A stretch of 64,000 bases of DNA from Paludibaculum fermentans (lineage in GTDB: Bacteria > Acidobacteriota > Terriglobia > Bryobacterales > Bryobacteraceae), in contig NZ_CP063849.1 of NCBI RefSeq assembly GCF_015277775.1, positions 9,191,501 to 9,255,500 on the forward strand, in the 5' to 3' direction. The notes beneath the pieces were generated by a model. That model saw only the letters and a list, made by a program, of their open reading frames with translations. It was not told where the DNA came from and did not search any database. The translations under genes were made by a program, and so were the position numbers. Below, in pieces: positions 1-64,000 of this stretch. Each line of letters begins with the position of its first letter. The stretch's first letter is position 1.

Positions 1-1206
1 ATTGAAGCGCGGGCAACCTACGAAGGCACGCCGACGGACGTCTTCACGCGCGTGGCCGTCTCGGACGGTCACATCTATATAGACCTGGGCAGGCCCGATT
101 GGAAATGTGTAGAGATCACGCCGTCCGGCTGGAACGTGATTCAGGAGTCCCCGATCCGGTTTCGGCGAGCTGCAGGGTTGAGTGCACTTCCATGCCCCGT
201 CCATGGCGGCCGCGTCGACGAACTGCGTCCCCTGGTCAACCTCGGCAAGGAAGAATCGAACTGGTACCTATTAATCGGTTGGCTGCTCGGCGCCCTCCGG
301 CCCACTGGACCCTACCCGATTCTCATTTTTCACGCCGAGCAGGGAGCGGGGAAGTCTTTCGCCACTCGGCTGTGCCGGAACCTGGTGGACCCTTCCCAGG
401 CCCCACTGAGAACCGCGCCGGGCGGCGTGCGCGACCTGTTGATCACCGCGCGGAACTCCTGGATCATCTGCGCCGACAACCTCTCAGATCTTTCGCAAGC
501 CACGTCGGACGCGTTGTGCAGAATGGCGACCGGTGGCGGCTACAGTACGCGCAAGCTCTATACGGACCGCGAGGAGGTCATCTTCGATGCCATGCGGCCG
601 ATTATCCTCAACGGCATTCCCGATCTGGCGACGCGCCAGGATCTGGCCGACCGGTCCGTTATTCTGCACCTTCCACCGATCCCGGATACTTCGCGGAAGA
701 GCGAGGCTGAGTTATGGCAGCAGGTGGAAATGGTGGGACCGCGTGTAACCGGCGCACTCTACGACGCCTTGAGCGGCGCACTCCGGGATCTGCCGAACGT
801 CCATGTCTCGGGAAAGCCGCGAATGGCAGACTTCGCACTTTGGGTTACGGCGGCCTCGAAGACTCTGGGGTGGCCAGCAAACGCGTTCCTGGACGCATAC
901 GAAACCAATCGGCGCGAGGTGGCCGAGACGGCCATTGAATACGACCCAGTGGCCGCCGCGGTGCGGTCCATGATCGACCGCCACAAGAGGTGGTCGGGAA
1001 CCGCCACCGAGCTTATTGGCGTCCTTGAGGCGTTCGTCCCGGAAAGAACAAGAAGCTCAAGCCTCTGGCCCCGCACTGCCCGCTCGCTGTCGGTAGCTCT
1101 CAAGCGCGCCTCGGCCTTCCTTCGCGCCGCTCGAATCGAGATCGAGTCGACACGAGAAGCCCATTCGGGACGACGTCTGACACACCTCCGTAGAATTCCT
1201 AAGTGA
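1..1206 (+). CDS. Primase/helicase-type ATPase, C-terminal part (5' end outside window)
   Basis: The reading frame is open from base 1, so the gene is truncated by the window edge; the GTG at 52 is an internal codon. The visible part holds a P-loop NTPase: a Walker A segment (EQGAGKS, about residues 96-102 counted from the GTG), an acidic strand after it (WIICADN) and an arginine-rich ADRSV segment resembling a sensor/arginine finger. The segment before the P-loop (IYIDLG...RFRR) is typical of the uncharacterised ATPases annotated as phage/plasmid primase-helicases. It would act on DNA in the cytoplasm. It is + strand and unrelated in sequence to the prophage primase at 50.3-52.7 kb, so it may belong to another mobile element to the left. 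Family-level call only. Confidence 0.6.
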   Translation: MEARATYEGTPTDVFTRVAVSDGHIYIDLGRPDWKCVEITPSGWNVIQESPIRFRRAAGLSALPCPVHGGRVDELRPLVNLGKEESNWYLLIGWLLGALRPTGPYPILIFHAEQGAGKSFATRLCRNLVDPSQAPLRTAPGGVRDLLITARNSWIICADNLSDLSQATSDALCRMATGGGYSTRKLYTDREEVIFDAMRPIILNGIPDLATRQDLADRSVILHLPPIPDTSRKSEAELWQQVEMVGPRVTGALYDALSGALRDLPNVHVSGKPRMADFALWVTAASKTLGWPANAFLDAYETNRREVAETAIEYDPVAAAVRSMIDRHKRWSGTATELIGVLEAFVPERTRSSSLWPRTARSLSVALKRASAFLRAARIEIESTREAHSGRRLTHLRRIPK

Positions 1207-1562
1207 AGCACGTTTAACAGCAACTACGTAGGGTCTTTCGGTTTCCGGCGTCTCCAACCAGATTCCAGATTACGCTTCGTCCAGGCCGTGTCGCGGCGCT
1301 CAGGTACTGATGTCGACGCCGCCTCTAAGTGCGGAGCGCAATCTGCTTCGGACGTGTGCAAGCCCTGGAATATGTGGGCGCCTCACTTAGCGCGTCTATT
1401 TATTCCGTACATTCACCTATTTCCTGTCAGCGAATTTCAGTAGGTCACTGGAGTCTCATGCGAGGATCGAACAGCAGATAACACGATGAACTCCGAGAGG
1501 AACAGCAACGCGTCGCCCACGAAAGCGGGCAAGGAGTTCAACGTCGAGAGAGGAGTAAACAG
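1207..1562. other. Intergenic region upstream of the envelope operon
   Basis: About 356 bases without a convincing gene. An AT-richer patch around 1388-1440 is the likeliest promoter area, but no clear -35/-10 pair can be defended. A good ribosome binding site (AGAGGAG, seven bases before the ATG at 1563) closes the region. A 26-codon reading frame (1486-1566) ends in an ATGA overlap with the next gene but has no Shine-Dalgarno of its own. Confidence 0.5.
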
Positions 1563-2252
1563 ATGAGCATTGTGTACCTGAACGCAGACCGTATTGGCAG
1601 CACGTTGTGCCTTGCCCTGCTCTGCTTGGCCATCGCCGGTACCGGAATGGCCCAATCAATCGAATTGCCTGGCCAGCAGCAATCCAGTCCGGCGTCGGTC
1701 CAGGCGGTGCCGGCCGACTCAGGCCAAACCGGTTTGGCGTACTTCCTGGGCCAGCAGGATGCGATCCAGGCTGACGTTGCCAGACTGCAGGCGGAACTGG
1801 ACGACCTTCGGAGGAAATACTCCGCCGATCCGAATGCGGCACTGCGAGAAGAGATCCGCGCGCGCGAGGCGTTCGCGGCCAGACTCCAGATTGAGCGCGC
1901 CGAAGCCCGCAAGTTCGTCAGTCCGACGCTAGCGGTGACACTCGATTGGGTGGCCCGCGACGCGCAAGAAGGCGCGAACGCTGTCAAGGCCGACCTCAAC
2001 GCTCGACTGCGCGTCCCTACCCCCGAGCGGGCCGCGCTAAAAGCGCAGATCGACAAGTTGCAGCAGGAGATCGATCGCAAGGTCAAGCTGGCAAAGGTGC
2101 TGGCGGACAAGATCAAGTCCCTCCACGACGACCGCCGGCGCGAAGAGGTGATATCCGAACTGGACGCGCTAGCGAAGACCACCAGTGGCAGTAGCCTTGC
2201 CGGGACAGCGGCAGCGACTGTCACGGTCCGGGATAGGGAGAAACACCAATGA
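1563..2252 (+). CDS. Secreted coiled-coil protein of the envelope operon
   Basis: The 229-residue product begins with a Sec signal peptide (hydrophobic core LALLCLAIAG, likely cut after the AQ near residue 31). Residues about 65-205 are rich in Glu, Arg, Lys, Ala and Gln with heptad-like spacing, so a periplasmic coiled coil is predicted. No enzymatic motif is visible. The start is fixed by AGAGGAG seven bases upstream. It is the first gene of a run of seven closely spaced genes and overlaps the next by ATGA. By analogy with other secretion clusters it could be a periplasmic scaffold or chaperone; that is inference. Family not recognised. Confidence 0.7.
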   Translation: MSIVYLNADRIGSTLCLALLCLAIAGTGMAQSIELPGQQQSSPASVQAVPADSGQTGLAYFLGQQDAIQADVARLQAELDDLRRKYSADPNAALREEIRAREAFAARLQIERAEARKFVSPTLAVTLDWVARDAQEGANAVKADLNARLRVPTPERAALKAQIDKLQQEIDRKVKLAKVLADKIKSLHDDRRREEVISELDALAKTTSGSSLAGTAAATVTVRDREKHQ

Positions 2253-2656
2253 ATCGTCTCCTCTTCATCATTGCGATCGCTGTCGTCCTGTTCGCATCCG
2301 GCTGTGGCAGCGGCGACCAGCAAGCGGGCAAGACCGGCGTGACGCTGACGCCTGCGACGCCGACGCCGGCCGTGGAACAACCGAAGCCCAGCCCGACGGA
2401 GCCAGTCAAACCGCAGGCGGCACCAACGGCGCCACCGACACCAACTATTCCGGCGTCGAACAAGCGCAAGCCGGCGAGTGTACACCGGGCCCGCTCTGTG
2501 GCGCAAGCCTTGGCACAGGTTGCGCCTGCCGCTGTCGAAGATGGTCGCTCCGTCAAACTCGCCAACGAAATCCTCGACCTGCCGCTTCAGGATCGGCTGG
2601 AGTGGAGCAGGCAAGAGTTCGCAAAAAGGGGGATCAATGTTCGCGACGATCGATAG
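2249..2656 (+). CDS. Proline-rich lipoprotein
   Basis: This 135-residue protein has a classic lipoprotein signal: MNRLLFIIA, a hydrophobic run, then the lipobox ASGC with Cys19 as acylation site. It is followed by a Pro/Thr-rich extended linker (residues about 30-75) and a short helical tail. Such linkers usually tether a C-terminal segment across the periplasm. It overlaps the upstream gene by four bases and the downstream gene by 20, so the three are probably translationally coupled. No known family is recognised. In the proposed fibre system it could be a periplasmic or outer-membrane accessory lipoprotein (inference). Confidence 0.7.
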   Translation: MNRLLFIIAIAVVLFASGCGSGDQQAGKTGVTLTPATPTPAVEQPKPSPTEPVKPQAAPTAPPTPTIPASNKRKPASVHRARSVAQALAQVAPAAVEDGRSVKLANEILDLPLQDRLEWSRQEFAKRGINVRDDR

Positions 2657-3359
2657 TCCATACCGGCCCTGGCCCACGTTGTGGGGGCTGTGCGTGGTCT
2701 CAGGCACCCTGGGGCTGGTGATCTTCTACCAAGGGGTCTGGCCGTTATTGCTGGACATCGAGCCGCCGGTTCCTCGCATCGCGGCGTTCCGGGTCACTCG
2801 CCTAGCTCCGGCGCCCACGTTCAAAGTGGTGCGCGCCGGTGGTGGAAGGCGGACCGCTCACGCCGCCGGATCCGCCGTGAAGCACGCCATGCGCTCGACG
2901 GCCTCCGTGATCCCCGGGACCGCGCAGTGGCGCGACTATGTCGAACGGGGCCAAGGCCTCGACTTCGCCATCGTAGCGGAACAGTCATTGCCGGTGCTGC
3001 GGGCCTACGGCGTACCTCTTGCCATGGCCAGCCAGCGCCCACGCGGGAAGGCATTGCTGTACGACCTCCAGACCGGTCACCTGAGCCCAGGGGTGGTGGC
3101 GCAAGGCGTGGTGGTCCGTGAGGTGGTAGGTCTGCCGGCGGAGTTCGACAAAGCCCTCCGGCAGGCCGAATTCGAACTCGGCTTCCGCCCGCGCGTTTGG
3201 GCCCTGTATCCGGGCGATCTATTCGCCGTGCTCCGCTCCTTGACGGAGGAGGCGCTGAAGCAGCAGGGCGTATCAGCGGACTCGGTGCAAGAAGCCCGCG
3301 TTCGGATGAGTCTCGCTGGAGGACGGGCATTTACCGTGACGTTGGTCGGGCACTCGTAG
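2637..3359 (+). CDS. Single-pass membrane protein of the envelope operon
   Basis: The ATG at 2637 is preceded by AAAAAGGGGG and gives a 240-residue protein; a longer frame upstream is a shadow of the lipoprotein gene. Residues about 10-35 form one hydrophobic segment (LWGLCVVSGTLGLVIFYQG), followed by a basic linker and a soluble periplasmic part of about 180 residues with no recognised motif. This bitopic layout is common for inner-membrane adaptors of secretion machines. It overlaps the lipoprotein gene by 20 bases and is 15 bases before the next gene. Function unknown; the operon suggests a role in assembly or export. Confidence 0.65.
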   Translation: MFATIDSPYRPWPTLWGLCVVSGTLGLVIFYQGVWPLLLDIEPPVPRIAAFRVTRLAPAPTFKVVRAGGGRRTAHAAGSAVKHAMRSTASVIPGTAQWRDYVERGQGLDFAIVAEQSLPVLRAYGVPLAMASQRPRGKALLYDLQTGHLSPGVVAQGVVVREVVGLPAEFDKALRQAEFELGFRPRVWALYPGDLFAVLRSLTEEALKQQGVSADSVQEARVRMSLAGGRAFTVTLVGHS

Positions 3360-3374
3360 GGAGGACAAACAACC

Positions 3375-4277
3375 ATGCCGAAGATCGGGATTTTTTTGAC
3401 CTTGACTGCCGCGCTGTGGGCCCAGCAGTACGACAAGTCCGTGCGGGACCTCGCCGACCAGAGGGATGCCGCCTCCGCCGAACGGTCGGACAAGCTCAAA
3501 GTGATCGTCGGTGCGGAGAAGATCCTGCGTGAGAGGCTGGGCTCAGATTTGGGCTCCAAGCTCATCGCGGAAGCGCCATTCATCCATTTGCGATTAATGG
3601 CGTGCATGGTGAAGGGTGATTTCAGTCGCCAGGCTTCGAAGATCTACGCGGAAGCCGCGGAAAAAGCAGCGAAGGCGGCGGACGAGTACGAGGCTTCCAC
3701 CGGCGCCGCGAGGGGGTCATCGCCCCAAGCCACGGAAGCGAGGCGAAGCCTGGAAGATGCGACCCGTCGCGAAGCGGAGCTGAGAGCAAAGCCGGCGTTG
3801 AACGGCGTGGAGAAGGCGGAGTTGGAAGGCCTGCCCACCTTCATGCAGCAACTGCGGGACACCATAGCTCTGTACGAGCGGATCGAGCAACCGGGTCCGG
3901 CAGCCGCCCGGGCGAAGGACATGGCCCGCCAAATGCGCGAGAAGGAAGCGTTGTTCCTGTGGATGGTCAAGCGGGAAGCCGGCAACACCAAGTTCTACAA
4001 CGCGCAGTGCATGAATGAGTTTGGCCAGTTGGAATGGATCGACCAGGCCGAGCACGACAACCAGACGATCCGGGAATATGACCGACTTGGTGAAGGGCGG
4101 AACGCTCCCAGCGGGGCGGTCAGGCCCAGCGAGCGCGCCACAGCGACGGCAGGCACTCCAGGTCTGGACGACAAGGACAAGCTCAAAGAGGCCGATCGCA
4201 TTCTGAGCGACCCTGACGAACTGGTGCGGCGTTTCGAGCAGTTGAAGCAACTCAGTGGGCAAGGTAAGTCGAAGTAA
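3375..4277 (+). CDS. Secreted helical protein of the envelope operon
   Basis: A GGGAGG box lies upstream of the ATG at 3375. The 300-residue product has a short signal peptide (IGIFLTLTAALWAQQ) and a long, charged, Ala/Glu/Arg-rich body that should be almost all helical, with two Cys (about residues 77 and 212). The C-terminal 70 residues are low-complexity and charged. No catalytic motif is visible. It sits between the membrane adaptor and the repeat protein. A periplasmic chaperone or tether for the repeat protein is a reasonable guess but unproven. Confidence 0.65.
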   Translation: MPKIGIFLTLTAALWAQQYDKSVRDLADQRDAASAERSDKLKVIVGAEKILRERLGSDLGSKLIAEAPFIHLRLMACMVKGDFSRQASKIYAEAAEKAAKAADEYEASTGAARGSSPQATEARRSLEDATRREAELRAKPALNGVEKAELEGLPTFMQQLRDTIALYERIEQPGPAAARAKDMARQMREKEALFLWMVKREAGNTKFYNAQCMNEFGQLEWIDQAEHDNQTIREYDRLGEGRNAPSGAVRPSERATATAGTPGLDDKDKLKEADRILSDPDELVRRFEQLKQLSGQGKSK

Positions 4278-4313
4278 TGAGATGTGGATTCGCGAGAACA
4301 AAGGAGCATGGAA

Positions 4314-5036
4314 ATGATAGGCAAATGTGAGACGTTCATCCGGATGGCCCTCGTGCTGTCCGTTCTGGCTGGCCTGGCTATGGCTCAGTCGACAATCAAC
4401 GGAGCGGTGACCGACATCACGACGGTCACCGGGTCCCCGCTGTCCATTACGGGAAATAACTCCACCGCCCGTCTGGGCTCGACCACCATCGTGCGTTCCA
4501 CGATCAACGGGGCGCTCACCGACATCACTACGGCGACCGCGTCGCCAATGACAATTGTCGGGAATGGATCGAACGCACGCATCGGTTCGATCGATGTTGA
4601 GAACTCCACCGTGAACGGCGCGATCACCAACATCACGACGGCCACGGCGTCACCGATCTCCATAGTCGGAAATAGCTCGACCGGCTATATCGGCGGCGCC
4701 AGCGTCCTCAACTCGACGTTGAATGGCGCCATCACCAGCATCACCACCGCCTCGGAGTCGCCCATCAGCATCGTGGGCAACAATTCGAGCGGATCCATTG
4801 GCGGGGTCACGGTTCAAAACGCCCGGATCAACGGCGCGGTAACGGACATCACCACCGCAACTGCGTCTCCGATCAGCATCGTTGGGAACGGATCTTCGGC
4901 GTCGGTTGGCGGAACAGCGGTAACCGGCTCCACGGTTAACGGCGCGCTGACGAACATCACGACCGTGACGGGCTCCCCCGTGACTATCCTGGGCAACCGT
5001 TCTGTCGGCGTGATTGGGGGCATCATCGCCAAATAG
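4314..5036 (+). CDS. Secreted 36-residue-repeat protein, candidate fibre/amyloid subunit
   Basis: The start at ATG 4314 is preferred because AAGGAG (4301-4306) is seven bases upstream; GTG 4284 and ATG 4308 are poorly spaced. The 240-residue protein is a signal peptide (cut after AMAQ, residue 25) followed by six back-to-back repeats of 36 residues, the last of 35, and nothing else. Each repeat follows the pattern S-T-[IVL]-N-G-A-[IVL]-T-x-I-T-T, then a S-P-[IVLM]-[ST]-I-x-G-N-x-S block, then [ILV]-G-G. Alternating small polar and beta-branched residues with conserved Asn and Gly predict a beta-solenoid or amyloid cross-beta stack, as in curlin-type fibres, although the repeat is not the CsgA repeat. 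It lies close to a CsgG-like gene. Confidence 0.75.
   Translation: MIGKCETFIRMALVLSVLAGLAMAQSTINGAVTDITTVTGSPLSITGNNSTARLGSTTIVRSTINGALTDITTATASPMTIVGNGSNARIGSIDVENSTVNGAITNITTATASPISIVGNSSTGYIGGASVLNSTLNGAITSITTASESPISIVGNNSSGSIGGVTVQNARINGAVTDITTATASPISIVGNGSSASVGGTAVTGSTVNGALTNITTVTGSPVTILGNRSVGVIGGIIAK
4389..5033 (+). repeat. Six tandem 108-bp coding repeats
   Basis: Six in-frame units of 36 codons (the last 35) start at 4389, 4497, 4605, 4713, 4821 and 4929. The protein pattern is strictly conserved in length, while third positions and several residues have drifted. This points to an old, selected repeat array rather than a recent slippage product. Confidence 0.85.
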
Positions 5037-5042
5037 CCAAGC

Positions 5043-5078
5043 GGCCGCGGTGGCTCAAGGTGCACGGTCACCGCGGCC
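5043..5078 (+). terminator. Strong hairpin, likely attenuator/terminator inside the operon
   Basis: A perfect 10-bp inverted repeat (GGCCGCGGTG at 5043-5052 and CACCGCGGCC at 5069-5078) can extend inward by three more pairs with two G-U wobbles. It starts seven bases after the repeat-protein stop codon and is followed by CTTTC, not by a long T-run. It could partly terminate transcription or protect the 3' end of the upstream mRNA, so that the repeat protein is made in excess over the genes that follow. Confidence 0.6.
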
Positions 5079-5106
5079 CTTTCAGAGTCAGCAAAAGGAA
5101 CACTTC

Positions 5107-5577
5107 ATGAGGAACTCTATTCTGCGTCTCGTCTTGGCAATTGCGATTCTTGGCGGGGCGATGCTGCGGGGGCAGCACACCACCAAGGTTCTAGGCGCCG
5201 TCGTGGCAAAACCGGTGGCGACAACGGCCCTGCCTGTAACTATCGCCGGAACACTGACGATGGTGGTGAATCGTTCTCGCGTTCTCGGGGAGAAGGTCGA
5301 CGGCTCCGGAACACGCTATTTTTCGGTGAGAGATTCGGACCTTGTGGGTAAGACACCCGCTCAAGTCGCTCAACGGCTCGCGCCTGCCGTGGTGACGCCT
5401 AAGGAGAATGTGAGGACGTTGGAGATCGTTGTCGACCTCGAACGTCCGCTCTTCGTGACGACGACCGGCAAGGCGCCCTTCGCCATCGGGACGGCGATCC
5501 TCGACGGCAAGTTGAACAACCTCCAGGTGAACACCAATATCACCCTCGGGGAGGTCAAGATCACAAGGAAGGAATAG
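5107..5577 (+). CDS. Small secreted protein between the repeat protein and the CsgG-like protein
   Basis: ATG 5107 follows AAAGGA and gives 156 residues; an upstream in-frame extension lacks a signal peptide and is ignored. Residues 1-22 form a Sec signal (LRLVLAIAILGGAML). The mature part is beta-rich and begins with a motif echoing the end of the repeat protein (VLGAVVAKPVATTALPVTI). It may be a minor subunit, nucleator or capping partner of the fibre, but that is inference from position. It is ten bases upstream of the CsgG-like gene. Family not recognised. Confidence 0.65.
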   Translation: MRNSILRLVLAIAILGGAMLRGQHTTKVLGAVVAKPVATTALPVTIAGTLTMVVNRSRVLGEKVDGSGTRYFSVRDSDLVGKTPAQVAQRLAPAVVTPKENVRTLEIVVDLERPLFVTTTGKAPFAIGTAILDGKLNNLQVNTNITLGEVKITRKE

Positions 5578-5587
5578 AGGAACCGAT

Positions 5588-7072
5588 ATGATCATGCAGC
5601 AGCGTTTCATCGGCATCATGATGCTGGTCGTGGCCGTCACAGGCAAAACGCCAGCGTGGGCGGGCGACAAGGGGCTGGAGAAAGCGTTACGCCAGACGTC
5701 CCCGCTGCCGCGCCCGATCGAGGTGCGCCGCCCGGTAGACGTCACGCTCGATCAGTTCCGCCAGCTTGTACTCGCTTATGGAATCCCCATGGGCTATGGA
5801 CCGATCGTCATTGAGATCGACTACCTCGGGAATATCTCCATGAACGACAAGTACCCGAACGACATCGGTCAATACGCCCGCGACGTCCTGGCCAAGATCG
5901 GCGTGTTTCGCACCTTCCGCACCCTGCCGCAAGCCGCGGCTTCGACTGGTTCATCGGGGTTCGTACTGCCACAACTGCTGCGGGAGCGCGGGACGCCGCC
6001 GAAGCCAAACTTCCGTCTGGTGGGCTCAATCGTGGGCGCAGAACAGGTGGTGGTGAAGGGGCGTAACGGGCGTCTGGACGGTCAAGGGGGCGGCGGCCAG
6101 ACCGCGACGAACGGCGGCGCTAGCTTCGATCGAGGCAGCACCGTGACTGCAATTACCATCGCGCTGACGCTAGAGACTTGGGATTCTCTGGACGTAGAGG
6201 GCGCGAGCGCTCGGTACCGCATCTTCGTCGAACAAACAGAGAGCAACCGGGGCGTGGATTTGTATGTGGGCGGGAACGGTTTCGGGTTGGGCTCCCGGTT
6301 GCGGATTACTCAAGACTCTTCAGACGCGATTTATGACTCGATGGCCGTGAATCTAATCCAAATCCTCGGTGCAGCCTTGAAACTCCCGGTCCATCGTATC
6401 GATTCGCAGTTCCGGCGCGATGCGGCTCTTGAGCAGCGTGTGCGGCAGGAGTTCGGCGGACTGACGGATCTGGAATTGGAGGACGAACTTCGTCGATTCA
6501 TGCTGGTGGATGGGTTCAAGATTGGCAGGCAACCGGGACCCCTCCCTCCCGCTGACAAGGCCATGTTGATGCTGGAGATGCAGCACCGGGGCCTGCGCGT
6601 GGAGCGAGCCGGCATGATGGAGATGACGATGCAGTTCTGGCGGGGCCTCAATTATCAGGAGGCCGCAAACCGTGTGGCGGAAATACGCGTGGAGAATAAC
6701 CTGAAAGCCCGTCAGAATCGGGAACAGGAGGCGATTCAACAGGCTGCGCTCAGGGTTGATCCACGCGAGTTCGGGTTCACTCCGGGATCACGCATTATCG
6801 TCGTCGATCTGTCCCGGATTGGCCGCCCGGACCTGCTGCAGCGGATCAGCGCAACGCTGCAGCGGTGTTCCATTTGCGGCGAGGTGCGCTGGCATCCGCA
6901 GAAGCCGCTGATTGGGTTGAACACGGCCATGAAGGAATCGGATGTCCAGTATCTGATGAACAGCACCCGTCTCCCGCTCGAGTTTGTCTGGTCGCACGTC
7001 GATTCGCCTCGGCTGCTGGTTGTTCCAGCGTCCGGAACTCCACAGCAGGGTGTATCAGCAGCGGCGAAGTAG
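5588..7072 (+). CDS. CsgG-like outer-membrane secretion protein (putative)
   Basis: AGAGGA precedes ATG 5588. The 494-residue protein has a signal peptide ending near AWAG (residue 26). Residues about 45-270 follow the CsgG pattern: a strand with IVIEIDYLGN, a helix with an ARDVLAKIGVFRTF segment, then a FRLVGSIVGAEQV strand. A long gly/ser-rich beta stretch (TVTAITIALTLETW...) and a closing helix follow. CsgG forms a nonameric secretion channel for curli. The extra 220 C-terminal residues are not found in CsgG and have two close Cys (QRCSIC). No lipobox Cys is seen, which differs from typical CsgG. The call rests on pattern recognition and the neighbouring repeat protein. Confidence 0.5.
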   Translation: MIMQQRFIGIMMLVVAVTGKTPAWAGDKGLEKALRQTSPLPRPIEVRRPVDVTLDQFRQLVLAYGIPMGYGPIVIEIDYLGNISMNDKYPNDIGQYARDVLAKIGVFRTFRTLPQAAASTGSSGFVLPQLLRERGTPPKPNFRLVGSIVGAEQVVVKGRNGRLDGQGGGGQTATNGGASFDRGSTVTAITIALTLETWDSLDVEGASARYRIFVEQTESNRGVDLYVGGNGFGLGSRLRITQDSSDAIYDSMAVNLIQILGAALKLPVHRIDSQFRRDAALEQRVRQEFGGLTDLELEDELRRFMLVDGFKIGRQPGPLPPADKAMLMLEMQHRGLRVERAGMMEMTMQFWRGLNYQEAANRVAEIRVENNLKARQNREQEAIQQAALRVDPREFGFTPGSRIIVVDLSRIGRPDLLQRISATLQRCSICGEVRWHPQKPLIGLNTAMKESDVQYLMNSTRLPLEFVWSHVDSPRLLVVPASGTPQQGVSAAAK

Positions 7073-7089
7073 CCGCGCCTGCGGCTGCT
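7068..7089 (+). terminator. Hairpin at the end of the envelope operon
   Basis: A nine-bp stem (one G-U pair) with a GCCT loop overlaps the stop codon of the CsgG-like gene: AGTAGCCGC pairs with GCGGCTGCT. No clear T-run follows, so termination efficiency is uncertain. It separates the envelope operon from the transporter operon. Confidence 0.45.
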
Positions 7090-7245
7090 TCTCCTTGAGG
7101 CAAGGGCAGCGGCCTGATCCACAACCACATAACCTGTTTCACCTCTGATACTTGCGATGGCTTCAGCGCAATTCAGCGATCGATGGGCAGCCCTTGTTAC
7201 GCTAGGCTAGTGTCGCTCAAACCAGACGTCGGCCCCGGAGGTCTC

Positions 7246-8238
7246 ATGCAGAACAAGCGCAGAAGGCGTGTCGTGGTCTCGATTCTCACCTTCGCCGCCA
7301 TCTTGGCGTTGGACGGATGTCAGAAGCCGGGCCCGCCCTCGGCTGCTTCAGCCCCGCTGGAATTGACAGTCAACTCGTGGGTAGGATGGGGACCCCTGTT
7401 CATAGCACAGGAGAAGGGCTTCTTCGATGGGCTGAACGTCGGGATCGCGTTCACTGAGGATGCCGGTGCCAGACGGTCTGCCATGTTGGCCGGCCAAGTG
7501 GACGGGTACGCGAGCAGCGTCGACAACCTCGCGATCGACGCGACCTTCGGGGTGACAGGCAAGACTGTGATGTGCTTCGATGAATCCGCCGGCGCAGATG
7601 GTATAGTCGCGCGGCAGAACATAACTTGGGCAAACCTAAAAGGACATAAAGTTGCGGTACAGAAAGGTCTCCCCGGACACTTCCTGCTCTTGACTGCACT
7701 CGCGAAGCATGGACTCAAACCAGACGAAGTAGCGATCCTGGACCTGGACGCCGACAAGGCGGGGAGCGGGTTCGTGTCTGGAACCCTAGATGTCGCGGTA
7801 ACTTGGGAGCCGTGGATTTCCAAAGCTGCCGGAATGACAGGCGGGAAAAAACTCCTAACAACCGCTGAAATGCCGGGGACGATCGTCGACACGCTTGTAA
7901 TGAGGGACGAAGTCCTGTTATCTCGAAGGGCCGACGTTAAGAAGGTTATTGATGGGTGGTTTAAGGCGTTGGAATGGTACAAGACGCAACCTGACGAAGG
8001 CAATCGCATCATCGGAGCCGCGTACAAACTTAAGCCGGAAGAGGTAAAGGACATTGTCGCCGGAATCCGCTTTTACGACCTTGCCAAGAACCGGGAATAC
8101 ATGGTTGGTTCGCCTGCGGGCACAGCTCCGATCTTCAAGGTATTCGATCAGGCCTCCTCACTTTGGAAGGAGGCGGGTGTCACGAGCACCACGGTCCCTG
8201 CGCAGCGTTACATCGACTCATCCCTGATAGTGCCTTGA
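7246..8238 (+). CDS. NitT/TauT-family ABC transporter substrate-binding lipoprotein
   Basis: ATG 7246 follows GGAGG at 7237-7241. The 330-residue protein has a lipoprotein signal with lipobox LDGC (Cys25). The mature domain follows the SsuA/TauA/NMT1 binding-protein plan: a VNSWVGWGPLFIAQEKGFF first lobe, a DGYASS pocket segment, a GxxVAVQKGLPGHFLL second-lobe start, and the EPW motif. Known members bind nitrate, sulfonates, taurine or thiamine precursors; the ligand here cannot be told. It is 32 bases before the permease gene. Unusually, the transporter shares its operon with signalling proteins, so it may sense rather than feed. Confidence 0.85.
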   Translation: MQNKRRRRVVVSILTFAAILALDGCQKPGPPSAASAPLELTVNSWVGWGPLFIAQEKGFFDGLNVGIAFTEDAGARRSAMLAGQVDGYASSVDNLAIDATFGVTGKTVMCFDESAGADGIVARQNITWANLKGHKVAVQKGLPGHFLLLTALAKHGLKPDEVAILDLDADKAGSGFVSGTLDVAVTWEPWISKAAGMTGGKKLLTTAEMPGTIVDTLVMRDEVLLSRRADVKKVIDGWFKALEWYKTQPDEGNRIIGAAYKLKPEEVKDIVAGIRFYDLAKNREYMVGSPAGTAPIFKVFDQASSLWKEAGVTSTTVPAQRYIDSSLIVP

Positions 8239-8270
8239 GCTAATCTTCCAATCCAAAGAGGTCTTGGTTT

Positions 8271-9074
8271 ATGCGCTCTTCACGTTGGGTCATCGGTTTC
8301 GCTGGGCTTCTCTTCATTTGGTGGGTTGGTGCTGAGTGGGTGTCGAAGGCTAGACAGCACGATCTGCCCAAGACCACCATCACCCGCCTTTACCCGCGTC
8401 CCGCTCAAGTAGCTGCGGCTGCGTTGGAATTGCCATTCTCAGACGTGCTTCATAACATCACTGTCAGTAGCTTCCGCGTGCTGGCCGGGTTCCTGCTGGC
8501 CGCGGTTGTCGCTGTGCCGTTAGGTTTTATCTTTGGCAGGCTCAGGACGGTCGCAGGCGCTTTTGAGCCGGTGAACGACTTCATTCGGTACCTGCCTGTA
8601 GCAGGCTTCAGCACCCTCGCCATTTTCTTGCTCGGTACTGGAGACGCCAGCGCTGTACTGGTCGTGTTCCTAGGTACAGCGTTTCATCTCGTTGTTGCTA
8701 ACACCGACGCCGTTAGGCGCGTGCCGACGGTGTACTTCGATCTCGGCCGCACAAAGGGCCTTAGCCGGTCGCAGTTGATACGGCGCATCCTCATTCCAGC
8801 CGCAGCACCCGCTATATGGGACAATCTGCGGATTTCGGTCGGATGGGCGTGGAGCTACGTAACCCTTGCCGAAATCATGGGTAGCGAAGGCGGCCTTGGC
8901 CACGCGATCGAGGTGTCCCGAAGGTATATACGCACGGATCAAGTTCTCGTTTGGATTACAATTGTCGGGCTGCTGGGCGTACTGTCCGATGTGGTGATGC
9001 GGTTTGCTGGTCACAGGATGTTCGGCTGGGCGTATGCTCTGTCGGCTATCGACCAGAAGGCGAGGAGAACATGA
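8271..9074 (+). CDS. ABC transporter permease (SsuC/TauC type)
   Basis: The 267-residue integral membrane protein has about six hydrophobic segments. Its cytoplasmic loop carries the EAA-like motif (DLGRTKGLSRSQLIRRILIPAAAPAIWDNLRI), which docks to the ATPase. It matches the BPD_transp_1 family of nitrate/sulfonate/taurine importers in length and layout. An AAAGAGG box lies upstream of the start. The stop overlaps the ATPase start by ATGA, so the two subunits should be made together. Partner: the binding protein at 7246-8238. Confidence 0.88.
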   Translation: MRSSRWVIGFAGLLFIWWVGAEWVSKARQHDLPKTTITRLYPRPAQVAAAALELPFSDVLHNITVSSFRVLAGFLLAAVVAVPLGFIFGRLRTVAGAFEPVNDFIRYLPVAGFSTLAIFLLGTGDASAVLVVFLGTAFHLVVANTDAVRRVPTVYFDLGRTKGLSRSQLIRRILIPAAAPAIWDNLRISVGWAWSYVTLAEIMGSEGGLGHAIEVSRRYIRTDQVLVWITIVGLLGVLSDVVMRFAGHRMFGWAYALSAIDQKARRT

Positions 9075-10648
9075 GCAGTCACTGGCTGGCTGGCGGAAGT
9101 CCTTCACGCCGAAAAGGAACGGCTATTTCTCTCTCTGGGGTCTCTAAACAGTACCCCTTGCCTGGTGGCGGCAATTTGGTCGTCTTCTCGAAGCTGGACC
9201 TTCGCATTGATGCCGGTAGTTTCACTGCGTTCCTCGGGCCGTCGGGTTGTGGGAAGTCCACGCTACTAAGACTGATTTCTGGGCTTGAACTGCCCGATAG
9301 CGGAACCATCAGTGTGGAGACTGCTAGCGATGGAGTCGGACGGCGAGCCGGCCTCATGCACCAAAGGTTTCCAACGTTGCCGTGGCTGACGGTGGCGGAA
9401 AACGTAGGACTCGGAATGAATCCCGAGAACAACAATATCGCTCAGGGCATACGTACTGCGGCGCCGATCGCGCAAGAGAGGGCCAACTACTATCTAGGGC
9501 GCGTCGGCTTGTTCGGCTGGCAGGACGCTCGCCCGCCAGAACTGGATCTAAGCGGCGGGATGCTGCAGAGGCTCGCGTTGGCCAGCACCCTTGCTATGGA
9601 CCCTGATCCGGTACTACTCGACGAACCGCTGGGAGCGCTGGACGCGCTCACACGAAGAGAACTCCAGTCGCTTATCCGTGAGCTCCATGAGACTGAGGGT
9701 GGAACGTATCTCATTGTCACCCATGATGTCGACGAGGCCCTAGCCGTTGCGGATCGTGTTGTTGTACTCGGGCCAGCTGGGATTGGTGTGCTCTACGACA
9801 GTCAGACTGCCAGCCGACCGCTTGACCGAGAGAGTCTCGTCCGACTCCTCCGCAGCACCCATTTGACGTTTGCTGCGGGCACGTGGAGCGGCTATGTGCC
9901 CGTTCAAAAGACATCGATGCGTCAGGGCACCAAGGCCTACGAGTTCTGGCCCGGGTTAAGCGACGAAGACCGGCTCACCGCACTTCGATCAGGCCGCGCT
10001 CACGGAGCATTCTTAACCATTCAAGCGCTCGCAACGCTAGAACACCGGCTGCAAGACCTTGACCTCAAAGTCGTTCACGCATTCTCTCGACCGACGACGT
10101 CGGCGATCTGCGAGCACGTGCTTTTGCACCCGCGGGCCCGATCTAGGTCAAGTTTACAGTGGTTGCTTCCTGGCGATGGATTGGAGGCGGCAATTGTAAG
10201 AAGGTTGGATCCAACGGCCTTCCCGTCTCGCGTTGCCATGAAGGACAGTCGCTCTGCGTGTATCGCGGCAGTCGCCGACGGGGAAGCAGACGCATGTATC
10301 GCCGACTTGGGATTCGCGCGCCGCCTGCTTAGCATGTGGCAATGGTTTCGCCTCGAGAGGCGCCCCCTGCCTGCCACGATCTGGCAGGATCTGTGGACAC
10401 TCCTCGTCATACCGCAAGCACAGATCGAGATACTTGGAGACGCTGTGGGACGGACCGTTCGGCGGCTTGCGCGAGATGCCGCTGCGGTTCCTGCCGTAGC
10501 TGCTGCGAAAGTGCACTATCCGAGCTTTGAAGAGAGCCAGCGCCTTCTTCGAGACGGAGTCCTCCACGAGGCATTTCGTAACTGGAATGGCCGTTGCTTT
10601 CCAGCCGTACAAGATGGCGATTCCCTGGGTGAGATAAGAGCGAAATGA
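9071..10648 (+). CDS. ABC ATPase fused to a binding-protein-like C-terminal domain
   Basis: The 525-residue protein starts at ATG 9071 (ATGA overlap with the permease). Residues 15-255 are a complete ABC ATPase: Walker A GPSGCGKS (56-63), Q-loop Gln98, signature LSGGM (160-164), Walker B VLLDEP (181-186) and His218. Residues about 264-525 resemble a NitT/TauT periplasmic binding domain (AAGTWSGYVP; LRSGRAHGAFLTIQAL; LDLKVVHAF) but without a signal peptide, so it must be cytoplasmic. NitT/NrtC ATPases carry a comparable C-terminal regulatory domain that senses intracellular substrate. Here the domain may report ligand status to the downstream signalling genes (inference). Confidence 0.85.
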   Translation: MSSHWLAGGSPSRRKGTAISLSGVSKQYPLPGGGNLVVFSKLDLRIDAGSFTAFLGPSGCGKSTLLRLISGLELPDSGTISVETASDGVGRRAGLMHQRFPTLPWLTVAENVGLGMNPENNNIAQGIRTAAPIAQERANYYLGRVGLFGWQDARPPELDLSGGMLQRLALASTLAMDPDPVLLDEPLGALDALTRRELQSLIRELHETEGGTYLIVTHDVDEALAVADRVVVLGPAGIGVLYDSQTASRPLDRESLVRLLRSTHLTFAAGTWSGYVPVQKTSMRQGTKAYEFWPGLSDEDRLTALRSGRAHGAFLTIQALATLEHRLQDLDLKVVHAFSRPTTSAICEHVLLHPRARSRSSLQWLLPGDGLEAAIVRRLDPTAFPSRVAMKDSRSACIAAVADGEADACIADLGFARRLLSMWQWFRLERRPLPATIWQDLWTLLVIPQAQIEILGDAVGRTVRRLARDAAAVPAVAAAKVHYPSFEESQRLLRDGVLHEAFRNWNGRCFPAVQDGDSLGEIRAK

Positions 10649-13164
10649 CAATTCAGCCAAAACAGAAGCCTTCACCGGTCGCGTTGCACGATGGAACAAG
10701 CGCACGCGCTGCCAAGGCAGCGATAGACGCCGTGCGCATAGAACGCCCAGATGAGTTTCGACGAGTATTCCTGAATGAACACGGTAACTCCATTGAAGCT
10801 TGGGACAAGCAGGACGGGAACGTAAAAACCCTGGTCGATATTGGGTTGCTGGAACAACTACCAGATGGGAAGTGGCGGTGCCCCTTTCTGCTCACAACAT
10901 GGGAGGATCACTACTACCTAAGCGACTGGCCCGGCGGAGAGCAGGACTTCGATGAGTTCGAAGTGTTCTGTCCTCACGTCGAAACTCGATTCTTCAGCAA
11001 CCTTTGCCAGGCGCGCCCCGGGGATTACGTCCTGGATCTTGGGACTGGCAGCGGAATCCTGCTGATTGAAGCAGCTAGGCGCGGTGCTCGAGGACTTGGC
11101 ATCGACATCTCCTTGCGCGCATTGGATTTCGCCCGAGCGAACGCACAACTAAATGGTCTTGCTGATCGTGTGAGGTTTGATCGCGGAGACATTACCGACC
11201 CGGCTCAGTACCAATCGTGGGGGTCTCCCAATCTCGTTATCTGCAATCCTCCTTTCGAGCCTGTACCTGACGATCTCGGCTTCCCTCGCCGTCCGCTCCA
11301 CTCGGCGGCAGGACCGACCGGGGACGGCCCGACGCGAGCCATACTCGCTGCTCTTCGCTCGTGGTCGCACCGCCCAGATCTCTTTCAGTTCGTGCTGTTT
11401 TCACTGGGATCCGCCCCGGAAGCGGAGAACGAGCCAGACCATATCTTCTTGACGGAACCGTTGCGACGAGCCGCCGGAGATCTAGGCTGCATGCTGGAAC
11501 TGCGGGAACTGCTGCGACCACTGAAGATCGATGATTACTTGGTGTTGAACTTCCGTCGCGGTACAAATGACGCTGAAGCGTGGCGGAAGCGTATGTCATC
11601 TGCAGGACTTGGGACATTGCATCTTCTCTTTGCGAATCTGTATGCCTGCCCTGGCTCGTCGAGAGGGGGGGTGCCAACGACGCGCTGGACACGACACCGC
11701 AATACCTTCCCGGAAGACGTGTGTTTCGTTTGGCCCCTTGGTGTCACGAGTCGAAGTCGTGGGTCCGACGGCGCCGCTGAAGGGGACTTCATTCGGGAGC
11801 ACCTGAATTCACTAATTGTGGCGAAGGAAAAGTCGATGGAGGGGCAGACTATTGATCTTCGACTTGACGACGTTAGGATTCAATCGTACCTCCGTGACAT
11901 CATCTCCGACGGCACCCTTTACGGGAGGCTCCGGCCGTTAGTAATCCTGGATATTCCGAAGCCGGCTGCGGGTGACAACGGCTCGGAGGTCGGCCTCCTT
12001 ACGATCGCGGGCGACGATGTAGTCCGGTTTGAAAAATGTGATGATCGGAAGTTGGAGGAGACACTCGGGACAATTGTTAGCGGCCGAGTGTTCACGATGA
12101 GTGCAGACGTGAGGGTGCCCGACGCCACAAGCCCAGACTTTATCCGCACATGCATCGATTCCATGGATGTCAGCAAACTAGCTTCCCTCAGACACTGGTC
12201 GGGATCGACCTTTCAGCGCTTTGTTGTGATTAGCTCAGCATTCCAACCGTTGACCCCCCTGCAACAATTGTTCTTTGCCCACTTTCTGTCGGAGCTTGCG
12301 GCCGCAGCGATTCGGGAACGGGCACGAACCAAGGAAGTGCTCGCTGATGCGTCTTTTATGCTTGGACACGATCTCAAGAACCGCCTTGGAACCCTTCCGA
12401 TGCAGGCTCTGATCGATAGCCTCTGGGCAGGGGATACGGCCGGCGCTCGTTCGCAGGCCCTTCGGTTGGATCGAGAAGTTGATTCGCTTTATTGCATCGG
12501 CTCTCTATTCTCGGTCCTGGCTAAATCGACTGAAGGTTGCTTACCCCTGGAGTGGCTCGCACCTAAGTTTCGGTCTGGTTGGCCGCGCTCGTTCAGCCAA
12601 TCTGATCTGAGGGAACTCGGCGCAGCATTCGGACAGCTTGCTGCCGAGGCGATATTAGCTGTGGATCGTGATAACGAACTTGCGATCACCATGATCGACG
12701 CTGATGGTCCGCATGTCATCCGTGCGGAACATAGGAATCCCATTTCTCGCTTTTCGCCATTCAACGCCGAGGCCGAGCAGGAAATCCCGGCCGCCGCGTT
12801 CTTAGCTGGTTTGGCTGAACTCTGCCGAAATGCCGCGCGCGCGGTACTGAACCCGTCAAAGCGTGAATTCTTTATGCGCGCCCATGGCGGCCTGAAGATT
12901 GAATACGAAGTGTCTACGGACAGTGCCAGTAGGTCAGTGACAGTCACAGTGTGGAATCCGTTCGTTGGGAAACTACAGAAGGTTACCTCTCTGGATCGGA
13001 TTCAGAACGTTTATCGCGAGTTTGGCGATGCCATTCGGCTGGAGGCGCCCGTAATCGTCGACGCGAATCCCCACAGGCCCGGACCAGGGCAGTATGCAAT
13101 GTCCTCGTGCACATTCTATCCGGCACGCTTGAACTTCAGGAGGAAAACGGCACATGAAGGGTAG
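10645..13164 (+). CDS. Methyltransferase fused to a histidine-kinase-like module
   Basis: This 839-residue protein overlaps the ATPase gene by ATGA. Residues about 110-300 form a class I SAM methyltransferase: motif I VLDLGTGSG (129-137), an acidic IDIS turn, and the NPPF tetrapeptide (201-204) used by HemK/PrmC-like and N6-adenine enzymes. A middle region (about 400-560) resembles a GAF/PAS-type sensor. Near the C-terminus, GHDLKNRL places His575 like a phosphoacceptor H-box, and ELCRNAARAV places Asn729 like the N-box of a GHKL ATPase. The later G-boxes are weak, so kinase activity is uncertain. No membrane segment is seen. I know of no standard family with this combination. Confidence 0.65.
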   Translation: MTIQPKQKPSPVALHDGTSARAAKAAIDAVRIERPDEFRRVFLNEHGNSIEAWDKQDGNVKTLVDIGLLEQLPDGKWRCPFLLTTWEDHYYLSDWPGGEQDFDEFEVFCPHVETRFFSNLCQARPGDYVLDLGTGSGILLIEAARRGARGLGIDISLRALDFARANAQLNGLADRVRFDRGDITDPAQYQSWGSPNLVICNPPFEPVPDDLGFPRRPLHSAAGPTGDGPTRAILAALRSWSHRPDLFQFVLFSLGSAPEAENEPDHIFLTEPLRRAAGDLGCMLELRELLRPLKIDDYLVLNFRRGTNDAEAWRKRMSSAGLGTLHLLFANLYACPGSSRGGVPTTRWTRHRNTFPEDVCFVWPLGVTSRSRGSDGAAEGDFIREHLNSLIVAKEKSMEGQTIDLRLDDVRIQSYLRDIISDGTLYGRLRPLVILDIPKPAAGDNGSEVGLLTIAGDDVVRFEKCDDRKLEETLGTIVSGRVFTMSADVRVPDATSPDFIRTCIDSMDVSKLASLRHWSGSTFQRFVVISSAFQPLTPLQQLFFAHFLSELAAAAIRERARTKEVLADASFMLGHDLKNRLGTLPMQALIDSLWAGDTAGARSQALRLDREVDSLYCIGSLFSVLAKSTEGCLPLEWLAPKFRSGWPRSFSQSDLRELGAAFGQLAAEAILAVDRDNELAITMIDADGPHVIRAEHRNPISRFSPFNAEAEQEIPAAAFLAGLAELCRNAARAVLNPSKREFFMRAHGGLKIEYEVSTDSASRSVTVTVWNPFVGKLQKVTSLDRIQNVYREFGDAIRLEAPVIVDANPHRPGPGQYAMSSCTFYPARLNFRRKTAHEG

Positions 13165-14452
13165 ACGCTTGAAGCTCTTTGTTATCAATGACGAGTGGGA
13201 CTTCGCCAAACCTGATTCTGACTTGATCGAGGTTGTCACCTTAGACGAAGGCCTTGTCGGCAAGAAGACTGACTGCCTACAGTCTTGGCACCAACATATG
13301 AGATTGTGGGGAACCGGCACGCCGCCGGAGTTTGATGTGCTGCTGATAGACATCAAATTTGAGATCGATGACACGGACCCGGAGTACCATGCTGAGTCGC
13401 AGACGAACATTAATCCTTATGGCCTCCTGCACGCGCTGCCGTTCGTGGCGCGTCAGGGTCTTACGCGGTGGCCCTTTGTCTGGTCGCTACATAGTGGCGA
13501 TCCAGGATCCGTAGCCAATGATCCTGTGGCGATATTCGCCTTCGGGCTGCTGTGCGCAATGGAGCGTAGGTCTGAGATTGTGTGGAATGAGCGCACGCAA
13601 GAGGAGGAGACTTGGCGATGGGACGGCTATGAACTCGCAGCGATCCCGGAGTACTTCTCGCGGTGGATCCCGAGTGCTCCGAAGGGGAATCCGAAGGCCG
13701 TTTGGCCCCAGTTGGTTGACAGATATCGCAGTAAGCTTATTGAGAGCGTCGCATGTGGAGACATCCGAATTGCTACTCGGGAACTTGACCGGCTGTTGGC
13801 TGCCGCCCAGTCGAAGCAGGCGGCTGAGATTCGATTGTTGGACGAAGGTTCATTGTCGTTGAAGCGGGGGTATCGCGAAGATTCCATCGCATTACCCTCG
13901 CTATTCGCAGATGTTTTGCAGCCAAAAGGTGTTCGGTGGAGCAACGGGGGCGACACCTCCATTGTTGCGAAGTACCTCGCCGACCTAAAAGGGGCGTCAA
14001 CCGTGGACGACGCCACGTTTCTATATAGCAAGGTGTGTGAGATTCGACAAGCGCTGGGTCCTGCCTTCGAGAAGTTTGATGAGGTAGTAACGGACAACAG
14101 TTCAGCTGGGCTCAGCTACACTCGCCTGCTCGGCCAGCGATCGCCGGAGAAGGTCGCGGTGGCATTGTTCTTGTGTTGGTGGCTTGATCTCGATTACTAC
14201 ACCCGCCCGAAGCGAACGGCAGATCTAATCAAGTACTGCGGACTCAGGAAAGACTACAACTCTCTAATCGGTCCCTTGGATAAAGCTGGCTTCGGCCGGA
14301 GGCCGCAGGTATTCCTCGATTCCCTGGGAACCGTGCCGCTGGAAGATCCGCTCTACAGAGAGGTCGGCGAACTTCATCAGCGAGAAGTGATGAAAACAGG
14401 CCTCCGAACGGAGGAGTGGTGTCCGTCGTGCCTGCTGGTTGAAGAGGAGTAG
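13154..14452 (+). CDS. Receiver-like protein with unknown C-terminal domain
   Basis: The 432-residue protein overlaps the kinase-like gene by 11 bases. Its first 125 residues fit a response-regulator receiver fold with insertions: LKLFVINDEW ends in an acidic pair (Asp13/Glu14), FDVLLIDIKF gives a candidate phosphoacceptor Asp66, and WPFVWSLHSGDP provides the later hydroxyl residue. The remaining 300 residues are helical with no recognised DNA-binding motif, and there is a CPSC near the end. It is the last gene of the five-gene operon and a natural phosphotransfer partner of the upstream histidine-kinase-like protein. The receiver assignment is by pattern, not by search. Confidence 0.55.
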   Translation: MKGRRLKLFVINDEWDFAKPDSDLIEVVTLDEGLVGKKTDCLQSWHQHMRLWGTGTPPEFDVLLIDIKFEIDDTDPEYHAESQTNINPYGLLHALPFVARQGLTRWPFVWSLHSGDPGSVANDPVAIFAFGLLCAMERRSEIVWNERTQEEETWRWDGYELAAIPEYFSRWIPSAPKGNPKAVWPQLVDRYRSKLIESVACGDIRIATRELDRLLAAAQSKQAAEIRLLDEGSLSLKRGYREDSIALPSLFADVLQPKGVRWSNGGDTSIVAKYLADLKGASTVDDATFLYSKVCEIRQALGPAFEKFDEVVTDNSSAGLSYTRLLGQRSPEKVAVALFLCWWLDLDYYTRPKRTADLIKYCGLRKDYNSLIGPLDKAGFGRRPQVFLDSLGTVPLEDPLYREVGELHQREVMKTGLRTEEWCPSCLLVEEE

Positions 14453-14488
14453 GAGTTACTGTAGTCCTCCGGAGGAGTGTGGCTATCT

Positions 14489-14823
14489 TCAATCCAGAAC
14501 TGGCAGTTCTGTGCCCGGCGGATCAACTTCGATCGGGGGCAGAAGCCGTCCAGGCGTTGGTTGCCATGTCCAGCAGGACCCATTGTCTTCGACCAAATAG
14601 GGCCGAGTTCCGGCGCGCCTGGCCGCAGTCTGTTTGAAGAAGAAGGCGATGCTTTGCGAGACGCATGAATCGCGGATCTGCCGACCCCACGCGTCGTCGC
14701 ACGCCCGGAATCCCCTCCCGGACTCACCGCCGACAATCACCTGATCAGTGCCCGTCAGATCGAGAAACCCCAGGGGGCCGAGGAGAGGCCCCGCGCTAAC
14801 AAAGGCTAAGCTAGGGTTATCTC
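14489..14823 (-). pseudogene. DUF5131 (phage Gp37/Gp68-like) C-terminal remnant
   Basis: On the - strand an open stretch with no good start encodes the conserved end of DUF5131 proteins: a FVSAGPLLGPL segment, then VIVGGESGRG, then an IRDSCVSQSIAFFFKQ helix. Only about 110 of the usual 230 or more residues remain, and the frame runs into a TGA at 14894-14896 upstream. Intact relatives are common in phages and have a radical-SAM-like fold. It is downstream of the tail-fibre gene at the edge of the prophage, so it is either a decayed phage gene or marks the insertion junction. Confidence 0.6.
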
Positions 14824-14905
14824 CTGGGCCAGAATAGGGCGAACACGAGTAGGGTGACTGAAAACCGCTGACGAGTGGATGGGAGTTGGTCAGTCAATCG
14901 TCGTG

Positions 14906-16774
14906 TCAAGGGCTAGAGTACAGGAGGATATACCCCAAAGTGACGCCGGCGCTATTCTTCACCTTGATCACGCCTGACCAGCCAGTTGGGTTGGAAGCCT
15001 CCATAAGTTCGGCGAAACGGTAGCCGTTGCCGGAGCCGCCAGCAAGGATTAGTTCGCCGTTGGCGGTGAGTTCAAGGAGGGTGCTGTCGGCGAGGTTGGA
15101 GCCGGGGCCAGTGACCTTGATGGGAGAGGTTGTGTTGTCCGAGGCGGCGATGACGATCGGGCCGACGGCGACGCCGGAGGCCATGTGCGGCGTTTGGGAG
15201 GTCCAAGTACGAGCGTAGGCTTTCTGCGCGTCGGCCCCTTGCTGGAGGCATGCGCCCCAAAGGTTGATGTCGCCCGTGGTCCAGTCGTCGCCATTGCCGG
15301 CGAACTGGCGGGCGACGATCCACAGGCCGGTCTGGCCGCTCGCCAGCGTGCCGGTGACATTGAAGCGCTGCCAGGAGGTCGTCAGGGTCACCTGTGTGGG
15401 ACCGGCGAGGTAGGCCGCATAGGCGTTGTTGACGATGGCCAGTGAGATCTTGCGCGTGCCGGAGAGGACGCGGGCCCAGATGTAGAAGGTGTAGGTTCCG
15501 CCGTCTGTGAGGCCTGCGACCTGCTGCTGGATGACGGGCGTCGTCGTGACGGCGATAACCGCATCCGCAGTGTGGTTGCCGTCCGGCGCGATGATGGCGC
15601 TCGAGGTGACGGAGCACGAGCCGCCGTTCTTGTCCCACGCGGCTGCGGCGAAGTTCTCAGAGTGCTTCGCCATGTTCTCCAGCGGGCCGCCGATCGTTTG
15701 GTGTGGACCGCAGTCGACGGGCCCGGTGAAGTGGTCACCGGCGCGGTCGGCGGGGACGTAGCCGAGGGCATTCGTGATTTCTCCCGCGACGGGCGGCGCC
15801 GCGTTCACGATGACACTAACGCGGTCGTTGGTCGGATCGTCGGCCGCGCTTATCGTAACGCGCGTGCCTTCGACCAGATTGATGGCGCGGCGCGTGCCGA
15901 TATCGGTCCCGTCCTTCTGGACCTTCACTGGTAACTCGCCGCTCACGATGTCGCTGGCGGTGTGGGTGTGCTCCGGTAGATCGGCCGCCGCGATGCTTGC
16001 TCCTGCGGTCACCCGGCCCTTGGCATCGACTGTTACCTTCGGATACGCGCCCGGCGAGGCACCGGAGGGCGGCAACGAGAGCACACCCGACTCGACAGCG
16101 AGGCCGCCGGCTGGATCAACCTGCACGATCCCCTTGCTCGCGTAGCCGGCGTCCGGATAGGAGAAAGCGCCGAACGTCTGCCCGGGCGCGAAATCGACGA
16201 TGGCGTCCATGGCGAGATGATTCTGCGCGTTCAGAGCCATGCCGAGGTCGCCCGAGTCATCGGCCCGCCGCCATTTCACGCCGCCGGTGTTCGGCAGACG
16301 GACGAGGCCGGTGCCGGACTTCGCCCCGGATCCAAATTGAGCGCCATCCTGAAAGGTCTTGTTGCCGGTCACGACCTGGTCGCCGGCTGAGCGGACGTAG
16401 TTGCGCGCGGAAACCGCGCCGAGCTCGTTCTCGATGGCCAGAACCGCGGACTGGAGCGCCGTCAAGAAGCCGGAAACCATGTTGGCCCGGACGGTGGAAC
16501 CGTTCTGGTGCACGGCGGCGGCGGTTCCGAAGGCGCCGCGGATGCAGCCGGTGAACTGATTCGCGGTCTTTGCCGCGTAGATGATGAGCTCGTCGTCGAT
16601 TGAGAGAATGCCGTAGGTGTCGGCGAAGCCCATAGAGGTGGATGCCACGCTGATCGTCGAGTCGCCGGCACCGATCGCGTTGGTGGCCGTGGTTTCCAGC
16701 GGCTTCGATTGGAAGGCGTCCACCGGCGTGAACAGGCTCGAGGCGTCGTCGATCGCGGTCGGGAACTTAGGCAT
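14906..16774 (-). CDS. Phage tail fibre / receptor-binding protein
   Basis: ATG 16774 is chosen because GAGGGG lies just upstream; it overlaps the preceding tail gene by 8 bases. The 622-residue product starts with a small tail-attachment region (FPTAIDDASSLFTPVDAF) and a domain with alternating Thr/Ser/Gly. A SAGDQVVTGNKTFQDG segment follows, typical of fibre shafts. Then come PKVTVDAKGRVTAG and EHTHTASDI motifs seen in many tail fibres, and a jelly-roll-like carbohydrate-binding region (about 380-520; TYTFYIWARV...W). It would sit at the tail tip and recognise the host surface. It is the last gene of the late operon. Confidence 0.8.
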   Translation of the reverse strand: MPKFPTAIDDASSLFTPVDAFQSKPLETTATNAIGAGDSTISVASTSMGFADTYGILSIDDELIIYAAKTANQFTGCIRGAFGTAAAVHQNGSTVRANMVSGFLTALQSAVLAIENELGAVSARNYVRSAGDQVVTGNKTFQDGAQFGSGAKSGTGLVRLPNTGGVKWRRADDSGDLGMALNAQNHLAMDAIVDFAPGQTFGAFSYPDAGYASKGIVQVDPAGGLAVESGVLSLPPSGASPGAYPKVTVDAKGRVTAGASIAAADLPEHTHTASDIVSGELPVKVQKDGTDIGTRRAINLVEGTRVTISAADDPTNDRVSVIVNAAPPVAGEITNALGYVPADRAGDHFTGPVDCGPHQTIGGPLENMAKHSENFAAAAWDKNGGSCSVTSSAIIAPDGNHTADAVIAVTTTPVIQQQVAGLTDGGTYTFYIWARVLSGTRKISLAIVNNAYAAYLAGPTQVTLTTSWQRFNVTGTLASGQTGLWIVARQFAGNGDDWTTGDINLWGACLQQGADAQKAYARTWTSQTPHMASGVAVGPIVIAASDNTTSPIKVTGPGSNLADSTLLELTANGELILAGGSGNGYRFAELMEASNPTGWSGVIKVKNSAGVTLGYILLYSSP

Positions 16775-19700
16775 TGAGGCCCCTCTTGTTGCAGGCGAAT
16801 CGGTTGAGTGCACCGTCAGCCGAGGGCGCGAAAGGCACTGCCAGGATGAGGGGCTCGGCGCGCACCGCCCGCGGCTTGTGGTAGATCGCGCTCTGCGGCG
16901 TCCGGCCAGTGAGTGCTGTCAGTGGCACCGGCCTGCTGTTCAGGGCGAACTGGTCAAACGCCCAGAAACACAGCGACCCGATCTCGGTCTGGGTCCACAT
17001 GGAGTACGCATGCAGGAGCGGCGGATCCGGCACCCCGTAGATTCCAGCCAGGTACATGCACTCGCCGCCTGGGCGGCCCAGTTCCAGTGGGAATCGCATC
17101 GTCTGCTTCATCAACGACGTGTTCTTCTGCCAGACGTCGTAATCGAAGCCCTCGCAGCGGAAGTACTTGACGCCGTACCCGGAGTTCTTCCACTGCTCCG
17201 GCAGATTGACGTGCATGTTGAGGCGGCGGAAGCCGGGGTCGGGTGCAGGCTTGCCTTGGTTGGCATCGAGCGGCCACAGGCACTCGAAGACGGCGGTCGG
17301 ATGATAGAGGCGCACGTAGGCGATGACCTCGGCGCAGTATTCCCAAATCCGGTCGCGCAGGAAGTCGGCGGCCTGCCTGTCGTCTTCCGGATTGTCCGTG
17401 TTTGCCGCAAAGTGATGGAGCGAGCGCCCGAATTGGGCGAGGAAGTCTGCTTTGGTCCCCTCGTCGTAGAAAGGCATCCCGGTGGAGTTCGGGAAGTACC
17501 ACCATTGCGTCTCGCCGAATTGCAGGACGATCGGCAGCCCGGCAGCCGCGAGTTGGTCCGCGCACTCCTTGTACATCTGCTTCAAGTACGCCCGGACGCG
17601 CGAGCCGAAATGCATCTGCGTGGACGGTACCGGAAGATCGACGGGGGCGCCGTCCCAGTAGCGCGCCGCCATTGCCGCGGGCGGGCGGTAGCACTCCATG
17701 GAAAAGGCGAAGCTCGCTGGGATGCCGGCCTGACAGAACTGCGTTGCCAGGTCGCGAATCCAGTTGCGCACGCCCTGCGTCATGACAGGCGAGATTGTGT
17801 CGATCATCTCCCAATCGCCCTCGGCCCCAGGCGTGGACAGGCTCGGCGCGCCCTGAAGAACGGTGAGGTTTGCGCTGGTGTCGATGGTGAAGACGTAGCC
17901 GGGCGCGCGCGAGCAGATGCTGATCGTGCCGCCGCTGCTAGTGCACCACACGCCGGGGAAAGTCACGTTCAGCATGGCGCGAAGCTGCGCCGCGACGTCG
18001 CCGTCTCCAAGCCCGGCGCCCGGCGCGAAGTAGAGAGTCGTACCGGAGACGTTGATCCAGAACGGATCATCAGGGGCCCACGAGCCGACCTGCAGCGTGC
18101 AATTCGGGTAGGTCGCCTCGACACGCCGGCGTTTGTTGTTCCAGAAGACGCCCATGTAGACGTCGGCATGGCCGCGGAAACCGAGTTTATCGAGGTGCCA
18201 CACGTGCCAGGCGGGCGGCTTCTTGTACCCGTGGTCCGTGTCGAAATCAATTGCCAGCGAGACGTTTTCGTATGTCTGCGGTGCCTCCGGCACGTCTTGA
18301 GGAATCAACGGCCAGAGGTAGTCGTAGTAGAAGTAATAGCCGGAGCTGCTCGGGTTCTTGTCGAACAGCGCCGTAATCTGGACCGTGTGGGAGCCGGGCG
18401 AGATGCCACCGCCGATCTTCTTCATCGCGGCGAGCCCGTTGTAGTCGTTGAGGCAGAGATCGAAGACCTGCGGCGCACCGCCATCGATGACGACCTGGAT
18501 CTTGCCGGCGCTCGTTCCGAGCCACGTCCCCACATAGAGGTCATGGATGGCGTCGCGCTGATAGGTGACGGTGACGCTGCGGAGATCATCGGCGGCGGAC
18601 GGCGCACAGCGCCTCGCGTGGCCGCCGCTCCACCAGCCCGCGCCATACGGCGCCTCCTCCCAATACCCGGCGTAGGTCGCGTACTTCGACTCCTCCATCC
18701 GGTCGTTTTCGCTGGGACCTCCGACCTGCAACGCGGTGGGCCCGGACAGAGTGATGTTCGAGATCGAGACCTGCCACTCCACATCCGATCGCGTGCCGGT
18801 GATGGTTGAGATCCACTGGACCGGTGTGCCTGCCGCCCACGCCTGCGAAATGGAGGAGTCCTCGCCGCGGCGCACCAGGATGCGGTAGTACCAGGAACCT
18901 GGCTCCTCGGGATCGGGCTTCACCAAGCCGAAGTTGGCCAGGCACGTGATGCGCTCTTCCGAAGCCGCACTGCCGACGTAGTATTTGGTGCCTCCTGACA
19001 TCGCGGCGGCCTCGGCGAGTTGCCATTCCTCCTGAGTTCCTGCCAGAGATGCAGCCACGGCCTGAAGCAGAAGCCCTCCGTTCGCCAGGCCATACTCCAC
19101 ATCCTCGAAACGCGGCGCGAACGTCATGTGGATCTTCACGATGTCCGTCGCCGGCACGGCCACCAGCGACTGCCGGTCGCCGTTCTTGAAGCCAGTCAGT
19201 GTGCCGAAGGGGAATTGAAAACGGTACGTCCTGTCGCTGCGCGCGCCCTGAATCATGCTGGCTGACGACGATGCCCCGTCTGGGAGACTGACGATGACGT
19301 TGTCCCCGTTCACTGACTGCCGAACCGGAATCCCGTTTGCCTCGCGGCCGGACTGCCCAAGTGCTCCAGCAAGCACCGCCGTCATCGTGAATCCGGTCTT
19401 CGTGGTGCCGAACGCACCGCCGAGAAGGGTCAGTGCGTTGGGCTGCTCGCCGTAGTCCGGCAATGAACTGTCGATCATGCGTTGTTTCAGAACGCGCCCG
19501 AAGTGCCGAGATCGCGGAAGAACGCGGCACGTGATCGGGAACTTCGTGCCGAGATGCATCTGTTTGAAATTGGCTGTGAAAGTACCTTGGCCCACCGAGA
19601 GCACCTTCACCACCTCGTCGCGATCAGTGCCGATGTCGATGCCGACGTAGTCACCCGGCATGATCTCTGCCGAAGAATTCACCTTGGCGGTCACGATGCC

Positions 19701-20585
19701 GGGCTCGCGAAGGGCCACGAGGACGGCTGGCCCGGAACCGTCCGAACTGCTCACTCTGACTGGGCCGACGACGCCGGCTTCAAGCGCCACCGTGATGACG
19801 TTGCCGCTGGCCGAGGCGGTCACATCCCAACTGGAGATATCCAGCATCGAGGCCAGGCGCGAGGCGATGTCCGCCGAGTCGGTGGCGCCGCTCTCCTTGA
19901 TGCCAAAGCCGTAGCCGTTCGCATACAGCCAATGCCAATATTCGGAATCGTCCTGCCACCAGATCGTCTGCTCACACGACGTCAGGTAGGGCTGCCCGAT
20001 GTCGCTTTTGAGTTGCGTCTCCAGGCCACAGTAGTCGATGGCTTCGACCGAGTTGCAGGACCACCGTGTCCCCATGAAGTAGACATAGGCGGCGTCGGTG
20101 AGGCCCGGCGTGGGCCCGCCGATGAGCGCATCCAAATCCTCAGCCTCCTTATCCTCAAGGCCGATCTGGAATGAGCCGGGCGTGAAGCCGCCGGAGAGGA
20201 CCGTGCAGTGGGCCATCAGCGGGACTTCGTAGATGTCGCCGTTGCCGGTGGTGACCGTCAACTTGTCCCACCCGACCGATGGGTACTTCACGCAGTCCGG
20301 CCGGACGTTGCCTTCCTCCCCATTCACCGGCAGCACTTGCATGTCGAACTGCAAGGTGACGCCGGAGACGTCGGTGACCGGCAGCGGCTTCAGACGAAGG
20401 TGATTGTAGTAGTCGTAGGCGCTGAAAAATTGGACGTTGGCGAAGTCCTCGGCCGCCTGAAAGATGCCGGAGATCTGGAAGCCAGTCTCGGTAGCGTCAT
20501 GGATAGTGGTGGTGGCGGCCTTCCCGCTGAAGCCCTGCAGTTGGACAGTCCTGCGGGGATCGAACATGTGGATCGGCTCGGGCAT
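16767..20585 (-). CDS. Large tail protein with a glycoside-hydrolase-like TIM-barrel region
   Basis: The 1272-residue protein directly follows the tail hub gene (one base between stop and start). The N-terminal 400 residues are beta-rich and look structural (tail-tube or sheath-like). The C-terminal 400 residues resemble a TIM barrel of glycosidase type, rich in Trp and acidic residues (FAFSMECYRPP; VLQFGETQWWYFP; VFECLWPLDAN; GVKYFRCEGFDYDVW). I recall non-contractile tail sheath proteins with an N-terminal structural part and a TIM barrel; this may be one, but I cannot confirm it. It would decorate the virion and might bind or cut surface glycans. Confidence 0.6.
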   Translation of the reverse strand: MPEPIHMFDPRRTVQLQGFSGKAATTTIHDATETGFQISGIFQAAEDFANVQFFSAYDYYNHLRLKPLPVTDVSGVTLQFDMQVLPVNGEEGNVRPDCVKYPSVGWDKLTVTTGNGDIYEVPLMAHCTVLSGGFTPGSFQIGLEDKEAEDLDALIGGPTPGLTDAAYVYFMGTRWSCNSVEAIDYCGLETQLKSDIGQPYLTSCEQTIWWQDDSEYWHWLYANGYGFGIKESGATDSADIASRLASMLDISSWDVTASASGNVITVALEAGVVGPVRVSSSDGSGPAVLVALREPGIVTAKVNSSAEIMPGDYVGIDIGTDRDEVVKVLSVGQGTFTANFKQMHLGTKFPITCRVLPRSRHFGRVLKQRMIDSSLPDYGEQPNALTLLGGAFGTTKTGFTMTAVLAGALGQSGREANGIPVRQSVNGDNVIVSLPDGASSSASMIQGARSDRTYRFQFPFGTLTGFKNGDRQSLVAVPATDIVKIHMTFAPRFEDVEYGLANGGLLLQAVAASLAGTQEEWQLAEAAAMSGGTKYYVGSAASEERITCLANFGLVKPDPEEPGSWYYRILVRRGEDSSISQAWAAGTPVQWISTITGTRSDVEWQVSISNITLSGPTALQVGGPSENDRMEESKYATYAGYWEEAPYGAGWWSGGHARRCAPSAADDLRSVTVTYQRDAIHDLYVGTWLGTSAGKIQVVIDGGAPQVFDLCLNDYNGLAAMKKIGGGISPGSHTVQITALFDKNPSSSGYYFYYDYLWPLIPQDVPEAPQTYENVSLAIDFDTDHGYKKPPAWHVWHLDKLGFRGHADVYMGVFWNNKRRRVEATYPNCTLQVGSWAPDDPFWINVSGTTLYFAPGAGLGDGDVAAQLRAMLNVTFPGVWCTSSGGTISICSRAPGYVFTIDTSANLTVLQGAPSLSTPGAEGDWEMIDTISPVMTQGVRNWIRDLATQFCQAGIPASFAFSMECYRPPAAMAARYWDGAPVDLPVPSTQMHFGSRVRAYLKQMYKECADQLAAAGLPIVLQFGETQWWYFPNSTGMPFYDEGTKADFLAQFGRSLHHFAANTDNPEDDRQAADFLRDRIWEYCAEVIAYVRLYHPTAVFECLWPLDANQGKPAPDPGFRRLNMHVNLPEQWKNSGYGVKYFRCEGFDYDVWQKNTSLMKQTMRFPLELGRPGGECMYLAGIYGVPDPPLLHAYSMWTQTEIGSLCFWAFDQFALNSRPVPLTALTGRTPQSAIYHKPRAVRAEPLILAVPFAPSADGALNRFACNKRGLNA

Positions 20586-23500
20586 CTACGTTTGAATCAC
20601 CACGGTCAGATCGGATCCGGGATTGGGGGAGGCCACTGGCCGGATGTCGAAGGAGAGGTTGTAGCCTTCACGCAACACCGGCGTGGGCCAGACCGCCGGA
20701 CTGAGCTTGGTTCCTGCCGGGTGGTCCTTCCTCACCACGGCAGTGAAGGTCTGGTTCGGCGGATCGAGGCTCTGGATGTAGACGTACTCCTCGTTGGGCC
20801 CGCCGAAGTCGAAGAACACGAAGTCGAACTCGACCAGGCCGGTGGTGGTGCCATCGTAGGACGCGGTGGAAATCACCTGCGCGTCGGGGCTGGCCACGAT
20901 GTCCTGGGTGTTGATGAGCCCGTAGTCGCGGTATGGCAGCCGGCGAGACTCCGGTGGCCCGAAGCCTCCGGCCAGCAGGTGATCATAGGTCGTCTTGAAG
21001 GGAGTGCCCACGTTCTGCGCGATTCCCATCTTCTCGAGGGTCAGCCACGTGTCGCCGCCATCGGCTGAATACTTTACGCGCAGCCCGCATGAACCGTCGC
21101 TGGTGCCGGTCTGCAAGTAGGCAAAGATGCAGCGGATCGACGCCGGGTCGTGCACGCGCATCGGGATCGGCACATCATCCTGAGCCGCAAGCGCACTGGG
21201 CATCTGGAAGGTGTAGGCGCCGCCCGAGCAGGTTCGCTCACCCGGCATCAGGGGTTCGTTGTGGTGCGATAGCGGAATGACCGTGAACGGCCCGTAGCCG
21301 AAGTGGTTCGCGACGCTCACAACGGCGGCCACGATGCACGCCGAGGGCAGCTTCGCCTCAATGCGCGCGGGCAGTCCAGGCGTGCGGAAGAAGCCCTTCT
21401 TCACGCTGTAAGTGAAGGTCTTCAGGTCGAGCTTGTAGAACTTGACGCCAGCCTGGTGTGCGCAACGCAGAGTGCCGAAGGTCGCCTGGCCATCGGGCAC
21501 TCCGGGATAGGCCCGCTGGAATTGGAACTCACCCGTAGGGACGACATCGCCCACGTCGCCCGGGCCGACGATTTGGGCGCACTCGTAAGACCGGCGGCCG
21601 CTGTGGTCCGGGTCGGTCGCCTCATCGTTGATGATGACGAAATCCCCGACACGGAACGCACGGGCCGTGTTCTGATTGACCGTGCAGTCGACTGTGAGCG
21701 GATCGGTTGCGGCGTTCACATCCCCGTCGAACATCGCCCAGAGGTCCGTGGTCAGCTCATCCACGTAGTAGAGGGAAAGCGCAACTTCCTCCGCGCTGAC
21801 GATGTTCGCGTTGCCGGAGGCGTCCGGTTGCACCTCGATGTTTTCGAGGGCAAACGACCCGTAGTCGCTGAGCATGGGCGTCGCCGTCACCAAGCCGGGC
21901 ACACCGGTGTCGATCAGAACCTCCTGCGGCACGGGAGACGCAACGACGTCGGCGGGTTTCGGCCCAGCAACCAGGTCGTACATGGAATCCGTGGTCGTCC
22001 GACCCTGGATGTCGATCGAGTAATCCTTGTTAAGGCGCCACGAGGTGACGCGAAACTCCCCGGAGCTACCGGGCATGTCCGGATGCGTCATCGAGCAGAC
22101 CGTCCCCGGCTCGGTGTTGAGGGCCAGCACGGTGGTCCGGAATGACAACTGGCGCGCGGCCTTCCATTCCGCCGGCGACGTGCCGCCCAACTCCTCTCGC
22201 AGACGCACGCTGATGATTCGCGCCGCCTGCGACTTGGACGCCGTCCCGGAGAGGTTCACGTTGGACTTCAGGAACAATGGGCCTGCGGCGCCGCCAATCT
22301 GCGAAGCGTAGTCAATGTCGTAGACCGTGACCGAGTTGTTGACGAACTGGTAATCCTGGTCGGCGAAGTTGGCGGTGAGGTGGTTGAAGCTCGGCTTCAG
22401 CGGCGCCAGCTGCAGCGAGTTGAATAGGATATTGCCGACTGTGAATGCCTCGGCGGCCGACGAGTTCTCGCGGATGCCGAGCTTCAGCTTGCCGAAGGCA
22501 AAAGTGTAGTAGCCGAGGCCGTTCATCAACGCTTCCTGCAGCCAGTCGCGCAGGGGCTTCTCCTCCTGCAGCACGCCTCGGAACTTGAACTGCGTCTCGC
22601 TCCCCGGTCCGACTAGCGCGGTGACCGACTTGTCGCAAATGGCGGCGGCGTCAATGGCGGCCTGCACATCGAACAGGCTCTCCGCCAGGTCGAGTTGCTG
22701 CGTGGTGGCACCCGCGCCCAGGCGTAGGCCGCGCGCACGGAAGAGCATGTTGATGGCGATCCAGACGGGATTGGTCAGAGGCGGGCCGTACACGCGGACG
22801 CCGAGTGAGGTCCACACCCAGCCGCTCATGCCTGATTGCACGTTGGCGATCATGGCGTGGTCGCCGGGCTTCGACAGTTGCAGGCCCTTGGCGTCGCTAC
22901 GCCGGATTACGACGAACGCGGTCCCGGCGGCGAAGCTGTCCTTGTAGGTGGAGTTGCCGGAGAAGACCTTGCGCCAGTCGCCGCCGGTGGTGTTGCCGGA
23001 TTGATCCAACGAGAAGAAGTCCGTGGCGCCGGCGGGATCGGCGCCGAGGCACTGGCGCAGGCCATAGTTGTTCGTCGGATAGCCGTGGTGTGCCTGACCG
23101 TCAAGCGTACTTCCGACGAACGTCTCAGCGGTGCCGTCGTTGTCGAGATCCTCGTAGTGCGCTGGCGTGAACGCACCGAGCGGCCCCTCGCCGACGATTC
23201 CCATGGCTTCATAGAAGTCGCTCTCATCCCGACCTGCCGCCACTTTGCAGTTCACCGGCATCTCGCCGTCGGTGTAGATCTCGGGCACGACCTGGTCGTA
23301 GATCGAATCCGCAATGAGAGAAACGCTGGTGAGGCTGGACCGCCCGAACCCCCAGACGCCTGTGGAGTTGTCCTTGATCCGAACGCCTTGCGGCTCGGCG
23401 ATGAGCCCGCCGTAGTAGCGCTTCATGCCGTGGGCGAGGCAGCCGTTGTCGGTCTCGTAGCCTTTGTCGCATTTCGCCGCGTCGGAAGTCGGGAAGTGAA

Positions 23501-24443
23501 CCAGGTCCAGCGCTCCCGCTGACGCGTAAGGGCAGGCCTGCGAGTTGAAGGGCTTCCAGCAGGTGCGGGAGATCTTCCGCGTCGGATAGGGCAGATTCAG
23601 TTCATAGAGGCCATCGGCCGCCGTGACTTTGAATTCCGGACCGGCGTCGAGCGACCAGTTGACGATGTCGCCCCTCCAGAGATCGAGCTTGATCCCAGCG
23701 CCGACGTGGTAAAGCGAGAACTCAATGGACGCGCGGAACAGGTCGACGTCATTCGCGAGATCCCGCATAACGCGATCAGCGTTGCCGAAGGTGAAGGCGG
23801 CATCGTCGGCCTCGTTGCCCATCGCCTGGGAGATACCGTCGAAGTCGACCAGCCGCGGCAGGTACAATTGCGAGCCGATGGTGCAGCGCCGATCAGAGAC
23901 ATAGATGGCGGGATAGCCACTCTGCAGAGGCTGGATCCTGATGAGCGGGATGACCTGCTGGACTTGAGAGAGCAGCGCATCTTGCAGTGCCTGGGGTGGG
24001 AACCGGGTGACGGTCGAGCTGAGCGGATACGTCGGATTGGACGCGGGGATCTCGACAAGGGTCACGCCGACCGTGCAGGCCCAATCGGCGACCATCTCCC
24101 AGGAGAGCGGCTCGTTAGCGAACCGGCAGGTGCACGCAGTCGTGCCGGTTCCGTCATCGTGCGGCGCGTTGTAGGTGAACGCCCCGTAAGGCCCGTACTT
24201 CGACTCCCAGAAGTTGCGCAACGCCAGTCTGTCGGAATCCCGCAGCCATGCCCGCCGCACGATGAAACTCCGGGCGCCGGCGCCGAGCAGGAAGCGTTGC
24301 TCGATCTTGGCATTCCCGGTGCCGAACTGATGCACCACGACCTGCCGCCGCTGAGCGCGGCCATGCGGGAGGTCCGACACGATGGGGAAGACGCCGGATG
24401 GCGCGATTTCCGGAACCGCAATGCTGCCGATGAAGTCGCTCAT
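20586..24443 (-). CDS. Tail hub/tip fusion: gpL-like Fe-S region plus gpJ-like region
   Basis: The 1285-residue protein overlaps the M15 peptidase gene by ATGA. Residues 1-140 resemble tail-tip proteins with an N-terminal DUF2460-like motif (FLLGAGARSFIVRRAWLR...LRNFWESKYGPYGAFTY). Residues about 160-350 match the lambda gpL/DUF2163 style. They carry four Cys (295, 304, 325, 335; spacing C-x8-C-x20-C-x9-C) that in lambda gpL hold an iron-sulfur cluster. The rest (about 540-1000) resembles the gpJ-type hub with helical and beta repeats. In lambda these are separate genes, so here they are fused. It would form the central hub that closes the tail tube. Confidence 0.7.
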   Translation of the reverse strand: MSDFIGSIAVPEIAPSGVFPIVSDLPHGRAQRRQVVVHQFGTGNAKIEQRFLLGAGARSFIVRRAWLRDSDRLALRNFWESKYGPYGAFTYNAPHDDGTGTTACTCRFANEPLSWEMVADWACTVGVTLVEIPASNPTYPLSSTVTRFPPQALQDALLSQVQQVIPLIRIQPLQSGYPAIYVSDRRCTIGSQLYLPRLVDFDGISQAMGNEADDAAFTFGNADRVMRDLANDVDLFRASIEFSLYHVGAGIKLDLWRGDIVNWSLDAGPEFKVTAADGLYELNLPYPTRKISRTCWKPFNSQACPYASAGALDLVHFPTSDAAKCDKGYETDNGCLAHGMKRYYGGLIAEPQGVRIKDNSTGVWGFGRSSLTSVSLIADSIYDQVVPEIYTDGEMPVNCKVAAGRDESDFYEAMGIVGEGPLGAFTPAHYEDLDNDGTAETFVGSTLDGQAHHGYPTNNYGLRQCLGADPAGATDFFSLDQSGNTTGGDWRKVFSGNSTYKDSFAAGTAFVVIRRSDAKGLQLSKPGDHAMIANVQSGMSGWVWTSLGVRVYGPPLTNPVWIAINMLFRARGLRLGAGATTQQLDLAESLFDVQAAIDAAAICDKSVTALVGPGSETQFKFRGVLQEEKPLRDWLQEALMNGLGYYTFAFGKLKLGIRENSSAAEAFTVGNILFNSLQLAPLKPSFNHLTANFADQDYQFVNNSVTVYDIDYASQIGGAAGPLFLKSNVNLSGTASKSQAARIISVRLREELGGTSPAEWKAARQLSFRTTVLALNTEPGTVCSMTHPDMPGSSGEFRVTSWRLNKDYSIDIQGRTTTDSMYDLVAGPKPADVVASPVPQEVLIDTGVPGLVTATPMLSDYGSFALENIEVQPDASGNANIVSAEEVALSLYYVDELTTDLWAMFDGDVNAATDPLTVDCTVNQNTARAFRVGDFVIINDEATDPDHSGRRSYECAQIVGPGDVGDVVPTGEFQFQRAYPGVPDGQATFGTLRCAHQAGVKFYKLDLKTFTYSVKKGFFRTPGLPARIEAKLPSACIVAAVVSVANHFGYGPFTVIPLSHHNEPLMPGERTCSGGAYTFQMPSALAAQDDVPIPMRVHDPASIRCIFAYLQTGTSDGSCGLRVKYSADGGDTWLTLEKMGIAQNVGTPFKTTYDHLLAGGFGPPESRRLPYRDYGLINTQDIVASPDAQVISTASYDGTTTGLVEFDFVFFDFGGPNEEYVYIQSLDPPNQTFTAVVRKDHPAGTKLSPAVWPTPVLREGYNLSFDIRPVASPNPGSDLTVVIQT

Positions 24444-24757
24444 GCGGTGAGAGGCTGCTTGGGTTGAAATTCGAGATGCAGGTGATCCGCCTCGAGGACG
24501 ACGTCGAAATCGCCGCCAAGCGCGGCGCGGATCTTCGCGACCAGTGCCTGGAGTTTCTCCGCGGGGACATTGTTGGTGCGGAGGTCCGCCGCAGAGCCCG
24601 CGTAGTGGAATGAACCGACCGAATGCTTGCCTTCGATGCAGGACGTGACCATCAGTTCGCAGCCGGCTTCTGCGTAGGCGCGTTCTGCCGCAAGGATGGC
24701 GAGCAGAATTTCCGGCCGCACGCCAGTGATGCGGACTCCTGGTTTCAGCGACAACAT
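24440..24757 (-). CDS. Small M15-type peptidase, probable phage cell-wall hydrolase
   Basis: Start ATG 24757 gives 105 residues; it overlaps neighbours on both sides. The zinc-peptidase signature of the M15 (VanY/D-Ala-D-Ala carboxypeptidase or L-Ala-D-Glu endopeptidase) family is visible: SFHYAGSAADLR (SxHxxGxAxD) and, near the C-terminus, EADHLHLEF (HxH). The domain is complete but minimal. Location inside the tail module, next to the hub gene, suggests a tail-associated lysin for entry. It may also be the only endolysin, since no other lysis enzyme is seen in the window. Confidence 0.8.
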   Translation of the reverse strand: MLSLKPGVRITGVRPEILLAILAAERAYAEAGCELMVTSCIEGKHSVGSFHYAGSAADLRTNNVPAEKLQALVAKIRAALGGDFDVVLEADHLHLEFQPKQPLTA

Positions 24758-25020
24758 TAGCGTTCCTCCACTCGAATCGTCATCGTGCGGTCCTCGGTGC
24801 GGCCACCGGTCGTTGTGATCCGGTTCGTTACCGCGTAGTTCTGGCCCGCCGCCCCGCCTGAGAGCCATACCGTTGCCTTGGTCGTCGTGTTGGTATTGTT
24901 CGCCTTCGCCAATCCAACCGGTACGATCCACTCACTGGTCGCGATCTCGTCGCCGGCGAGCCACCGGGACCAGTCCACCGAGTAGTCGAGGATGGCACTT
25001 GGGTCTTTCGCGAATGTCAT
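24757..25020 (-). CDS. Phage fibre-tail adaptor-like small structural protein
   Basis: The 87-residue product starts at ATG 25020 (TFAKDPSAILDYSVDWSRWL) and overlaps the previous gene by four bases. The DP-S-x-LDYSxDWSxWL start followed by ASEWIVP and Thr-rich strands, ending in an arginine-rich IRVEER, is the usual signature of small phage fibre-tail adaptor proteins. It would form an immunoglobulin-like beta sandwich that joins tail components. It lies between a repeat-rich tail protein and the M15 peptidase gene. Confidence 0.65.
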   Translation of the reverse strand: MTFAKDPSAILDYSVDWSRWLAGDEIATSEWIVPVGLAKANNTNTTTKATVWLSGGAAGQNYAVTNRITTTGGRTEDRTMTIRVEER

Positions 25021-25646
25021 GCGTCGATGCTCCTGGTCTCCGCCGGCACCGCAACGGTCCGGTCCTCTGCGGCTGGCACCAGCGCGCGATCCTCGTGACG
25101 CGCAAAGAGGGTGCGAACCTCGGCCCCTAAAACCAGAGTCCGGGGCTCTCGACGGATGGAGAGGATCCGGTTCGCCGGCGTCACGTACGCGGACAGTAGG
25201 GCGCCAACGATCTCCGACCAACCCGCAGCGACGCCAGACAGCCCGCGCCGGCCAACCAGCCGCCCTAACAGGATTGCCGTACCAGTCGCCTGTGCCGCCA
25301 GCGGTTGCACACGGGCGAACCGTGCGCCAAGGGTGGCCAACCCTGCGACGGTCCCATGGAACCCGCGGATTGCAGCCAAGCGGGCGGACGTCTGGGCGAA
25401 CGCCGCCGCCATTGCCGTCAGGGCACGAACTGCCCCCATCGAACCGGCAGTGTTTCCCTGGCCGCCCGCTGTCCCGGCCAAGGCCAAGAGTCGCGCGAGC
25501 CTGCCACTGGCCTCCCCCGACCCACTCGCCGGTCCGGCCATGAACCTCACGACCGCGAGGCGGCCATCACCCGTGGACTGGCCGATTACCGTTCCAACCA
25601 GAGGGTTGACCCGCGCCCCACGGCGAAGCAGCAACAGGAGCGACAT
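25017..25646 (-). CDS. Tail-module protein with Ala/Gly-rich repeats
   Basis: The 209-residue protein is dominated by Ala, Gly, Leu and Arg, with a loose recurring unit (G-x-A-x-G-x-A-x-L-x-x-x) over residues about 15-140 and a more ordinary C-terminal 60 residues (YVTPANRILSIRREPRTL). Similar AGTATV-type repeats occur in small phage tail proteins upstream of the adaptor gene. No signal peptide is convincing despite the leucine-rich N-terminus. Strand and spacing (overlap of four bases with the next gene) place it in the late operon. Exact family not recognised. Confidence 0.55.
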   Translation of the reverse strand: MSLLLLLRRGARVNPLVGTVIGQSTGDGRLAVVRFMAGPASGSGEASGRLARLLALAGTAGGQGNTAGSMGAVRALTAMAAAFAQTSARLAAIRGFHGTVAGLATLGARFARVQPLAAQATGTAILLGRLVGRRGLSGVAAGWSEIVGALLSAYVTPANRILSIRREPRTLVLGAEVRTLFARHEDRALVPAAEDRTVAVPAETRSIDA

Positions 25647-25652
25647 GAAGCC

Positions 25653-27197
25653 CTACTTCTGGACGGCCATCTCGAAAACCTCCGCGCCGCCCATGCGTTG
25701 GAGCAGGATGAACACGAGCTTCGTCGCACCGTCAACGAACATCGCCGTCGCCATGCGCTGCCCCACCGCTGCGGTCCCTTGTGGGTATCGCACGTAGAAG
25801 GCAGGACTGAGGACCCGGTTCTTCACGTCGAACTTCAGGCAGCGTTGACCGCCGTTGTAATTGATGAAGGCGAAGCGCCCATTGCCGGTGTAGGGATCGG
25901 GCGTGATCGTGCATCCTGTCGTGAACAAGACGCCACCGGAACCCCCATAGGCGACCGCTCCAGTCCACAAGCCATTGGCACCGCCCGCGATATCGAACAG
26001 GTCCAGGGTTGCCACGTTGCCGCCACGGAAGCTGAAGATATAGCTGTGACGCGCCTGCTTTGCCGCATCCGGTCGCATGAAGAACGACGGGCAGGACACG
26101 CAGCCGGCGCCCATCGCGGCAGGGCGTACACCGAACGTCGTCGTGTCCCACGTGTTCGCCGTGATGTTGTAGGTGAACGTGCTGGTGCTTGCGGAAGACC
26201 ACAGCAGGATCCTGTCGCCGTTGTTCTCGATGACGAACTTCGCGTTCGCCGACGGCGTCACCGTCCAGGCCGAAACCGTGTAAACCGGCGACGCGCCCGC
26301 CGTGTGGGACGTGATGTTTCTGCGCTGTCCGACAGCGGTTGGATTTACGGTGTCCTCCACGATGCGGATTTGGAAGTTGCGGTACTCGTTCGCCAGCACG
26401 GCCGCGTCACCGCTGGCAGCCTGTCCCGTGATGGTGCTCGCCGTGGCAGCCGTCGCCGTCAACTGGCCGAAGTAGCCGTCACCGGGATTAGCGTCGAAGG
26501 GAAGGTAGGACTCGTCCAGCCCGACGAAGCTGGAGTCGGTGTTGATGGTGGCTGGCAGGCTCGCTGTCGCGAGGTTGCCGGAGAACGAGTTCGTGGCGAG
26601 GTCGTAGTACTTCCAGACGCCCGCCGCCAGAGTGCCAGCCCCCAGCAGGTACAGGCGTCCAGAGAGGATCTCGTAGGCGTCGCCGGCGGCAGGGGCGAAC
26701 GACAGTGGCGAGTCCAGATAGAGCGTCGGCGTGGTCCCGCCTGTGTTGCCGACGATGTACCGCTCCTCCGCCTTGCCTGATCCGCCCGCGCTATTGCCGA
26801 TGATCCGGATCTTGTGGCCGTTGCTGTTCCCCTTGTTTGCGAGCTGGTTCGGCGCAACGGCAGCGGGAAGTGCAGTGCTGAGAACGACGCTCGAGGTGGT
26901 TGCTCCGCCGGCGAGCGTTCCGCGGGGGCCCTGCGACGGCATCATCACCGCTCCCGCGCCCGCGCCAAACGTGCCGGCCAACCCGGGGGAAGCCAACGAA
27001 AACCAGTCGTCATCTTCCACGTCGTAGGCGTGCAGGCCGGTGTTGCTCGCCAGCAGAAACACATAGGCGCCGCGGTCGCTGTTGTTGCGAAGCCCGGCCA
27101 CCAGTTGAGTGCCCGCACCAGAAACGACCGGAGCGTTGGCAATCGGCCGCCACTCGGGGAGATCCACAAGCGGCTTGAAAGCGAGAGTTGTGGGCAT
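25653..27197 (-). CDS. Phage tail structural protein, beta-propeller-like
   Basis: ATG 27197 shares its A with the upstream TAA stop, giving 514 residues. The sequence has repeated beta-rich segments with Trp/Tyr-Asp turns (WYYDLATNSFSG, TYNITANTWDTTTFG, LLGAGTLAAGVWKYYDL), similar to Kelch-type propeller blades. Such proteins are known in tails of large siphoviruses. It is a virion component by context: it lies in the tail module between a conserved small structural protein and the Ala/Gly-repeat protein. No enzymatic motif seen. Confidence 0.6.
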   Translation of the reverse strand: MPTTLAFKPLVDLPEWRPIANAPVVSGAGTQLVAGLRNNSDRGAYVFLLASNTGLHAYDVEDDDWFSLASPGLAGTFGAGAGAVMMPSQGPRGTLAGGATTSSVVLSTALPAAVAPNQLANKGNSNGHKIRIIGNSAGGSGKAEERYIVGNTGGTTPTLYLDSPLSFAPAAGDAYEILSGRLYLLGAGTLAAGVWKYYDLATNSFSGNLATASLPATINTDSSFVGLDESYLPFDANPGDGYFGQLTATAATASTITGQAASGDAAVLANEYRNFQIRIVEDTVNPTAVGQRRNITSHTAGASPVYTVSAWTVTPSANAKFVIENNGDRILLWSSASTSTFTYNITANTWDTTTFGVRPAAMGAGCVSCPSFFMRPDAAKQARHSYIFSFRGGNVATLDLFDIAGGANGLWTGAVAYGGSGGVLFTTGCTITPDPYTGNGRFAFINYNGGQRCLKFDVKNRVLSPAFYVRYPQGTAAVGQRMATAMFVDGATKLVFILLQRMGGAEVFEMAVQK

Positions 27198-27616
27198 TAG
27201 CTGATCCTCTGGCGCACGGAGTTGTTCCACAGATTGCGGTCGGTGGGTTTGAGAAGCACATCCAAGATAGGAAATCCTCCCATCTGGGTCTGGTTCGTCA
27301 CTGTGCTCACCGTCGTGACGGTAGAGACAGTGGCGAGCGTAAGACTCGCGGTGACCGCGTCGAGGAGAACGCGCAGGCGCCCCGTTCCGGGATCCTGCGA
27401 GATCGGTCGGGTAATGGCCTCCAGGATCGCGTACAGCGCAGCGTTGAGGTCAGCGAGGCTCACTTCCTGCGTGCCGTCGGCACGGACGCTGGCGTGGTTT
27501 TCCGATCCCTCTGCCCCATCCGTGAGTTTGAACCTCTGGTAGTGGCGACCGGCGGCGACTTGGTCGGTGGCGACGGTTGCACCAGAGCCGGGCGAGATGT
27601 CGATGTTGTCCGCCAT
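27197..27616 (-). CDS. Conserved phage structural protein
   Basis: The 139-residue product begins MADNIDISPGSGATVATDQVAAG followed by HYQRFKL, a start seen in many phage tail-module proteins of unknown role. The C-terminal 50 residues are rich in Thr/Val and end with an arginine/asparagine stretch (RNLWNNSVRQ) typical of this group. It overlaps the next gene by one base and is one base from the previous one. A virion role is likely; no precise function can be given. Confidence 0.65.
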   Translation of the reverse strand: MADNIDISPGSGATVATDQVAAGRHYQRFKLTDGAEGSENHASVRADGTQEVSLADLNAALYAILEAITRPISQDPGTGRLRVLLDAVTASLTLATVSTVTTVSTVTNQTQMGGFPILDVLLKPTDRNLWNNSVRQRIS

Positions 27617-27617
27617 G

Positions 27618-28016
27618 TCAGTCCTCTTTCACGACCAGCGATCCCGGCGCGAACTGCCCGTAGTCATCCTGTTCCACGGTTTTCGGCGTCGGGAGCACGT
27701 CCCAGTACAGGAGCGCCCCGCTCGTTTCCGCGTCGAAGATCCCGAATGCAACTGCCTGGAGCCAAGCTGAACTTGATGGCCCGAAGGAGATGTTGCTGGT
27801 GTTCGAGATCTTCCGAACGTTGCCCGTATCAGTTGCGGGCGCACCAAACGTGGCCGCCTGGCGTTGGTAGCCGTTGCCGGCGAGTTCCGTGCCTGCGCCG
27901 GCGTCGTTGGCGGGCGCCGCCGAAAAGAGACCGACGAAGGGCGAAATGCCATTCACGGTCGTGCCGCGCAGCAGGTTCAAGACCGCGTCGGTGTGTGTTT
28001 GCGATTTGCCCGGCAT
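27618..28016 (-). CDS. Phage tail-module protein
   Basis: This 132-residue protein starts MPGKSQTHTDAVLNLLRGTT and continues with PFVGLFSAAP and a GNGYQRQAATF motif. These are features of the small phage tail-fibre-like proteins (caudovirus structural family) in which a helix precedes a compact beta domain ending AVAFGIFDAETSG. It sits just downstream of the gpM-like gene and upstream of the conserved structural protein. A virion role is inferred from this context. Confidence 0.65.
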   Translation of the reverse strand: MPGKSQTHTDAVLNLLRGTTVNGISPFVGLFSAAPANDAGAGTELAGNGYQRQAATFGAPATDTGNVRKISNTSNISFGPSSSAWLQAVAFGIFDAETSGALLYWDVLPTPKTVEQDDYGQFAPGSLVVKED

Positions 28017-28026
28017 GCTGAATCCT

Positions 28027-28428
28027 TCAGGCCAACTCGATCAGTTCGAGGGAGACATCGGCGCGACCGAGTCCAACCGACTGGCTCCACTCGCTGTCAA
28101 AACGCACTGTGTACCTGCCCGCCGTCGCCTGGCCGGTCGGGTCATGCGAGAACTTCGGGCTCGTCTCATAGGGGTCATAGAAGTAGAACGGCTCGGTAGC
28201 GCCTCTTCGGGCGTCATAGAAATCACGCAACGCCTCGAGCGCTGTGGGCGATAGCCGTTTTGCCAGCCGCCAACGCTTCCGGCTTGTCGTCGACTGCACG
28301 GACCGCTGGGATTCGCCGTTCCGGTATTCGTTCTCAATGATCGGGTATTCCTGCAACCGCGCAAACGCGCGGCACATGGATTGCGGAAGCACCGTGGCGG
28401 GTGCGGCGTTCTGGACGGAACCTGGCAT
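28027..28428 (-). CDS. Minor tail protein, lambda gpM-like
   Basis: ATG 28428 gives 133 residues. The protein has the short beta-rich form of tail-tip proteins of the gpM/DUF2460 kind: FARLQEYPIIENEYRNGE, RFRW-like RKRWRLAKRLSP, a helix with FYDARRGATEPFYFYDPYE and a closing VSLELIEL strand. In lambda, gpM lies between the tape measure and gpL; here a + strand cargo gene has been inserted between the tape measure and this gene. The start lies in the divergent overlap zone with that insert. Confidence 0.65.
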   Translation of the reverse strand: MPGSVQNAAPATVLPQSMCRAFARLQEYPIIENEYRNGESQRSVQSTTSRKRWRLAKRLSPTALEALRDFYDARRGATEPFYFYDPYETSPKFSHDPTGQATAGRYTVRFDSEWSQSVGLGRADVSLELIELA

Positions 28429-28482
28429 GTTCGATTGGCGATGCCTCCTCCGGATGTGCGGCAATGCTGTGATAATCGCTGT

Positions 28483-29457
28483 GTGAGTTTCGATCTCTAT
28501 TTCTGCCGGTGCGTTGGCGATGATGTGGATCGCACTCGCATGCTTGCGGAGCTTCGGGCGCTGGAACATGCAGCCGAATCAACGTCCGATGATGGTTCGC
28601 TTACGCAATTCGACTACGATCACCCTGTTACGGGCGTGTATTGCTTGTTTGACCTCTGCGCGGAAGTCGCGACCGGCACGGACGGGCTTCAACTACCCGA
28701 TGGCTTCGCTGAAGCAGGCCTCTCTGTTTCGGTGAACTTCCTGCGTCCAAGCTTCTTTGCCCACGAAGTAATGCCAATCATCACAGAGATCGCCGCCAGG
28801 TCGTTGCTCTGGCTCTATGACGCTCAAGCGGACACAATGCACGCGCCTGGGACTGCCGCGAGTGTTCTCATCGATAGCTGGGTCAAGCACAACGAGAAGG
28901 TTACTCACGGCGTGGCGAGGGACAAGGAGCCCATTCGCAAGCCATACCTTCCACCCGCGCGGTCTTTCTACTGGTGGCAGTACACCAAGAAGAGGGAGGA
29001 CCTGCAGGCAAGACTTGGCGACAACATCTTCGTACCTTCAATTCTCCTCACCTCCGATCCAGGAGACCGCGTGAGGCTGACGGTGGTGTGGTCAGCAGAA
29101 GTGCGATCAACGGCATTGTCCCGCAAACAGACCATCCCCCTCGCTCAGGTGTTTCCGGAATGTGATTACTTGATGCTCGCCTGGGGTAGCGAAGGCGACC
29201 AGAAGTTGAAGACTCGATATGTCTCATTCGACGATGCGATGGCTCGACTTGCGCAGTTCCTCGATCCGCTGGAGGGTCCCGTGCCTTCGCTCATGGTGTT
29301 GCCTCCGGAGCGGCAAGTGCAGGCAACCGCGACGTTCGAGTCGATCCCTTCACTCCAGATCGGCCAGCTGACGCGCATCGCTCCCGACGCTTTTGTCGAT
29401 GTTCATCCTGACGAAGACAACCATCCTTCGGCTCTCCGAGACTCACGCGGTGAGTAG
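28483..29457 (+). CDS. Cargo (moron) gene of unknown function in the tail module
   Basis: The only sizeable + strand gene in the tail operon. GTG 28483 is preferred (FDLYFCRC start), though an ATG at 28441 is possible. The 324-residue protein opens with the SFDLYF motif that also starts many small bacterial immunity-type proteins, and has no signal peptide or membrane segment. Its 3' end overlaps the tape-measure stop by 15 bases (convergent), and its 5' end faces the gpM-like gene, so it has its own transcription signals. Not recognised; a superinfection exclusion or immunity role is possible but unproven. Confidence 0.7.
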   Translation: MSFDLYFCRCVGDDVDRTRMLAELRALEHAAESTSDDGSLTQFDYDHPVTGVYCLFDLCAEVATGTDGLQLPDGFAEAGLSVSVNFLRPSFFAHEVMPIITEIAARSLLWLYDAQADTMHAPGTAASVLIDSWVKHNEKVTHGVARDKEPIRKPYLPPARSFYWWQYTKKREDLQARLGDNIFVPSILLTSDPGDRVRLTVVWSAEVRSTALSRKQTIPLAQVFPECDYLMLAWGSEGDQKLKTRYVSFDDAMARLAQFLDPLEGPVPSLMVLPPERQVQATATFESIPSLQIGQLTRIAPDAFVDVHPDEDNHPSALRDSRGE

Positions 29458-32400
29458 TCCGGGGCTCAGTTGCAGGCTGGTCAACTCTCTGCGCCCGGCG
29501 TTGGACTTCGTTGCCGTCATAGTCGCCGTCTGCACCACGCGCGGGTTATCAACGATTGCCTGGACCGCTTCACCGCGGAGCAACGCGGTCGTTGCCGGGC
29601 CATCCAGTTGGATGACCACCTGCCCAGATCCGGAGGGCGTGCGGCCTCCGATGCGGTCGAGCGACAGTGGACCGCCCAGTCCCAGAAGCGGGCTGCCGTT
29701 ACTGAAGGACGGTGCCTGGAAGAGCGACCCGCCACTCTCCACCACTGACAGCGGTGTCACGCTACCGGGCATGCCAGTCGGCTTCTGGCCGGTGCTCATC
29801 GCGTACAACTGGATCAGATCGCGGACCTGCTGAGACCGGATGGCCAGATCCAGGTTGCCGCCGAAGCCGGATTTCGCGGTGTCGACGATCTGCTTCAGGA
29901 TGCCCTTATCGCTGATGTCCACACCGTAGGTCGCCTTGATCTTCTCCCGCGCCTTCTCCTGCGCGCCCTTGATGAACAGGCGCACGATCCCGGCAGCGAA
30001 CCCGATTCCCGCACCGATCGCCGCACCCAACGGGCCGCCGAACTTCGCGCCGATGAGCGCGCCGCCCGCGGTGGTCTCTCCGACGCCGAGCCACCCGCCG
30101 CGCCGCAGGCCGTCCATCGCGAGCATCGCACCACCCGCCAGCATCGCGCCGCCCTTCATGCCGCCGACACCGCGCGCGCCGGAGAGCTTCGTCATGTTGC
30201 CCAACTCATCCATGCGCCAGCGTTCCGGACGGAAGCCGATGTTGCCAAGGTTCGTCAGCCAGTCCTTGTACCCTGAGGCCATCGCTCCCCAGCCCCCGAA
30301 GCGGCCGCCAGCACCGGACGCGCCCGGAGCAGCCCCGCCGGGGACAAACGGGGGCGTGCCCCATCCGCCCGCCGCACCGCCAGGTATTGGCCCACCACCG
30401 CCGCTGAACACCGGGACCGCGCCGACGCCCAGCATCCCGCCGATGCCGCCAAGCACCCCACTGCCGCCCGACCCTCCGGACGCGAAGGACACCTTCTGGC
30501 CGGTGAACAACTGCATCAGCATCGCCGCGACGCGGGAGGTGACGACATCCTTGATAGCGGTGAGCAGCGCCGTCTTGAGCGAATTGCCGATGGCGGACCA
30601 GATGGACTGCGACTTCGTGAGCAGCGCGTCGAATACGCCTTCGGCTTGGCGCTTGAATGTGTCAAAAAGTTGCCGATTATGGTCGCGCACCATCGCCGCC
30701 GTGCGGTTCGCGGCGTTCTGGCGCGCAGCATCGACGGCGGCATCGGTGGCTTCCTGGTTCACCTGCCGGATCTCATCACGCTGCTGAGCGAGTTCCGCGA
30801 TGCGAGCCTTGATTTCGTCAGCACGGTACCCGAGGCGGTTCATGTTCGCCTCTTCCTCCAGCACCATCCGGGAGGTTTCGAGGTCGAACAGGCGCATCTT
30901 CACTTCCTGGACGCGCCCCAGGTAGTCCACCTCGATCTGCGCTTTCTGCTGTTCCACCCAGATCTTCTGCTTGAGCGTCTGGGCGTCAGCGGCCTCGACG
31001 ACCCGCAACCGGGAATCCCTGTCGATGCCGGCGCGCTGTTCTTCCGCGCCCAGCATGCGCGCACTCTGGTCGAGGTTCCGCCGCGCAATATCCTCGTTGT
31101 ACTGCAGGCGGCGCTGATACGCTTCGGCCTCGAATTCCATGCGCCTGCGGGCGGCTTCTTCCTCGCCCTTCAGATACTCGGCCAACTGCTCGCGGTTGTC
31201 CTTTTGGAACTTCTCCTTGAATGCCGACCAACGGTTACCCAGTTCGTCGAGTACGTTCTGCCACGCCTGGCGGGTCAGGTTGATCCGCTGGGAGACGCCC
31301 TTGTCATCCGTGAACGTGGTCCACTTCTCAATGCGCGTGTTCATCTCGGCGATCTCTCGGGCAAAGCCCGGTTGCCCCTTGGCGCCGGCCTCGATCGCGG
31401 CCTGGCGAGAATCCCGCTCCACTTCCGCCTGCCGCCTGCGGATCTCAGCAGCGCGCTTCAGCGCTTCGAGGTTTGGTTCGTTGCCGGTCTTAATGGTGAT
31501 CTTCGGGCCGCCAAACTCGAATGGCTGCTCACCGGGCAGTAGCCGCTTGCCGGTCACCAGTTCCCGGATCTGGTCGTCGGTCATGCCCTGTTTGCGCAGA
31601 GCATCGACGTTGGTCTTACCGCTAAAGAGATCGTCGCGGAGCGCCTGCCGCTGCATGTCGTCAAAGCGCGCCTGCAACTGCGCCTGGGTGTCCTTCCACT
31701 GCGAGTAGATCGCAAGGCCCGCACCGACCACACCAACGGCGAGCAGGGCGTACGGATTTAGGCTGGCCAGATTCAACGCGGCGATGGACTTCGCCAACGC
31801 CATGATCTTGTCGGCGAGCGCGTAGGAGGCCAGGACGCCGGCCACCCACAGGGCTACCTCCCCGAACTTGGTCAGCAGGTCCGTGTTCTCCTTGAGCCAG
31901 CCGACCAAGCCGCGCAGGTTGCTGACGAGTCCCTTGAGGTCATCCTGGAACTTGGCCCCGATGTCCTCCCGCAGGTTGTTGAACTCGCGCCGGAGTGCAC
32001 CGAGTTGACCCTCCACCGTCTGCGATGCGGCCGCATGGGCGCCCTGGATCTTGGCCCCTTCCCGCATCACGGCGTTGTAGCGGAGCTGCTTCTCTTCGGT
32101 CTCAGTGAGCGAACGGCCCAATTGAAGCTGGGCGATCTGGGCATCCTTCTGGAAGTCGACGAACAGCCCCAACGTGCGCAATCCACGCGAGGCACCCGAC
32201 TCAATGGCGAGGACGATGGCATCCATCGCCTCTCCCGCCGACACGTTTTGCACAGCCGCCGCGTCTTTGGCCAGCTTGGCCAGACCCTGGGCCTTGCCCA
32301 AGTCCATGTCGGCAACGATCAGACGCTGAACGGCATGCGCTGCCTCTGTGAACTCGAAGCCGATCTCTTCGATAGCCGCAACTTGCCTCGTTGCCGCCGC

Positions 32401-32718
32401 CGCGCCCACGCCGTGCGCGGTGGCCAGCGCCTTGAGGGATGCCTCAGCCTTGGCGTTCTCTGCTGCCATCATGACCGAGCCGACAGTAAACTCCTTCGCC
32501 CAGGCAATCGCACTCTGGATGGCGTCGGCGAACAGGTTTCCCGCTGTCGCGCCCTTCGCCATTGCAGCCGTCATCCCGTCAATTCCCTGCGCCGCGCCCT
32601 TGGCGCTCTTGGCCGCGGCGGACTCCATGCTCGACAGGCTCGCGTTGACGCTCTTGATAGACGCATTGGCCCTGTTGGTATCGACTTCGACGACCAGTTC
32701 GAGCTTGTTATCGGCCAT
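29443..32718 (-). CDS. Tail tape measure protein
   Basis: At 1091 residues this is the longest helical protein of the tail operon. The N-terminal 150 residues have the standard start of tape-measure proteins (VVEVDTNRANASIKSVNASL) and long Ala-rich helices. Two hydrophobic segments (about 290-340; VALWVAGVLASYALA and YALLAVGVVGAGLAIYS) and a Gly-rich C-terminal stretch (about 770-960) are typical. It determines tail length and is ejected with DNA. Its start overlaps the end of the GT chaperone frame by 11 bases, as in lambda gene H. Length suggests a tail of about 150 nm by the usual scale of roughly 0.15 nm per residue. Confidence 0.9.
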   Translation of the reverse strand: MADNKLELVVEVDTNRANASIKSVNASLSSMESAAAKSAKGAAQGIDGMTAAMAKGATAGNLFADAIQSAIAWAKEFTVGSVMMAAENAKAEASLKALATAHGVGAAAATRQVAAIEEIGFEFTEAAHAVQRLIVADMDLGKAQGLAKLAKDAAAVQNVSAGEAMDAIVLAIESGASRGLRTLGLFVDFQKDAQIAQLQLGRSLTETEEKQLRYNAVMREGAKIQGAHAAASQTVEGQLGALRREFNNLREDIGAKFQDDLKGLVSNLRGLVGWLKENTDLLTKFGEVALWVAGVLASYALADKIMALAKSIAALNLASLNPYALLAVGVVGAGLAIYSQWKDTQAQLQARFDDMQRQALRDDLFSGKTNVDALRKQGMTDDQIRELVTGKRLLPGEQPFEFGGPKITIKTGNEPNLEALKRAAEIRRRQAEVERDSRQAAIEAGAKGQPGFAREIAEMNTRIEKWTTFTDDKGVSQRINLTRQAWQNVLDELGNRWSAFKEKFQKDNREQLAEYLKGEEEAARRRMEFEAEAYQRRLQYNEDIARRNLDQSARMLGAEEQRAGIDRDSRLRVVEAADAQTLKQKIWVEQQKAQIEVDYLGRVQEVKMRLFDLETSRMVLEEEANMNRLGYRADEIKARIAELAQQRDEIRQVNQEATDAAVDAARQNAANRTAAMVRDHNRQLFDTFKRQAEGVFDALLTKSQSIWSAIGNSLKTALLTAIKDVVTSRVAAMLMQLFTGQKVSFASGGSGGSGVLGGIGGMLGVGAVPVFSGGGGPIPGGAAGGWGTPPFVPGGAAPGASGAGGRFGGWGAMASGYKDWLTNLGNIGFRPERWRMDELGNMTKLSGARGVGGMKGGAMLAGGAMLAMDGLRRGGWLGVGETTAGGALIGAKFGGPLGAAIGAGIGFAAGIVRLFIKGAQEKAREKIKATYGVDISDKGILKQIVDTAKSGFGGNLDLAIRSQQVRDLIQLYAMSTGQKPTGMPGSVTPLSVVESGGSLFQAPSFSNGSPLLGLGGPLSLDRIGGRTPSGSGQVVIQLDGPATTALLRGEAVQAIVDNPRVVQTATMTATKSNAGRRELTSLQLSPGLLTA

Positions 32719-33040
32719 GCGGATTCATCTGCTCACGGTCCAGCCGGTCTCGTTCTTCTTCCAGCACCACCAGCGCCCGAAACTCATCCGCCCGGATATC
32801 ATCGAGGCCGATCGGGATGCCCAGCTTCAAGGCGGTCCGGATATCGATGGCCTGTCGTAACAGCAGTCCGGTTTCGGAAGACTGCGCCGCTTCCAACCTG
32901 TCGAGCGGGCAGCGGTCACAGCGACCACCGTCGTCAGGTGCGTCCGGGCACAGCCCCGGGTCACACAACTCGTCGCGGCGAAGGGCCCAGTGAATCAGGA
33001 ACCGCAGGGAGGGCTGCTCGGGCCACCCCCCGGCTGTCAG
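32708..33040 (-). CDS. Tail assembly chaperone T-frame, made as a -1 frameshift extension of the G-like protein
   Basis: Reading on from the slippery site in the -1 frame gives 110 residues (LTAGGWPEQPSLRFLIHW... to the stop at 32708) with Cys-rich (CDPGLCPD, CDRCPLD) and helical parts. There is no normal start with a ribosome binding site; a TTG at 32968 would only start after the conserved SLRFLIHW part. Therefore the frame is expressed as a fusion to the upstream G-like protein (316 residues in all). In lambda the GT fusion recruits the tail tube and tape measure. Its end overlaps the tape-measure start. Confidence 0.75.
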   Translation of the reverse strand: MTAGGWPEQPSLRFLIHWALRRDELCDPGLCPDAPDDGGRCDRCPLDRLEAAQSSETGLLLRQAIDIRTALKLGIPIGLDDIRADEFRALVVLEEERDRLDREQMNPHGR

Positions 33041-33657
33041 TTTGGGTCGGCGGTCTCCTGGAATGCGGCGTCGAGGGCATCAATCGCTGCTTTCACCGCC
33101 ACAGCCTGGTGAATGACTGGGACCTCCCCCGCGTACCCTTCTGCCGTCTGAGCCAACCGCTTGAAGAGCGCGCCCGCAGGCGCCAGGTTGATGATCAACT
33201 CCTGACGGTTGTAGGGAAGATCCAGCACGCGGGCGAAGCCGCGCCGGTATTCGAACACGTCCTTCGCCGACGGCATCTTCAGCAGATGCGTCACCGTGCC
33301 GCCGAGAACCCGGAGCGTCACCCGGAACGCGTCGCCTACCTGGACCACGTCGTCTACCTCTGCTTGGCTCAACTGCTCGATGACCCGGCTCGCTTCGAAG
33401 GCGTCCACTTCGGGCGCGTTCTCCTCGGGCACACGGATCTTCGTCAGCAGTGCGGCGTCGGCATCCTCGGAGTTCGGGATGGTCGTTTCGGACACGCCTC
33501 GCCCCAACTGCTTCACAATGACCTTGCGCTTCCGCTGGCGCTCGATCCATTCCTCATCGTTGGGGAACCGGACGCGAACAGTTTTCAAGCCTGTGGGCGT
33601 GCGCAGCTGCAGCGCGATCGGGCGCGCGGCGTCAAACACTACAGGAGTCGTTTCCAT
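33037..33657 (-). CDS. Tail assembly chaperone, lambda gpG-like
   Basis: The 206-residue protein lies between the tail tube and tape-measure genes, the invariant position of gpG-type chaperones. It is mainly acidic and helical (VDAFEASRVIEQLSQAEVDDVV; APAGALFKRLAQTAEGYAGE). The last codons are GAC CCA AAC TGA, a canonical slippery heptamer right at the stop, so some ribosomes continue into the T frame. It is not a virion component in lambda, only an assembly factor. The identification rests mostly on the position and the frameshift signal. Confidence 0.75.
   Translation of the reverse strand: METTPVVFDAARPIALQLRTPTGLKTVRVRFPNDEEWIERQRKRKVIVKQLGRGVSETTIPNSEDADAALLTKIRVPEENAPEVDAFEASRVIEQLSQAEVDDVVQVGDAFRVTLRVLGGTVTHLLKMPSAKDVFEYRRGFARVLDLPYNRQELIINLAPAGALFKRLAQTAEGYAGEVPVIHQAVAVKAAIDALDAAFQETADPN
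33040..33046 (-). promoter_or_regulatory. Programmed -1 ribosomal frameshift site (CCCAAAC)
   Basis: The heptamer C CCA AAC fits X XXY YYZ exactly and is followed at once by the zero-frame TGA. About seven bases downstream, six G residues can pair with CCCTCC over a 12-base loop to form a stimulatory stem. The -1 frame is open for 110 codons. Lambda uses GGGAAAG at the same place in its G/T genes. Confidence 0.8.
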
Positions 33658-33668
33658 CAGAGTCCTTT

Positions 33669-34709
33669 CTACTGGCAGATGCTGTCAACGCCGCATTTGG
33701 CGACGGCGGAGATGATGCCGTTGGTGGAGTCGTACATCGGTAGGCACTCGACCGCCACTGTGACGATGCCGTCCGTCTCACCCACCTCGGCGGTCGCGAA
33801 GGAGACCTTTTCCCAAGTGATTTGCAGAGAGTTGTTCGCGTCATAGGTGAGGGTGATAACCGCCGTGCCCGTCGTTTGGCTCTTGAGCTTCGTCAGCTCG
33901 GTCGAGCCGTTTTCGAATCGGGCGGTGAAGCGCAATGTGCCCTGCCGCTTGCCAAACTCGAGGCGGCCGCGGATGGCTCCGCTCGTGGCATCGCCCGGCG
34001 TCTGGAAGCCCGACCCGGGAAAGAACCCCGCATCCATGAGGATGTTGTTCTTCCAACTGGTCTCCAGCGAAACGATGTTCTTGTTCGAGACATAGTTGAC
34101 GCCGTTGATTGCCAGGGCCAGGGAGGCAGACGGCAACAGCTTTTCGAGAGTCGCCGCCGGGACGACGATGCCGGAAGGCTCGGTCAGCTTGCCCGAGCCA
34201 ACGAATTCGACGTTGATCTTCGAGTTGGCGCGACCGGGCCCGCTGCCGATGGAGATAGTCCAACCCTCGATCGCGCAGCCCACCGCCATGCGATCCACAA
34301 CAACGCCGGCGCCTGGGCGGATCTGCTCGACGAAGGAGAAGTACGGCAACTCGGCCGCGTCGCCGGCGGCCGGAAACAGTGGCGTGCACGTGTACGTGAA
34401 GTTGGGGTTGGTGCCCGACTTCACCACCTTGCCGAGCGAAAACGCCATGGCCCATGCCGCGATCTCCGCACTCAGGTACTTTTCGATGGTGCTCCCCGCA
34501 TCCCAGGACGTCTGGAAGGACTGCGTGGGGAATTCGTGACCCTTTCCGAATTCGTCGGCGTCATTCTCCGTGTTGAGTTTCGGGTTGGCGAGGGCGGCGT
34601 TCAGCTTGCGCAGTTGCCACATCTGCACCGCCGAGTTCGCCGTGGCGATGTCGGTCTGCTTCTGCTTGCCGAAGCAGATCAGAACTTCCTGCAACCTACT
34701 CGTCGACAT
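33669..34709 (-). CDS. Major tail tube protein
   Basis: This 346-residue protein lies just upstream of the gpG-like gene, as expected for the tail tube subunit. Its motifs fit the phage tail tube family: FPTQSFQTSWDAG, a VDRMAVGCAIEGWTISIG central strand, long beta strands with SKINVEFVGSGK, and a C-terminal TAVITLTYDANNSL. It would form hexameric rings that stack into the tail tube. It is larger than lambda gpV (246 residues). Its start overlaps the small upstream gene by 14 bases. Confidence 0.75.
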   Translation of the reverse strand: MSTSRLQEVLICFGKQKQTDIATANSAVQMWQLRKLNAALANPKLNTENDADEFGKGHEFPTQSFQTSWDAGSTIEKYLSAEIAAWAMAFSLGKVVKSGTNPNFTYTCTPLFPAAGDAAELPYFSFVEQIRPGAGVVVDRMAVGCAIEGWTISIGSGPGRANSKINVEFVGSGKLTEPSGIVVPAATLEKLLPSASLALAINGVNYVSNKNIVSLETSWKNNILMDAGFFPGSGFQTPGDATSGAIRGRLEFGKRQGTLRFTARFENGSTELTKLKSQTTGTAVITLTYDANNSLQITWEKVSFATAEVGETDGIVTVAVECLPMYDSTNGIISAVAKCGVDSICQ

Positions 34710-34857
34710 CGGGTTTCACCTCCTCTTTCGTGTTCGGCGGCGGGCACTGCGACCACCCCGTGATCATCAGAGGCACAAGCGTCTCGGGCTTTGCCTCGAC
34801 CTCCTTCGGCTCGCCCTGCCCGTGGGGAGGCCGCAGCCACACGCGTTCGTCAGTCAT
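34696..34857 (-). CDS. Small 53-residue protein in the tail module
   Basis: A short gene between the tail terminator and the tail tube genes: ATG 34857 to TAG 34696. It overlaps its upstream neighbour by eight bases and its downstream neighbour by 14. The product begins MTDERVWLRPPHGQGEPKEV and ends in an acidic tail. The VWLRPPHGQGE start resembles short phage structural proteins that begin with VWVRNPHG. The overlaps on both sides and the absence of any alternative for this space support it as a real gene. Function unknown. Confidence 0.6.
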   Translation of the reverse strand: MTDERVWLRPPHGQGEPKEVEAKPETLVPLMITGWSQCPPPNTKEEVKPDVDE

Positions 34858-35323
34858 CGCCAATCTCCGTGAAGGACATGTTCACCTCGAAGTAGTCCAA
34901 ACCCTCCGCGTCCGTGGATCGCTGAATGGACGGGATGTCCATCGGGTAGCAGGAGGGGTGGACGGTGGAATTGAGCATCGGGACGCCAGCCGATCCCGGA
35001 GCGCCCTTGGTAATCAGCCGGAACAGCCGGTAGTACGCCGTTGGCGGATCGCCGTCGAAAGTCTCCCGTGCGCGCAAGAACAGCGACACCTGGTGTTTCC
35101 ACACGTCGCTCCCGCCGAAGCTGCCGGGCGAAGTCCCCTGCCAAGCGGCCATGATCGACGGCGCCGGCATCTGGTGGATGGCGTAGGCAAGGCTCGACCG
35201 CTTCGGGTATTGATCGTGATAGGCATAAATCCGGTCCGGATCGCCGCCCATCTCGCTGACCAACTCCGGGATGTCCCGGAGCATCGCCACCAGGGCATCC
35301 ACGAGTTCCGACGTGTCGATCAT
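34850..35323 (-). CDS. Tail terminator-like protein
   Basis: The 157-residue product follows the neck protein and precedes the tail tube, the position of the tail terminator (lambda gpU or HK97 gp10-like). The sequence shows a helical N-terminus (ELVDALVAMLRDIPELV), a DRIYAYHDQYPKRSSLAYAIHQM segment and a long beta region ending FEVNMSFTEIGDD, compatible with that fold. It overlaps the next gene by eight bases and the previous one by ATGA. Function given by position and fold-level resemblance only. Confidence 0.6.
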   Translation of the reverse strand: MIDTSELVDALVAMLRDIPELVSEMGGDPDRIYAYHDQYPKRSSLAYAIHQMPAPSIMAAWQGTSPGSFGGSDVWKHQVSLFLRARETFDGDPPTAYYRLFRLITKGAPGSAGVPMLNSTVHPSCYPMDIPSIQRSTDAEGLDYFEVNMSFTEIGDD

Positions 35324-35775
35324 CGTTGCTTCCCGCCCAGCACGCGTTCCAGGGTGAGTCGCTTCACGCTCTCTGCAAACACCCGCCGCGCCGCTTCCGT
35401 CACCGCTGCCTTATTGCGCGCCGAGAAGACCATCCATGCTTCGATCTTCTGGTTGGCCCATGCCTTGATCCGGTCCTTGCGCGTCGAAAGACCCGAGCGC
35501 GCTTTGTTCTCGCTGACTGTGCGCACCTGGAAGTTACGCAGCATGTCGCCTGTGAACGTGAGAGTGCGGCGATTGCCCCGGCCCCGCTTGGTCTTCCAGA
35601 TGGCGTACCGCTTGGTGAGGGGCTTGGCCGCGGAGTCCGTTGGACCCTGCGCGGCCGCGAGACGGTTCTTCACCACCGCCACGCCGACGTTCGCGATCTT
35701 GAACATCTGGTGCTGCGGGAAAGTGAGGCGGTCGAGGCGAATCTGCTTCTTCTGCCAGATGCGTACTGAGGGCAT
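35320..35775 (-). CDS. Phage neck/virion morphogenesis protein (HK97 gp10-like)
   Basis: The 151-residue protein is basic (about one residue in four is Lys or Arg) and starts with a long helix (FPQHQMFKIANVGVAVVKNRLAAA), features typical of gp10-type neck proteins that connect head and tail. A hairpin-rich middle (RRTLTFTGDMLRNFQVRTVSENKARSGLS) follows. It overlaps the tail terminator gene by four bases. The name depends on position and composition rather than a clear motif. Confidence 0.6.
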   Translation of the reverse strand: MPSVRIWQKKQIRLDRLTFPQHQMFKIANVGVAVVKNRLAAAQGPTDSAAKPLTKRYAIWKTKRGRGNRRTLTFTGDMLRNFQVRTVSENKARSGLSTRKDRIKAWANQKIEAWMVFSARNKAAVTEAARRVFAESVKRLTLERVLGGKQR

Positions 35776-35777
35776 CG

Positions 35778-36080
35778 TTACACCTGCCGAAGCCGGAGCA
35801 CGACCGCGCCGCTCGTGTCCGCCTCGACATCAAAGACCTTGTAAGTCACGCCATCCACCAGGACTTCATCCCCTCGCGCCGGCTGCTGCGCGAAATCCGC
35901 CAGCCGCACAAACAGCACCGCGTAGACGCCGGGCACGTTCTCCTGCGCCTCACGAGTGTTTTCGAAGATGCCCCTGATAGCCGCCTGGCTGCCCGTCTGC
36001 GGCAGATACGCAACCTCCCTGCCGAACGATCCGAGCACGGTGCCGTTCAGCCCATTCAGCAGGGAGGTCCAGTCCGCCAT
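35778..36080 (-). CDS. Head-tail joining protein, lambda gpFII-like
   Basis: The 100-residue protein lies directly downstream of the major capsid gene, as gene FII does in lambda. It has the FII/gp6-type pattern: a short helical start, a FENTREAQENVPGVYAVLFVRLADF strand pair and a DEVLVDGVTYKVFDVEAD beta hairpin, then VLRLRQV at the end. It would cap the head-to-tail junction and receive the tail. The gap to the capsid gene is three bases. Confidence 0.7.
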   Translation of the reverse strand: MADWTSLLNGLNGTVLGSFGREVAYLPQTGSQAAIRGIFENTREAQENVPGVYAVLFVRLADFAQQPARGDEVLVDGVTYKVFDVEADTSGAVVLRLRQV

Positions 36081-36083
36081 GGC

Positions 36084-37091
36084 TCAGGCCTTCGTGCCTT
36101 TGACCAGAACTTCCGGCCGCAGACAAATGGGCAGCGGGTTCTGCTGCGTATGCAGGTCGGTGCCGCGCCCAAACTTCCGCGGCTCCTGCTTCGCGTACAG
36201 CGGCAGACCCAGCGTATTCGCCGTCTCGTTGAAGTCCGCTGGCGCGAAGTACGTCCGGAAGGTGTTCGCCGTGCCAATAGGGAGGAAGTGCGCCTCGTCG
36301 TCGGCGATGAACTTCCGCACCGTGCCGTTGGCGTCGGTCGCCTGGCCGCGATATTCCTCGAACGTCACGCCGCCGAACGTGAAGCCCGAGCGGTAGTCGT
36401 TGCCGAGTTGCTGGTTGCGCTGATAGTACTGGAATGCCTCCTTCACCTTCGCGTGCGTGGTGAAGGCGTCGTAGAAGCCCTGCGAGCAAAGGCACTGGAT
36501 GCCCGTCATGAACTCGCCCTTGAGGTTGTCCTCAATGTGGCGCTTCACCTCGAGCACCTTCAGCAGCACTTCGGTGCCTGCCGTCGCGAGGGCGAAGCTC
36601 ACGGTCTTCGCCGTGATGCCGAACTCACTGTACAGGTCGTAGAGCGTCGAGCCGTCAGCGTCGAGGATCACGCCTTTGAGAGCGCCCATCCGCAGGTACT
36701 CGAGCGTGATGGCGTGCTTGTTGCGCATGTTCTGCAGTTTCAGCGCCAGCAAGTTCGCCAGGGCGTCGGTCTCCGTTTCGGAGCCGAAGGCCCGGATGCC
36801 CTGAACTTCCTCGGGCAGCACGGCATCGTCGTGTGGGATGTGCGGGATCACGAACGAGCGCACTTTGCGCTTGCCGATCGTGCCCACGGTACCGGGCGCG
36901 CCGACCGGTTGCGTCGGCAACAGGTTCAGCACGCCGCTCATCTCTTCGATGATGATGGTGCGCGTACGCACGCCCTGCGGCGCCATGAGGTTCAACTGCT
37001 CAATGCGACCGTAGGTGTTCGGGATCTTGTTGATGGCGGCGGTGAGCGCCGTCATGTTGAAGGCGTCCGTCGAAAAGGGATTCAGCATCAT
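36084..37091 (-). CDS. E: Major capsid protein, lambda gpE family
   Basis: The 335-residue protein fits the lambda gpE family: N-terminus MLNPFSTDAFNMTALTAAINK, a PNTYGRIEQLNL segment with TRTIIIEEMSG, a central FGSETETDALANLLALKLQNM helix, and the closing IADDEAHFLPIGTANTFRTYFAPAD motif that is highly typical of gpE proteins. It forms the icosahedral shell (HK97 fold). It follows the decoration-protein gene after four bases, the same order as lambda D-E. Confidence 0.92.
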   Translation of the reverse strand: MMLNPFSTDAFNMTALTAAINKIPNTYGRIEQLNLMAPQGVRTRTIIIEEMSGVLNLLPTQPVGAPGTVGTIGKRKVRSFVIPHIPHDDAVLPEEVQGIRAFGSETETDALANLLALKLQNMRNKHAITLEYLRMGALKGVILDADGSTLYDLYSEFGITAKTVSFALATAGTEVLLKVLEVKRHIEDNLKGEFMTGIQCLCSQGFYDAFTTHAKVKEAFQYYQRNQQLGNDYRSGFTFGGVTFEEYRGQATDANGTVRKFIADDEAHFLPIGTANTFRTYFAPADFNETANTLGLPLYAKQEPRKFGRGTDLHTQQNPLPICLRPEVLVKGTKA

Positions 37092-37094
37092 GGG

Positions 37095-37469
37095 TTAGGC
37101 TCCTTCCCGGACGAGAACGCCCAGGGTCTTCAGTTGGCCGATGGCGGTGCTCTTCTGCGGAGCAGTGATGCCGCCAGGCCAGACCAGCTTCTTGTCCGAG
37201 CAGATGGCATGCCGCGCGATGATGACGCCGCCCTTGTCGGCGGCGGAGGCATCGACACCCAGCAGCAGCACGCCGGCGGCGTTCTGCGATCCGTCGCTGG
37301 CAGCCGGCGCGAGCACCGTCACCTTCCCGCTTGCGGTGATGATCCCGACCACCGTGCCGGTGGCCAGGTTCTGGCCGGAGACGACCACCACTTCGTCGCG
37401 ACTGTAAAGGCTCTCCGCCTCGTGCTTCAGCCAGTCGCCAAGATAGTTCTGTTCCGATTGAACGGGCAT
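37095..37469 (-). CDS. D: Head decoration protein, lambda gpD-like
   Basis: The 124-residue protein precedes the gpE-like gene, as in lambda. The pattern GDWLKHE-AESLYSRDEVVVVSGQNLATGTVVG, followed by ASDGSQNAAGVLLLGVDAS and RHAICSDKKLVWP, is the usual gpD/DUF decoration form. Trimers of this protein stabilise the expanded capsid. It is separated by one base from the protease/scaffold gene. Confidence 0.88.
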   Translation of the reverse strand: MPVQSEQNYLGDWLKHEAESLYSRDEVVVVSGQNLATGTVVGIITASGKVTVLAPAASDGSQNAAGVLLLGVDASAADKGGVIIARHAICSDKKLVWPGGITAPQKSTAIGQLKTLGVLVREGA

Positions 37470-37470
37470 T

Positions 37471-37806
37471 TCAGTTCACTCCTTTCCCGGCGAGACGCTC
37501 GACGGCCTTCATCACCGGACTGTTCTCTGGATTGGCCTTCACGCTGGTGCCGGTGTCCGGCATGACGTGGGACCGGATCTCGGGTGCATCCTCCGCGGCG
37601 CGTGCCTCCATGAGGTGTTGCCGGGCCTCGGCGGGGCCGACGTCCCTCGCCAGAAGCGCGGCCGCGCGGGTAGGCATGCCGGCGAGCGCGCAGAGTTCCA
37701 CGATTTCCCGCGCTTCGGCGTAACCCTGCCTGCGTGCCTCCGCGCGGATGGCGTCAAGATCGACGGCAGAGTCCTGTCTCTCCGCCGCGAGCGGTTCTTC
37801 GTGCAT
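37471..37806 (-). CDS. Nested capsid scaffold protein (Nu3-like), internal in-frame start
   Basis: Within the protease gene, ATG 37806 (residue 292) is preceded by AAGGGAG (37814-37820) with a seven-base spacer, much better than chance. The resulting 111-residue product begins MHEEPLAAERQ and is the helical C-terminal scaffold. Lambda Nu3 is made in the same way inside gene C. The scaffold assists prohead assembly, then is removed by the protease. Confidence 0.7.
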   Translation of the reverse strand: MHEEPLAAERQDSAVDLDAIRAEARRQGYAEAREIVELCALAGMPTRAAALLARDVGPAEARQHLMEARAAEDAPEIRSHVMPDTGTSVKANPENSPVMKAVERLAGKGVN

Positions 37807-38679
37807 ACTGGTTCTCCCTTGGTTTTGAGTTGAAAGTGCTGCTGGGCCGATCGCCGCGCGCAGGTCGGCCAATGCATCCTGGCGAGTGCCCACCCGGTCG
37901 GCAAACTTCACATTGAGGGCGTCGCTGCCGAAGAAGAGGCCGGCCTCGGTCCCTCGGATGGCGGCCTCCGGCAATCCCCGGTTTCGGGCGACCGTGTTCA
38001 CGAGCAACCCGTAGGTACGGGCGATCTCACCTTCGAGGATGCCCTTCGCCTCGTCGCTGAGCGGCGCGTGTGGATTGAAGTCGGCCTTGCGGGCACCGGC
38101 GCTGACGATCGTGTAGCGGTAGCCCATCTTCTCGTCGCTGACGCTCATGTCGAGGTGGCTCACGATGACGCCCACGCTGCCGACACCGGAGGTACGACTG
38201 ACGTAGAGGCGCTGTGCCCCTGACGCCAGCAAATACGCGGCGCTGAAGGCATCGTTGTTGGCAACAGCGAAGAGAGGCTTCGTCGCGCGTGCCGAATACA
38301 CCGCGTCGGCCACATCAAAGGCGCCGGCCACCTCGCCACCGGGCGAGTCGATTTCAAGCAGGATCCCTTCGATTGCCGGGTCCGTTGCGGCGTCTTCAAT
38401 CTCCTGCTGGATGTCCACGTAGGACCGTAGCCCAGACAAGGCGTCCAACCCGCGAGTCTTATGGACCAGCGTCCCTTCGACCGGGATGATGGCGATGCCG
38501 TCCGTCGTCACTTCGTATGGCTTTCGCGAAGCTCGCTCGGTGGCGGCGGCGGCCGACACCGGCGGCACTTCAATCCCGAGCCGAGGTGCGAGCGCCGCAA
38601 GGATCACCTCGAGTTTCTGCGGCGCGATCAGCAACGGGGTATCAAAGATTCGCGTCGCCAGATGCGGTAGCGGGTGCAT
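37471..38679 (-). CDS. Head maturation protease, S49 (lambda gpC-like) with C-terminal scaffold
   Basis: ATG 38679 is chosen since AAAGGA lies just upstream; it overlaps the portal gene by 38 bases. The 402-residue protein has an S49/SppA-type peptidase (about residues 60-270) with NNDAFSAAYLLASG giving catalytic Ser146 and SAGARKADFNPHAPL giving Lys198, the dyad of lambda gpC. Residues 292-402 are a helical, acidic scaffold part. As in lambda C/Nu3, the scaffold can also be made alone from an internal start. The product cleaves the scaffold and portal during prohead maturation. Confidence 0.88.
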   Translation of the reverse strand: MHPLPHLATRIFDTPLLIAPQKLEVILAALAPRLGIEVPPVSAAAATERASRKPYEVTTDGIAIIPVEGTLVHKTRGLDALSGLRSYVDIQQEIEDAATDPAIEGILLEIDSPGGEVAGAFDVADAVYSARATKPLFAVANNDAFSAAYLLASGAQRLYVSRTSGVGSVGVIVSHLDMSVSDEKMGYRYTIVSAGARKADFNPHAPLSDEAKGILEGEIARTYGLLVNTVARNRGLPEAAIRGTEAGLFFGSDALNVKFADRVGTRQDALADLRAAIGPAALSTQNQGRTSMHEEPLAAERQDSAVDLDAIRAEARRQGYAEAREIVELCALAGMPTRAAALLARDVGPAEARQHLMEARAAEDAPEIRSHVMPDTGTSVKANPENSPVMKAVERLAGKGVN

Positions 38680-40093
38680 TCGGTTCCTTTCGTGGATCGG
38701 AGTCATATTCGAGGCCGAGTGAATCGGCGCGCGCATTGTCGGCGGCGATCTCGCGGTCGATCCCTTCCGCGTCGTAGCCCTGTTCGGAGACGACCTCGGC
38801 GCGGCTCTTGAAGCCTGCGCGCACGGCCATGATCTGGGCCTTGATGTCCTTCAGCGGATCGACCCAGGCGAAGCCGGGCGGAATCCACTTCACGTTGTAG
38901 TAGGGCGCCAGCTCCCGCGCCTTCGGCAGCGCGCCGCTCAGCACTGCCGCGTCGATCCAGGCCTGCCAGATCGGGCGGCACATCTGGAACACGATCACCT
39001 GGTGCTGAAACTGTTCGCATCGCCTGCGAAACTCCAACAAACCCGCCCGGATCGAGGAGTAGTTCACACCCGTGAGATCGCCGGTCAGTTGCTCATAAGT
39101 GATCCCCATGCCCGCCGCGATGCTCCGCAACTGCACGCGCATGAAGGTTTCGTAGGTGGCACCCACATCAGCGGGAGAGGAGAACTTCACGTCCTCGCCA
39201 GGCAGCAACACCTGAAGCGTTCCCGGCTCGAGGCCCGCCAAGGCTGCGCCCGTCGAGTCCGGATTCGCCTCACCCAGCAGCGAATCCTGCGGAGCGTTCT
39301 TTGTGACGAAGCCCGCAAACATCGCTGCCGTCTTCTTCCGCACGAGCTCGGCGTCGTCGTATTGGTCGAGCTCATAGAGCTTGACGAGCACCTGCGTCAG
39401 CCAAGGCTGACCCCGTAATTGGCCAGGCCGCAGTGGCCGGAACAAATGCAGGACGAATTCCGCGGGCACCCGCACCAGCTCGGTTGAGGCCATCGGATTC
39501 AGAGCGTCGCCAGGATGTTCACGATAGAGGCGATAAGCGACTCGCTTCCCAATCCCGTTGAACTCGATGCCGGCACGAACGTAGTTCCCGTTCTCCAGCT
39601 TCCGCGTCTCATTGGTCGGCAGATGCTCAGCTTCGAGGACCTGAAGCTGCAGCGGCACGGACAACCCATCCTTTGGCAAACGCGGGCGCAGACGGACGAA
39701 GCACTCGCCCGCTTCCATCACCGACCGGCAAGCAAGTGACTGCAGCCCGTAGAAATCCGTCAGGCCGGAGGCATCGGCTTCGTCTGTCCACCGCAGCCAC
39801 AACGCCTGGATCTGCTCCTTGATCGCCGCGTCCGCGTGCTGCGACTGCGGCTTGATGCCCGTGCCGATGCAGTTTCCGATGAACGCATCAAGGGCGTTCG
39901 TGGCCCAGGGATTCCGGCGCACCATATCCCGCGAGCGCGACCGTAACGTGTCCCCGCTCTGAAAGACGAGCGTGTTGATGTCGCCCGTGGACGGCGCCCA
40001 GCCGGTGGTGCGCCGAGTCGCAGCAGCCGCCTCGTAATCGGATGCGGCGCGCAGCCTCGGCAATGCCGCCCGGAGTCGATTCCAGAATCCCAC
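38642..40093 (-). CDS. Portal protein, lambda gpB family
   Basis: The 483-residue protein follows gpW and precedes the protease gene, as in lambda (W-B-C). Its start SDYEAAAATRRTTGWAPSTGDINTL and the block DTLRSRSRDMVRRNPWATNALDAFIGNCIGTG are strongly characteristic of lambda-type portals, as is EQLTGDLTGVNYSSIRAGLLEFRR. It forms the dodecameric DNA-entry ring of the head. The last 38 bases overlap the protease start. Confidence 0.92.
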   Translation of the reverse strand: MGFWNRLRAALPRLRAASDYEAAAATRRTTGWAPSTGDINTLVFQSGDTLRSRSRDMVRRNPWATNALDAFIGNCIGTGIKPQSQHADAAIKEQIQALWLRWTDEADASGLTDFYGLQSLACRSVMEAGECFVRLRPRLPKDGLSVPLQLQVLEAEHLPTNETRKLENGNYVRAGIEFNGIGKRVAYRLYREHPGDALNPMASTELVRVPAEFVLHLFRPLRPGQLRGQPWLTQVLVKLYELDQYDDAELVRKKTAAMFAGFVTKNAPQDSLLGEANPDSTGAALAGLEPGTLQVLLPGEDVKFSSPADVGATYETFMRVQLRSIAAGMGITYEQLTGDLTGVNYSSIRAGLLEFRRRCEQFQHQVIVFQMCRPIWQAWIDAAVLSGALPKARELAPYYNVKWIPPGFAWVDPLKDIKAQIMAVRAGFKSRAEVVSEQGYDAEGIDREIAADNARADSLGLEYDSDPRKEPNAPATASGDANL

Positions 40094-40098
40094 TGTCT

Positions 40099-40302
40099 TC
40101 AGAAGCCCTTTTGCGTCTGCACGCGGATCTGCCGGATCACAGGCACGCCGCTGTTTTTCGTCACGTCCGCCTCGGCGGCTGCGATCGCTTCCTTCAGTTC
40201 CTCGACGGTCCGGTACTCGATCTCCCGGTCACCGAAGCGAACTCGGCGCACCCCGTTGGCCAGAGCATCGCGCAGCGCCTGCAATTGTTGGTCCGTATAC
40301 AT
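40099..40302 (-). CDS. Head-tail joining protein, gpW-like
   Basis: This 67-residue protein begins MYTDQQLQALRDALANGVRRVRFG with DREIEYRTVEELKEAI following, the standard form of gpW proteins (lambda gpW is 68 residues). gpW sits under the portal and stabilises DNA in the filled head. It is five bases upstream of the portal gene. The C-terminus is basic. Confidence 0.88.
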   Translation of the reverse strand: MYTDQQLQALRDALANGVRRVRFGDREIEYRTVEELKEAIAAAEADVTKNSGVPVIRQIRVQTQKGF

Positions 40303-40378
40303 CGGGTCCTTCGCCTGCCAATCGCCTCGAAGATTCTTCTGAGGATTCCCTTGCTATTGCGCCGCACCGAAGCGATTC

Positions 40379-40633
40379 ATGTGTTCGATGCAACGCACCA
40401 CCAAGACCACCAAGCAGACCGCCGCAGAAACCTACGCCGCGCGCCACGCCGAATGCGCCGACCTGCTCAAGCGCATCGCCAGCCGCCTGGAGCAGCACAA
40501 AGCGAGCCAGGCGCAGGAGCCCGCCAACTGGGGGTACGCCGGCGACCTCGGCCGCGTGACCGAGGAACTCGCCTACGTCCTGGCCAGCCTCGGCGACCGC
40601 AGCGCCGTCGACGCCAAGGGGCTGGAGTACTGA
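40379..40633 (+). CDS. Small helical protein, first gene of a + strand cassette
   Basis: The 84-residue product (start ATG 40379; ATG 40388 is the alternative) is helical and charged, with a Lys/Thr-rich N-terminus (RTTKTTKQTAAETYAARHAE) and AYVLASLGD near the end. No ribosome binding site decides the start. It is part of three + strand genes placed between gpW and the methyltransferase block, against the direction of the late operon. The three-gene block recurs as small unknown genes near DUF3489 proteins in my experience, but this cannot be checked here. Function unknown. Confidence 0.6.
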   Translation: MCSMQRTTKTTKQTAAETYAARHAECADLLKRIASRLEQHKASQAQEPANWGYAGDLGRVTEELAYVLASLGDRSAVDAKGLEY

Positions 40634-40635
40634 CC

Positions 40636-40863
40636 ATGACCCGCGACGAACTCACTGCCTGGGCCACGCGGAACGGCTGGGCGCTCGACCGCTGGGGCCA
40701 CCTCAAGAAGGAGTTCGACAACGGCACGCACCGGCTGAAGTTGAGCCGCATCGCCGCCCGCCACGAAATTTCGACGCCGTTTGGCTGGGCACGCCTGGCC
40801 AGCGGCTATCTCAAGAACTTGCACCTAACCGCCGACGGCAAGCTCGCCGGCATGAATCGATAG
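40636..40863 (+). CDS. Small protein, second gene of the + strand cassette
   Basis: ATG 40636, two bases after the preceding stop, gives 75 residues; a longer upstream frame is a shadow of the first gene. The product (MTRDELTAWATRNGWALDRWGHL, then KKEFDNGTHRLKLSRIAARHE) has the look of a compact helix-turn-helix or winged fold that could bind DNA, but no family is recognised. It is followed after 15 bases, with AGGAG, by the DUF3489 gene. Likely co-transcribed. Confidence 0.6.
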   Translation: MTRDELTAWATRNGWALDRWGHLKKEFDNGTHRLKLSRIAARHEISTPFGWARLASGYLKNLHLTADGKLAGMNR

Positions 40864-40878
40864 ACCAGGAGAACAAAC

Positions 40879-41454
40879 ATGACCACTTTCACGATCGACA
40901 CCGAGAACAACATCACGGCGTTTGCCGAGTACGAGGATGCGCTGAACCACCGCATCGGAAGCACCGAAGGTACCTTTGCCAGCGAGAAGGAACTGGCCAA
41001 GCTGACCAGCCAGTGGCCGATCGGCCGCTTCGTCGACGTTTGGAACAACTTCGCCGGCGTGGTGCCCTTCGACACGCTGAAGCCGGTCAAGAAGTTCACG
41101 GACCGCAAGACGGCGGCCACCCGCATCTGGAAGGCGGTCCAAGCACTGACGCCCGCCCCCGCGCAACACGCGGCCCCCGCCGCGCCGAAGAAGGCCAAGG
41201 CGACCAAGGAGGCCACGCCCAAAGAGGACGCCACGGGGCCCAAAGCCGCGCGCGAGGGCAGCAAGAAAGCCATCGTACTCGACATGCTCCGCCGCCCGGC
41301 TGGCGCGACTCTCGCCGACATCATGTCCGCCACCGGCTGGCAGGCGCACAGCGTCCGCGGCTTCATCTCTGGCGGCCTCTCCAAGAAAATGGGCATCAAA
41401 GTCGAATCCTTCAAGACCGAGAGTGGCGCGCGCGCCTACCGCGTGAGCCAGTAA
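40879..41454 (+). CDS. DUF3489-type protein, third gene of the + strand cassette
   Basis: The 191-residue protein starts nine bases after CAGGAG. Residues 1-95 are a globular part, 95-130 an Ala/Lys-rich linker, and the C-terminal 60 residues carry the DUF3489 pattern (SKKAIVLDMLRRPAGATLADIM... TGWQAHSVRGFISGGLSKK). That domain resembles a winged helix that may bind DNA, but its role is not established. An intrinsic terminator follows at 41472-41498. The gene points toward the opposing small membrane protein gene. Confidence 0.75.
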   Translation: MTTFTIDTENNITAFAEYEDALNHRIGSTEGTFASEKELAKLTSQWPIGRFVDVWNNFAGVVPFDTLKPVKKFTDRKTAATRIWKAVQALTPAPAQHAAPAAPKKAKATKEATPKEDATGPKAAREGSKKAIVLDMLRRPAGATLADIMSATGWQAHSVRGFISGGLSKKMGIKVESFKTESGARAYRVSQ

Positions 41455-41471
41455 CAACTCCCTCGCGCTAC

Positions 41472-41498
41472 CGCCGCCGGCCTTACAAACCGGCGGCG
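41472..41498 (+). terminator. Intrinsic terminator of the + strand cassette
   Basis: Nine-bp perfect stem CGCCGCCGG (41472-41480) / CCGGCGGCG (41490-41498) with a nine-base loop, followed by TTTCTGTTCTTC, sits 17 bases after the DUF3489 stop. The stem overlaps the 3' end of the opposing small membrane-protein gene. The opposite strand has no T-run, so it acts mainly on + strand transcripts. Confidence 0.8.
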
Positions 41499-41746
41499 TT
41501 TCTGTTCTTCACCTCGTCGGCGATTGCCGCGAGCCTTTCGTGAACGAGCTCCTCGCGGAGCTCACATTCGCTCCGCCTCACGTACGTTCCGTTAATGCGC
41601 GTGATGATGCGGTTCTCCAACTCAGCAAGCTCGCGGCGCACCTCCGCCAGCAGCGCACGATTCTGCAGGCTGACATACGCGCCGATCAGACCGGACACCA
41701 GACCGATGGCGGCGATCAGGACTTGAAGTAGAACGTGGTTTTCCAT
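41483..41746 (-). CDS. Small membrane protein with coiled-coil tail, lysis-type candidate
   Basis: The 87-residue protein has one N-terminal hydrophobic segment (residues 5-27, LLQVLIAAIGLVSGLIGAYVSL) and a charged, helical remainder with heptad character (LLAEVRRELAELENRIITRI). This layout suits phage holin or inner-membrane spanin-like proteins, but the family is not recognised. It lies downstream of the second methyltransferase gene. Its end converges with the + strand cassette. A lysis role is inference from size and topology. Confidence 0.55.
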   Translation of the reverse strand: MENHVLLQVLIAAIGLVSGLIGAYVSLQNRALLAEVRRELAELENRIITRINGTYVRRSECELREELVHERLAAIADEVKNRNAAGL

Positions 41747-41874
41747 GGGAGGTTCTTAAGGATGCGTAACTCGGCGGACCAGTCCGACAGTGCCAGGCAG
41801 AGGCCCTGGATGTCGGGATTGCCGGCGCGGATCTCGGCTTCGATCTGGGCCAACTCCCGGTGGCAGCGTTCGAT
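41716..41874 (-). CDS. Small ORF directly after the methyltransferase stop, start unclear
   Basis: After the TGA of the second ParB-methyltransferase gene the same frame stays open to 41716 and encodes a coherent helical peptide (RCHRELAQIEAEIRAGNPDI, then QGLCLALSDWSAELRIL). It looks like known short phage proteins, but there is no ATG in this frame. The ATGA overlap start (ATG 41878) is in another frame. Either a TTG inside is used, or one base has been lost near the start, or readthrough happens. Low confidence on the start, moderate on the coding nature. Confidence 0.4.
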   Translation of the reverse strand: MERCHRELAQIEAEIRAGNPDIQGLCLALSDWSAELRILKNLPWKTTFYFKS

Positions 41875-43131
41875 TCATGCGGCCACCCCCAAGCGCTCCG
41901 CCGCAACATCGGCAAATGCCCGGCCATCGGTTTCCAGCGTCGCCGTCTTGCCGGCATACTCCTGGAAGCGCCGGACGATGACGTCGCAGTACTTCGGTTC
42001 GAGCTCGATGAGCCGCGCCTGGCGTCCGGTCCGCTCGCAGGCGATCAGCGTCGATCCCGATCCGCCGAACGGATCAAGCACCGTATCCCGGTTTTTGCTG
42101 CTGTTCCGGACCGCGCGCTCCACCAATTCGACGGGCTTCATCGTCGGATGCAGGTCGTTCGAGACCGGCTTCTTCACAAGCCAGACGTCGCCTTGGTCGC
42201 GGGCGCCGCACCAGAAGTGGTCGGTGCCTTCTTTCCAGCCGTACAGGATCGGCTCGTACTGGCGCTGGTAATCCGACCGCCCCATCGTGAAGGTGTTCTT
42301 CGCCCAGATGACGAACGTAGACCAGTGCCCGCCACTCCCGGTGAAGGCCTGATGCAAGGTGTGCAGCTGCGAAGACGACATGCAGACGTAGATCGCGCCC
42401 TTGGTCACCGCCAGCAGGTTGGCGCAGGTATCCCGGAGGAACTGGTCGAAGCCGTCACCGAGATTGTCATTGGCGATCTTGCGCTTCTTACCGCGCAGCT
42501 TGTCTTTCATCGTCGCGCCGTAGTTCACGTTGTAGGGCGGATCCGTGAAGACCATGTCGGCCAGGCCGCCGGCGAGCACCTTCTCCACCGCTTCTATCTG
42601 GATCGAGTCCCCACACAGCAGCCGGTGGTCCCCCAAGAGCCAGACATCGCCGGGGACCGTCACCGCGGATTCCGGCGTCTCCGGAACCGCATCCTCATCG
42701 GTGCCGCCGGGTGGAACCGGCTCAGCATCGCGCAGCAGATCCTCCAGTTCGCCATCAGTGAATCCGACCAAGTCGAGGTTGAAGCCTTCCTCCTCGAGCG
42801 TGGTCAACTCGACGCGCAGCATCTCCTCATCCCATCCGGCGTTCAGAGCCAGCCGGTTGTCAGCAAGAACAAGAGCGCGCCGTTGTGTTTCGGTCAAGTG
42901 GTCGAGGACAATGACCGGCACTTCGGTCATGCCCAGTTTCCGAGCCGCCTGCAGGCGGGCGTGGCCGGCGATGACAATTCCATCGGACCCGGCGATGATG
43001 GGGTTGGTCCACCCGAACTCAGCGATCGACGCCGCGATCTGGGCGACCTGTTCGTCACTATGCGTGCGCGCATTCCGGGCGTAAGGGATCAGCCTTTCGA
43101 CCGGCCACGTCACCACCTGCAGCTCGGTCAT
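41875..43131 (-). CDS. ParB-domain/DNA methyltransferase fusion, DPPY type
   Basis: ATG 43131 gives 418 residues; a longer start upstream overlaps the preceding gene. Residues 1-110 are a ParB N-terminal-like nuclease domain (WPVERLIPYARNARTHSDEQVAQIAASI; GIVIAGHARLQAARKLG). Residues 180-410 are a DNA methyltransferase with motif IV TDPPYN and motif I LDPFGGSGSTLIACE in the beta-class order. DPPY enzymes methylate N6 of adenine (some N4 of cytosine). Phages carry such ParB-MTase fusions, often to avoid host restriction. A second, related gene lies at 44078-45583. Confidence 0.85.
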   Translation of the reverse strand: MTELQVVTWPVERLIPYARNARTHSDEQVAQIAASIAEFGWTNPIIAGSDGIVIAGHARLQAARKLGMTEVPVIVLDHLTETQRRALVLADNRLALNAGWDEEMLRVELTTLEEEGFNLDLVGFTDGELEDLLRDAEPVPPGGTDEDAVPETPESAVTVPGDVWLLGDHRLLCGDSIQIEAVEKVLAGGLADMVFTDPPYNVNYGATMKDKLRGKKRKIANDNLGDGFDQFLRDTCANLLAVTKGAIYVCMSSSQLHTLHQAFTGSGGHWSTFVIWAKNTFTMGRSDYQRQYEPILYGWKEGTDHFWCGARDQGDVWLVKKPVSNDLHPTMKPVELVERAVRNSSKNRDTVLDPFGGSGSTLIACERTGRQARLIELEPKYCDVIVRRFQEYAGKTATLETDGRAFADVAAERLGVAA

Positions 43132-43394
43132 GCCTTTTCCGGTTTCTGAAACAGCCCGAGCTCGTTGTGCAGACCCACGATCTTGTTGATCATCGGGACT
43201 ACTACGGTCACGAGCTTCTCCCAACTGAACTCGCGCGCGACATCCATACTGCCGTCATAGGCGGTCCGGAGAATGTCCAGCACGAGGTCGAGCTTCTTCT
43301 TGCCCTGGCCGGGCAGGGGAATGGCGTCTTCGACGGCCCGGACCGCCGTCAGGACGAGCGGCAGCATCTTGAGAATGATCAGTAGTGTATTCAT
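43128..43394 (-). CDS. Small hydrophobic phage protein, holin-like candidate
   Basis: The 88-residue protein begins with a hydrophobic segment (MNTLLIILKMLPLVLTAVRAV) followed by an amphipathic part containing IPLPGQGKKKLDLVLDILRTAY and a hydrophobic VVVPMINKIVGLHNELG. The IPLPGQGKKKLD segment recurs in small phage proteins next to tail or lysis genes. It overlaps the downstream methyltransferase gene by ATGA. Holin is possible, not shown. Confidence 0.55.
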   Translation of the reverse strand: MNTLLIILKMLPLVLTAVRAVEDAIPLPGQGKKKLDLVLDILRTAYDGSMDVAREFSWEKLVTVVVPMINKIVGLHNELGLFQKPEKA

Positions 43395-43475
43395 CGGTTT
43401 CGTGTCCCCTTGGAAAAATCCGGGGCGGCTCGCACCGTGAAGGAAACGAGACGCGCCCCGGTTCGGAGGAGGAAG

Positions 43476-44033
43476 TTACGCAGTCGTCTTGGGCTGCGCC
43501 TGGTTGACGACGTTGCCGATCGCCGTGGTGGCGGTGGCAAGTGCCTGGACGATCTGCTGGAGTGTAGCGAGCACCGGCGTGATGGTCGCGTCCACCTGCT
43601 TGGCGACGGCGGCGGCCACGGCCTGAGCATCGACACCCACACCGGCCGCGCTCACGTCCGTGGCGCGGTTGGCGGGAACGGCGCCCGCAGTCAGGTTCAT
43701 GCCGGCGCCGCTGGCGACCGGATTCCAGAACGAGTCGTGCGCCAGGTTGTTCAGCTCGATGCTGCGCTTGCTGACCATGTTGGCGGTCTCCACGGCGTTC
43801 TGCAGCGCCTGGGAGGCGATCTGATTCAGCCGCGTCTGCTCGATCTGAGCCTGGCGCGCGGCCTGAATGTCCAGGTCCTGGTAGACGTCGTACGTCCGCT
43901 TGATGTTGGCGTAGGTCACCCGCTGGTTCTCGTTGTGGGTGGCGGTGCCGGTGGCGTTGGCGTTCTTGAAGGTCTCGTCCGTCCCGGTCTCGAACTCGCG
44001 TTCGGCCTGGTTGGGCGTGGCTACTTCGGGCAT
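43476..44033 (-). CDS. Unknown phage protein with C-terminal helical repeats
   Basis: The 185-residue protein has a Gln/Ala-rich helical centre (YQDLDIQAARQAQIEQTRLNQ), then a hydrophobic Ala/Val-rich C-terminus (AVAAAVAKQVDATITPVLATLQQIVQAL). No signal peptide, membrane segment or catalytic motif is convincing. It is 44 bases downstream of the first methyltransferase gene. An upstream box is present only weakly (AAGGAGAAACC, seven bases before the start). A structural or injected helical protein is possible. Not recognised. Confidence 0.6.
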   Translation of the reverse strand: MPEVATPNQAEREFETGTDETFKNANATGTATHNENQRVTYANIKRTYDVYQDLDIQAARQAQIEQTRLNQIASQALQNAVETANMVSKRSIELNNLAHDSFWNPVASGAGMNLTAGAVPANRATDVSAAGVGVDAQAVAAAVAKQVDATITPVLATLQQIVQALATATTAIGNVVNQAQPKTTA

Positions 44034-44077
44034 GCTGGTTTCTCCTTATCGATCGAATGAAGTGCAACGGTTGTTGG

Positions 44078-45583
44078 TTAGGAAGCCTGACGGCCCCCGT
44101 AGAAGGGCGCCGGACCGTGATGTTGAATCCGACGTGAATCACGAAGCCTGGGATTGTCGACCTGCTGCGGCGGCACTCCGCGCGCGGCCGCGACCTCCGA
44201 AATGGACAGCCCGGTTTCCGCGAGCACGGCTTCCTCGCCGGTGAGGTTCGCCATCCGCTGCAGGATGACGTCGCAGTACGCCGGGCTGATCTCGACGCCG
44301 ATGCCGCTGCGGCCAAGCACCTGCGCGGCGGCCATCGTGGTGCCGCTCCCGAGAAACGGATCGAAGACGCGGTCACCGGGATCGGAGAACGCCTTCACGA
44401 AGAACTCGACCAGCGCCCGAGGGAAGGGAGCCGAGTGCGAACCCTGACTACTCTCCGACTTCACCTCGACGACGTTGCTCGGGCGCGCAATCCCGGTGAA
44501 GCGGCCATCTTCGTCTTCCGCTCCTGGCTGTGCGGCCGCGGATCCGCGCGCGCCCGTGCCGAGGAGCCCACTGCCGGAGGTCGACTTTGGATTGTTTGGC
44601 GAGTAGTCGAAGCAATCCTTCGAAACATGGCCGACCGCCTTGGGCCGGAACTTGATCTCCGCTCGCCGGCAAAAGTGAAACACCGGCTCCCAGGCGTTCT
44701 TGAAGCGATTGCCCCAGCCACCCGGCACACCGTTGTCGGTCTTGCGCCAGCAGAACTCATCCACGAACCGCCAGCCCCACTGCCGCTTGTGGGCGATGAT
44801 CAGATCCTTCACGTACAGGTGGCGTTCGCCGTCGGCAGCGTGCTCCTTGATGTTCAGGAGGTAGGAGCCATCCGGCGCAAGCACGGCGGCGATGGTCGCG
44901 GCCACCGCGCGGTACCACTCCACGTAATCCTCCGGCGCCACGGGTTTGAACCCACTCGACGGGTCGTACTCCCGCTGCGTCGCATACGGTGGTGAGGTGA
45001 TCACCAGGTTCGCCTTGGCCCCGTCCAGCAGCCGCGCCACCGTCGAGAGTTCCCTGCAGTCGCCGCAGATGAGTCGGTGCCGCCCGATGACCCAGATGTC
45101 GCCGGGCCGCGTGACGGGCTCGGCAGGCGCCTCTGGCACCGCGTCTTCGCCGGCGTCTCTGGCCTCCTGTTCCGGCGCGGCTTCACCGATCAGCGCCTCG
45201 ATCTCCCGGTCACTGAAGCCTAGTAGGTCAAGGTCAAACTCGGCGCCCTGCAGATCCTTCAGTTCCAGGCTCAGCGCCTCCGCATCCCAGCCGCCCAACT
45301 CCGTGAGCTTGTTGTCCGCGATGATGTACGCCCGCTTCTGGGTTTCGCTCAGATGATCCAGGACGATGACCGGGACCTCCGGCAAACCCAACTTGCGCGC
45401 CGCCATCAGCCGCCCGTGGCCGGCGATGATGCCAGCATTCGAATCAACCAGGATGGGGGCGTTGAAACCGAACTCCACAATGCTCGCCGCAATCTGCGCA
45501 ACCTGCGTCTCGGAGTGCGTCCGCGCGTTCCGTTCGTAAGGGACCAGCCGCTCCACGGGCCACAACTCGATACGGTTCACCAT
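44078..45583 (-). CDS. ParB-domain/DNA methyltransferase fusion, SPPY type
   Basis: ATG 45583 leaves 16 bases after the preceding gene and gives 501 residues. Residues 1-110 match a ParB N-terminal domain (WPVERLVPYERNARTHSETQV; GIIAGHGRLMAARKLG), very like the neighbour at 41875-43131. The methyltransferase part carries motif IV TSPPY (residues about 195-199) and motif I FDPFLGSGTTMAAAQ. SPPY is the hallmark of N4-cytosine enzymes. The insertion (about 285-345) between motifs may be the target-recognition region. The pair looks like duplicated and diverged genes. Confidence 0.85.
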   Translation of the reverse strand: MVNRIELWPVERLVPYERNARTHSETQVAQIAASIVEFGFNAPILVDSNAGIIAGHGRLMAARKLGLPEVPVIVLDHLSETQKRAYIIADNKLTELGGWDAEALSLELKDLQGAEFDLDLLGFSDREIEALIGEAAPEQEARDAGEDAVPEAPAEPVTRPGDIWVIGRHRLICGDCRELSTVARLLDGAKANLVITSPPYATQREYDPSSGFKPVAPEDYVEWYRAVAATIAAVLAPDGSYLLNIKEHAADGERHLYVKDLIIAHKRQWGWRFVDEFCWRKTDNGVPGGWGNRFKNAWEPVFHFCRRAEIKFRPKAVGHVSKDCFDYSPNNPKSTSGSGLLGTGARGSAAAQPGAEDEDGRFTGIARPSNVVEVKSESSQGSHSAPFPRALVEFFVKAFSDPGDRVFDPFLGSGTTMAAAQVLGRSGIGVEISPAYCDVILQRMANLTGEEAVLAETGLSISEVAAARGVPPQQVDNPRLRDSRRIQHHGPAPFYGGRQAS

Positions 45584-45599
45584 CGAAAGCGCCACGGGA

Positions 45600-45959
45600 T
45601 TAGCTGTTGAAGGAAGGGACCCAAATCCAGTAGGCAACGATCAAACCCTCGCCCGCCGTGTTGGCGTCGATGTAATAGTCGGCGGGCCTCAGCTCGCCAG
45701 CGGGCGAGTCGATGACCAACTCGTCCGCAACGCCGCCGCCTGCGCCGGTTGGCCAGAACTCCTTGATAACGCCGGTACCGTTGGCCCTGTTCATGCCGGC
45801 CACGCCCACGAAGACGCGCCCGACTTCGCCAATCAGTGGAGCGAATCGCAGGCGGCTCACCCGCAACGCCTGGTCCGACGTCAACCGCACCGGCGTGCCG
45901 GGAGTTGGCACGGCGATCTTTCCAAACGACCGCGCCTGCAACGATGCTGAATCAGCCAC
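45600..45959 (-). CDS. Phage structural-type protein downstream of terminase
   Basis: The 119-residue protein follows terminase after 13 bases. It is a single beta-rich domain (KIAVPTPGTPVRLTSDQALRVSRLRFAPLIGEVGRVFVGVAGMNRANGTGVI). The GTPVRLT and RVFVGVAGM patterns recall small virion-associated proteins of large siphophages. No motif defines a precise role. It sits between terminase and the first ParB-methyltransferase gene. Confidence 0.6.
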   Translation of the reverse strand: MADSASLQARSFGKIAVPTPGTPVRLTSDQALRVSRLRFAPLIGEVGRVFVGVAGMNRANGTGVIKEFWPTGAGGGVADELVIDSPAGELRPADYYIDANTAGEGLIVAYWIWVPSFNS

Positions 45960-45972
45960 AAAGAACCTCCGC

Positions 45973-47730
45973 TCACAACCCCGGGCGCCCTGAATCGAGC
46001 CACCGGCTTCTTAAGACTGTCCGGCCGGATCCGCGATTGCCGCCTTCGGCGCGGACGCCGGCGTCGCTTGTCGGGCGCAGTGCCGCGACCCGCTCCGCCT
46101 CCATGTCCACCCGCAGCCCCATCGAGACCAACCCGCAGAGCGCGGCGTAGGAATACACCCGCGCGTCCAGCACCTCCGTCCGCACGCCCTTCTTCGGCCG
46201 CCACTCACGCACTGGCACGCCGCGCGAGTAAGACGTCACGAGCGTCTCCGACAGCAGTTGCTCAAACCACTCGCGCGTGCGCTCCGCCGGGAAGTGGCAA
46301 TAGCCCGTCGACGGCTGCTCGATCTTCAGGCGCCCGTAGATGACGCTCTTGGCGCTATCGACGCCGACGATCCACATGGGCGTCCGGTTGATCGTGTTCC
46401 GCGTCGGCTTCTTCGGCCAGACCGGCAAGTGTCCTGCCTTGCCTTTCAGCGCGAAGATCCGCCGGTGATACCGGACTCGGCAGAAGTCGTAAACCTGCTG
46501 GGTGTGAAAACCCGAATCGATCCCGACCGCGGCGATTGGAAGCGAGATGCCGTATTCGTGCAGCCACTGCCGGCCCAGATACTCGTCCAGCGCCCGCCAC
46601 AACTCCGGCGCGCTTGGGTCGCCCGGAAACACCCGGTACTCAACCGACCACGACTCCTCACCCTTGCCCCAGCCAACCAATTCCACCTCGGCGCGATCGA
46701 CCTGCACGTCCACACCAGCGGTCAGCAGGCAAACGCCCGCGGGGAGCCGCGGCCCGTAATCCTCTCGCCGCGCTAGGAGCGTCGCGATGTCGACGCTCGT
46801 CTCCGCCTCGTCGTCCCAAAGCTCGCCGAGCGCGGTGTTGATGAACGCGCGCCAGGTCTCCGGACCACCGTGCCGCGCCTCCACTCCCTCGATCGCGGTC
46901 TCCGGCCACTCCTTCCACGCTGAGTACAACTGGTTGATCCAGAAGCCGGCGATCTTCGACTTCGGATTCGCGGAACGCCATTCGCCGTGCGCCAGCATCC
47001 ACGGCTTGCGATACGACTCAAACAGCCGCTCGCAATGCACGCATCGGTACTTCGCCTCTTCCGGATGGTCCTTAGGCCAGATCAGATTCGGCCAGACCAG
47101 CACCTGGAAGCCATGGCACTCCGGGCACGGAACCCAGTAACTCGACTGGTTGCTGCGCAGCCACCAGGACTCGATGCGGCTGGCGCCCTTGACGGTCGGC
47201 GTCGAGACCAGCAGAATCTTCCGATTCCACCAGGTCGTCGAACGCTTGACCGCCAGGCTGATCGGATCGCCCTCGGTTCCCGCTGACGGCGGGTACCGAT
47301 CCACCTCGTCGAGCAGCACGTACCGGATCGGCCGCATCGCCAATCCTGCCGGGCTGTTCGCTCCAGCGATCGTGATGCTGCCGCCCTGAAACCGCTTGTG
47401 CAGAATCCGGTTGTTCGAATCGCGGCTGCGTACGTCCGCCACCTTTCCACGCAGGCACGGCGTGTCCCGCAGCATCGGCGCCAGGCGGTCCTTGCTCCAG
47501 GACTCGCCATCTTCCACGCGGGGCTGCACCACCAGCACGGGCCCCGGATCCTGATCGATCACGTAGCCGACGAACGAGTTGAGGCACTCCGTCTTACCGA
47601 CCTGGCTCGACGACATGAACACGACTCGCTCGTACGGGCTGTTCGGAGTCAGCGCGTCGAGGAGCGCCTTCTGGTAGGGCGCCCGGTCTGTCCGCCACTC
47701 CCCGGCCTCGGCCGAGGCCTCCGGCGACAA
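45973..47730 (-). CDS. Terminase large subunit, lambda gpA family
   Basis: The TTG at 47730 is the only usual start codon in this frame, giving 585 residues, but similarity to gpA proteins extends upstream to about 47826 (VSEWADRNRRLSPEAS with a proline-rich segment before it). There, only CTG 47796 or ATC 47826 could serve, the latter after AGGAG. The ATPase has Walker A SSSQVGKTE and Walker B LLDEVDRYP; a zinc-ribbon-like CPECHG...CVHCE follows. The C-terminal nuclease part carries acidic strands (TAGVDVQVDRAEVEL; AVGIDSGFH). It cuts and packages phage DNA. Confidence 0.9.
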   Translation of the reverse strand: MSPEASAEAGEWRTDRAPYQKALLDALTPNSPYERVVFMSSSQVGKTECLNSFVGYVIDQDPGPVLVVQPRVEDGESWSKDRLAPMLRDTPCLRGKVADVRSRDSNNRILHKRFQGGSITIAGANSPAGLAMRPIRYVLLDEVDRYPPSAGTEGDPISLAVKRSTTWWNRKILLVSTPTVKGASRIESWWLRSNQSSYWVPCPECHGFQVLVWPNLIWPKDHPEEAKYRCVHCERLFESYRKPWMLAHGEWRSANPKSKIAGFWINQLYSAWKEWPETAIEGVEARHGGPETWRAFINTALGELWDDEAETSVDIATLLARREDYGPRLPAGVCLLTAGVDVQVDRAEVELVGWGKGEESWSVEYRVFPGDPSAPELWRALDEYLGRQWLHEYGISLPIAAVGIDSGFHTQQVYDFCRVRYHRRIFALKGKAGHLPVWPKKPTRNTINRTPMWIVGVDSAKSVIYGRLKIEQPSTGYCHFPAERTREWFEQLLSETLVTSYSRGVPVREWRPKKGVRTEVLDARVYSYAALCGLVSMGLRVDMEAERVAALRPTSDAGVRAEGGNRGSGRTVLRSRWLDSGRPGL

Positions 47731-47812
47731 GCGGCGGTTCCGATCTGCCCACTCGGAGACGGTCTGCCGAGGAGGAGGCTCGAACGCGGCGACCAGTTGA
47801 TCGACGCATTCT

Positions 47813-48340
47813 TCAAGAACGCTGATAACGGATCTCCTCTTGGAGGGACTTCAAAATCGCAACGATCTCAGCATCGAGCAGATCGCGAATCTCCCGCGCC
47901 TCACTCAGCGCCGCCAACTGCGGAGCCAACTTCGCCGGTAACGCCAGAAGCTTGTCCCGGATCTGCCGCGCCAGCGTGTACCACTTGACCTTGACGTCAT
48001 CGGACGGCAGGAACTTCCCGCTCTTGGTCTCGAACTCCAGCTTCCGCAGCCGCGCCCGGAACACCATGTCGGCGGTGCGTGCCTGAGCGAAGTTGCCGGG
48101 TTGCGGCGCGCCGCCAGCAATGTCGGAGGCAACTCGCGGCGATTGCGCCGCTCCATGCGCCTCAGGCAACACCTGGTCAACAGGCTTGTCGTCCAGCACC
48201 GCGTCGCTGGCGGCAACGTCCACCAGCTTGCCGCGCATCACAAGGATGCCGCGCTTCGCTAACCGGCTAATATGCGAACGGTTTACCTTGCGGTGCCGCG
48301 CGTAGTCGGCCTGGCTCATCAGGCCCGATGCCGATTTCAC
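47813..48340 (-). CDS. Terminase small subunit, Nu1-like
   Basis: The 175-residue protein lies just upstream of the large subunit with overlapping ends. The N-terminus is a helix-turn-helix (MSQADYARHRKVNRSHISRLAKRGI) of the Nu1/HTH terminase type that binds cos/pac DNA. The C-terminal half is helical and would contact the large subunit (MVFRARLRKLEFETKSGKFLP...). ATG 48340 fits the Nu1 start. Overlapping ends suggest translational coupling of the two subunits. Confidence 0.8.
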   Translation of the reverse strand: MKSASGLMSQADYARHRKVNRSHISRLAKRGILVMRGKLVDVAASDAVLDDKPVDQVLPEAHGAAQSPRVASDIAGGAPQPGNFAQARTADMVFRARLRKLEFETKSGKFLPSDDVKVKWYTLARQIRDKLLALPAKLAPQLAALSEAREIRDLLDAEIVAILKSLQEEIRYQRS

Positions 48341-48451
48341 GGTGTTGCCTTGTGTTGACCGCTGTTGACCACTCTTTTAGCGCTTTCAGTAGCCAAAGCG
48401 TGCCATCCTTCTACCCGCGGCAAACCATAGCAATTCCAGGTCCCAAGACCG

Positions 48452-48727
48452 CTATGACCGCACCTCGACGTACCGCTTTCGGATGCGGGCAGCGATGGTC
48501 AGCGCTGTCTGCTGCGCTGCTGTTGACCCGACGCTGCGGGAGCGTTCCGCTTCGTCCTCGGCGATCTCGAGGCAGGCGGTCTTCGACGCGCCGATGGCCC
48601 GATCACGAGTCTCGGTCAACGCGGTCCGTAGCATCTCCGTGATGCCCTCGGCGTTGTCCTTGGCAGGGACATCCAGCGTCCTGCATACCCGCTCCGCCAG
48701 TCGCTCGGGCGTGATCATGCCTCGCAT
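48452..48727 (-). CDS. Small phage protein upstream of terminase
   Basis: ATG 48727 follows AAGGAG with eight bases between and gives 91 residues: MRGMITPERLAERVCRTLDV, then a helical charged body with TALTETRDRAIGASKTACLEI. It is a conserved-looking small phage gene with no recognised domain. It overlaps the upstream gene by 13 bases and is separated from terminase by 111 bases. Function unknown. Confidence 0.6.
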   Translation of the reverse strand: MRGMITPERLAERVCRTLDVPAKDNAEGITEMLRTALTETRDRAIGASKTACLEIAEDEAERSRSVGSTAAQQTALTIAARIRKRYVEVRS

Positions 48728-48903
48728 GGGTTCTGCTCCTTCACGGGAGGAGGTGCAGACGGTGTTGGCCGTCGGCGGGCACCGAAACACAGCGACGCCA
48801 ACTCCCGCAACTCACGGCGAAACGGCCAACCGCTGCCACTCGGTCTGAGACCACGCTCCATCGCGACGTGCTTCCCGCCTTTGCCGCGCTTCCGTGCCCT
48901 CAT
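48715..48903 (-). CDS. Small basic protein of the early/late border
   Basis: A 62-residue highly basic product (MRARKRGKGGKHVAMERGLR, ending NPCEA) starts at ATG 48903 by an ATGA overlap with the preceding gene and ends within the next one. Dense overlaps on both sides support its reality. Composition suggests nucleic-acid binding, but nothing is recognised. It may be a small regulator or a structural DNA-binding protein. Confidence 0.5.
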   Translation of the reverse strand: MRARKRGKGGKHVAMERGLRPSGSGWPFRRELRELASLCFGARRRPTPSAPPPVKEQNPCEA

Positions 48904-49220
48904 GGATTCACCAGGCAGTCGGTCACGACTGGCAGGAAGAACGAGCGCAACTCGTCACCGTGGCCGATTTGCTTCAGTGACCAGGTGATGTGCCCGCCTT
49001 CCAGGCGTTCGCGAAAGCTGTACCGCGTACCGAGGTAATCCGCAGGCTTCATCGGCTTGGACTCGTCCGGACGTCGATGCAGGATGCAACGAGCCACTCG
49101 CCCCTTCTTGTGGCGCACGATGCGAATCAGCCCGAGTCGGTCGAGTCGCGTCATGCGCTGCTCAGAGAGCCAGTCGCAGATCTCACCATCGGAAGTGTAA
49201 AGAGGAACCCCTTTGGGCAT
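48900..49220 (-). CDS. Phage protein of unknown function with HTH-like N-terminus
   Basis: The 106-residue protein begins with MPKGVPLYTSDGEICDWLSE and a basic helical region (RLDRLGLIRIVRHKKGRVARCILHRRP) that may bind nucleic acid. The second half has a beta-type TRYSFRERLEGGHITWSLKQIGHGDELRSFF. It is followed by the small basic protein with an ATGA overlap. A palindromic motif shared with the primase promoter lies about 130 bases upstream, suggesting common regulation. Confidence 0.6.
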   Translation of the reverse strand: MPKGVPLYTSDGEICDWLSEQRMTRLDRLGLIRIVRHKKGRVARCILHRRPDESKPMKPADYLGTRYSFRERLEGGHITWSLKQIGHGDELRSFFLPVVTDCLVNP

Positions 49221-49347
49221 CGGAACACACGGGTAGCTTTGAAGTTTGCGGGATGGAGTTTCACGAGAGTCCCGGCGCTCGCAGATTGTTGGGTGGGGAA
49301 CCTTCGGAGGGTGCGCTTTGCGCTTGCCTGTCGAACCGCGCCTTCAC

Positions 49348-49362
49348 CGTAAATATACGCAA
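49348..49362. promoter_or_regulatory. Operator-like motif CGTAAATATACGCAA
   Basis: Fifteen bases with CGTA/TACG half-sites around an AT core. The same sequence, differing in one base, occurs upstream of the primase gene at 52865-52879. It lies between the genes at 49391-50074 and 48900-49220. A phage repressor or activator site is likely, but the binding protein is unknown. Confidence 0.45.
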
Positions 49363-49390
49363 AACGCTGCCGACTTGTACACACCCGGCT

Positions 49391-50074
49391 TCACTTTTTC
49401 GTCGGGTCCACCCGGACAATCCACGGCTGATCGACGTCCGGGTTGTAGAAGCGGGTGCGCACCTCAGTCGGCGGAGGCCCGATGATCTCGATCCACTGCC
49501 GCGCCACTTCCCCGAGACGCGCGCCCGCGGCGATGTAGCAGACCAGACCGTACTGGCCGGCGAACGGACGCTTGTGGAATCCCTCGTGGCGATAGAGGAG
49601 TTCCAGACTCCAGCCCACGGAGAGCGCCTTCTCGCGAATGCCATCGACGAGCCGGATGGCGCGGTTGATCCGCTCATCATCGCGCGGTGGAGGGACGAGT
49701 CGGCGCGTTTCCGATTCCGCCTGCGGTGGGCAATACGTGCGGGGCTCGTGCGTACGGATGGCGACCAGCAATGCCTGCGCACCGAAGTGCTCCAGCGCCC
49801 ACGCCTCGATCTCCTGGAATCGGGCTCGCAACTCGTCGAATGCAGTTCGGTCGATGCGGCCTTTGTCGGCAGCTTCCTTCGCGAGCGTCAGCTTGCCTCT
49901 GAGCCAGGCGAAGTACTCCGGGTCGAGGCGGCGGTAGGCGGTGTCGTTGATCTGGACGTCCCGGCTGAAAGTGGCCGCACAGTCCGTCTTCCACCAGCCG
50001 AGGTCGGTGGCCACGTAGAGCGCTTCGTCCGCGCCGGGACTTAATGCGTACTGGGTTCGAGTGGCTAACTCCAT
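49391..50074 (-). CDS. Unknown phage protein, DNA-metabolism or host-takeover context
   Basis: The 227-residue protein begins MELATRTQYALSPGADEALYV and has a helical middle (RLDPEYFAWLRGKLTLAKEAADKG) and a C-terminal half rich in charged and aromatic residues (LELLYRHEGFHKRPFAGQYGLVCYIA). No catalytic motif is visible. The strong GARLGEVARQWIEIIGPPPTEVRTRFYNPD C-terminus is distinctive. Located after the primase gene and preceded by an AT-rich regulatory stretch. Function unknown. Confidence 0.6.
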   Translation of the reverse strand: MELATRTQYALSPGADEALYVATDLGWWKTDCAATFSRDVQINDTAYRRLDPEYFAWLRGKLTLAKEAADKGRIDRTAFDELRARFQEIEAWALEHFGAQALLVAIRTHEPRTYCPPQAESETRRLVPPPRDDERINRAIRLVDGIREKALSVGWSLELLYRHEGFHKRPFAGQYGLVCYIAAGARLGEVARQWIEIIGPPPTEVRTRFYNPDVDQPWIVRVDPTKK

Positions 50075-50253
50075 TGGTTTCTATTTTTTGCAGCTAGAAC
50101 GTTTTTTGCGTGCTTTATTCATTTACGCTTCATCAAGACTCTGTCTACTACCATGTAAAAATAAGAAACTATTCAAGGGGTCCTTTACGAATTAAACGAA
50201 CTTTACTCAAAAAGCTGATAACACAGGCACTTAGCCAAAACAAGAAGTACGAA
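50075..50253. other. AT-rich intergenic island
   Basis: About 180 bases, markedly AT-rich compared with its surroundings, between the primase-helicase gene and the next - strand gene. It holds runs such as CTATTTTTTGCAG and TTTTTTGCG, and several A-rich blocks. It could be a promoter/operator region for the genes to the left, an origin-type DNA-unwinding element, or a relic of other DNA. No gene is supported here. Confidence 0.5.
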
Positions 50254-52689
50254 TTAAGCCCCCGCCCCTTCTGGCGACACCTCTTTCCACACCGCGAACC
50301 ACCGCTCAACGGGCCGACCCGCTGTCTTCTCCCGCGCAAACCGCGCCAAACCAGCATTGGCCAGGACGGACAGTGCTCGGCCAACCTCCGTGCTGCTCTT
50401 GTTGCGGTCGAAGATCGCACCGACCTCGGTCCGCGTCATGCCGGCCGTGCAACCGCGGAGTGCCCGGAGGATCTCGTCGGCTGTCGGGTCGCCTAACGCG
50501 TCGCCGAAGATGTGCTTGGCGGAGTCCTGGCAGTAGCGCCAGACCTCCAGCGCGGCCACCAGGTGTTCCCATCGGATCTCGGCAGCGCAGTCCAGCAGGG
50601 CATAGATCAGGGAGAGCCGAAGCACCTGGGCGGCGCCGCGCGCGACGACCGCGCCGTACAGCCCGAACTGATCCTTGGTGAGCTCGCGATAGGCGCCGAC
50701 ATCGGGCATGATGTTGTGCCCCCACAGGTCGGCGGCGTTGGCATCACGCGACACCGCTTCCAGGTTGTTCGCGTTGTAGCAGACCCGCTGGAAGGAGCGC
50801 TGGAGATCGACGAAATCGACTGTCCACATGCGACCGCCCTCCGGCAGGCACTTTGAACGTCGGGAGCATGCCCACAGAAAGCGGTTCGCCAGACCGTTGT
50901 CAGCCTCGTTGGAGAGCATTCCGCGCAGGAGTTCTTCCTTCGTGATGTTGCCGATGATACTGATGTGCGGATTGGTGGAACGCCCCGGACTGTTCTTGGT
51001 CATGGAGGCGAGGAAGTCGCGATCCCAGGCGTCGCGGAGAACGACCGAGAGCGTGTTGCCTTCGCGCCGCATGACCTGCAACGCGCCGAAGAACTCGGAC
51101 TGTTTCACCAGCAGCCGTTTGTCAGCGACGCCCTCGTCGACGCAGACTTCCTGGAACTCGGCATCCTGTCCCCGCTTCTTGGTGCGCTCCCGCTTGAAGA
51201 TCGGATCGCGGACCGCCCAGATTAGCCCTTCGCCACTTGCCAGTCCGGACTGGTTCGACTTGAGCCAGGTCTCGTCGGCACCGCGAAAGAACATCTCCAC
51301 CGGGCCCTGCGCGCTGCCCTTCCGCCCGGCAGAGGTCGGGCCGACGCCGACCGCGAACAAATTGGTGTGGTGCCTGTCGCCGCCCGCCCAAACGAAGGCA
51401 TTTCGACCGATGACGTTGCCGGCGTAGACCAGGAACAGGATGAGAAGCCAGTTGGGATCAGCCTCAGTGTGCGGCTCGACCAACCGGACGAATTCGCCGG
51501 CCAGGCCGTAGTGGCCTTCGACGCCGATCGGCGCCGGCCACGGAATCGCCACCGGCGCGCCGTAGAATCCGCTGGCCTCCCGCCCGCGCTCTTGCGTGCC
51601 CGACTCGGGAACCCATTCGCGGTCGGCTTCGCCGTAATCGGGCTCGAAGAACTTGCGGAAGTCACGCCAGCCGAGATGGCGGCAACTGTTGTGTAGGCAC
51701 CTGAAACCAAGCCGGCCATCCGCACTCTCAAAGACAGCCGCATCGGGCGCACGGTGTGACGGGTCCCAGGGGCATTCCTCCAGGATGAGCTTTCGCCCGC
51801 CCTGATACGACTGGGCCCCGCGGAACCGAACTCCATGCTTGGCGAGGAAGCCTTCCAGGTCGAACCGAGAGGAATCCGGCCGCGGAGGCATCGTGTAGAC
51901 GCGCGCCTGGCTGGCGGGCTCGATTGCCACCTCTGCCGCGAGTGCATCGAGCAGCTCGCGTGGCACAACGGAGGGATCTTCCGGCGCCTCCACAATCCTG
52001 GAGGCGCGGTGCGGCCGCTCCGAAGTGTCATCACCCTTGCGAGACGTCGTGCCATAGGCCTTGAAGATGCGCGAAGCGTTGAACGTGGTCTCATCCACTA
52101 CCACCTCTTCGGTGCTGTACCGCGCGCTCAGGGCTCGCAGACAGCGCTTCAGCAGGTCGGTCGTTTCCGGAGTGTTCGGCAAGTCAACTCGGTAGAGCAG
52201 GTGCGCGCCGTTCCCGCTGTCGGCGTAGACGGCACTCGGCCAACCGGATGTCACCAACTCGGAGCGGATGCGGTCCGCCAACTCGAGCGCGCGCTCGTGT
52301 TCCGCATCGCTGCTGGAGATGCCGGATGGCCGTTTCGGATCCAAGTCGACCGGCAGCCATCGCCGGCAGAGGATGTCGGCATCGGAAGTGGTGGTCTCCG
52401 CAAAAGCCTTGAGCTTCCCCTGGGACCTGGCTTCCAGCGCCGGAGTCACCGGGTTGATGGTCCAATAGATGCCCGGCCATCTGTTACGGTCGAGCCGCGC
52501 CACCGCCTGGGCGAGTTGCTCGAAATCGGAGAAGTAGCCGGAGATGGTGCGCTGGCGCCCAGCCTTTGGCACCCGCACCTCGACGACATCGCCTGCGCGG
52601 AAAAGGAGCCCGACCGCACGACGCATCTCTGTCAGTGAAATCTCGGTATCAAGTATCTCGGGCGCCGGGTCTGTTTCGGGCGATTGCAT
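50254..52689 (-). CDS. Phage PrimPol-helicase (AEP primase, CHC2-like zinc finger, DUF3987-type ATPase)
   Basis: ATG 52689 follows AAGGAGGAG and gives 811 residues. The AEP primase core shows LPVDLDPKR (Asp115/Asp117) and SGNGAHLLYR (His163). A zinc-finger-like unit follows (Cys306, His312, Cys331, Cys336 around LEECPWDPSH...CLHNSC), then a helicase-like P-loop (GVGPTSAGRKGS, about 465). The C-terminal region (ADEILRALRGCTAGMTRTEV) looks like a winged-helix DNA-binding domain. It would make primers and unwind DNA at the phage fork. It is separated from the RecD-like helicase by the cargo island. Confidence 0.8.
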   Translation of the reverse strand: MQSPETDPAPEILDTEISLTEMRRAVGLLFRAGDVVEVRVPKAGRQRTISGYFSDFEQLAQAVARLDRNRWPGIYWTINPVTPALEARSQGKLKAFAETTTSDADILCRRWLPVDLDPKRPSGISSSDAEHERALELADRIRSELVTSGWPSAVYADSGNGAHLLYRVDLPNTPETTDLLKRCLRALSARYSTEEVVVDETTFNASRIFKAYGTTSRKGDDTSERPHRASRIVEAPEDPSVVPRELLDALAAEVAIEPASQARVYTMPPRPDSSRFDLEGFLAKHGVRFRGAQSYQGGRKLILEECPWDPSHRAPDAAVFESADGRLGFRCLHNSCRHLGWRDFRKFFEPDYGEADREWVPESGTQERGREASGFYGAPVAIPWPAPIGVEGHYGLAGEFVRLVEPHTEADPNWLLILFLVYAGNVIGRNAFVWAGGDRHHTNLFAVGVGPTSAGRKGSAQGPVEMFFRGADETWLKSNQSGLASGEGLIWAVRDPIFKRERTKKRGQDAEFQEVCVDEGVADKRLLVKQSEFFGALQVMRREGNTLSVVLRDAWDRDFLASMTKNSPGRSTNPHISIIGNITKEELLRGMLSNEADNGLANRFLWACSRRSKCLPEGGRMWTVDFVDLQRSFQRVCYNANNLEAVSRDANAADLWGHNIMPDVGAYRELTKDQFGLYGAVVARGAAQVLRLSLIYALLDCAAEIRWEHLVAALEVWRYCQDSAKHIFGDALGDPTADEILRALRGCTAGMTRTEVGAIFDRNKSSTEVGRALSVLANAGLARFAREKTAGRPVERWFAVWKEVSPEGAGA

Positions 52690-53132
52690 GCGCTCCTCCT
52701 TGGCCAGCGGAAGGTACTGCGCGGGCGCGTCCGGCGTCGGAGGGCGAAAGAAGAAAGCGGATTCTGTCGGGTAGCCCTCGCCGGCTTCGCCCACAACAGA
52801 GTCCGCTTGGCGGTCGTCTGACTGTCTGGCTGATCAACTGAGGGAAACGGAGATCTCCCCCATTCGTACATATACGCAATTTGGGGCGGAAGTGTGCACA
52901 GGGCACCGAACCAGATTGCCGCGCCGTTCGGTAAAACCGCCGAGTCAACTCGCTACGGGCTGCCGGCCCAAGTGAGATCGAGGGCCGATGGTGATTTCAG
53001 CCATGCGCTTCGCAGCACGCGCGGAAGCCACAGGTCGATGCAGGGCTCACTGATCAGGGCGTCTGCGGAAGACCCGCGGTCACTACCACGCCAAATTCAG
53101 CTCGCACGCCGGCCATGTCCGCCAATGGCAGA
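52690..53132. other. Intergenic region between the cargo island and the primase gene
   Basis: About 440 bases with no supported gene; the frame upstream of the primase start lacks a ribosome binding site. It holds the operator-like motif at 52865-52879 and probably the primase promoter. The primase transcript may therefore start here rather than run through from the RecD-like helicase. Confidence 0.5.
52865..52879. promoter_or_regulatory. Operator-like motif CGTACATATACGCAA
   Basis: Fourteen of 15 bases match the motif at 49348-49362. Half-sites CGTA and TACG flank an AT-rich core. It lies about 180 bases upstream of the primase start, so a phage regulator probably controls replication genes from it. 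No protein can be assigned. Confidence 0.45.
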
Positions 53133-54281
53133 TCACGGCGCGAGGAATTCCGCCAACGCTCTGCGCCAAGGTCGAAGCCAGCCTCCATCGTTTCGCCGTT
53201 CTTCCATTAGCACATCAGCATCATCCAGCGTGCGCCAGTTGCCGTCTGCGTTTCTCAACAAGCCGGCGGGAATAACGGAGCCACCGTCCAGGCGGTTCTC
53301 GATATCCGCGAACCAGAATAGGAACTGTCGCCAAGCCAATGCAAGCCACGCCCGTTCGGGTTCGGTCGCAAGCTGTCCAAGGATCTGCTCTGCAAATGGG
53401 TTCACTGAAGTTCCCAGGCTTGGCAGATTCATCGGCAGCACACGCAGCAGATCCGACTGCCTCAGAAATGCCATAAGCGACTCGTCGAACCAATAGGGCA
53501 GCTGGCCCCCGCCTTGCCCGCGCGGTTCCTCAAAACGGGTGCGGGTGAATCGTCGCAAGTTGAAAAACTTTCCTGTGGCGCAATGCGTTGCTCCAGCGGC
53601 TTTCCAGAGGACTACATCGGATGACGAGAATCCGACGGTCACCTCGATCCCGGCCGCACGCAGAGCAGCAATCAGACGCATGGCCCCCTTGATTTCTTCA
53701 ACTTCAGCCAGCTCCCTGCGTGGCTCGGCGAGGCTCACCAGCACGAGGTAGATGTGACTTGTCTTCGATCGGGACAGAATGGATCCGATCGCTAACGCGC
53801 GATCCGGCGTCGCAAGCTCGGGCAATCCGACAACAGCGGTCTGCATCGGACGCATAGCGGTGCCGACCAACCGGGAGACTAACTGATCGCCGACGGTCAC
53901 CATTCGGGCGAAGTATTCGTCTGGATAGCTGGCCGGCAGGACGGCTGGGGAGCAAACGGCAGTTGGCCCGATCTCGGTGCAGATGTTGACGAGAGCGTCC
54001 AAAAGACCGCTCCACCAAGAATCTGAGGCTAGGTCCGCGGTGTCCACGTCGTTCGGGAAGTAAGGCCAGTCACGCAGTCGCCCCCGCTCCGAGTTTGGAA
54101 CGTACATCTGAGGATCGAATAGCGTCTCGAAGTTAGCCTGCTCTCGCCCCCATGCGATCTGCGCGGCCATCTTCACCTGATCGTAGTTTACTGGGCTCAG
54201 GATCGCGCCCCCATATTGTGCCAATCCGTCCGCCCAGAGCAGATTCTCAGAGTCGTGCCCCATCTGATGATATGCAGGCAT
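53133..54281 (-). CDS. Unknown protein of the three-gene cargo island (possible TIM barrel)
   Basis: ATG 54281 overlaps the kinase stop as TGATG, giving 382 residues. The protein has an alternating beta-alpha pattern with strands IYLVLVSLAE, IEVTVGFSSS and a Cys/His cluster (AGATHCATGKFFNLRRF), compatible with a TIM barrel or related alpha/beta fold. N-terminal MPAYHQMGHDSENLLW and PYFPNDVD are distinctive. No known family is recognised. It is the last gene of the nuclease-kinase operon, so it may be the effector or the sensor. Product likely cytoplasmic. Confidence 0.55.
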   Translation of the reverse strand: MPAYHQMGHDSENLLWADGLAQYGGAILSPVNYDQVKMAAQIAWGREQANFETLFDPQMYVPNSERGRLRDWPYFPNDVDTADLASDSWWSGLLDALVNICTEIGPTAVCSPAVLPASYPDEYFARMVTVGDQLVSRLVGTAMRPMQTAVVGLPELATPDRALAIGSILSRSKTSHIYLVLVSLAEPRRELAEVEEIKGAMRLIAALRAAGIEVTVGFSSSDVVLWKAAGATHCATGKFFNLRRFTRTRFEEPRGQGGGQLPYWFDESLMAFLRQSDLLRVLPMNLPSLGTSVNPFAEQILGQLATEPERAWLALAWRQFLFWFADIENRLDGGSVIPAGLLRNADGNWRTLDDADVLMEERRNDGGWLRPWRRALAEFLAP

Positions 54282-55126
54282 CAGCGTGCAACCTCCTGAC
54301 AAGCACGTTCAAGGTCATCCGGCGTTCGAAATCGTTGCACAGGCCATGGCGCCGTCATCCGAATCAGAAACGACATGCCCGCCTGGGCCGCGGCTTCCAA
54401 AAAGCGCCGCGTCTGTGGCGTGCGCTCACCGACACACTCGACCGTCTTCTGAGGCGAAGCCCCGTCTTCTTGATAAGGATGGAACCCGAAAAGACCGAGG
54501 GCCAGCACGGTACCCAACGAGAACTGGTCAGATCGCCAGTCGATCATGCTCTTTTCATTGCGCAATTGCTCTGGTGGAGCGAAAAAGGGCGTGCCGGGGC
54601 CTTGCAATAGCCAGGTCTGCGTGAGAGACGTACTAACCAGATCCCGAACGAGGCCGAAATCGACGAGCACCGGCGTCGTACCGTCGGCACGAAACAGGAT
54701 GTTGTCAGGCTTAATGTCGCGGTGAACCAAATCGCGAGACGCGATGTGGGCAACGGCGTTAACGAGTTGCCGCCCGATCGTCTGGCACTCCTCAGCACTT
54801 AACAGGCCACGGTTCAATCTCGCTGTCAGCGTGCCGCCGGAAAGAAACTCCTCCAACGAAAGCAGGTATTGGATGCCATCGTGATAAAAAGTGGCAATTG
54901 CCGACAAACGTCCGATGTTCGGATGCGAGCAGCGTTGCATCGCGCTCAGCTCTCGGCTTGTTCGTTCAGGCGAGAATCCTGGCTGGTACACCTTCAGCGC
55001 CTGTGTCTCCTCAGTCGCCAGCACTACGTGAAAGGTCTCTTTGAAAGCCCCTGTCCCGACGTGGCCAACGAAACGATGGCCGTTGGTCGCGCAGAACGCC
55101 TCAGCGACCGATGCCAGCGCGCTCAC
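54281..55126 (-). CDS. Serine/threonine protein kinase of the cargo island
   Basis: The GTG start at 55126 overlaps the nuclease stop. The 281-residue protein has a full Hanks-type kinase domain: glycine loop GHVGTGAFKE (21-30), Lys45 (ALKVY), Glu59, the catalytic HRDIKPDN (135-142) and DFG (156-158), then APPE. There is no membrane segment or sensor domain, so it is a free cytoplasmic kinase. Free kinases next to nucleases occur in phage-defence islands. The gene sits in the prophage replication module but is not a normal part of it. Confidence 0.85.
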   Translation of the reverse strand: MSALASVAEAFCATNGHRFVGHVGTGAFKETFHVVLATEETQALKVYQPGFSPERTSRELSAMQRCSHPNIGRLSAIATFYHDGIQYLLSLEEFLSGGTLTARLNRGLLSAEECQTIGRQLVNAVAHIASRDLVHRDIKPDNILFRADGTTPVLVDFGLVRDLVSTSLTQTWLLQGPGTPFFAPPEQLRNEKSMIDWRSDQFSLGTVLALGLFGFHPYQEDGASPQKTVECVGERTPQTRRFLEAAAQAGMSFLIRMTAPWPVQRFRTPDDLERACQEVAR

Positions 55127-55554
55127 GCATTGGCTCCCATTGCTTCGATATGCAACTGCGCTTTCAATGACAGCCAGGGCTCGATCGGATCTGCCTCGAC
55201 GGATGGGTGAAGCACAACGATTTCAACCCCTTCGAGGTAACAGATCCCGACTTGCCGGCGGTCGAACTCGCCAGCGTACCGGTGAGCGCGTAGTGCGGCA
55301 TTCTTTGGCATCAGGACGTAGGAGCGGTGAGCGAAGCATCGGTTGCGAAACGCCTGCTGCAGGGCGCCACGCCAATTCTCAAGCTTGGCTTCCACTGCGA
55401 TTAAGGTCTTCTCAGCAGTACACGCAACGATGTCTGTCCGACCGCGTTGATAGTAGAACTCAGTAGCGACCTGAACTGCGCCCAAGGGTGACCGGCCCGC
55501 ACTCAAGCGAGAGACGAAGGACGTCACCAGCGTTTGCTCATTCGGAAAGACCAT
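55123..55554 (-). CDS. PD-(D/E)XK-type nuclease of the cargo island
   Basis: The 143-residue protein shows the core of restriction-like nucleases: an N-terminal helix, Glu32 (VATEFYY), Asp41 (GRTDIVA), then IAVEAKLENW with Glu55 and Lys57 (D-x13-E-x-K), followed by a RSYVLMPK strand. It would cleave DNA or RNA in the cytoplasm. No ribosome binding site is strong at ATG 55554. It overlaps the kinase gene by GTGA, so the two are coupled. It may act as the nuclease effector of a kinase-controlled system. Confidence 0.7.
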   Translation of the reverse strand: MVFPNEQTLVTSFVSRLSAGRSPLGAVQVATEFYYQRGRTDIVACTAEKTLIAVEAKLENWRGALQQAFRNRCFAHRSYVLMPKNAALRAHRYAGEFDRRQVGICYLEGVEIVVLHPSVEADPIEPWLSLKAQLHIEAMGANA

Positions 55555-55719
55555 CTCGCTATCCAGTTGAACGTCTATTGTTTCACAGAGCGACGTTGCA
55601 TTGCGGACGTCGCGTACCTTTCACAGACCGACCCTCCGCATTTTCTCGGGCCGGAGGGGCGCAGTGGCCAGGGGTAGCGTCACCATTATGTCCTCTGCCC
55701 CATCGAGCAGCAGATGCCA

Positions 55720-57924
55720 TTACCGGGCTTCATCACGTATCGCCCTCAACAGGAACGAAAGAAACGTGTTCCGCCGATCCACTTCGCGCTTCTTGGCGCA
55801 GTGGTGAATCCCCCAGCGGTCGCCGATGATGATAGCCGTCTCCTGTGCGCGCGTCACGCCTGTGTAGAGCAGGTTCCGGTGGTGCTGGAACTCGTGGGAT
55901 TTGTGCGTGATGACGATGGCACAGGGATACTCCGATCCCTGGCATTTGTGGATGCTGAGGCAGTAGGCGAGTTGCAGTTCGCGCATCTCGTCGGAGCCGT
56001 GTTCAATCCCAACGCGTGCGCCGTCGAAGTCGACCCCGATGCTGCCGTCCGCCAGAACCTCGGCGACGATCCCGATCGTCCCGTTCATGACGCCGGTCTT
56101 GTAGTTGTTCCGGGTTTGGATCACCTTGTCGTAGAGCAAGAAGCGTGGCGGCGCAGTGTCGTCGACAGGTGGCGCTTCCACCCCGTACAGCTTCCACTGG
56201 ATCAGTTGCTGCAGATCAACGTTCAGTGAGCGGGTTCCGATGGGTCCCTTGTGGGTGGGTGAAAGCACCTGCAAGTCCCGCACGATATCAAACCGCAACC
56301 GCTCGGCCAGCACTTTCTCGAAGAGGAAGAGCAGGAATCGCCGCACCTCCATGGTGTCGGTGAACTGGTCGGCGACATACCACGGCCGCCGCCCCTGGAC
56401 CTCGCTGTCGCTGGTCGGACGAACCTCGCCGTCGAGAACCGCCGCGCAATTCTCCTTCAACTCGCCGGCCTGCCGCATGACCTTCGGCAGGATGACCGTC
56501 GGAATGGCTCGCGACTGGATCAGATCGCGCAGCATGTTGCCCGGGCCGACCGGTGGCAACTGATTGTGGTCGCCAACCAGCAGAAGCGAAGTACGGCTGA
56601 AGTCGATCGCCCGGAACAGGCGCCAGGCGAGGCGGACGTCGACCATCGACACCTCGTCGATGATCACCACATCGGCGTCAATCGGACTCTCCGGGTCCAT
56701 GGCGTAGGTGTTGCCGTCAAACTGCAGCAGCCGGTGAATGGTCCGGGCGGGCTGCGTCACCATCTCCTCCATGCGCTTGGCAGCCTTACCGGTGGGTGCT
56801 GCCAACTCCACCTTCAATCCGCGGTCGAGGCACATTCGCACGACCGTTCGGATGGTGAATGTCTTGCCGGTGCCGGCGCCACCGGACAGCAGGGAGATGC
56901 GGTTTCGTAGCGCCGACACCACCGCCTCCTGCTGTTGGGCGTTGAGCCGCGGATCAGCCTTTCGTACAAGCGCATCAATATCGGAAACGCCGGCGAAATG
57001 CTGCGTCGGCTCGGCCGCGCGGAGGAGCCATCCCGCCAATTCCCGCTCCATCTCTTCAATCTCCGGTTTGGCGACCACCAGCACTTCGTACGGAGAGGAG
57101 ACGAGCTCGTGTTCGCGGATCAGGCCTTCGAGATGCCTTTCGATGAGTTCCCGGCTGTCAAGATCGTCCATCACCAACAGCTGGTTGGCCCGATCCAGCA
57201 GGTCTTCATACTCCACCCAGCAATCGCCGTCTTCGAGGGCTTCCGCAACGCAGTACTCAATTCCAGCGCGGATGCGTCCCGGACTGTCCTTGGGCGTGTT
57301 CATCTTCCGCGCGGCCTTATCCACCCTCTTGAAGCCCATGCCCGGCACCGCGCTGACAAGCAGATATGGATTCTCTTCGAGCATGCGCACGACTCTGTCG
57401 CCGAACCGTTCCACGAGGGCAGTGGTTTGCCGGTGAGTCAGACCGTATGCGGCCAGGTGCGTTGCTGCAGCGTTCCGATTCTTGTTTTCCAGCCAGGTCG
57501 CCCGGACAGCGTAGACGGCATCGAGCGACAACTTCGCCACCGCTGCTACGGCCTCCGGGTTGTGCGTGATGACATCATCAAACCTATCAGCGAACGCCTC
57601 CGCGATGAGTTCTGCCTTCGCCGGCCCGATGCCCTTGAATTCCGGGTGGTTGGCCAGGTATCGGGCGAGGCCCGCCGCGTCGATCTCCAGGTCCAACGAT
57701 GCACCTGTAACCTGCAGCTGCCGTCCGTACTTCTTGTGGTGCTCCCACCGGCCACGAAGCACGACCGGATCGTTCTCCCGCACGTACATGGGCCCGGCGA
57801 ACTTCACGAGAGAGTTGTCGGCGACGCGCAGCACTCCCGCCGCGAACCCATCCTTTGCGAAATACAGCGTTTCGACGAGGCCGCGGACAGTCACCGCGGA
57901 ATCCTCAGCTATCTTCTTCCTCAT
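55720..57924 (-). CDS. RecD2-type DNA helicase
   Basis: The 734-residue protein overlaps the ERCC4 gene by ATGA. The N-terminal part has an OB-fold-like start and a helix-hairpin-helix (FKGIGPAKAELIAEAF). The SF1 helicase core carries Walker A SGGAGTGKTFT, motif Ia APTGKAAKRM, Walker B VVIIDEVSMVD, GDHNQLPPVG and the C-terminal CLSIHKCQGSEYP and LLYTGVTRAQE. The Trans-lesion-like insertion fits RecD2. It unwinds DNA 5' to 3', in repair or recombination of phage DNA. Confidence 0.9.
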   Translation of the reverse strand: MRKKIAEDSAVTVRGLVETLYFAKDGFAAGVLRVADNSLVKFAGPMYVRENDPVVLRGRWEHHKKYGRQLQVTGASLDLEIDAAGLARYLANHPEFKGIGPAKAELIAEAFADRFDDVITHNPEAVAAVAKLSLDAVYAVRATWLENKNRNAAATHLAAYGLTHRQTTALVERFGDRVVRMLEENPYLLVSAVPGMGFKRVDKAARKMNTPKDSPGRIRAGIEYCVAEALEDGDCWVEYEDLLDRANQLLVMDDLDSRELIERHLEGLIREHELVSSPYEVLVVAKPEIEEMERELAGWLLRAAEPTQHFAGVSDIDALVRKADPRLNAQQQEAVVSALRNRISLLSGGAGTGKTFTIRTVVRMCLDRGLKVELAAPTGKAAKRMEEMVTQPARTIHRLLQFDGNTYAMDPESPIDADVVIIDEVSMVDVRLAWRLFRAIDFSRTSLLLVGDHNQLPPVGPGNMLRDLIQSRAIPTVILPKVMRQAGELKENCAAVLDGEVRPTSDSEVQGRRPWYVADQFTDTMEVRRFLLFLFEKVLAERLRFDIVRDLQVLSPTHKGPIGTRSLNVDLQQLIQWKLYGVEAPPVDDTAPPRFLLYDKVIQTRNNYKTGVMNGTIGIVAEVLADGSIGVDFDGARVGIEHGSDEMRELQLAYCLSIHKCQGSEYPCAIVITHKSHEFQHHRNLLYTGVTRAQETAIIIGDRWGIHHCAKKREVDRRNTFLSFLLRAIRDEAR

Positions 57925-58376
57925 GCGCTGCCCCTCATGTGAATCCGCCTCAGGTAGGCCTCGACGAACCGGGCGGCCGCCTGGCGGTTAGAGCAGAAGA
58001 ACACCGGCACGCCAAAGTCGACCGTGATCGCAGCGATGGATCCCAGTAGGGAATTCGGGTGGGCGCCGCCGCGATAGTGCCCGCTCAGAACATCCATGAG
58101 GTTTCCCTCCACGACCACGGCGGCCGCGCGGTACGCACCCAGCCGGCTCAACTCCCGATAGAAGCGCGTCCGGCTGTGGATGACGGTAGAGACAAAATCC
58201 GGCAGTGACTTCCGCTCCACCGCCACAATGGACTCCATTCCCGCCAGCGAATAGTCACCTGCCGGGAGTGCGTGGCGGATCACCCGCACCCGCCCCGCAT
58301 CGAAGCCGTACGGCTCCTGCTCCCGCGTATCCACCACAATCGGCACCAGCCCGTCGTCAGAACGGGACACCGTCAT
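57921..58376 (-). CDS. ERCC4-type nuclease
   Basis: The 151-residue protein has the compact ERCC4 nuclease domain: VVDTREQEPY (Asp16), AGDYSLAG (Asp41), VERKSLPDF (Glu54-Arg55-Lys56, with Asp60). It lacks the HhH tail of XPF/Mus81. Such stand-alone proteins occur in phages next to recombination genes. It would cut branched DNA or repair intermediates. It overlaps the DUF669 gene by 20 bases and the RecD2 gene by four. Confidence 0.85.
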   Translation of the reverse strand: MTVSRSDDGLVPIVVDTREQEPYGFDAGRVRVIRHALPAGDYSLAGMESIVAVERKSLPDFVSTVIHSRTRFYRELSRLGAYRAAAVVVEGNLMDVLSGHYRGGAHPNSLLGSIAAITVDFGVPVFFCSNRQAAARFVEAYLRRIHMRGSA

Positions 58377-58818
58377 CTCCGGCGAGTCCCTTCACCGGCT
58401 TCATCGCTGTCTGGGTGGTGATGCGCCGGTTGAAGAAGATGTTCTCGTTGTCACCCTTCGTCTTCTTGGTGACCTCGAGTTTGACGTCCAGCAGCTTGCC
58501 GAGATTCTTCTGCAGCTCGGAGAGACGGTCGAGGTCCAGGCCGCAGATGTGAAGATCGGTCTTCACGTACTTCAGCGTGTTGTGGGTGATGACGCTGTTG
58601 CGCCATAGAATGCGATTGCCGTGGCGTGGGGCAATGATGCGGAGCATCCACCGCAGCATCGGGTTGCCGGTGCTCTGCGCCTCAACCAACTCCACCTTCT
58701 CCACGTTCACCTGGTACTTGCCGTCTGGCACGCTCTCAAAGTCGTCGCGCTCGTCGGCCTGTTCGTTCCGAAACTCCTCGTCGAACTGCGAGAGATCGAT
58801 AGATCCACGTCTCGTCAT
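58357..58818 (-). CDS. DUF669-type single-strand-binding protein
   Basis: The 153-residue protein follows the DUF669 pattern: acidic N-terminus (DLSQFDEEFRNEQADE), VPDGKYQVNVEKVELVEAQ, RWMLRIIAPRHGNRILWRNSVI, and LGKLLDVKLEVTKKTKGDNENIFFN. DUF669 proteins are found next to Sak4-like annealases and are thought to bind single-stranded DNA. Overlaps the ERCC4 gene by 20 bases. Part of the recombination block. Confidence 0.75.
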   Translation of the reverse strand: MTRRGSIDLSQFDEEFRNEQADERDDFESVPDGKYQVNVEKVELVEAQSTGNPMLRWMLRIIAPRHGNRILWRNSVITHNTLKYVKTDLHICGLDLDRLSELQKNLGKLLDVKLEVTKKTKGDNENIFFNRRITTQTAMKPVKGLAGDDGVPF

Positions 58819-58834
58819 GGTTGTTGTCTCCTTT

Positions 58835-59593
58835 TCACTTCGTGGCAGCCGCTGCGGGCTTTGTCGGCGCGGGCTTCGGGTTGTTCACCGCAGGCGCCGC
58901 ACCATAGGCCTCGTAGAATTTGGCGAAGTCCAGATCGATGGTCTCGGGCAAACGGCCCGTGCGGTCACCGGCTTCGTGGTACAGGCTCGGCTTCGTCCGG
59001 ATCACGCGGCGGAGGATCTGGCTGCCGTCTTCACCGGTAGTCGGCTCGAGGTCGCAGAACAGAACCATGTCGGCCATGCCGAGCACGATCTTGCGTGCCT
59101 TGTCAGGTAGGGTCGGCACGACGCGGACGTACTTACCGGTCCGCGAGTCCATCTCGACTTCCTTCGCGTGCGAGATGAGGAACAAGCCGTAGGGCAGGAA
59201 AGCGAGTTTGGTCAGCACCCGCTGGAACTCGTTGTTGACGATGGCGTATCCCTTGCCGTAACCGAGATCCGACTCGTGCTCGATCTTGAACTTCTTGAGA
59301 ATGTAGTCCGTGCAGAACTTGTACGCGTTGTCGATCGTGTCGATGATCACGGTCTTGAACGGGTGCTTGCCTTCGACGATCTCGGCGCAGGCGATCAGCA
59401 GATCGTCCCAGGACAGGATGGGCGCCTGGAAAACATCCAGGGCATTCAGTCCGGGTTCGGTGGCGAGGAACAACGCCCCTTCCGCCTGAGAGCAGAGCGT
59501 CGTCTTGCCGATTTTGGTTTGCCCGTAGACCAGCACGGTCAGATCCGAGAGGCCGGTTTTGGGCGGTGTCTTTGCAGTGGGAAGCATGGGCAT
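58835..59593 (-). CDS. Sak4-like RecA-fold ATPase
   Basis: ATG 59593 follows AAAGGA and gives 252 residues. It has a RecA-like fold with Walker A GQTKIGKTT (24-32), Walker B VIIDTID and a sensor-type LFLISHAKE. This form matches Sak4-type single-strand annealing/recombination ATPases in phages. The Ala/Pro-rich C-terminal tail (about residues 230-252) is low-complexity. It precedes the DUF669 gene, its usual partner. Confidence 0.8.
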   Translation of the reverse strand: MPMLPTAKTPPKTGLSDLTVLVYGQTKIGKTTLCSQAEGALFLATEPGLNALDVFQAPILSWDDLLIACAEIVEGKHPFKTVIIDTIDNAYKFCTDYILKKFKIEHESDLGYGKGYAIVNNEFQRVLTKLAFLPYGLFLISHAKEVEMDSRTGKYVRVVPTLPDKARKIVLGMADMVLFCDLEPTTGEDGSQILRRVIRTKPSLYHEAGDRTGRLPETIDLDFAKFYEAYGAAPAVNNPKPAPTKPAAAATK

Positions 59594-59604
59594 CGTTTGT
59601 CCTT

Positions 59605-60609
59605 TCAAAAAGCTGGTTCGGCTTCGCGCAGTTCTTCGTGCGGGGCCGCGATCTCGAAGAAGTTGTCGATGACGTTCGGGTTGCCATTCGACCGGCAGAT
59701 GGCGAAGTACGCGCACGGCCGGTTGTGGTGGAAACAGAAGGAGGTGTTCTGGTAGAAGACCTTGTGGTTGCGGGCGCGCAGGAACTCCTGCGTCAGTTGC
59801 CACAGTTCCTCGCGGAGGATGTCGAAGCGTTCCCGCGAGAGGTACAGCGTTTCGCGGTGGAACATCTCCGGATCGGCGTACTTCTCCGCCAGCCGCGCCT
59901 GGAATTCCTCGTCGGACTCCGGCATCTTCCGCTTTGCCGTGGATGTGCCGCTCTTGGATTTCGCGATCAGTTCCGAACGGCGCGTCTGATATTCATCCTC
60001 GGTCTCACCTCTGCTCTGCTGGAGCCGCGCCTTGGCGAGGACGTTGTAGATCACGCCGGTGATCGGGATGCCCAGCGTCTGCTCGACGTAGTAGGCGTAG
60101 ATGGTGATCTGGAAGTCCGTCCAAAGCCGCTCCAGGTAATCAGCGTCGATCTGCGCGGCGGTCTTGTGCTCCAGGATGTAATTGCTGTCGCCGATCCGCA
60201 CGATGCCGTCTACCTTGCCGGCCAGCAGGAAGCTGCGCGAGGCCGCCCCGGTTTTCGGGTTGACGATCGGACCCTCGAACGTCTTCTCCAGCGCGATGAT
60301 GTAGAAATCCTCGCGGGAGTAGCGGGTGGCGTAAGCGGTCATCATGGCGCGAGCCAGGTGCCAATCGCGGCGCACACCGTCGTCCGAGACGCGCGCCGCG
60401 CAGCTGCGCTCGAGGTGGTCGAGCACTTGGGCGAGATCGCGCGTCCCGTGCCAAATCAGCAGACATTCGTGGATCAACGAGCCGAAGCTGAGATTGGGAT
60501 CCTTCTGGAGAGACACCAGGCCGGTCACGTAGCGGTATTCGCAAGCCTTTCGGCAGTTCCGGAACAGTGACCACATGCTGTAGGTGGAAGTCATCAGAGG
60601 CGTGCTCAT
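59605..60609 (-). CDS. RecB/Cas4-like PD-(D/E)XK exonuclease
   Basis: ATG 60609 overlaps the sigma-like gene by ATGA, giving 334 residues. The nuclease core is clear: His47 (SLIHE), Asp134 (GKVDGIV), Glu147-x-Lys149 (ILEHKT) and a later helix. Cys19/Cys23 near the N-terminus and three Cys near the C-terminus (CFHHNRPCAYFAIC) suggest a Cas4-type iron-sulfur cluster. It would resect DNA ends to provide single strands for the Sak4-like annealase and the DUF669 protein. Confidence 0.85.
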   Translation of the reverse strand: MSTPLMTSTYSMWSLFRNCRKACEYRYVTGLVSLQKDPNLSFGSLIHECLLIWHGTRDLAQVLDHLERSCAARVSDDGVRRDWHLARAMMTAYATRYSREDFYIIALEKTFEGPIVNPKTGAASRSFLLAGKVDGIVRIGDSNYILEHKTAAQIDADYLERLWTDFQITIYAYYVEQTLGIPITGVIYNVLAKARLQQSRGETEDEYQTRRSELIAKSKSGTSTAKRKMPESDEEFQARLAEKYADPEMFHRETLYLSRERFDILREELWQLTQEFLRARNHKVFYQNTSFCFHHNRPCAYFAICRSNGNPNVIDNFFEIAAPHEELREAEPAF

Positions 60610-61169
60610 TGCGCACCTCCCGCACTGGCGAAGTAGTTGGGGCCAACGCCGGCGGCCAGCAGGGCCTCGCGGAGCCGCCGGATCCGGCGATAAACTACCG
60701 TTCGCCCCTGCCCAGGCAAGCGGCTCAGTTCGCTGGGCGTGTGCCAACACAGCGCCAGCGCCGTCTCGCGCAGTACTTCTGGAAGCGGGGCCAGTGCCCG
60801 CTCGAAGTCCAGCCAGAAGTGCTGGCGTTCGGAGAAGGGTGGCGCCGACCCGGAGCTGAGGCATTCCGTGTCAATCTCGGTAACATCACCGGACAGCGAC
60901 CCATCGCCCAGATGCCGCCGCCGACCGGCCAGGCGATACCGCAAGATTGAGTTGAGTTCCTTATCCATCACCCGCGATGCGAAAGTGCGCACGGACGCGC
61001 GGTCCACGTCGAAGCGATCAAAGCGTGTGTAGAAGGTCACCAGCAGTTGGCCGGCGACGTCATCGCAATCGTCGTGAGTGAGCCCACAACGACCAACCGC
61101 GCCGAGCGCCTTCTGCCGCGCAACGTCACGCACGGTGGGAAACGCCTCTTCGAATGCGAGGTTATGCAT
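60606..61169 (-). CDS. Sigma-70-like factor, phage type
   Basis: ATG 61169 overlaps the preceding gene by eight bases and gives 187 residues. The N-terminal two-thirds resembles sigma region 2 (DDCDDVAGQLLVTFYTRFDRFDV... VRTFASRVMDKELNSILRYRLAGRR). The C-terminal 60 residues resemble region 4 with a helix-turn-helix (LSRLPGQGRTVVYRRIRRLREALL). It would direct RNA polymerase to phage promoters, perhaps of the late operon. Divergent from host sigma factors, but the two-domain plan is recognisable. Confidence 0.75.
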   Translation of the reverse strand: MHNLAFEEAFPTVRDVARQKALGAVGRCGLTHDDCDDVAGQLLVTFYTRFDRFDVDRASVRTFASRVMDKELNSILRYRLAGRRRHLGDGSLSGDVTEIDTECLSSGSAPPFSERQHFWLDFERALAPLPEVLRETALALCWHTPSELSRLPGQGRTVVYRRIRRLREALLAAGVGPNYFASAGGAQ

Positions 61170-61527
61170 GTTCGCCTCCCACCTGGCGCGCAGCCCGCCC
61201 GGGGAGTTCGATTTCCATGGTGAAGGGCAGACCGTGCCGCACCACCAGCACGCGGATCTCGCCATCCTCAACGTCGCGCGTGTACTCGAACAGCTCGGCG
61301 ACCTCGCGCTTCAATTCGAAGTCTGAGCCGGATGTGCCTCGCGGTTCCTGGCGATCGACGCCGAACTTCAGGTCCCGCACGACCGTGGGCCACGGATTGA
61401 GCACAGGTTCGCCGGCGCGAATTCGCAGAAACTCGATCTGCCCGAAGCCGAGCGTGCGAATTGCGTCGAGAAGCGCGCGCTCCGACGCCAGCAGGTCTTT
61501 GGTGGAGGTGGGTTTACCGCGCATCAT
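61162..61527 (-). CDS. Unknown protein between HTH and sigma-like genes
   Basis: The 121-residue protein (MMRGKPTSTKDLLASERALL; then IEFLRIRAGEPVLNPWP; then FELKREVAELFEYTRDVEDG) overlaps both neighbours. It is a mixed alpha/beta protein with no recognised motif. A similar position next to small sigma factors suggests a regulator or partner, but nothing in the sequence proves it. Confidence 0.55.
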   Translation of the reverse strand: MMRGKPTSTKDLLASERALLDAIRTLGFGQIEFLRIRAGEPVLNPWPTVVRDLKFGVDRQEPRGTSGSDFELKREVAELFEYTRDVEDGEIRVLVVRHGLPFTMEIELPGRAARQVGGEHA

Positions 61528-61736
61528 CGCGCCACCTCCAGGGCGTCACCGCCGCCCTGACGGCTCACCAGCCAATCCTTCACGTCGGAAGGGGCATACC
61601 GGATCATCTGCCCAATCCGATGGAACCGAGGCCCTTTGCCTTCAGTCCGCCAGGTTCGGAGCGTGCCGAGAGAGACCTGGAGTCTTTCGGCCAGTTCCTT
61701 CTCTTCGAGTAGTGTTTCTAGGGGTTTGTCGCTCAT
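61524..61736 (-). CDS. Small HTH (excisionase/MerR-type) DNA-binding protein
   Basis: The 70-residue protein has a MerR-like/HTH_17 fold: LEEKELAERLQVSLGTLRTWRTEGKGPRFHRIG with the wing segment MIRYAPSDVKDWLVSR. Such proteins act as excisionases or as simple phage regulators. It overlaps the next gene by ATGA. No integrase gene is seen in the window, so excisionase function cannot be confirmed. Confidence 0.8.
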   Translation of the reverse strand: MSDKPLETLLEEKELAERLQVSLGTLRTWRTEGKGPRFHRIGQMIRYAPSDVKDWLVSRQGGGDALEVAR

Positions 61737-61838
61737 TTCGCCTGTCCCTCACGCTTTGTGCGTGTTTGGTACAAGACGATCTTGAATCCTCACCCCGTGG
61801 GCGATTCAACAAGGGCGACGTGGGCGAACTGTGGGCGA

Positions 61839-62699
61839 TCAGCGCGTCGGTTTGACGATCCCTCGGCGGAGCAGAGCCTCGATGCGGGCAGACTTTTTCG
61901 ATTTCCTTGGCAGCTCGTCGCGGACCCATTTGTAAAGGTCAGTAGGATCCACTTCTGCCTCGTCCGCGACCTTCGTTTTCGGGATGTCATACTTCTGGCA
62001 GAAAGCGTTCAGCACGCGTTCCCGGTCGGTCGGCGGCGTAACGGTCTGTTCATCTTCGGAAGACACTGGATCGACCGCAACAAACCGCCCGGCATCGTCC
62101 ACCACGATCTGGGCTTCAAGCGAAATGAAGCCGATTCCGCGGGCCTGGATCATCTCCTGAACGGCCACATCCCGAAATCGTTCGGTAGGCGCCACCAATA
62201 GGAAGGGCCCATCGATCTCGACCAGCAGCCGGCGAACGCCCTCCAGAAAAGCCGTTCGCCGCGCCTGAACCTGCAGGAAGGCGGGCTGGCTCCGCGTGTT
62301 GGCGCGGGATGACACTCCAATCGCCCAGACGCCAGGAAAGCGAAGGGCAGGCTGCTGCCAGCGCAGCCCTAGCGCTTGCGCGACGGGTTTGAAGAAGGAG
62401 GCAAGGTCGAGTTCGTGGATCAGCGCGTCACTGGTGGTGAGCACCTTGTCCTCGCAAAGCCTGTGTGGGTGTCTGCAGATCGCCGCAAAGGAGCCATTAC
62501 CGTAATCGACGATGCCGCGAGGGCAATCGGCGTCGCGCGGATTCGGACAGGGATAGCGGTGCCCCAATACGTCGGTGGAGCGAAGATGCGGACGAAGCAG
62601 CGAGAACTCGTCGCCACAGTGCACTTCCCACACCGCCGGGATGTCGGTCAGCCCCGGAACCTTTTCAATCGCCCGCCAAAGCTGCGTCAGCTTGCGCAT
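61839..62699 (-). CDS. Unknown protein with Cys-rich N-terminus
   Basis: ATG 62699 gives 286 residues and overlaps the upstream gene by 35 bases. The N-terminal 90 residues contain Cys28, Cys51, Cys59, Cys75 and Cys82 (HRYPCPNPRDADCPR...CRHPHRLC), which may bind zinc. The middle is alpha/beta (RRLLVEIDGPFLLVAPTERFRD). The end has a helical DNA-binding-like segment (KVADEAEVDPTDLYKWVRDELPRKSKK). A regulatory or DNA-processing role is possible. It is the second gene of the early operon. Confidence 0.6.
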   Translation of the reverse strand: MRKLTQLWRAIEKVPGLTDIPAVWEVHCGDEFSLLRPHLRSTDVLGHRYPCPNPRDADCPRGIVDYGNGSFAAICRHPHRLCEDKVLTTSDALIHELDLASFFKPVAQALGLRWQQPALRFPGVWAIGVSSRANTRSQPAFLQVQARRTAFLEGVRRLLVEIDGPFLLVAPTERFRDVAVQEMIQARGIGFISLEAQIVVDDAGRFVAVDPVSSEDEQTVTPPTDRERVLNAFCQKYDIPKTKVADEAEVDPTDLYKWVRDELPRKSKKSARIEALLRRGIVKPTR

Positions 62700-63849
62700 C
62701 GGCCGCGCCCTCCTCGGTAATGACGAATCCACGGGCACGCAACCAGTCCTCGATCACCATGGCCTCCTCGCCACGGTTGTACCCGGACTTGTTGCCAGCC
62801 TTGATCGTCACGGTTCGAGGCTTCTTCTCGTCATCCAGCTTGATCTTGAACACGGCTTTCCGGATCTGCGCTTCCGCTTCAATGGTTCTCTGGATCAGCG
62901 CCAGCGCATGAAACAAACTCTCCGCGCGATGAACCTCAAAATGCTCGAAGGCGCCGCCCCACGAGTATTCGATCTCCCGGAGTTTCACTGTGTCCAACCC
63001 AGCGATGTCGCGGCAGTTCAGTGCTGCGCGGCCATCCTCCTTCAGTGGATCGAGCGTGTACTTTTCCGCGAAGACGAATTTGTCCTCGCCGCCGAACACG
63101 TGCCGGCCAAACTGAACACGGTATTCGCGGACATCGGCAAAGGTGGATGCATTGATGCGAAGTTCGTTATGGATGGCGTCGTAGATCACCACGTCGGTCT
63201 TCTCCGGCCGGAAGAACGTCGACGTCGATCGGGGGCCCTTCCGGCTTGGCTCGCGCTTGCAAGGCTGGCCATGCTCCACGAGGAACCGGACCTCCCCGAC
63301 AGAATCCTTCCGCATGATCCGGCATCCGACGCCGCGCTTCTTCGCTTGGAAGTAGGCATCAAGCGATGCTTCCAGTTGGGACAGATCCGCCGGCAAATCG
63401 TCTACCGCCATGACATCGTCCGGGGCGGCCGCCCGGAAGCTCTCGAAGGACTTTCGCTTCTGGAAGAACTCCTCGTGCTCCTTCCTCTCCAGCGCTTCGG
63501 GATTCTTCAGCCAGATCTGCGTGGCCAGATCCAATGCGGTCACTTCGCCGTCTGTTTCGATCTGGTTGGACCCCGCCAGATCCAGCAGTTCATCGAAACG
63601 CTCATCCGACCCGATGCTGCCAATCAGGTGGAGCGCTTCCACCAAGTCGCCTGGCATGTCCTCGTCGGGCTGGGCTAGGATACCGCCCAAGGTCGTGGCA
63701 TCGATTTCCTGGTTGGCGCCGGAGGGAAGGTCAAAGCCCTTCATCTCCAGGAACATCCGGAAAGGTTCGAGCAAGGGGATCAAGTTTGCAGGTTGGATCT
63801 TTTTCAGGAGGTCCGGCTGCGCAAAGCTTCTCAGGTTGAATCGAGCCAT
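62665..63849 (-). CDS. Unknown large early protein
   Basis: The ATG at 63849 follows GAGGTG; a TTG at 63864 is a poorer choice. The 394-residue protein has a helical N-terminal third (LRSFAQPDLLKKIQPANLIPLLEPF), a basic middle (IMRKDSVGEVRFLVEHGQPCKREPSRKGPRSTS), then FFRPEKTDVVIYDAIHNELRI and TFADVREYRVQFGRHVFGG, a C-terminal helical end. No known family is recognised. It is the first gene of the early transcript and may be a takeover or regulatory protein. Confidence 0.6.
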   Translation of the reverse strand: MARFNLRSFAQPDLLKKIQPANLIPLLEPFRMFLEMKGFDLPSGANQEIDATTLGGILAQPDEDMPGDLVEALHLIGSIGSDERFDELLDLAGSNQIETDGEVTALDLATQIWLKNPEALERKEHEEFFQKRKSFESFRAAAPDDVMAVDDLPADLSQLEASLDAYFQAKKRGVGCRIMRKDSVGEVRFLVEHGQPCKREPSRKGPRSTSTFFRPEKTDVVIYDAIHNELRINASTFADVREYRVQFGRHVFGGEDKFVFAEKYTLDPLKEDGRAALNCRDIAGLDTVKLREIEYSWGGAFEHFEVHRAESLFHALALIQRTIEAEAQIRKAVFKIKLDDEKKPRTVTIKAGNKSGYNRGEEAMVIEDWLRARGFVITEEGAADAQADAALAGD

Positions 63850-63952
63850 CTTCAGACACCTCAATAAGTTATGCGGTCCGTCGCGGCAGGTCTGTCACCG
63901 TCGATACGCATCTGGCGGGCGGCCTGGAGTACAACCGTTTCAATTCTAGAAT

Positions 63953-63972
63953 GGCGAATACGAGGCGAATAC
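63953..63972. repeat. Direct repeat GGCGAATAC, 11-bp spacing, upstream of the early operon
   Basis: GGCGAATAC occurs at 63953-63961 and 63964-63972, a spacing of one helical turn. It lies about 105 bases upstream of the first early gene, where an operator would be. The neighbouring sequence on the - strand also has an ATTCTAGAAT palindrome (63943-63952). Confidence 0.5.
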
Positions 63973-64000
63973 ATTCTCACAGCCCAAGCTCTTGGAGTCC

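Follow-up and report, generated by a model that had tools for sequence, protein, structure and literature searches.

Five genes beside a prophage

Do the genes next to this ABC importer form a signalling module in which a histidine-kinase-like protein would act on a receiver-like partner? The locus occupies positions 7246-14452 of the window, by which we mean the whole 64,000-nucleotide stretch of DNA from Paludibaculum fermentans, a soil-type bacterium, that was analysed. A sequence-only reading had described a NitT/TauT-type importer joined to a methyltransferase-kinase fusion and a receiver-like protein, in five genes of which four overlap by 4-11 bases. We found the five open reading frames where that reading had placed them; the fourth (10645-13164, plus strand) encodes the 839-aa fusion protein and is given below in three parts, followed by the features downstream.

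7246..8238, plus strand: substrate-binding lipoprotein (SBP) of the NitT/TauT (NMT1_2, SsuA-like) type, from Pfam and PDB matches
8271..9074, plus strand: importer permease of the TauC/SsuC type, from Pfam BPD_transp_1
9071..10648, plus strand: ATPase of the importer in roughly residues 1-240, followed by a C-terminal tail of 280 aa, from ABC_tran and motifs
10645..11784, plus strand: class I methyltransferase part (residues 1-380), HemK/PrmA-like, from Pfam, PDB and motifs
11785..12264, plus strand: region ahead of the helical part, GAF-like on inspection by eye only
12265..13164, plus strand: histidine-kinase-like part with the predicted H-box His575, the probable N-box Asn729 and Asn771 of an NP motif, from hhalign, a model and homologues
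13154..14452, plus strand: receiver-like protein of 432 aa, its C-terminal part without a known domain, from alignment and hhalign
14492..14893, minus strand: DUF5131 gene remnant between the operon and the prophage, from Pfam DUF5131
14906..64000, minus strand: prophage, running from the tail fibre past the terminase, from PHROGs and collinearity

The five genes form one tight run, with junctions of +32, -4, -4 and -11 bases; the three overlaps take in four genes, in agreement with the earlier description. The search for promoters and terminators at the operon gave nothing above chance. The GC3 of the operon genes (0.60-0.67) was low compared with 0.77-0.88 in 15 prophage genes hand-picked by the analyst. 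Three genes within the prophage (53133-55554), outside that comparison set, had a GC3 of 0.65-0.66, and low GC3 is not particular to the operon.

The importer is of the NitT/TauT type

The assignment of the importer was confirmed, with an NMT1-type SBP, a permease and an ATPase in one operon and all three families above their Pfam gathering scores: NMT1_2 for the SBP (61.7 bits against 24.7), BPD_transp_1 for the permease (73 against 26.4) and ABC_tran for the ATPase (87.1 against 25). The SBP also matched TIGR01728 (SsuA_fam) with 107.5 bits, under the cut-off of 163.5; its PDB matches were nitrate transport and aliphatic-sulphonate-binding proteins by name, and a lipobox (LDGC) was spotted by eye. 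The permease was 26-28% identical to E. coli TauC/SsuC, and the ATPase carried Walker A at residue 56, the signature at 160, Walker B at 182 and the H-loop at 217. The locus is like TauABC and SsuACB in these three families, but differs from them in its partners, the methyltransferase-kinase fusion and the receiver-like protein. Bacillus phage G also has a permease of this type, with 28% identity over 96% of the query.

The tail of the ATPase gave a Pfam Phosphonate-bd match at E 0.09 and an hhalign E of 0.32 against four SBPs. Against six SBPs the score was 20.0, equally high in 5 of 200 shuffles, and one further comparison, like that with the four SBPs, did not support the SBP-like reading, so an SBP-like fold of this tail is only suggestive. 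NrtC-type importer ATPases have a C-terminal regulatory domain (PMC6603209), and the window protein is like these in belonging to the NitT/TauT-type ATPases and in its C-terminal extension, through which an internal ligand could be sensed. It is unlike them in that the SBP likeness of its tail is equalled by shuffled sequences and in being accompanied by a kinase-like/receiver-like pair.

The methyltransferase part of the fusion protein

The N-terminal part of the 839-aa protein matched Pfam Methyltransf_31 with 47.3 bits (gathering score 27) and TIGR03534 with 55.5 bits, under its cut-off; its PDB matches were PrmA and HemK, and the motifs DLGTGSG at 131 and NPPFEP at 201 were found. Searching plasmids with the whole protein gave 43 records, and the best 20 of the 43, none of which covered more than 24% of the query, fell without exception within residues 47-329, that is, in the methyltransferase part. 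Matches to this part only were also found at three loci (L013, L014 and L015); in L015 the small methyltransferase, similar to that of the window, adjoins a carbamoyltransferase-like gene, a neighbour named by eye.

The kinase-like half keeps a predicted H-box histidine

No kinase model in Pfam, PADLOC or PHROGs matched the kinase-like half, and no Pfam family was found in the region ahead of it (11785..12264). HisKA and HATPase were absent from Pfam results at E<=1 in all three kinase-like proteins, those of the window and of the two loci described below, and the best 25 of 48 NCBIfam matches of the 839-aa protein were all methyltransferases. Because the kinase-like and receiver-like labels had no support from Pfam, PADLOC or PHROGs, other tests were needed. 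Using hhalign on kinase cores, we found that His575 aligns with the H-box of E. coli kinases with a score of 27.1, which none of 200 shuffles reached; the helical part alone scored 23.3, equalled by 1 of 200. The residue has HDLKNRL-like surroundings and is kept in 3/3 proteins, suggesting a phosphorylatable histidine in a predicted H-box. The probability that hhalign itself assigned to the kinase match was low (7.2%).

Asn729, within ELxRNA, is also kept in all three proteins. When the GHKL-like domain was compared alone, it paired with the N-box of EnvZ (score 19.2; 2 of 200 shuffles as good), whereas in the alignment of the whole core the EnvZ N-box fell on an earlier helix; Asn729 is probably the N-box asparagine. 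At the G1 position NPxxG (Asn771) replaces DxGxG in 3/3, with Asn in place of the G1 Asp, and no G2 motif (GxGxG) was seen in any of the three, while EnvZ and PhoR, taken as a yardstick, have both G1 and G2. Autophosphorylation is doubtful because both motifs are lost, and the kinase-like half may not use ATP. Of the fusion that had been described, the methyltransferase stands above its Pfam gathering score and the kinase-like half keeps His575 and Asn729, the latter a probable N-box residue, but has lost the Asp of G1 and the glycines of G2.

Structure prediction gave a low-confidence model of the kinase-like part, with a pLDDT of 59 compared with 33-44 for four other models. Foldseek gave 17 PDB matches to it at E<=0.001, 11 to PDK, 2 to AgrC kinase and 4 to LvrB, the last bearing the title hybrid response regulator, with query TM-scores of 0.22-0.31.

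The lost ATP-binding motifs raise the reading that this half is a pseudokinase or a ChpT-like phosphotransferase, receiving phosphate from another kinase in trans and not from ATP. ChpT of Caulobacter is a histidine phosphotransferase with an atypical Bergerat fold that does not autophosphorylate (PMC3433190); the window protein is like it, by this described architecture, in being kinase-like with an atypical Bergerat-type domain, and the NPxxG with Asn and the missing G2 glycines point the same way. The window protein is unlike ChpT in keeping an N-box-like Asn and in sitting with an importer and no known cognate hybrid kinase. The conserved Asn729, paired with the EnvZ N-box in the domain-only comparison, argues against a ChpT-like role, as does the stretch after the G1 position, whose 62-70 residues fall only a little below the 78 of EnvZ and the 76 of PhoR. 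We regard this reading as a real possibility that falls somewhat short of even.

The receiver-like partner

The 432-aa protein matched no receiver model in Pfam, PADLOC or PHROGs and had 0 NCBIfam matches, and none of the three receiver-like proteins had a Pfam domain above cut-off, either Response_reg or an output domain. Asp66, in FDxxxID, is conserved in 3/3 and aligned to the REC Asp, making it a candidate phospho-acceptor. Compared with E. coli receivers by hhalign, the protein scored 19.8 over 13 aligned columns, equalled by 4 of 200 shuffles, with a low probability of 3.1% from hhalign itself. An AF2 model built on the three-sequence alignment had a pLDDT of 37, and the fold search with it was counted neither way because the model had failed. 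The conserved Asp66 agrees with the receiver proposed earlier, but the fold evidence is thin, and the receiver reading is weak. The pair is like EnvZ-OmpR-type pairs in having an H-box His, an N-box-like Asn and an adjacent gene whose product conserves a receiver-like Asp. It is unlike them in that HisKA, HATPase and Response_reg of Pfam, the G1 and G2 motifs and a known output domain are all missing, and in that a methyltransferase precedes the kinase-like half.

The pair recurs beside different importers

The earlier reading had called for a search for the same gene order. We found the kinase-like/receiver-like pair in 3/237 genomes of the host's family, the window included, with 26-32% identity over 280-452 aligned columns and a complete ABC importer beside it in 3/3 loci, each importer different. 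In L017, from the same genus, the run is ATPase, permease, SBP, methyltransferase, kinase-like and receiver-like genes, with junctions of -4, +6, -17, +8 and -4, as tight as in the window. Its permease was 19% identical to that of the window, and the SBPs and methyltransferases gave no BLASTP match; by this comparison the two loci are alike in make-up and different in parts. At L016 the genes for a reductase, an ATPase, a permease and an OpuAC-type SBP run divergently from the pair, with the ATPase 1.7 kb from the kinase-like gene. Since the importer there is divergent and the reductase gene intervenes, this adjacency could be chance.

The pair recurs beside importers in two more genomes, but the importer and methyltransferase parts of the order are not conserved. 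A methyltransferase occurs at 2/3 pair loci. Because the L016 pair had no visible methyltransferase neighbour and the methyltransferase of L017 does not align with that of the window, the methyltransferase lies outside the conserved core; with importers that differ and methyltransferases that differ or are absent, the pair itself is this core.

The profile searches covered the host's phylum, and a strict-pattern scan of genome contigs recovered only the same two loci. At E<=1e-20 the phylum search gave the query alone (1/297). The tallies of 2/297 and 2/396 genomes each include one spurious match (L010, L024): the first covered only 52 residues in a HAD-type gene (by eye), and the second 92 positions without a homologous gene. 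Three of six matches (L013, L014 and L015) were excluded from the pair count as methyltransferase-only. No relatives of the pair were found in the viral contigs, plasmids or phages searched, and the literature search for an importer-linked architecture gave nothing relevant among the matches listed.

It could be argued that unrelated genes have merely met in a mobile region with no joint function, since examples are few and importers and methyltransferases vary among loci. Based on first-look ATPase counts in the two genomes, some ABC ATPase would lie within 5 kb by chance with a probability of about 0.10 (L017) and 0.09 (L016), and the recurrence of the pair beside importers exceeds chance. 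The packing into a single tight run in two genomes whose parts differ, the covalent methyltransferase-kinase fusion and the importer at 3/3 loci all speak against mere neighbourhood, which we consider extremely unlikely.

A proposed working of the module

We give about an even chance to a mobile, importer-linked phosphosignalling module that would govern or sense uptake, with the kinase-like (His575) and receiver-like (Asp66) pair as its core. The core would attach to whichever SBP-dependent ABC importer serves with it, and in the window a HemK-like methyltransferase would be fused to it. The SBP would deliver a small ligand, and the kinase-like protein would change in response to uptake or to the ligand level inside the cell, which the ATPase tail may read (cf. 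NrtC). His575 would then give or pass a phosphoryl group to Asp66, and the receiver-like protein would alter the importer, the methyltransferase or expression; phosphotransfer, signal direction and output are what we infer here. Against this module stand the small number of loci, three with the window counted, and the possible absence of kinase activity, because 3/3 proteins have neither the G1 Asp nor a G2 motif. The pair is invisible to the domain libraries searched, yet occurs with different SBP-dependent importers. If the proposed working is true, the pair would form a signalling unit that docks onto transporters and, in one case, onto a methyltransferase, and that here adjoins a prophage. 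The target for testing is small: a single His, a single Asp and a single ligand.

Relation to defence systems

The suggestion of a defence-type system found no support. At none of the three loci did PADLOC recognise the kinase-like part or the receiver-like protein, and the 839-aa protein of the window was matched through its methyltransferase part only. Membership of MADS was rejected: the matches covered stretches of the models (mad2 281-370 of 492, mad3 263-341 of 374), and other methyltransferases and ABC ATPases, used as controls, scored alike. For mad3 the window ATPase had 96.8 bits against 87.2, 96.3 and 68.1 for three other ABC ATPases, and for mad2 the methyltransferase had 67.8 bits against 65.6-78.2 for four others and 21.5 for a fifth. 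In Detocs the receiver protein has a nucleoside-phosphorylase-like effector domain, and the three receiver-like proteins carry no Pfam domain above cut-off.

An anti-phage or superinfection-exclusion role, with the importer or its ligand sensing, the pair relaying and the methyltransferase or the receiver-like protein acting as effector, is very unlikely in our view. The operon adjoins a prophage whose other end has HmaA/B/C and HEC-07 matches, and the sporadic distribution, the low GC3 and the methyltransferase-kinase fusion would suit such a role. The pair is nevertheless invisible to PADLOC, the mad2/mad3 matches are generic, no toxin-like effector domain was found, and the 20 kb of L016 showed no phage or defence gene by eye.

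The prophage neighbourhood

The tail-fibre end of the prophage, which has PHROGs matches to terminase, portal, major head protein and tail fibre J, abuts the operon. The DUF5131 remnant between them scored 71.7 bits over profile positions 155-217 of 243. A tRNA-Asn segment at the left end of the prophage had no second copy in the genome at <=3 mismatches. The genome G354 carries a collinear related prophage whose DNA similarity stops at 14906, and in the corresponding slot (L068 1133-5201) lies a different NitT/TauT importer without the kinase-like/receiver-like pair. We infer that the operon is carried as cargo, either at the tail-fibre end itself or immediately beyond it, and the sporadic presence (3/237) together with the low GC3 is consistent with a mobile module. 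Because its relatives in two further genomes adjoin different importers, the pair looks like a movable sensing module. A further step, in which temperate phages swap cassettes of an atypical His-Asp relay, exchangeable importers and a fused methyltransferase behind tail-fibre genes, and ligand import switches the methylation of a cellular or phage target, is decidedly unlikely.

The plain importer of G354 also favours an ordinary uptake operon carried as fitness cargo on the prophage side, where the methyltransferase would modify the imported compound and the pair would be a local regulator only. The NitT/TauT families above cut-off, the phage G permease and the likeness of the methyltransferase to the small one of L015 agree with this. 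Such an operon does not account for a pair that resembles no two-component family in the searched libraries and recurs beside different importers, and a methyltransferase covalently joined to a kinase-like half is odd for a substrate enzyme; we hold plain uptake to be rather unlikely. The G354 importer is like that of the window in its slot behind the tail-fibre gene, its convergent orientation and its low GC3 (0.56-0.67), but its operon has no methyltransferase, kinase-like or receiver-like genes, and its components are only distantly related. It combines the importer with an extra SBP-like protein of 454 aa, without a signal peptide by eye.

Gene content of the operon

Five ORFs on the + strand of the window (7246-14452) were confirmed at exactly the coordinates of the sequence-only reading, with junctions of +32, -4, -4 and -11 bases. 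Pfam, NCBIfam and PDB matches showed that genes 1-3 encode a NitT/TauT-type ABC importer:

Gene 1, + strand: substrate-binding protein (SBP; NMT1_2, 61.7 bits, cut-off 24.7)
Gene 2, + strand: permease (BPD_transp_1, 73 bits)
Gene 3, + strand: ATPase (ABC_tran, 87.1 bits; Walker A, signature, Walker B and H-loop all found)

The ATPase has a tail of 280 residues beyond the ATPase domain, which may resemble SBPs weakly at best. The tail matched Pfam Phosphonate-bd with E 0.09 and four SBPs with E 0.32 (hhalign), scored 20.0 against six SBPs (hhalign; 5 of 200 shuffles equally high), and had no significant match in a PDB search. In NrtC, the cyanobacterial nitrate importer ATPase, a regulatory domain at the C terminus is reported to hold a putative nitrate site (PMC6603209); the tail of the window ATPase is compared with it by analogy only.

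The methyltransferase-kinase-like fusion

The N-terminal part of the 839-aa protein is a methyltransferase of class I (Methyltransf_31, 47.3 bits), with the motifs DLGTGSG at residue 131 and NPPFEP at 201; its nearest type in NCBIfam and PDB comparison was PrmA/HemK. No kinase or receiver was found by Pfam, PADLOC or PHROGs in the rest of this protein or in the 432-aa protein, nor among the best 25 of 48 NCBIfam matches of the former; the latter had 0 NCBIfam matches. Therefore, both labels were tested by other means.

We used hhalign to compare a kinase-like profile of three sequences with the cores of seven E. coli kinases, with 200 column shuffles as the null. The score was 27.1 with His575 on the H-box, and 0/200 shuffles reached it (mean 13.9, maximum 24.0); hhalign's own probability was low, at 7.2%. 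In this whole-core alignment, the N-box of EnvZ landed on an earlier helix. The helical part alone aligned at the H-box (23.3; 1/200 shuffles equal), and in the C-terminal domain alone, FLAGLAELCRNAARAV, with Asn729, paired with the EnvZ N-box (19.2; 2/200 equal). AF2 modeling from the three-sequence alignment gave a best model with pLDDT 59 and pTM 0.62, the other four having pLDDT 33-44. Foldseek retrieved 17 PDB matches at E<=0.001: 11 to PDK, two to AgrC and four to LvrB, whose entries bear the title hybrid response regulator. Query TM-scores of these 17 were 0.22-0.31. The catalytic domain of PhoQ matched at E 0.005 with target TM 0.57.

EnvZ and PhoR have both G1 and G2, whereas in the kinase-like part the G1 Asp is substituted (NPxxG, Asn771) and no G2 motif was seen, each at 3/3 loci. 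ChpT is reported to be kinase-shaped, with an atypical Bergerat domain and without autophosphorylation (PMC3433190), and is a precedent for such a protein. The window protein may be either an autokinase or a phosphotransferase of the ChpT sort.

The receiver-like partner

The 432-aa protein had been read as receiver-like. Its Asp66, within FDVLLIDIKF, is the same residue in 3/3 sequences, and an NPxGLLHAL motif lies C-terminal of this stretch in the alignment. Against nine E. coli receivers, hhalign aligned 13 columns around Asp66 and none beyond (score 19.8, probability 3.1%, 4/200 shuffles equally high). AF2 gave no usable model (pLDDT 37), and the fold search made with it carries no weight for or against. 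Pfam found no known domain in the C-terminal 280 residues. A receiver domain is a plausible but weak proposal.

Occurrence and neighborhoods of the pair

Searching the 839-aa protein against 250 genomes of the host's order at E<=1e-14 gave six matching genomes; two besides the query matched the kinase-like half, and the other three the methyltransferase only. The kinase-like core profile matched 3/237 genomes of the family, query counted, with no further loci, and the receiver-like profile matched 2/349 genomes of the class, the query and the genome of L016. In the phylum the latter profile had two matches in 396 genomes, one of them short and judged spurious, leaving the query alone. A strict pattern scan of GTDB contigs returned 2/78 stretches, again L017 (same genus; on L018, from an Acidobacteria MAG) and L016 (on L019, from a Terriglobia MAG); phyla other than the host's were covered by these strict patterns alone. 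No relatives of the kinase-like/receiver-like pair were found in the viral contigs, plasmids or phages searched. As far as searched, the pair is rare and sporadic.

At L017 a single tightly packed run comprises, in this order, ATPase, permease, SBP, methyltransferase, kinase-like and receiver-like genes, then a LOG/lysine-decarboxylase-like gene and one gene without an assigned family. These last two (L017 6440-7653) trail the receiver-like gene at junctions of +18 and -4 bases and are perhaps part of that operon. Compared with the window, identity is 19% for the permease and 29-32% for the kinase-like and receiver-like proteins; the SBP and methyltransferase had no BLASTP match. The importer and methyltransferase of L017 are thus only remote counterparts of those in the window. 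On one side of this operon (L028 11281-18188), we noted by eye a RiPP-like cluster with YcaO/TfuA-like, carbamoyltransferase-like, radical-SAM-like and methyltransferase genes, and farther out a phage-type integrase. At L016 the pair has its strand to itself. Running divergently from it are genes for a pyridine-nucleotide-disulphide reductase, an ABC ATPase, a permease and an OpuAC-type SBP, with 1.7 kb between the ATPase and kinase-like genes.

A complete importer, different each time, thus lies beside the pair at 3/3 loci, and a methyltransferase accompanies it at two of the three. With first-look counts of 76 and 92 ABC ATPases in the two genomes, any ABC ATPase would fall within 5 kb by chance with probabilities of about 0.10 and 0.09, and in both genomes with ~0.01, SBP and permease not yet being required. 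With two independent loci, the association of pair and importer is suggestive and not proof. The original observation was right and slightly understated, the conserved unit being the pair and not the five-gene set. Transporter-coupled signaling is the best reading, to which we give about an even chance; autokinase activity, receiver fold, ligand and output are its putative elements. The defense role also proposed found no direct support, and we consider it improbable that the operon is a defense system.

The adjoining prophage and its possible cargo slot

From 14906 onward the window is prophage, with terminase, portal, head protein and tail fibre (PHROGs). An integrase (phrog_95) lies near tRNA-Asn at the far end, with matches to the HmaA/B/C defense genes and to HEC-07 in between (L026 103-11857 and 14217-15845); HmaA scored 480, HmaB 350 and HmaC 229 bits. 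In G354, a genome of the same genus, the same tRNA is occupied by a prophage that is for the most part collinear with this one. DNA similarity extends to window 14906, where the tail-fibre gene ends; past this point, the 39 kb of G354 compared gave no match of at least 50 bases at E<=1e-5. The features beyond this gene are:

Window 14492-14893, - strand: DUF5131 gene remnant, between operon and tail-fibre gene
G354 (stretch L068) 1133-5201, behind the tail-fibre gene: NitT/TauT importer, differing from the window importer

The G354 importer begins ~60 bases on, in the same convergent orientation. Its genes encode a permease, an ATPase, an SBP-like protein of 454 aa in which no signal peptide was seen by eye, and an SBP. 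The kinase-like core profile had no match in G354. GC3 is 0.60-0.67 in the window operon and 0.56-0.67 in the G354 importer, compared with 0.77-0.88 in 15 larger, hand-picked prophage genes. Other prophage ORFs are lower, including three at window 53133-55554 (-) with 0.65-0.66; therefore, low GC3 flags likely cargo and not the operon alone. These two examples suggest a slot for importer cargo behind the tail fibre.

Allowing up to 3 mismatches, the tRNA-Asn segment has a single copy in the genome, so it gives no marker for the left end of the prophage. In G354 the segment occurs twice, 15 kb apart (L037 2975 and 18343), the second copy bordering the integrase end of the prophage; apparently two elements lie in tandem there. 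The three ORFs at window 53133-55554 (-), inside the prophage, are a protein-kinase-like gene (PD-T4-6 and mad6 models) and two neighbors, possibly a small cargo set. In the giant Bacillus phage G (L071), a permease of the window importer family (gp243) lies near a gene annotated as an ABC transporter.
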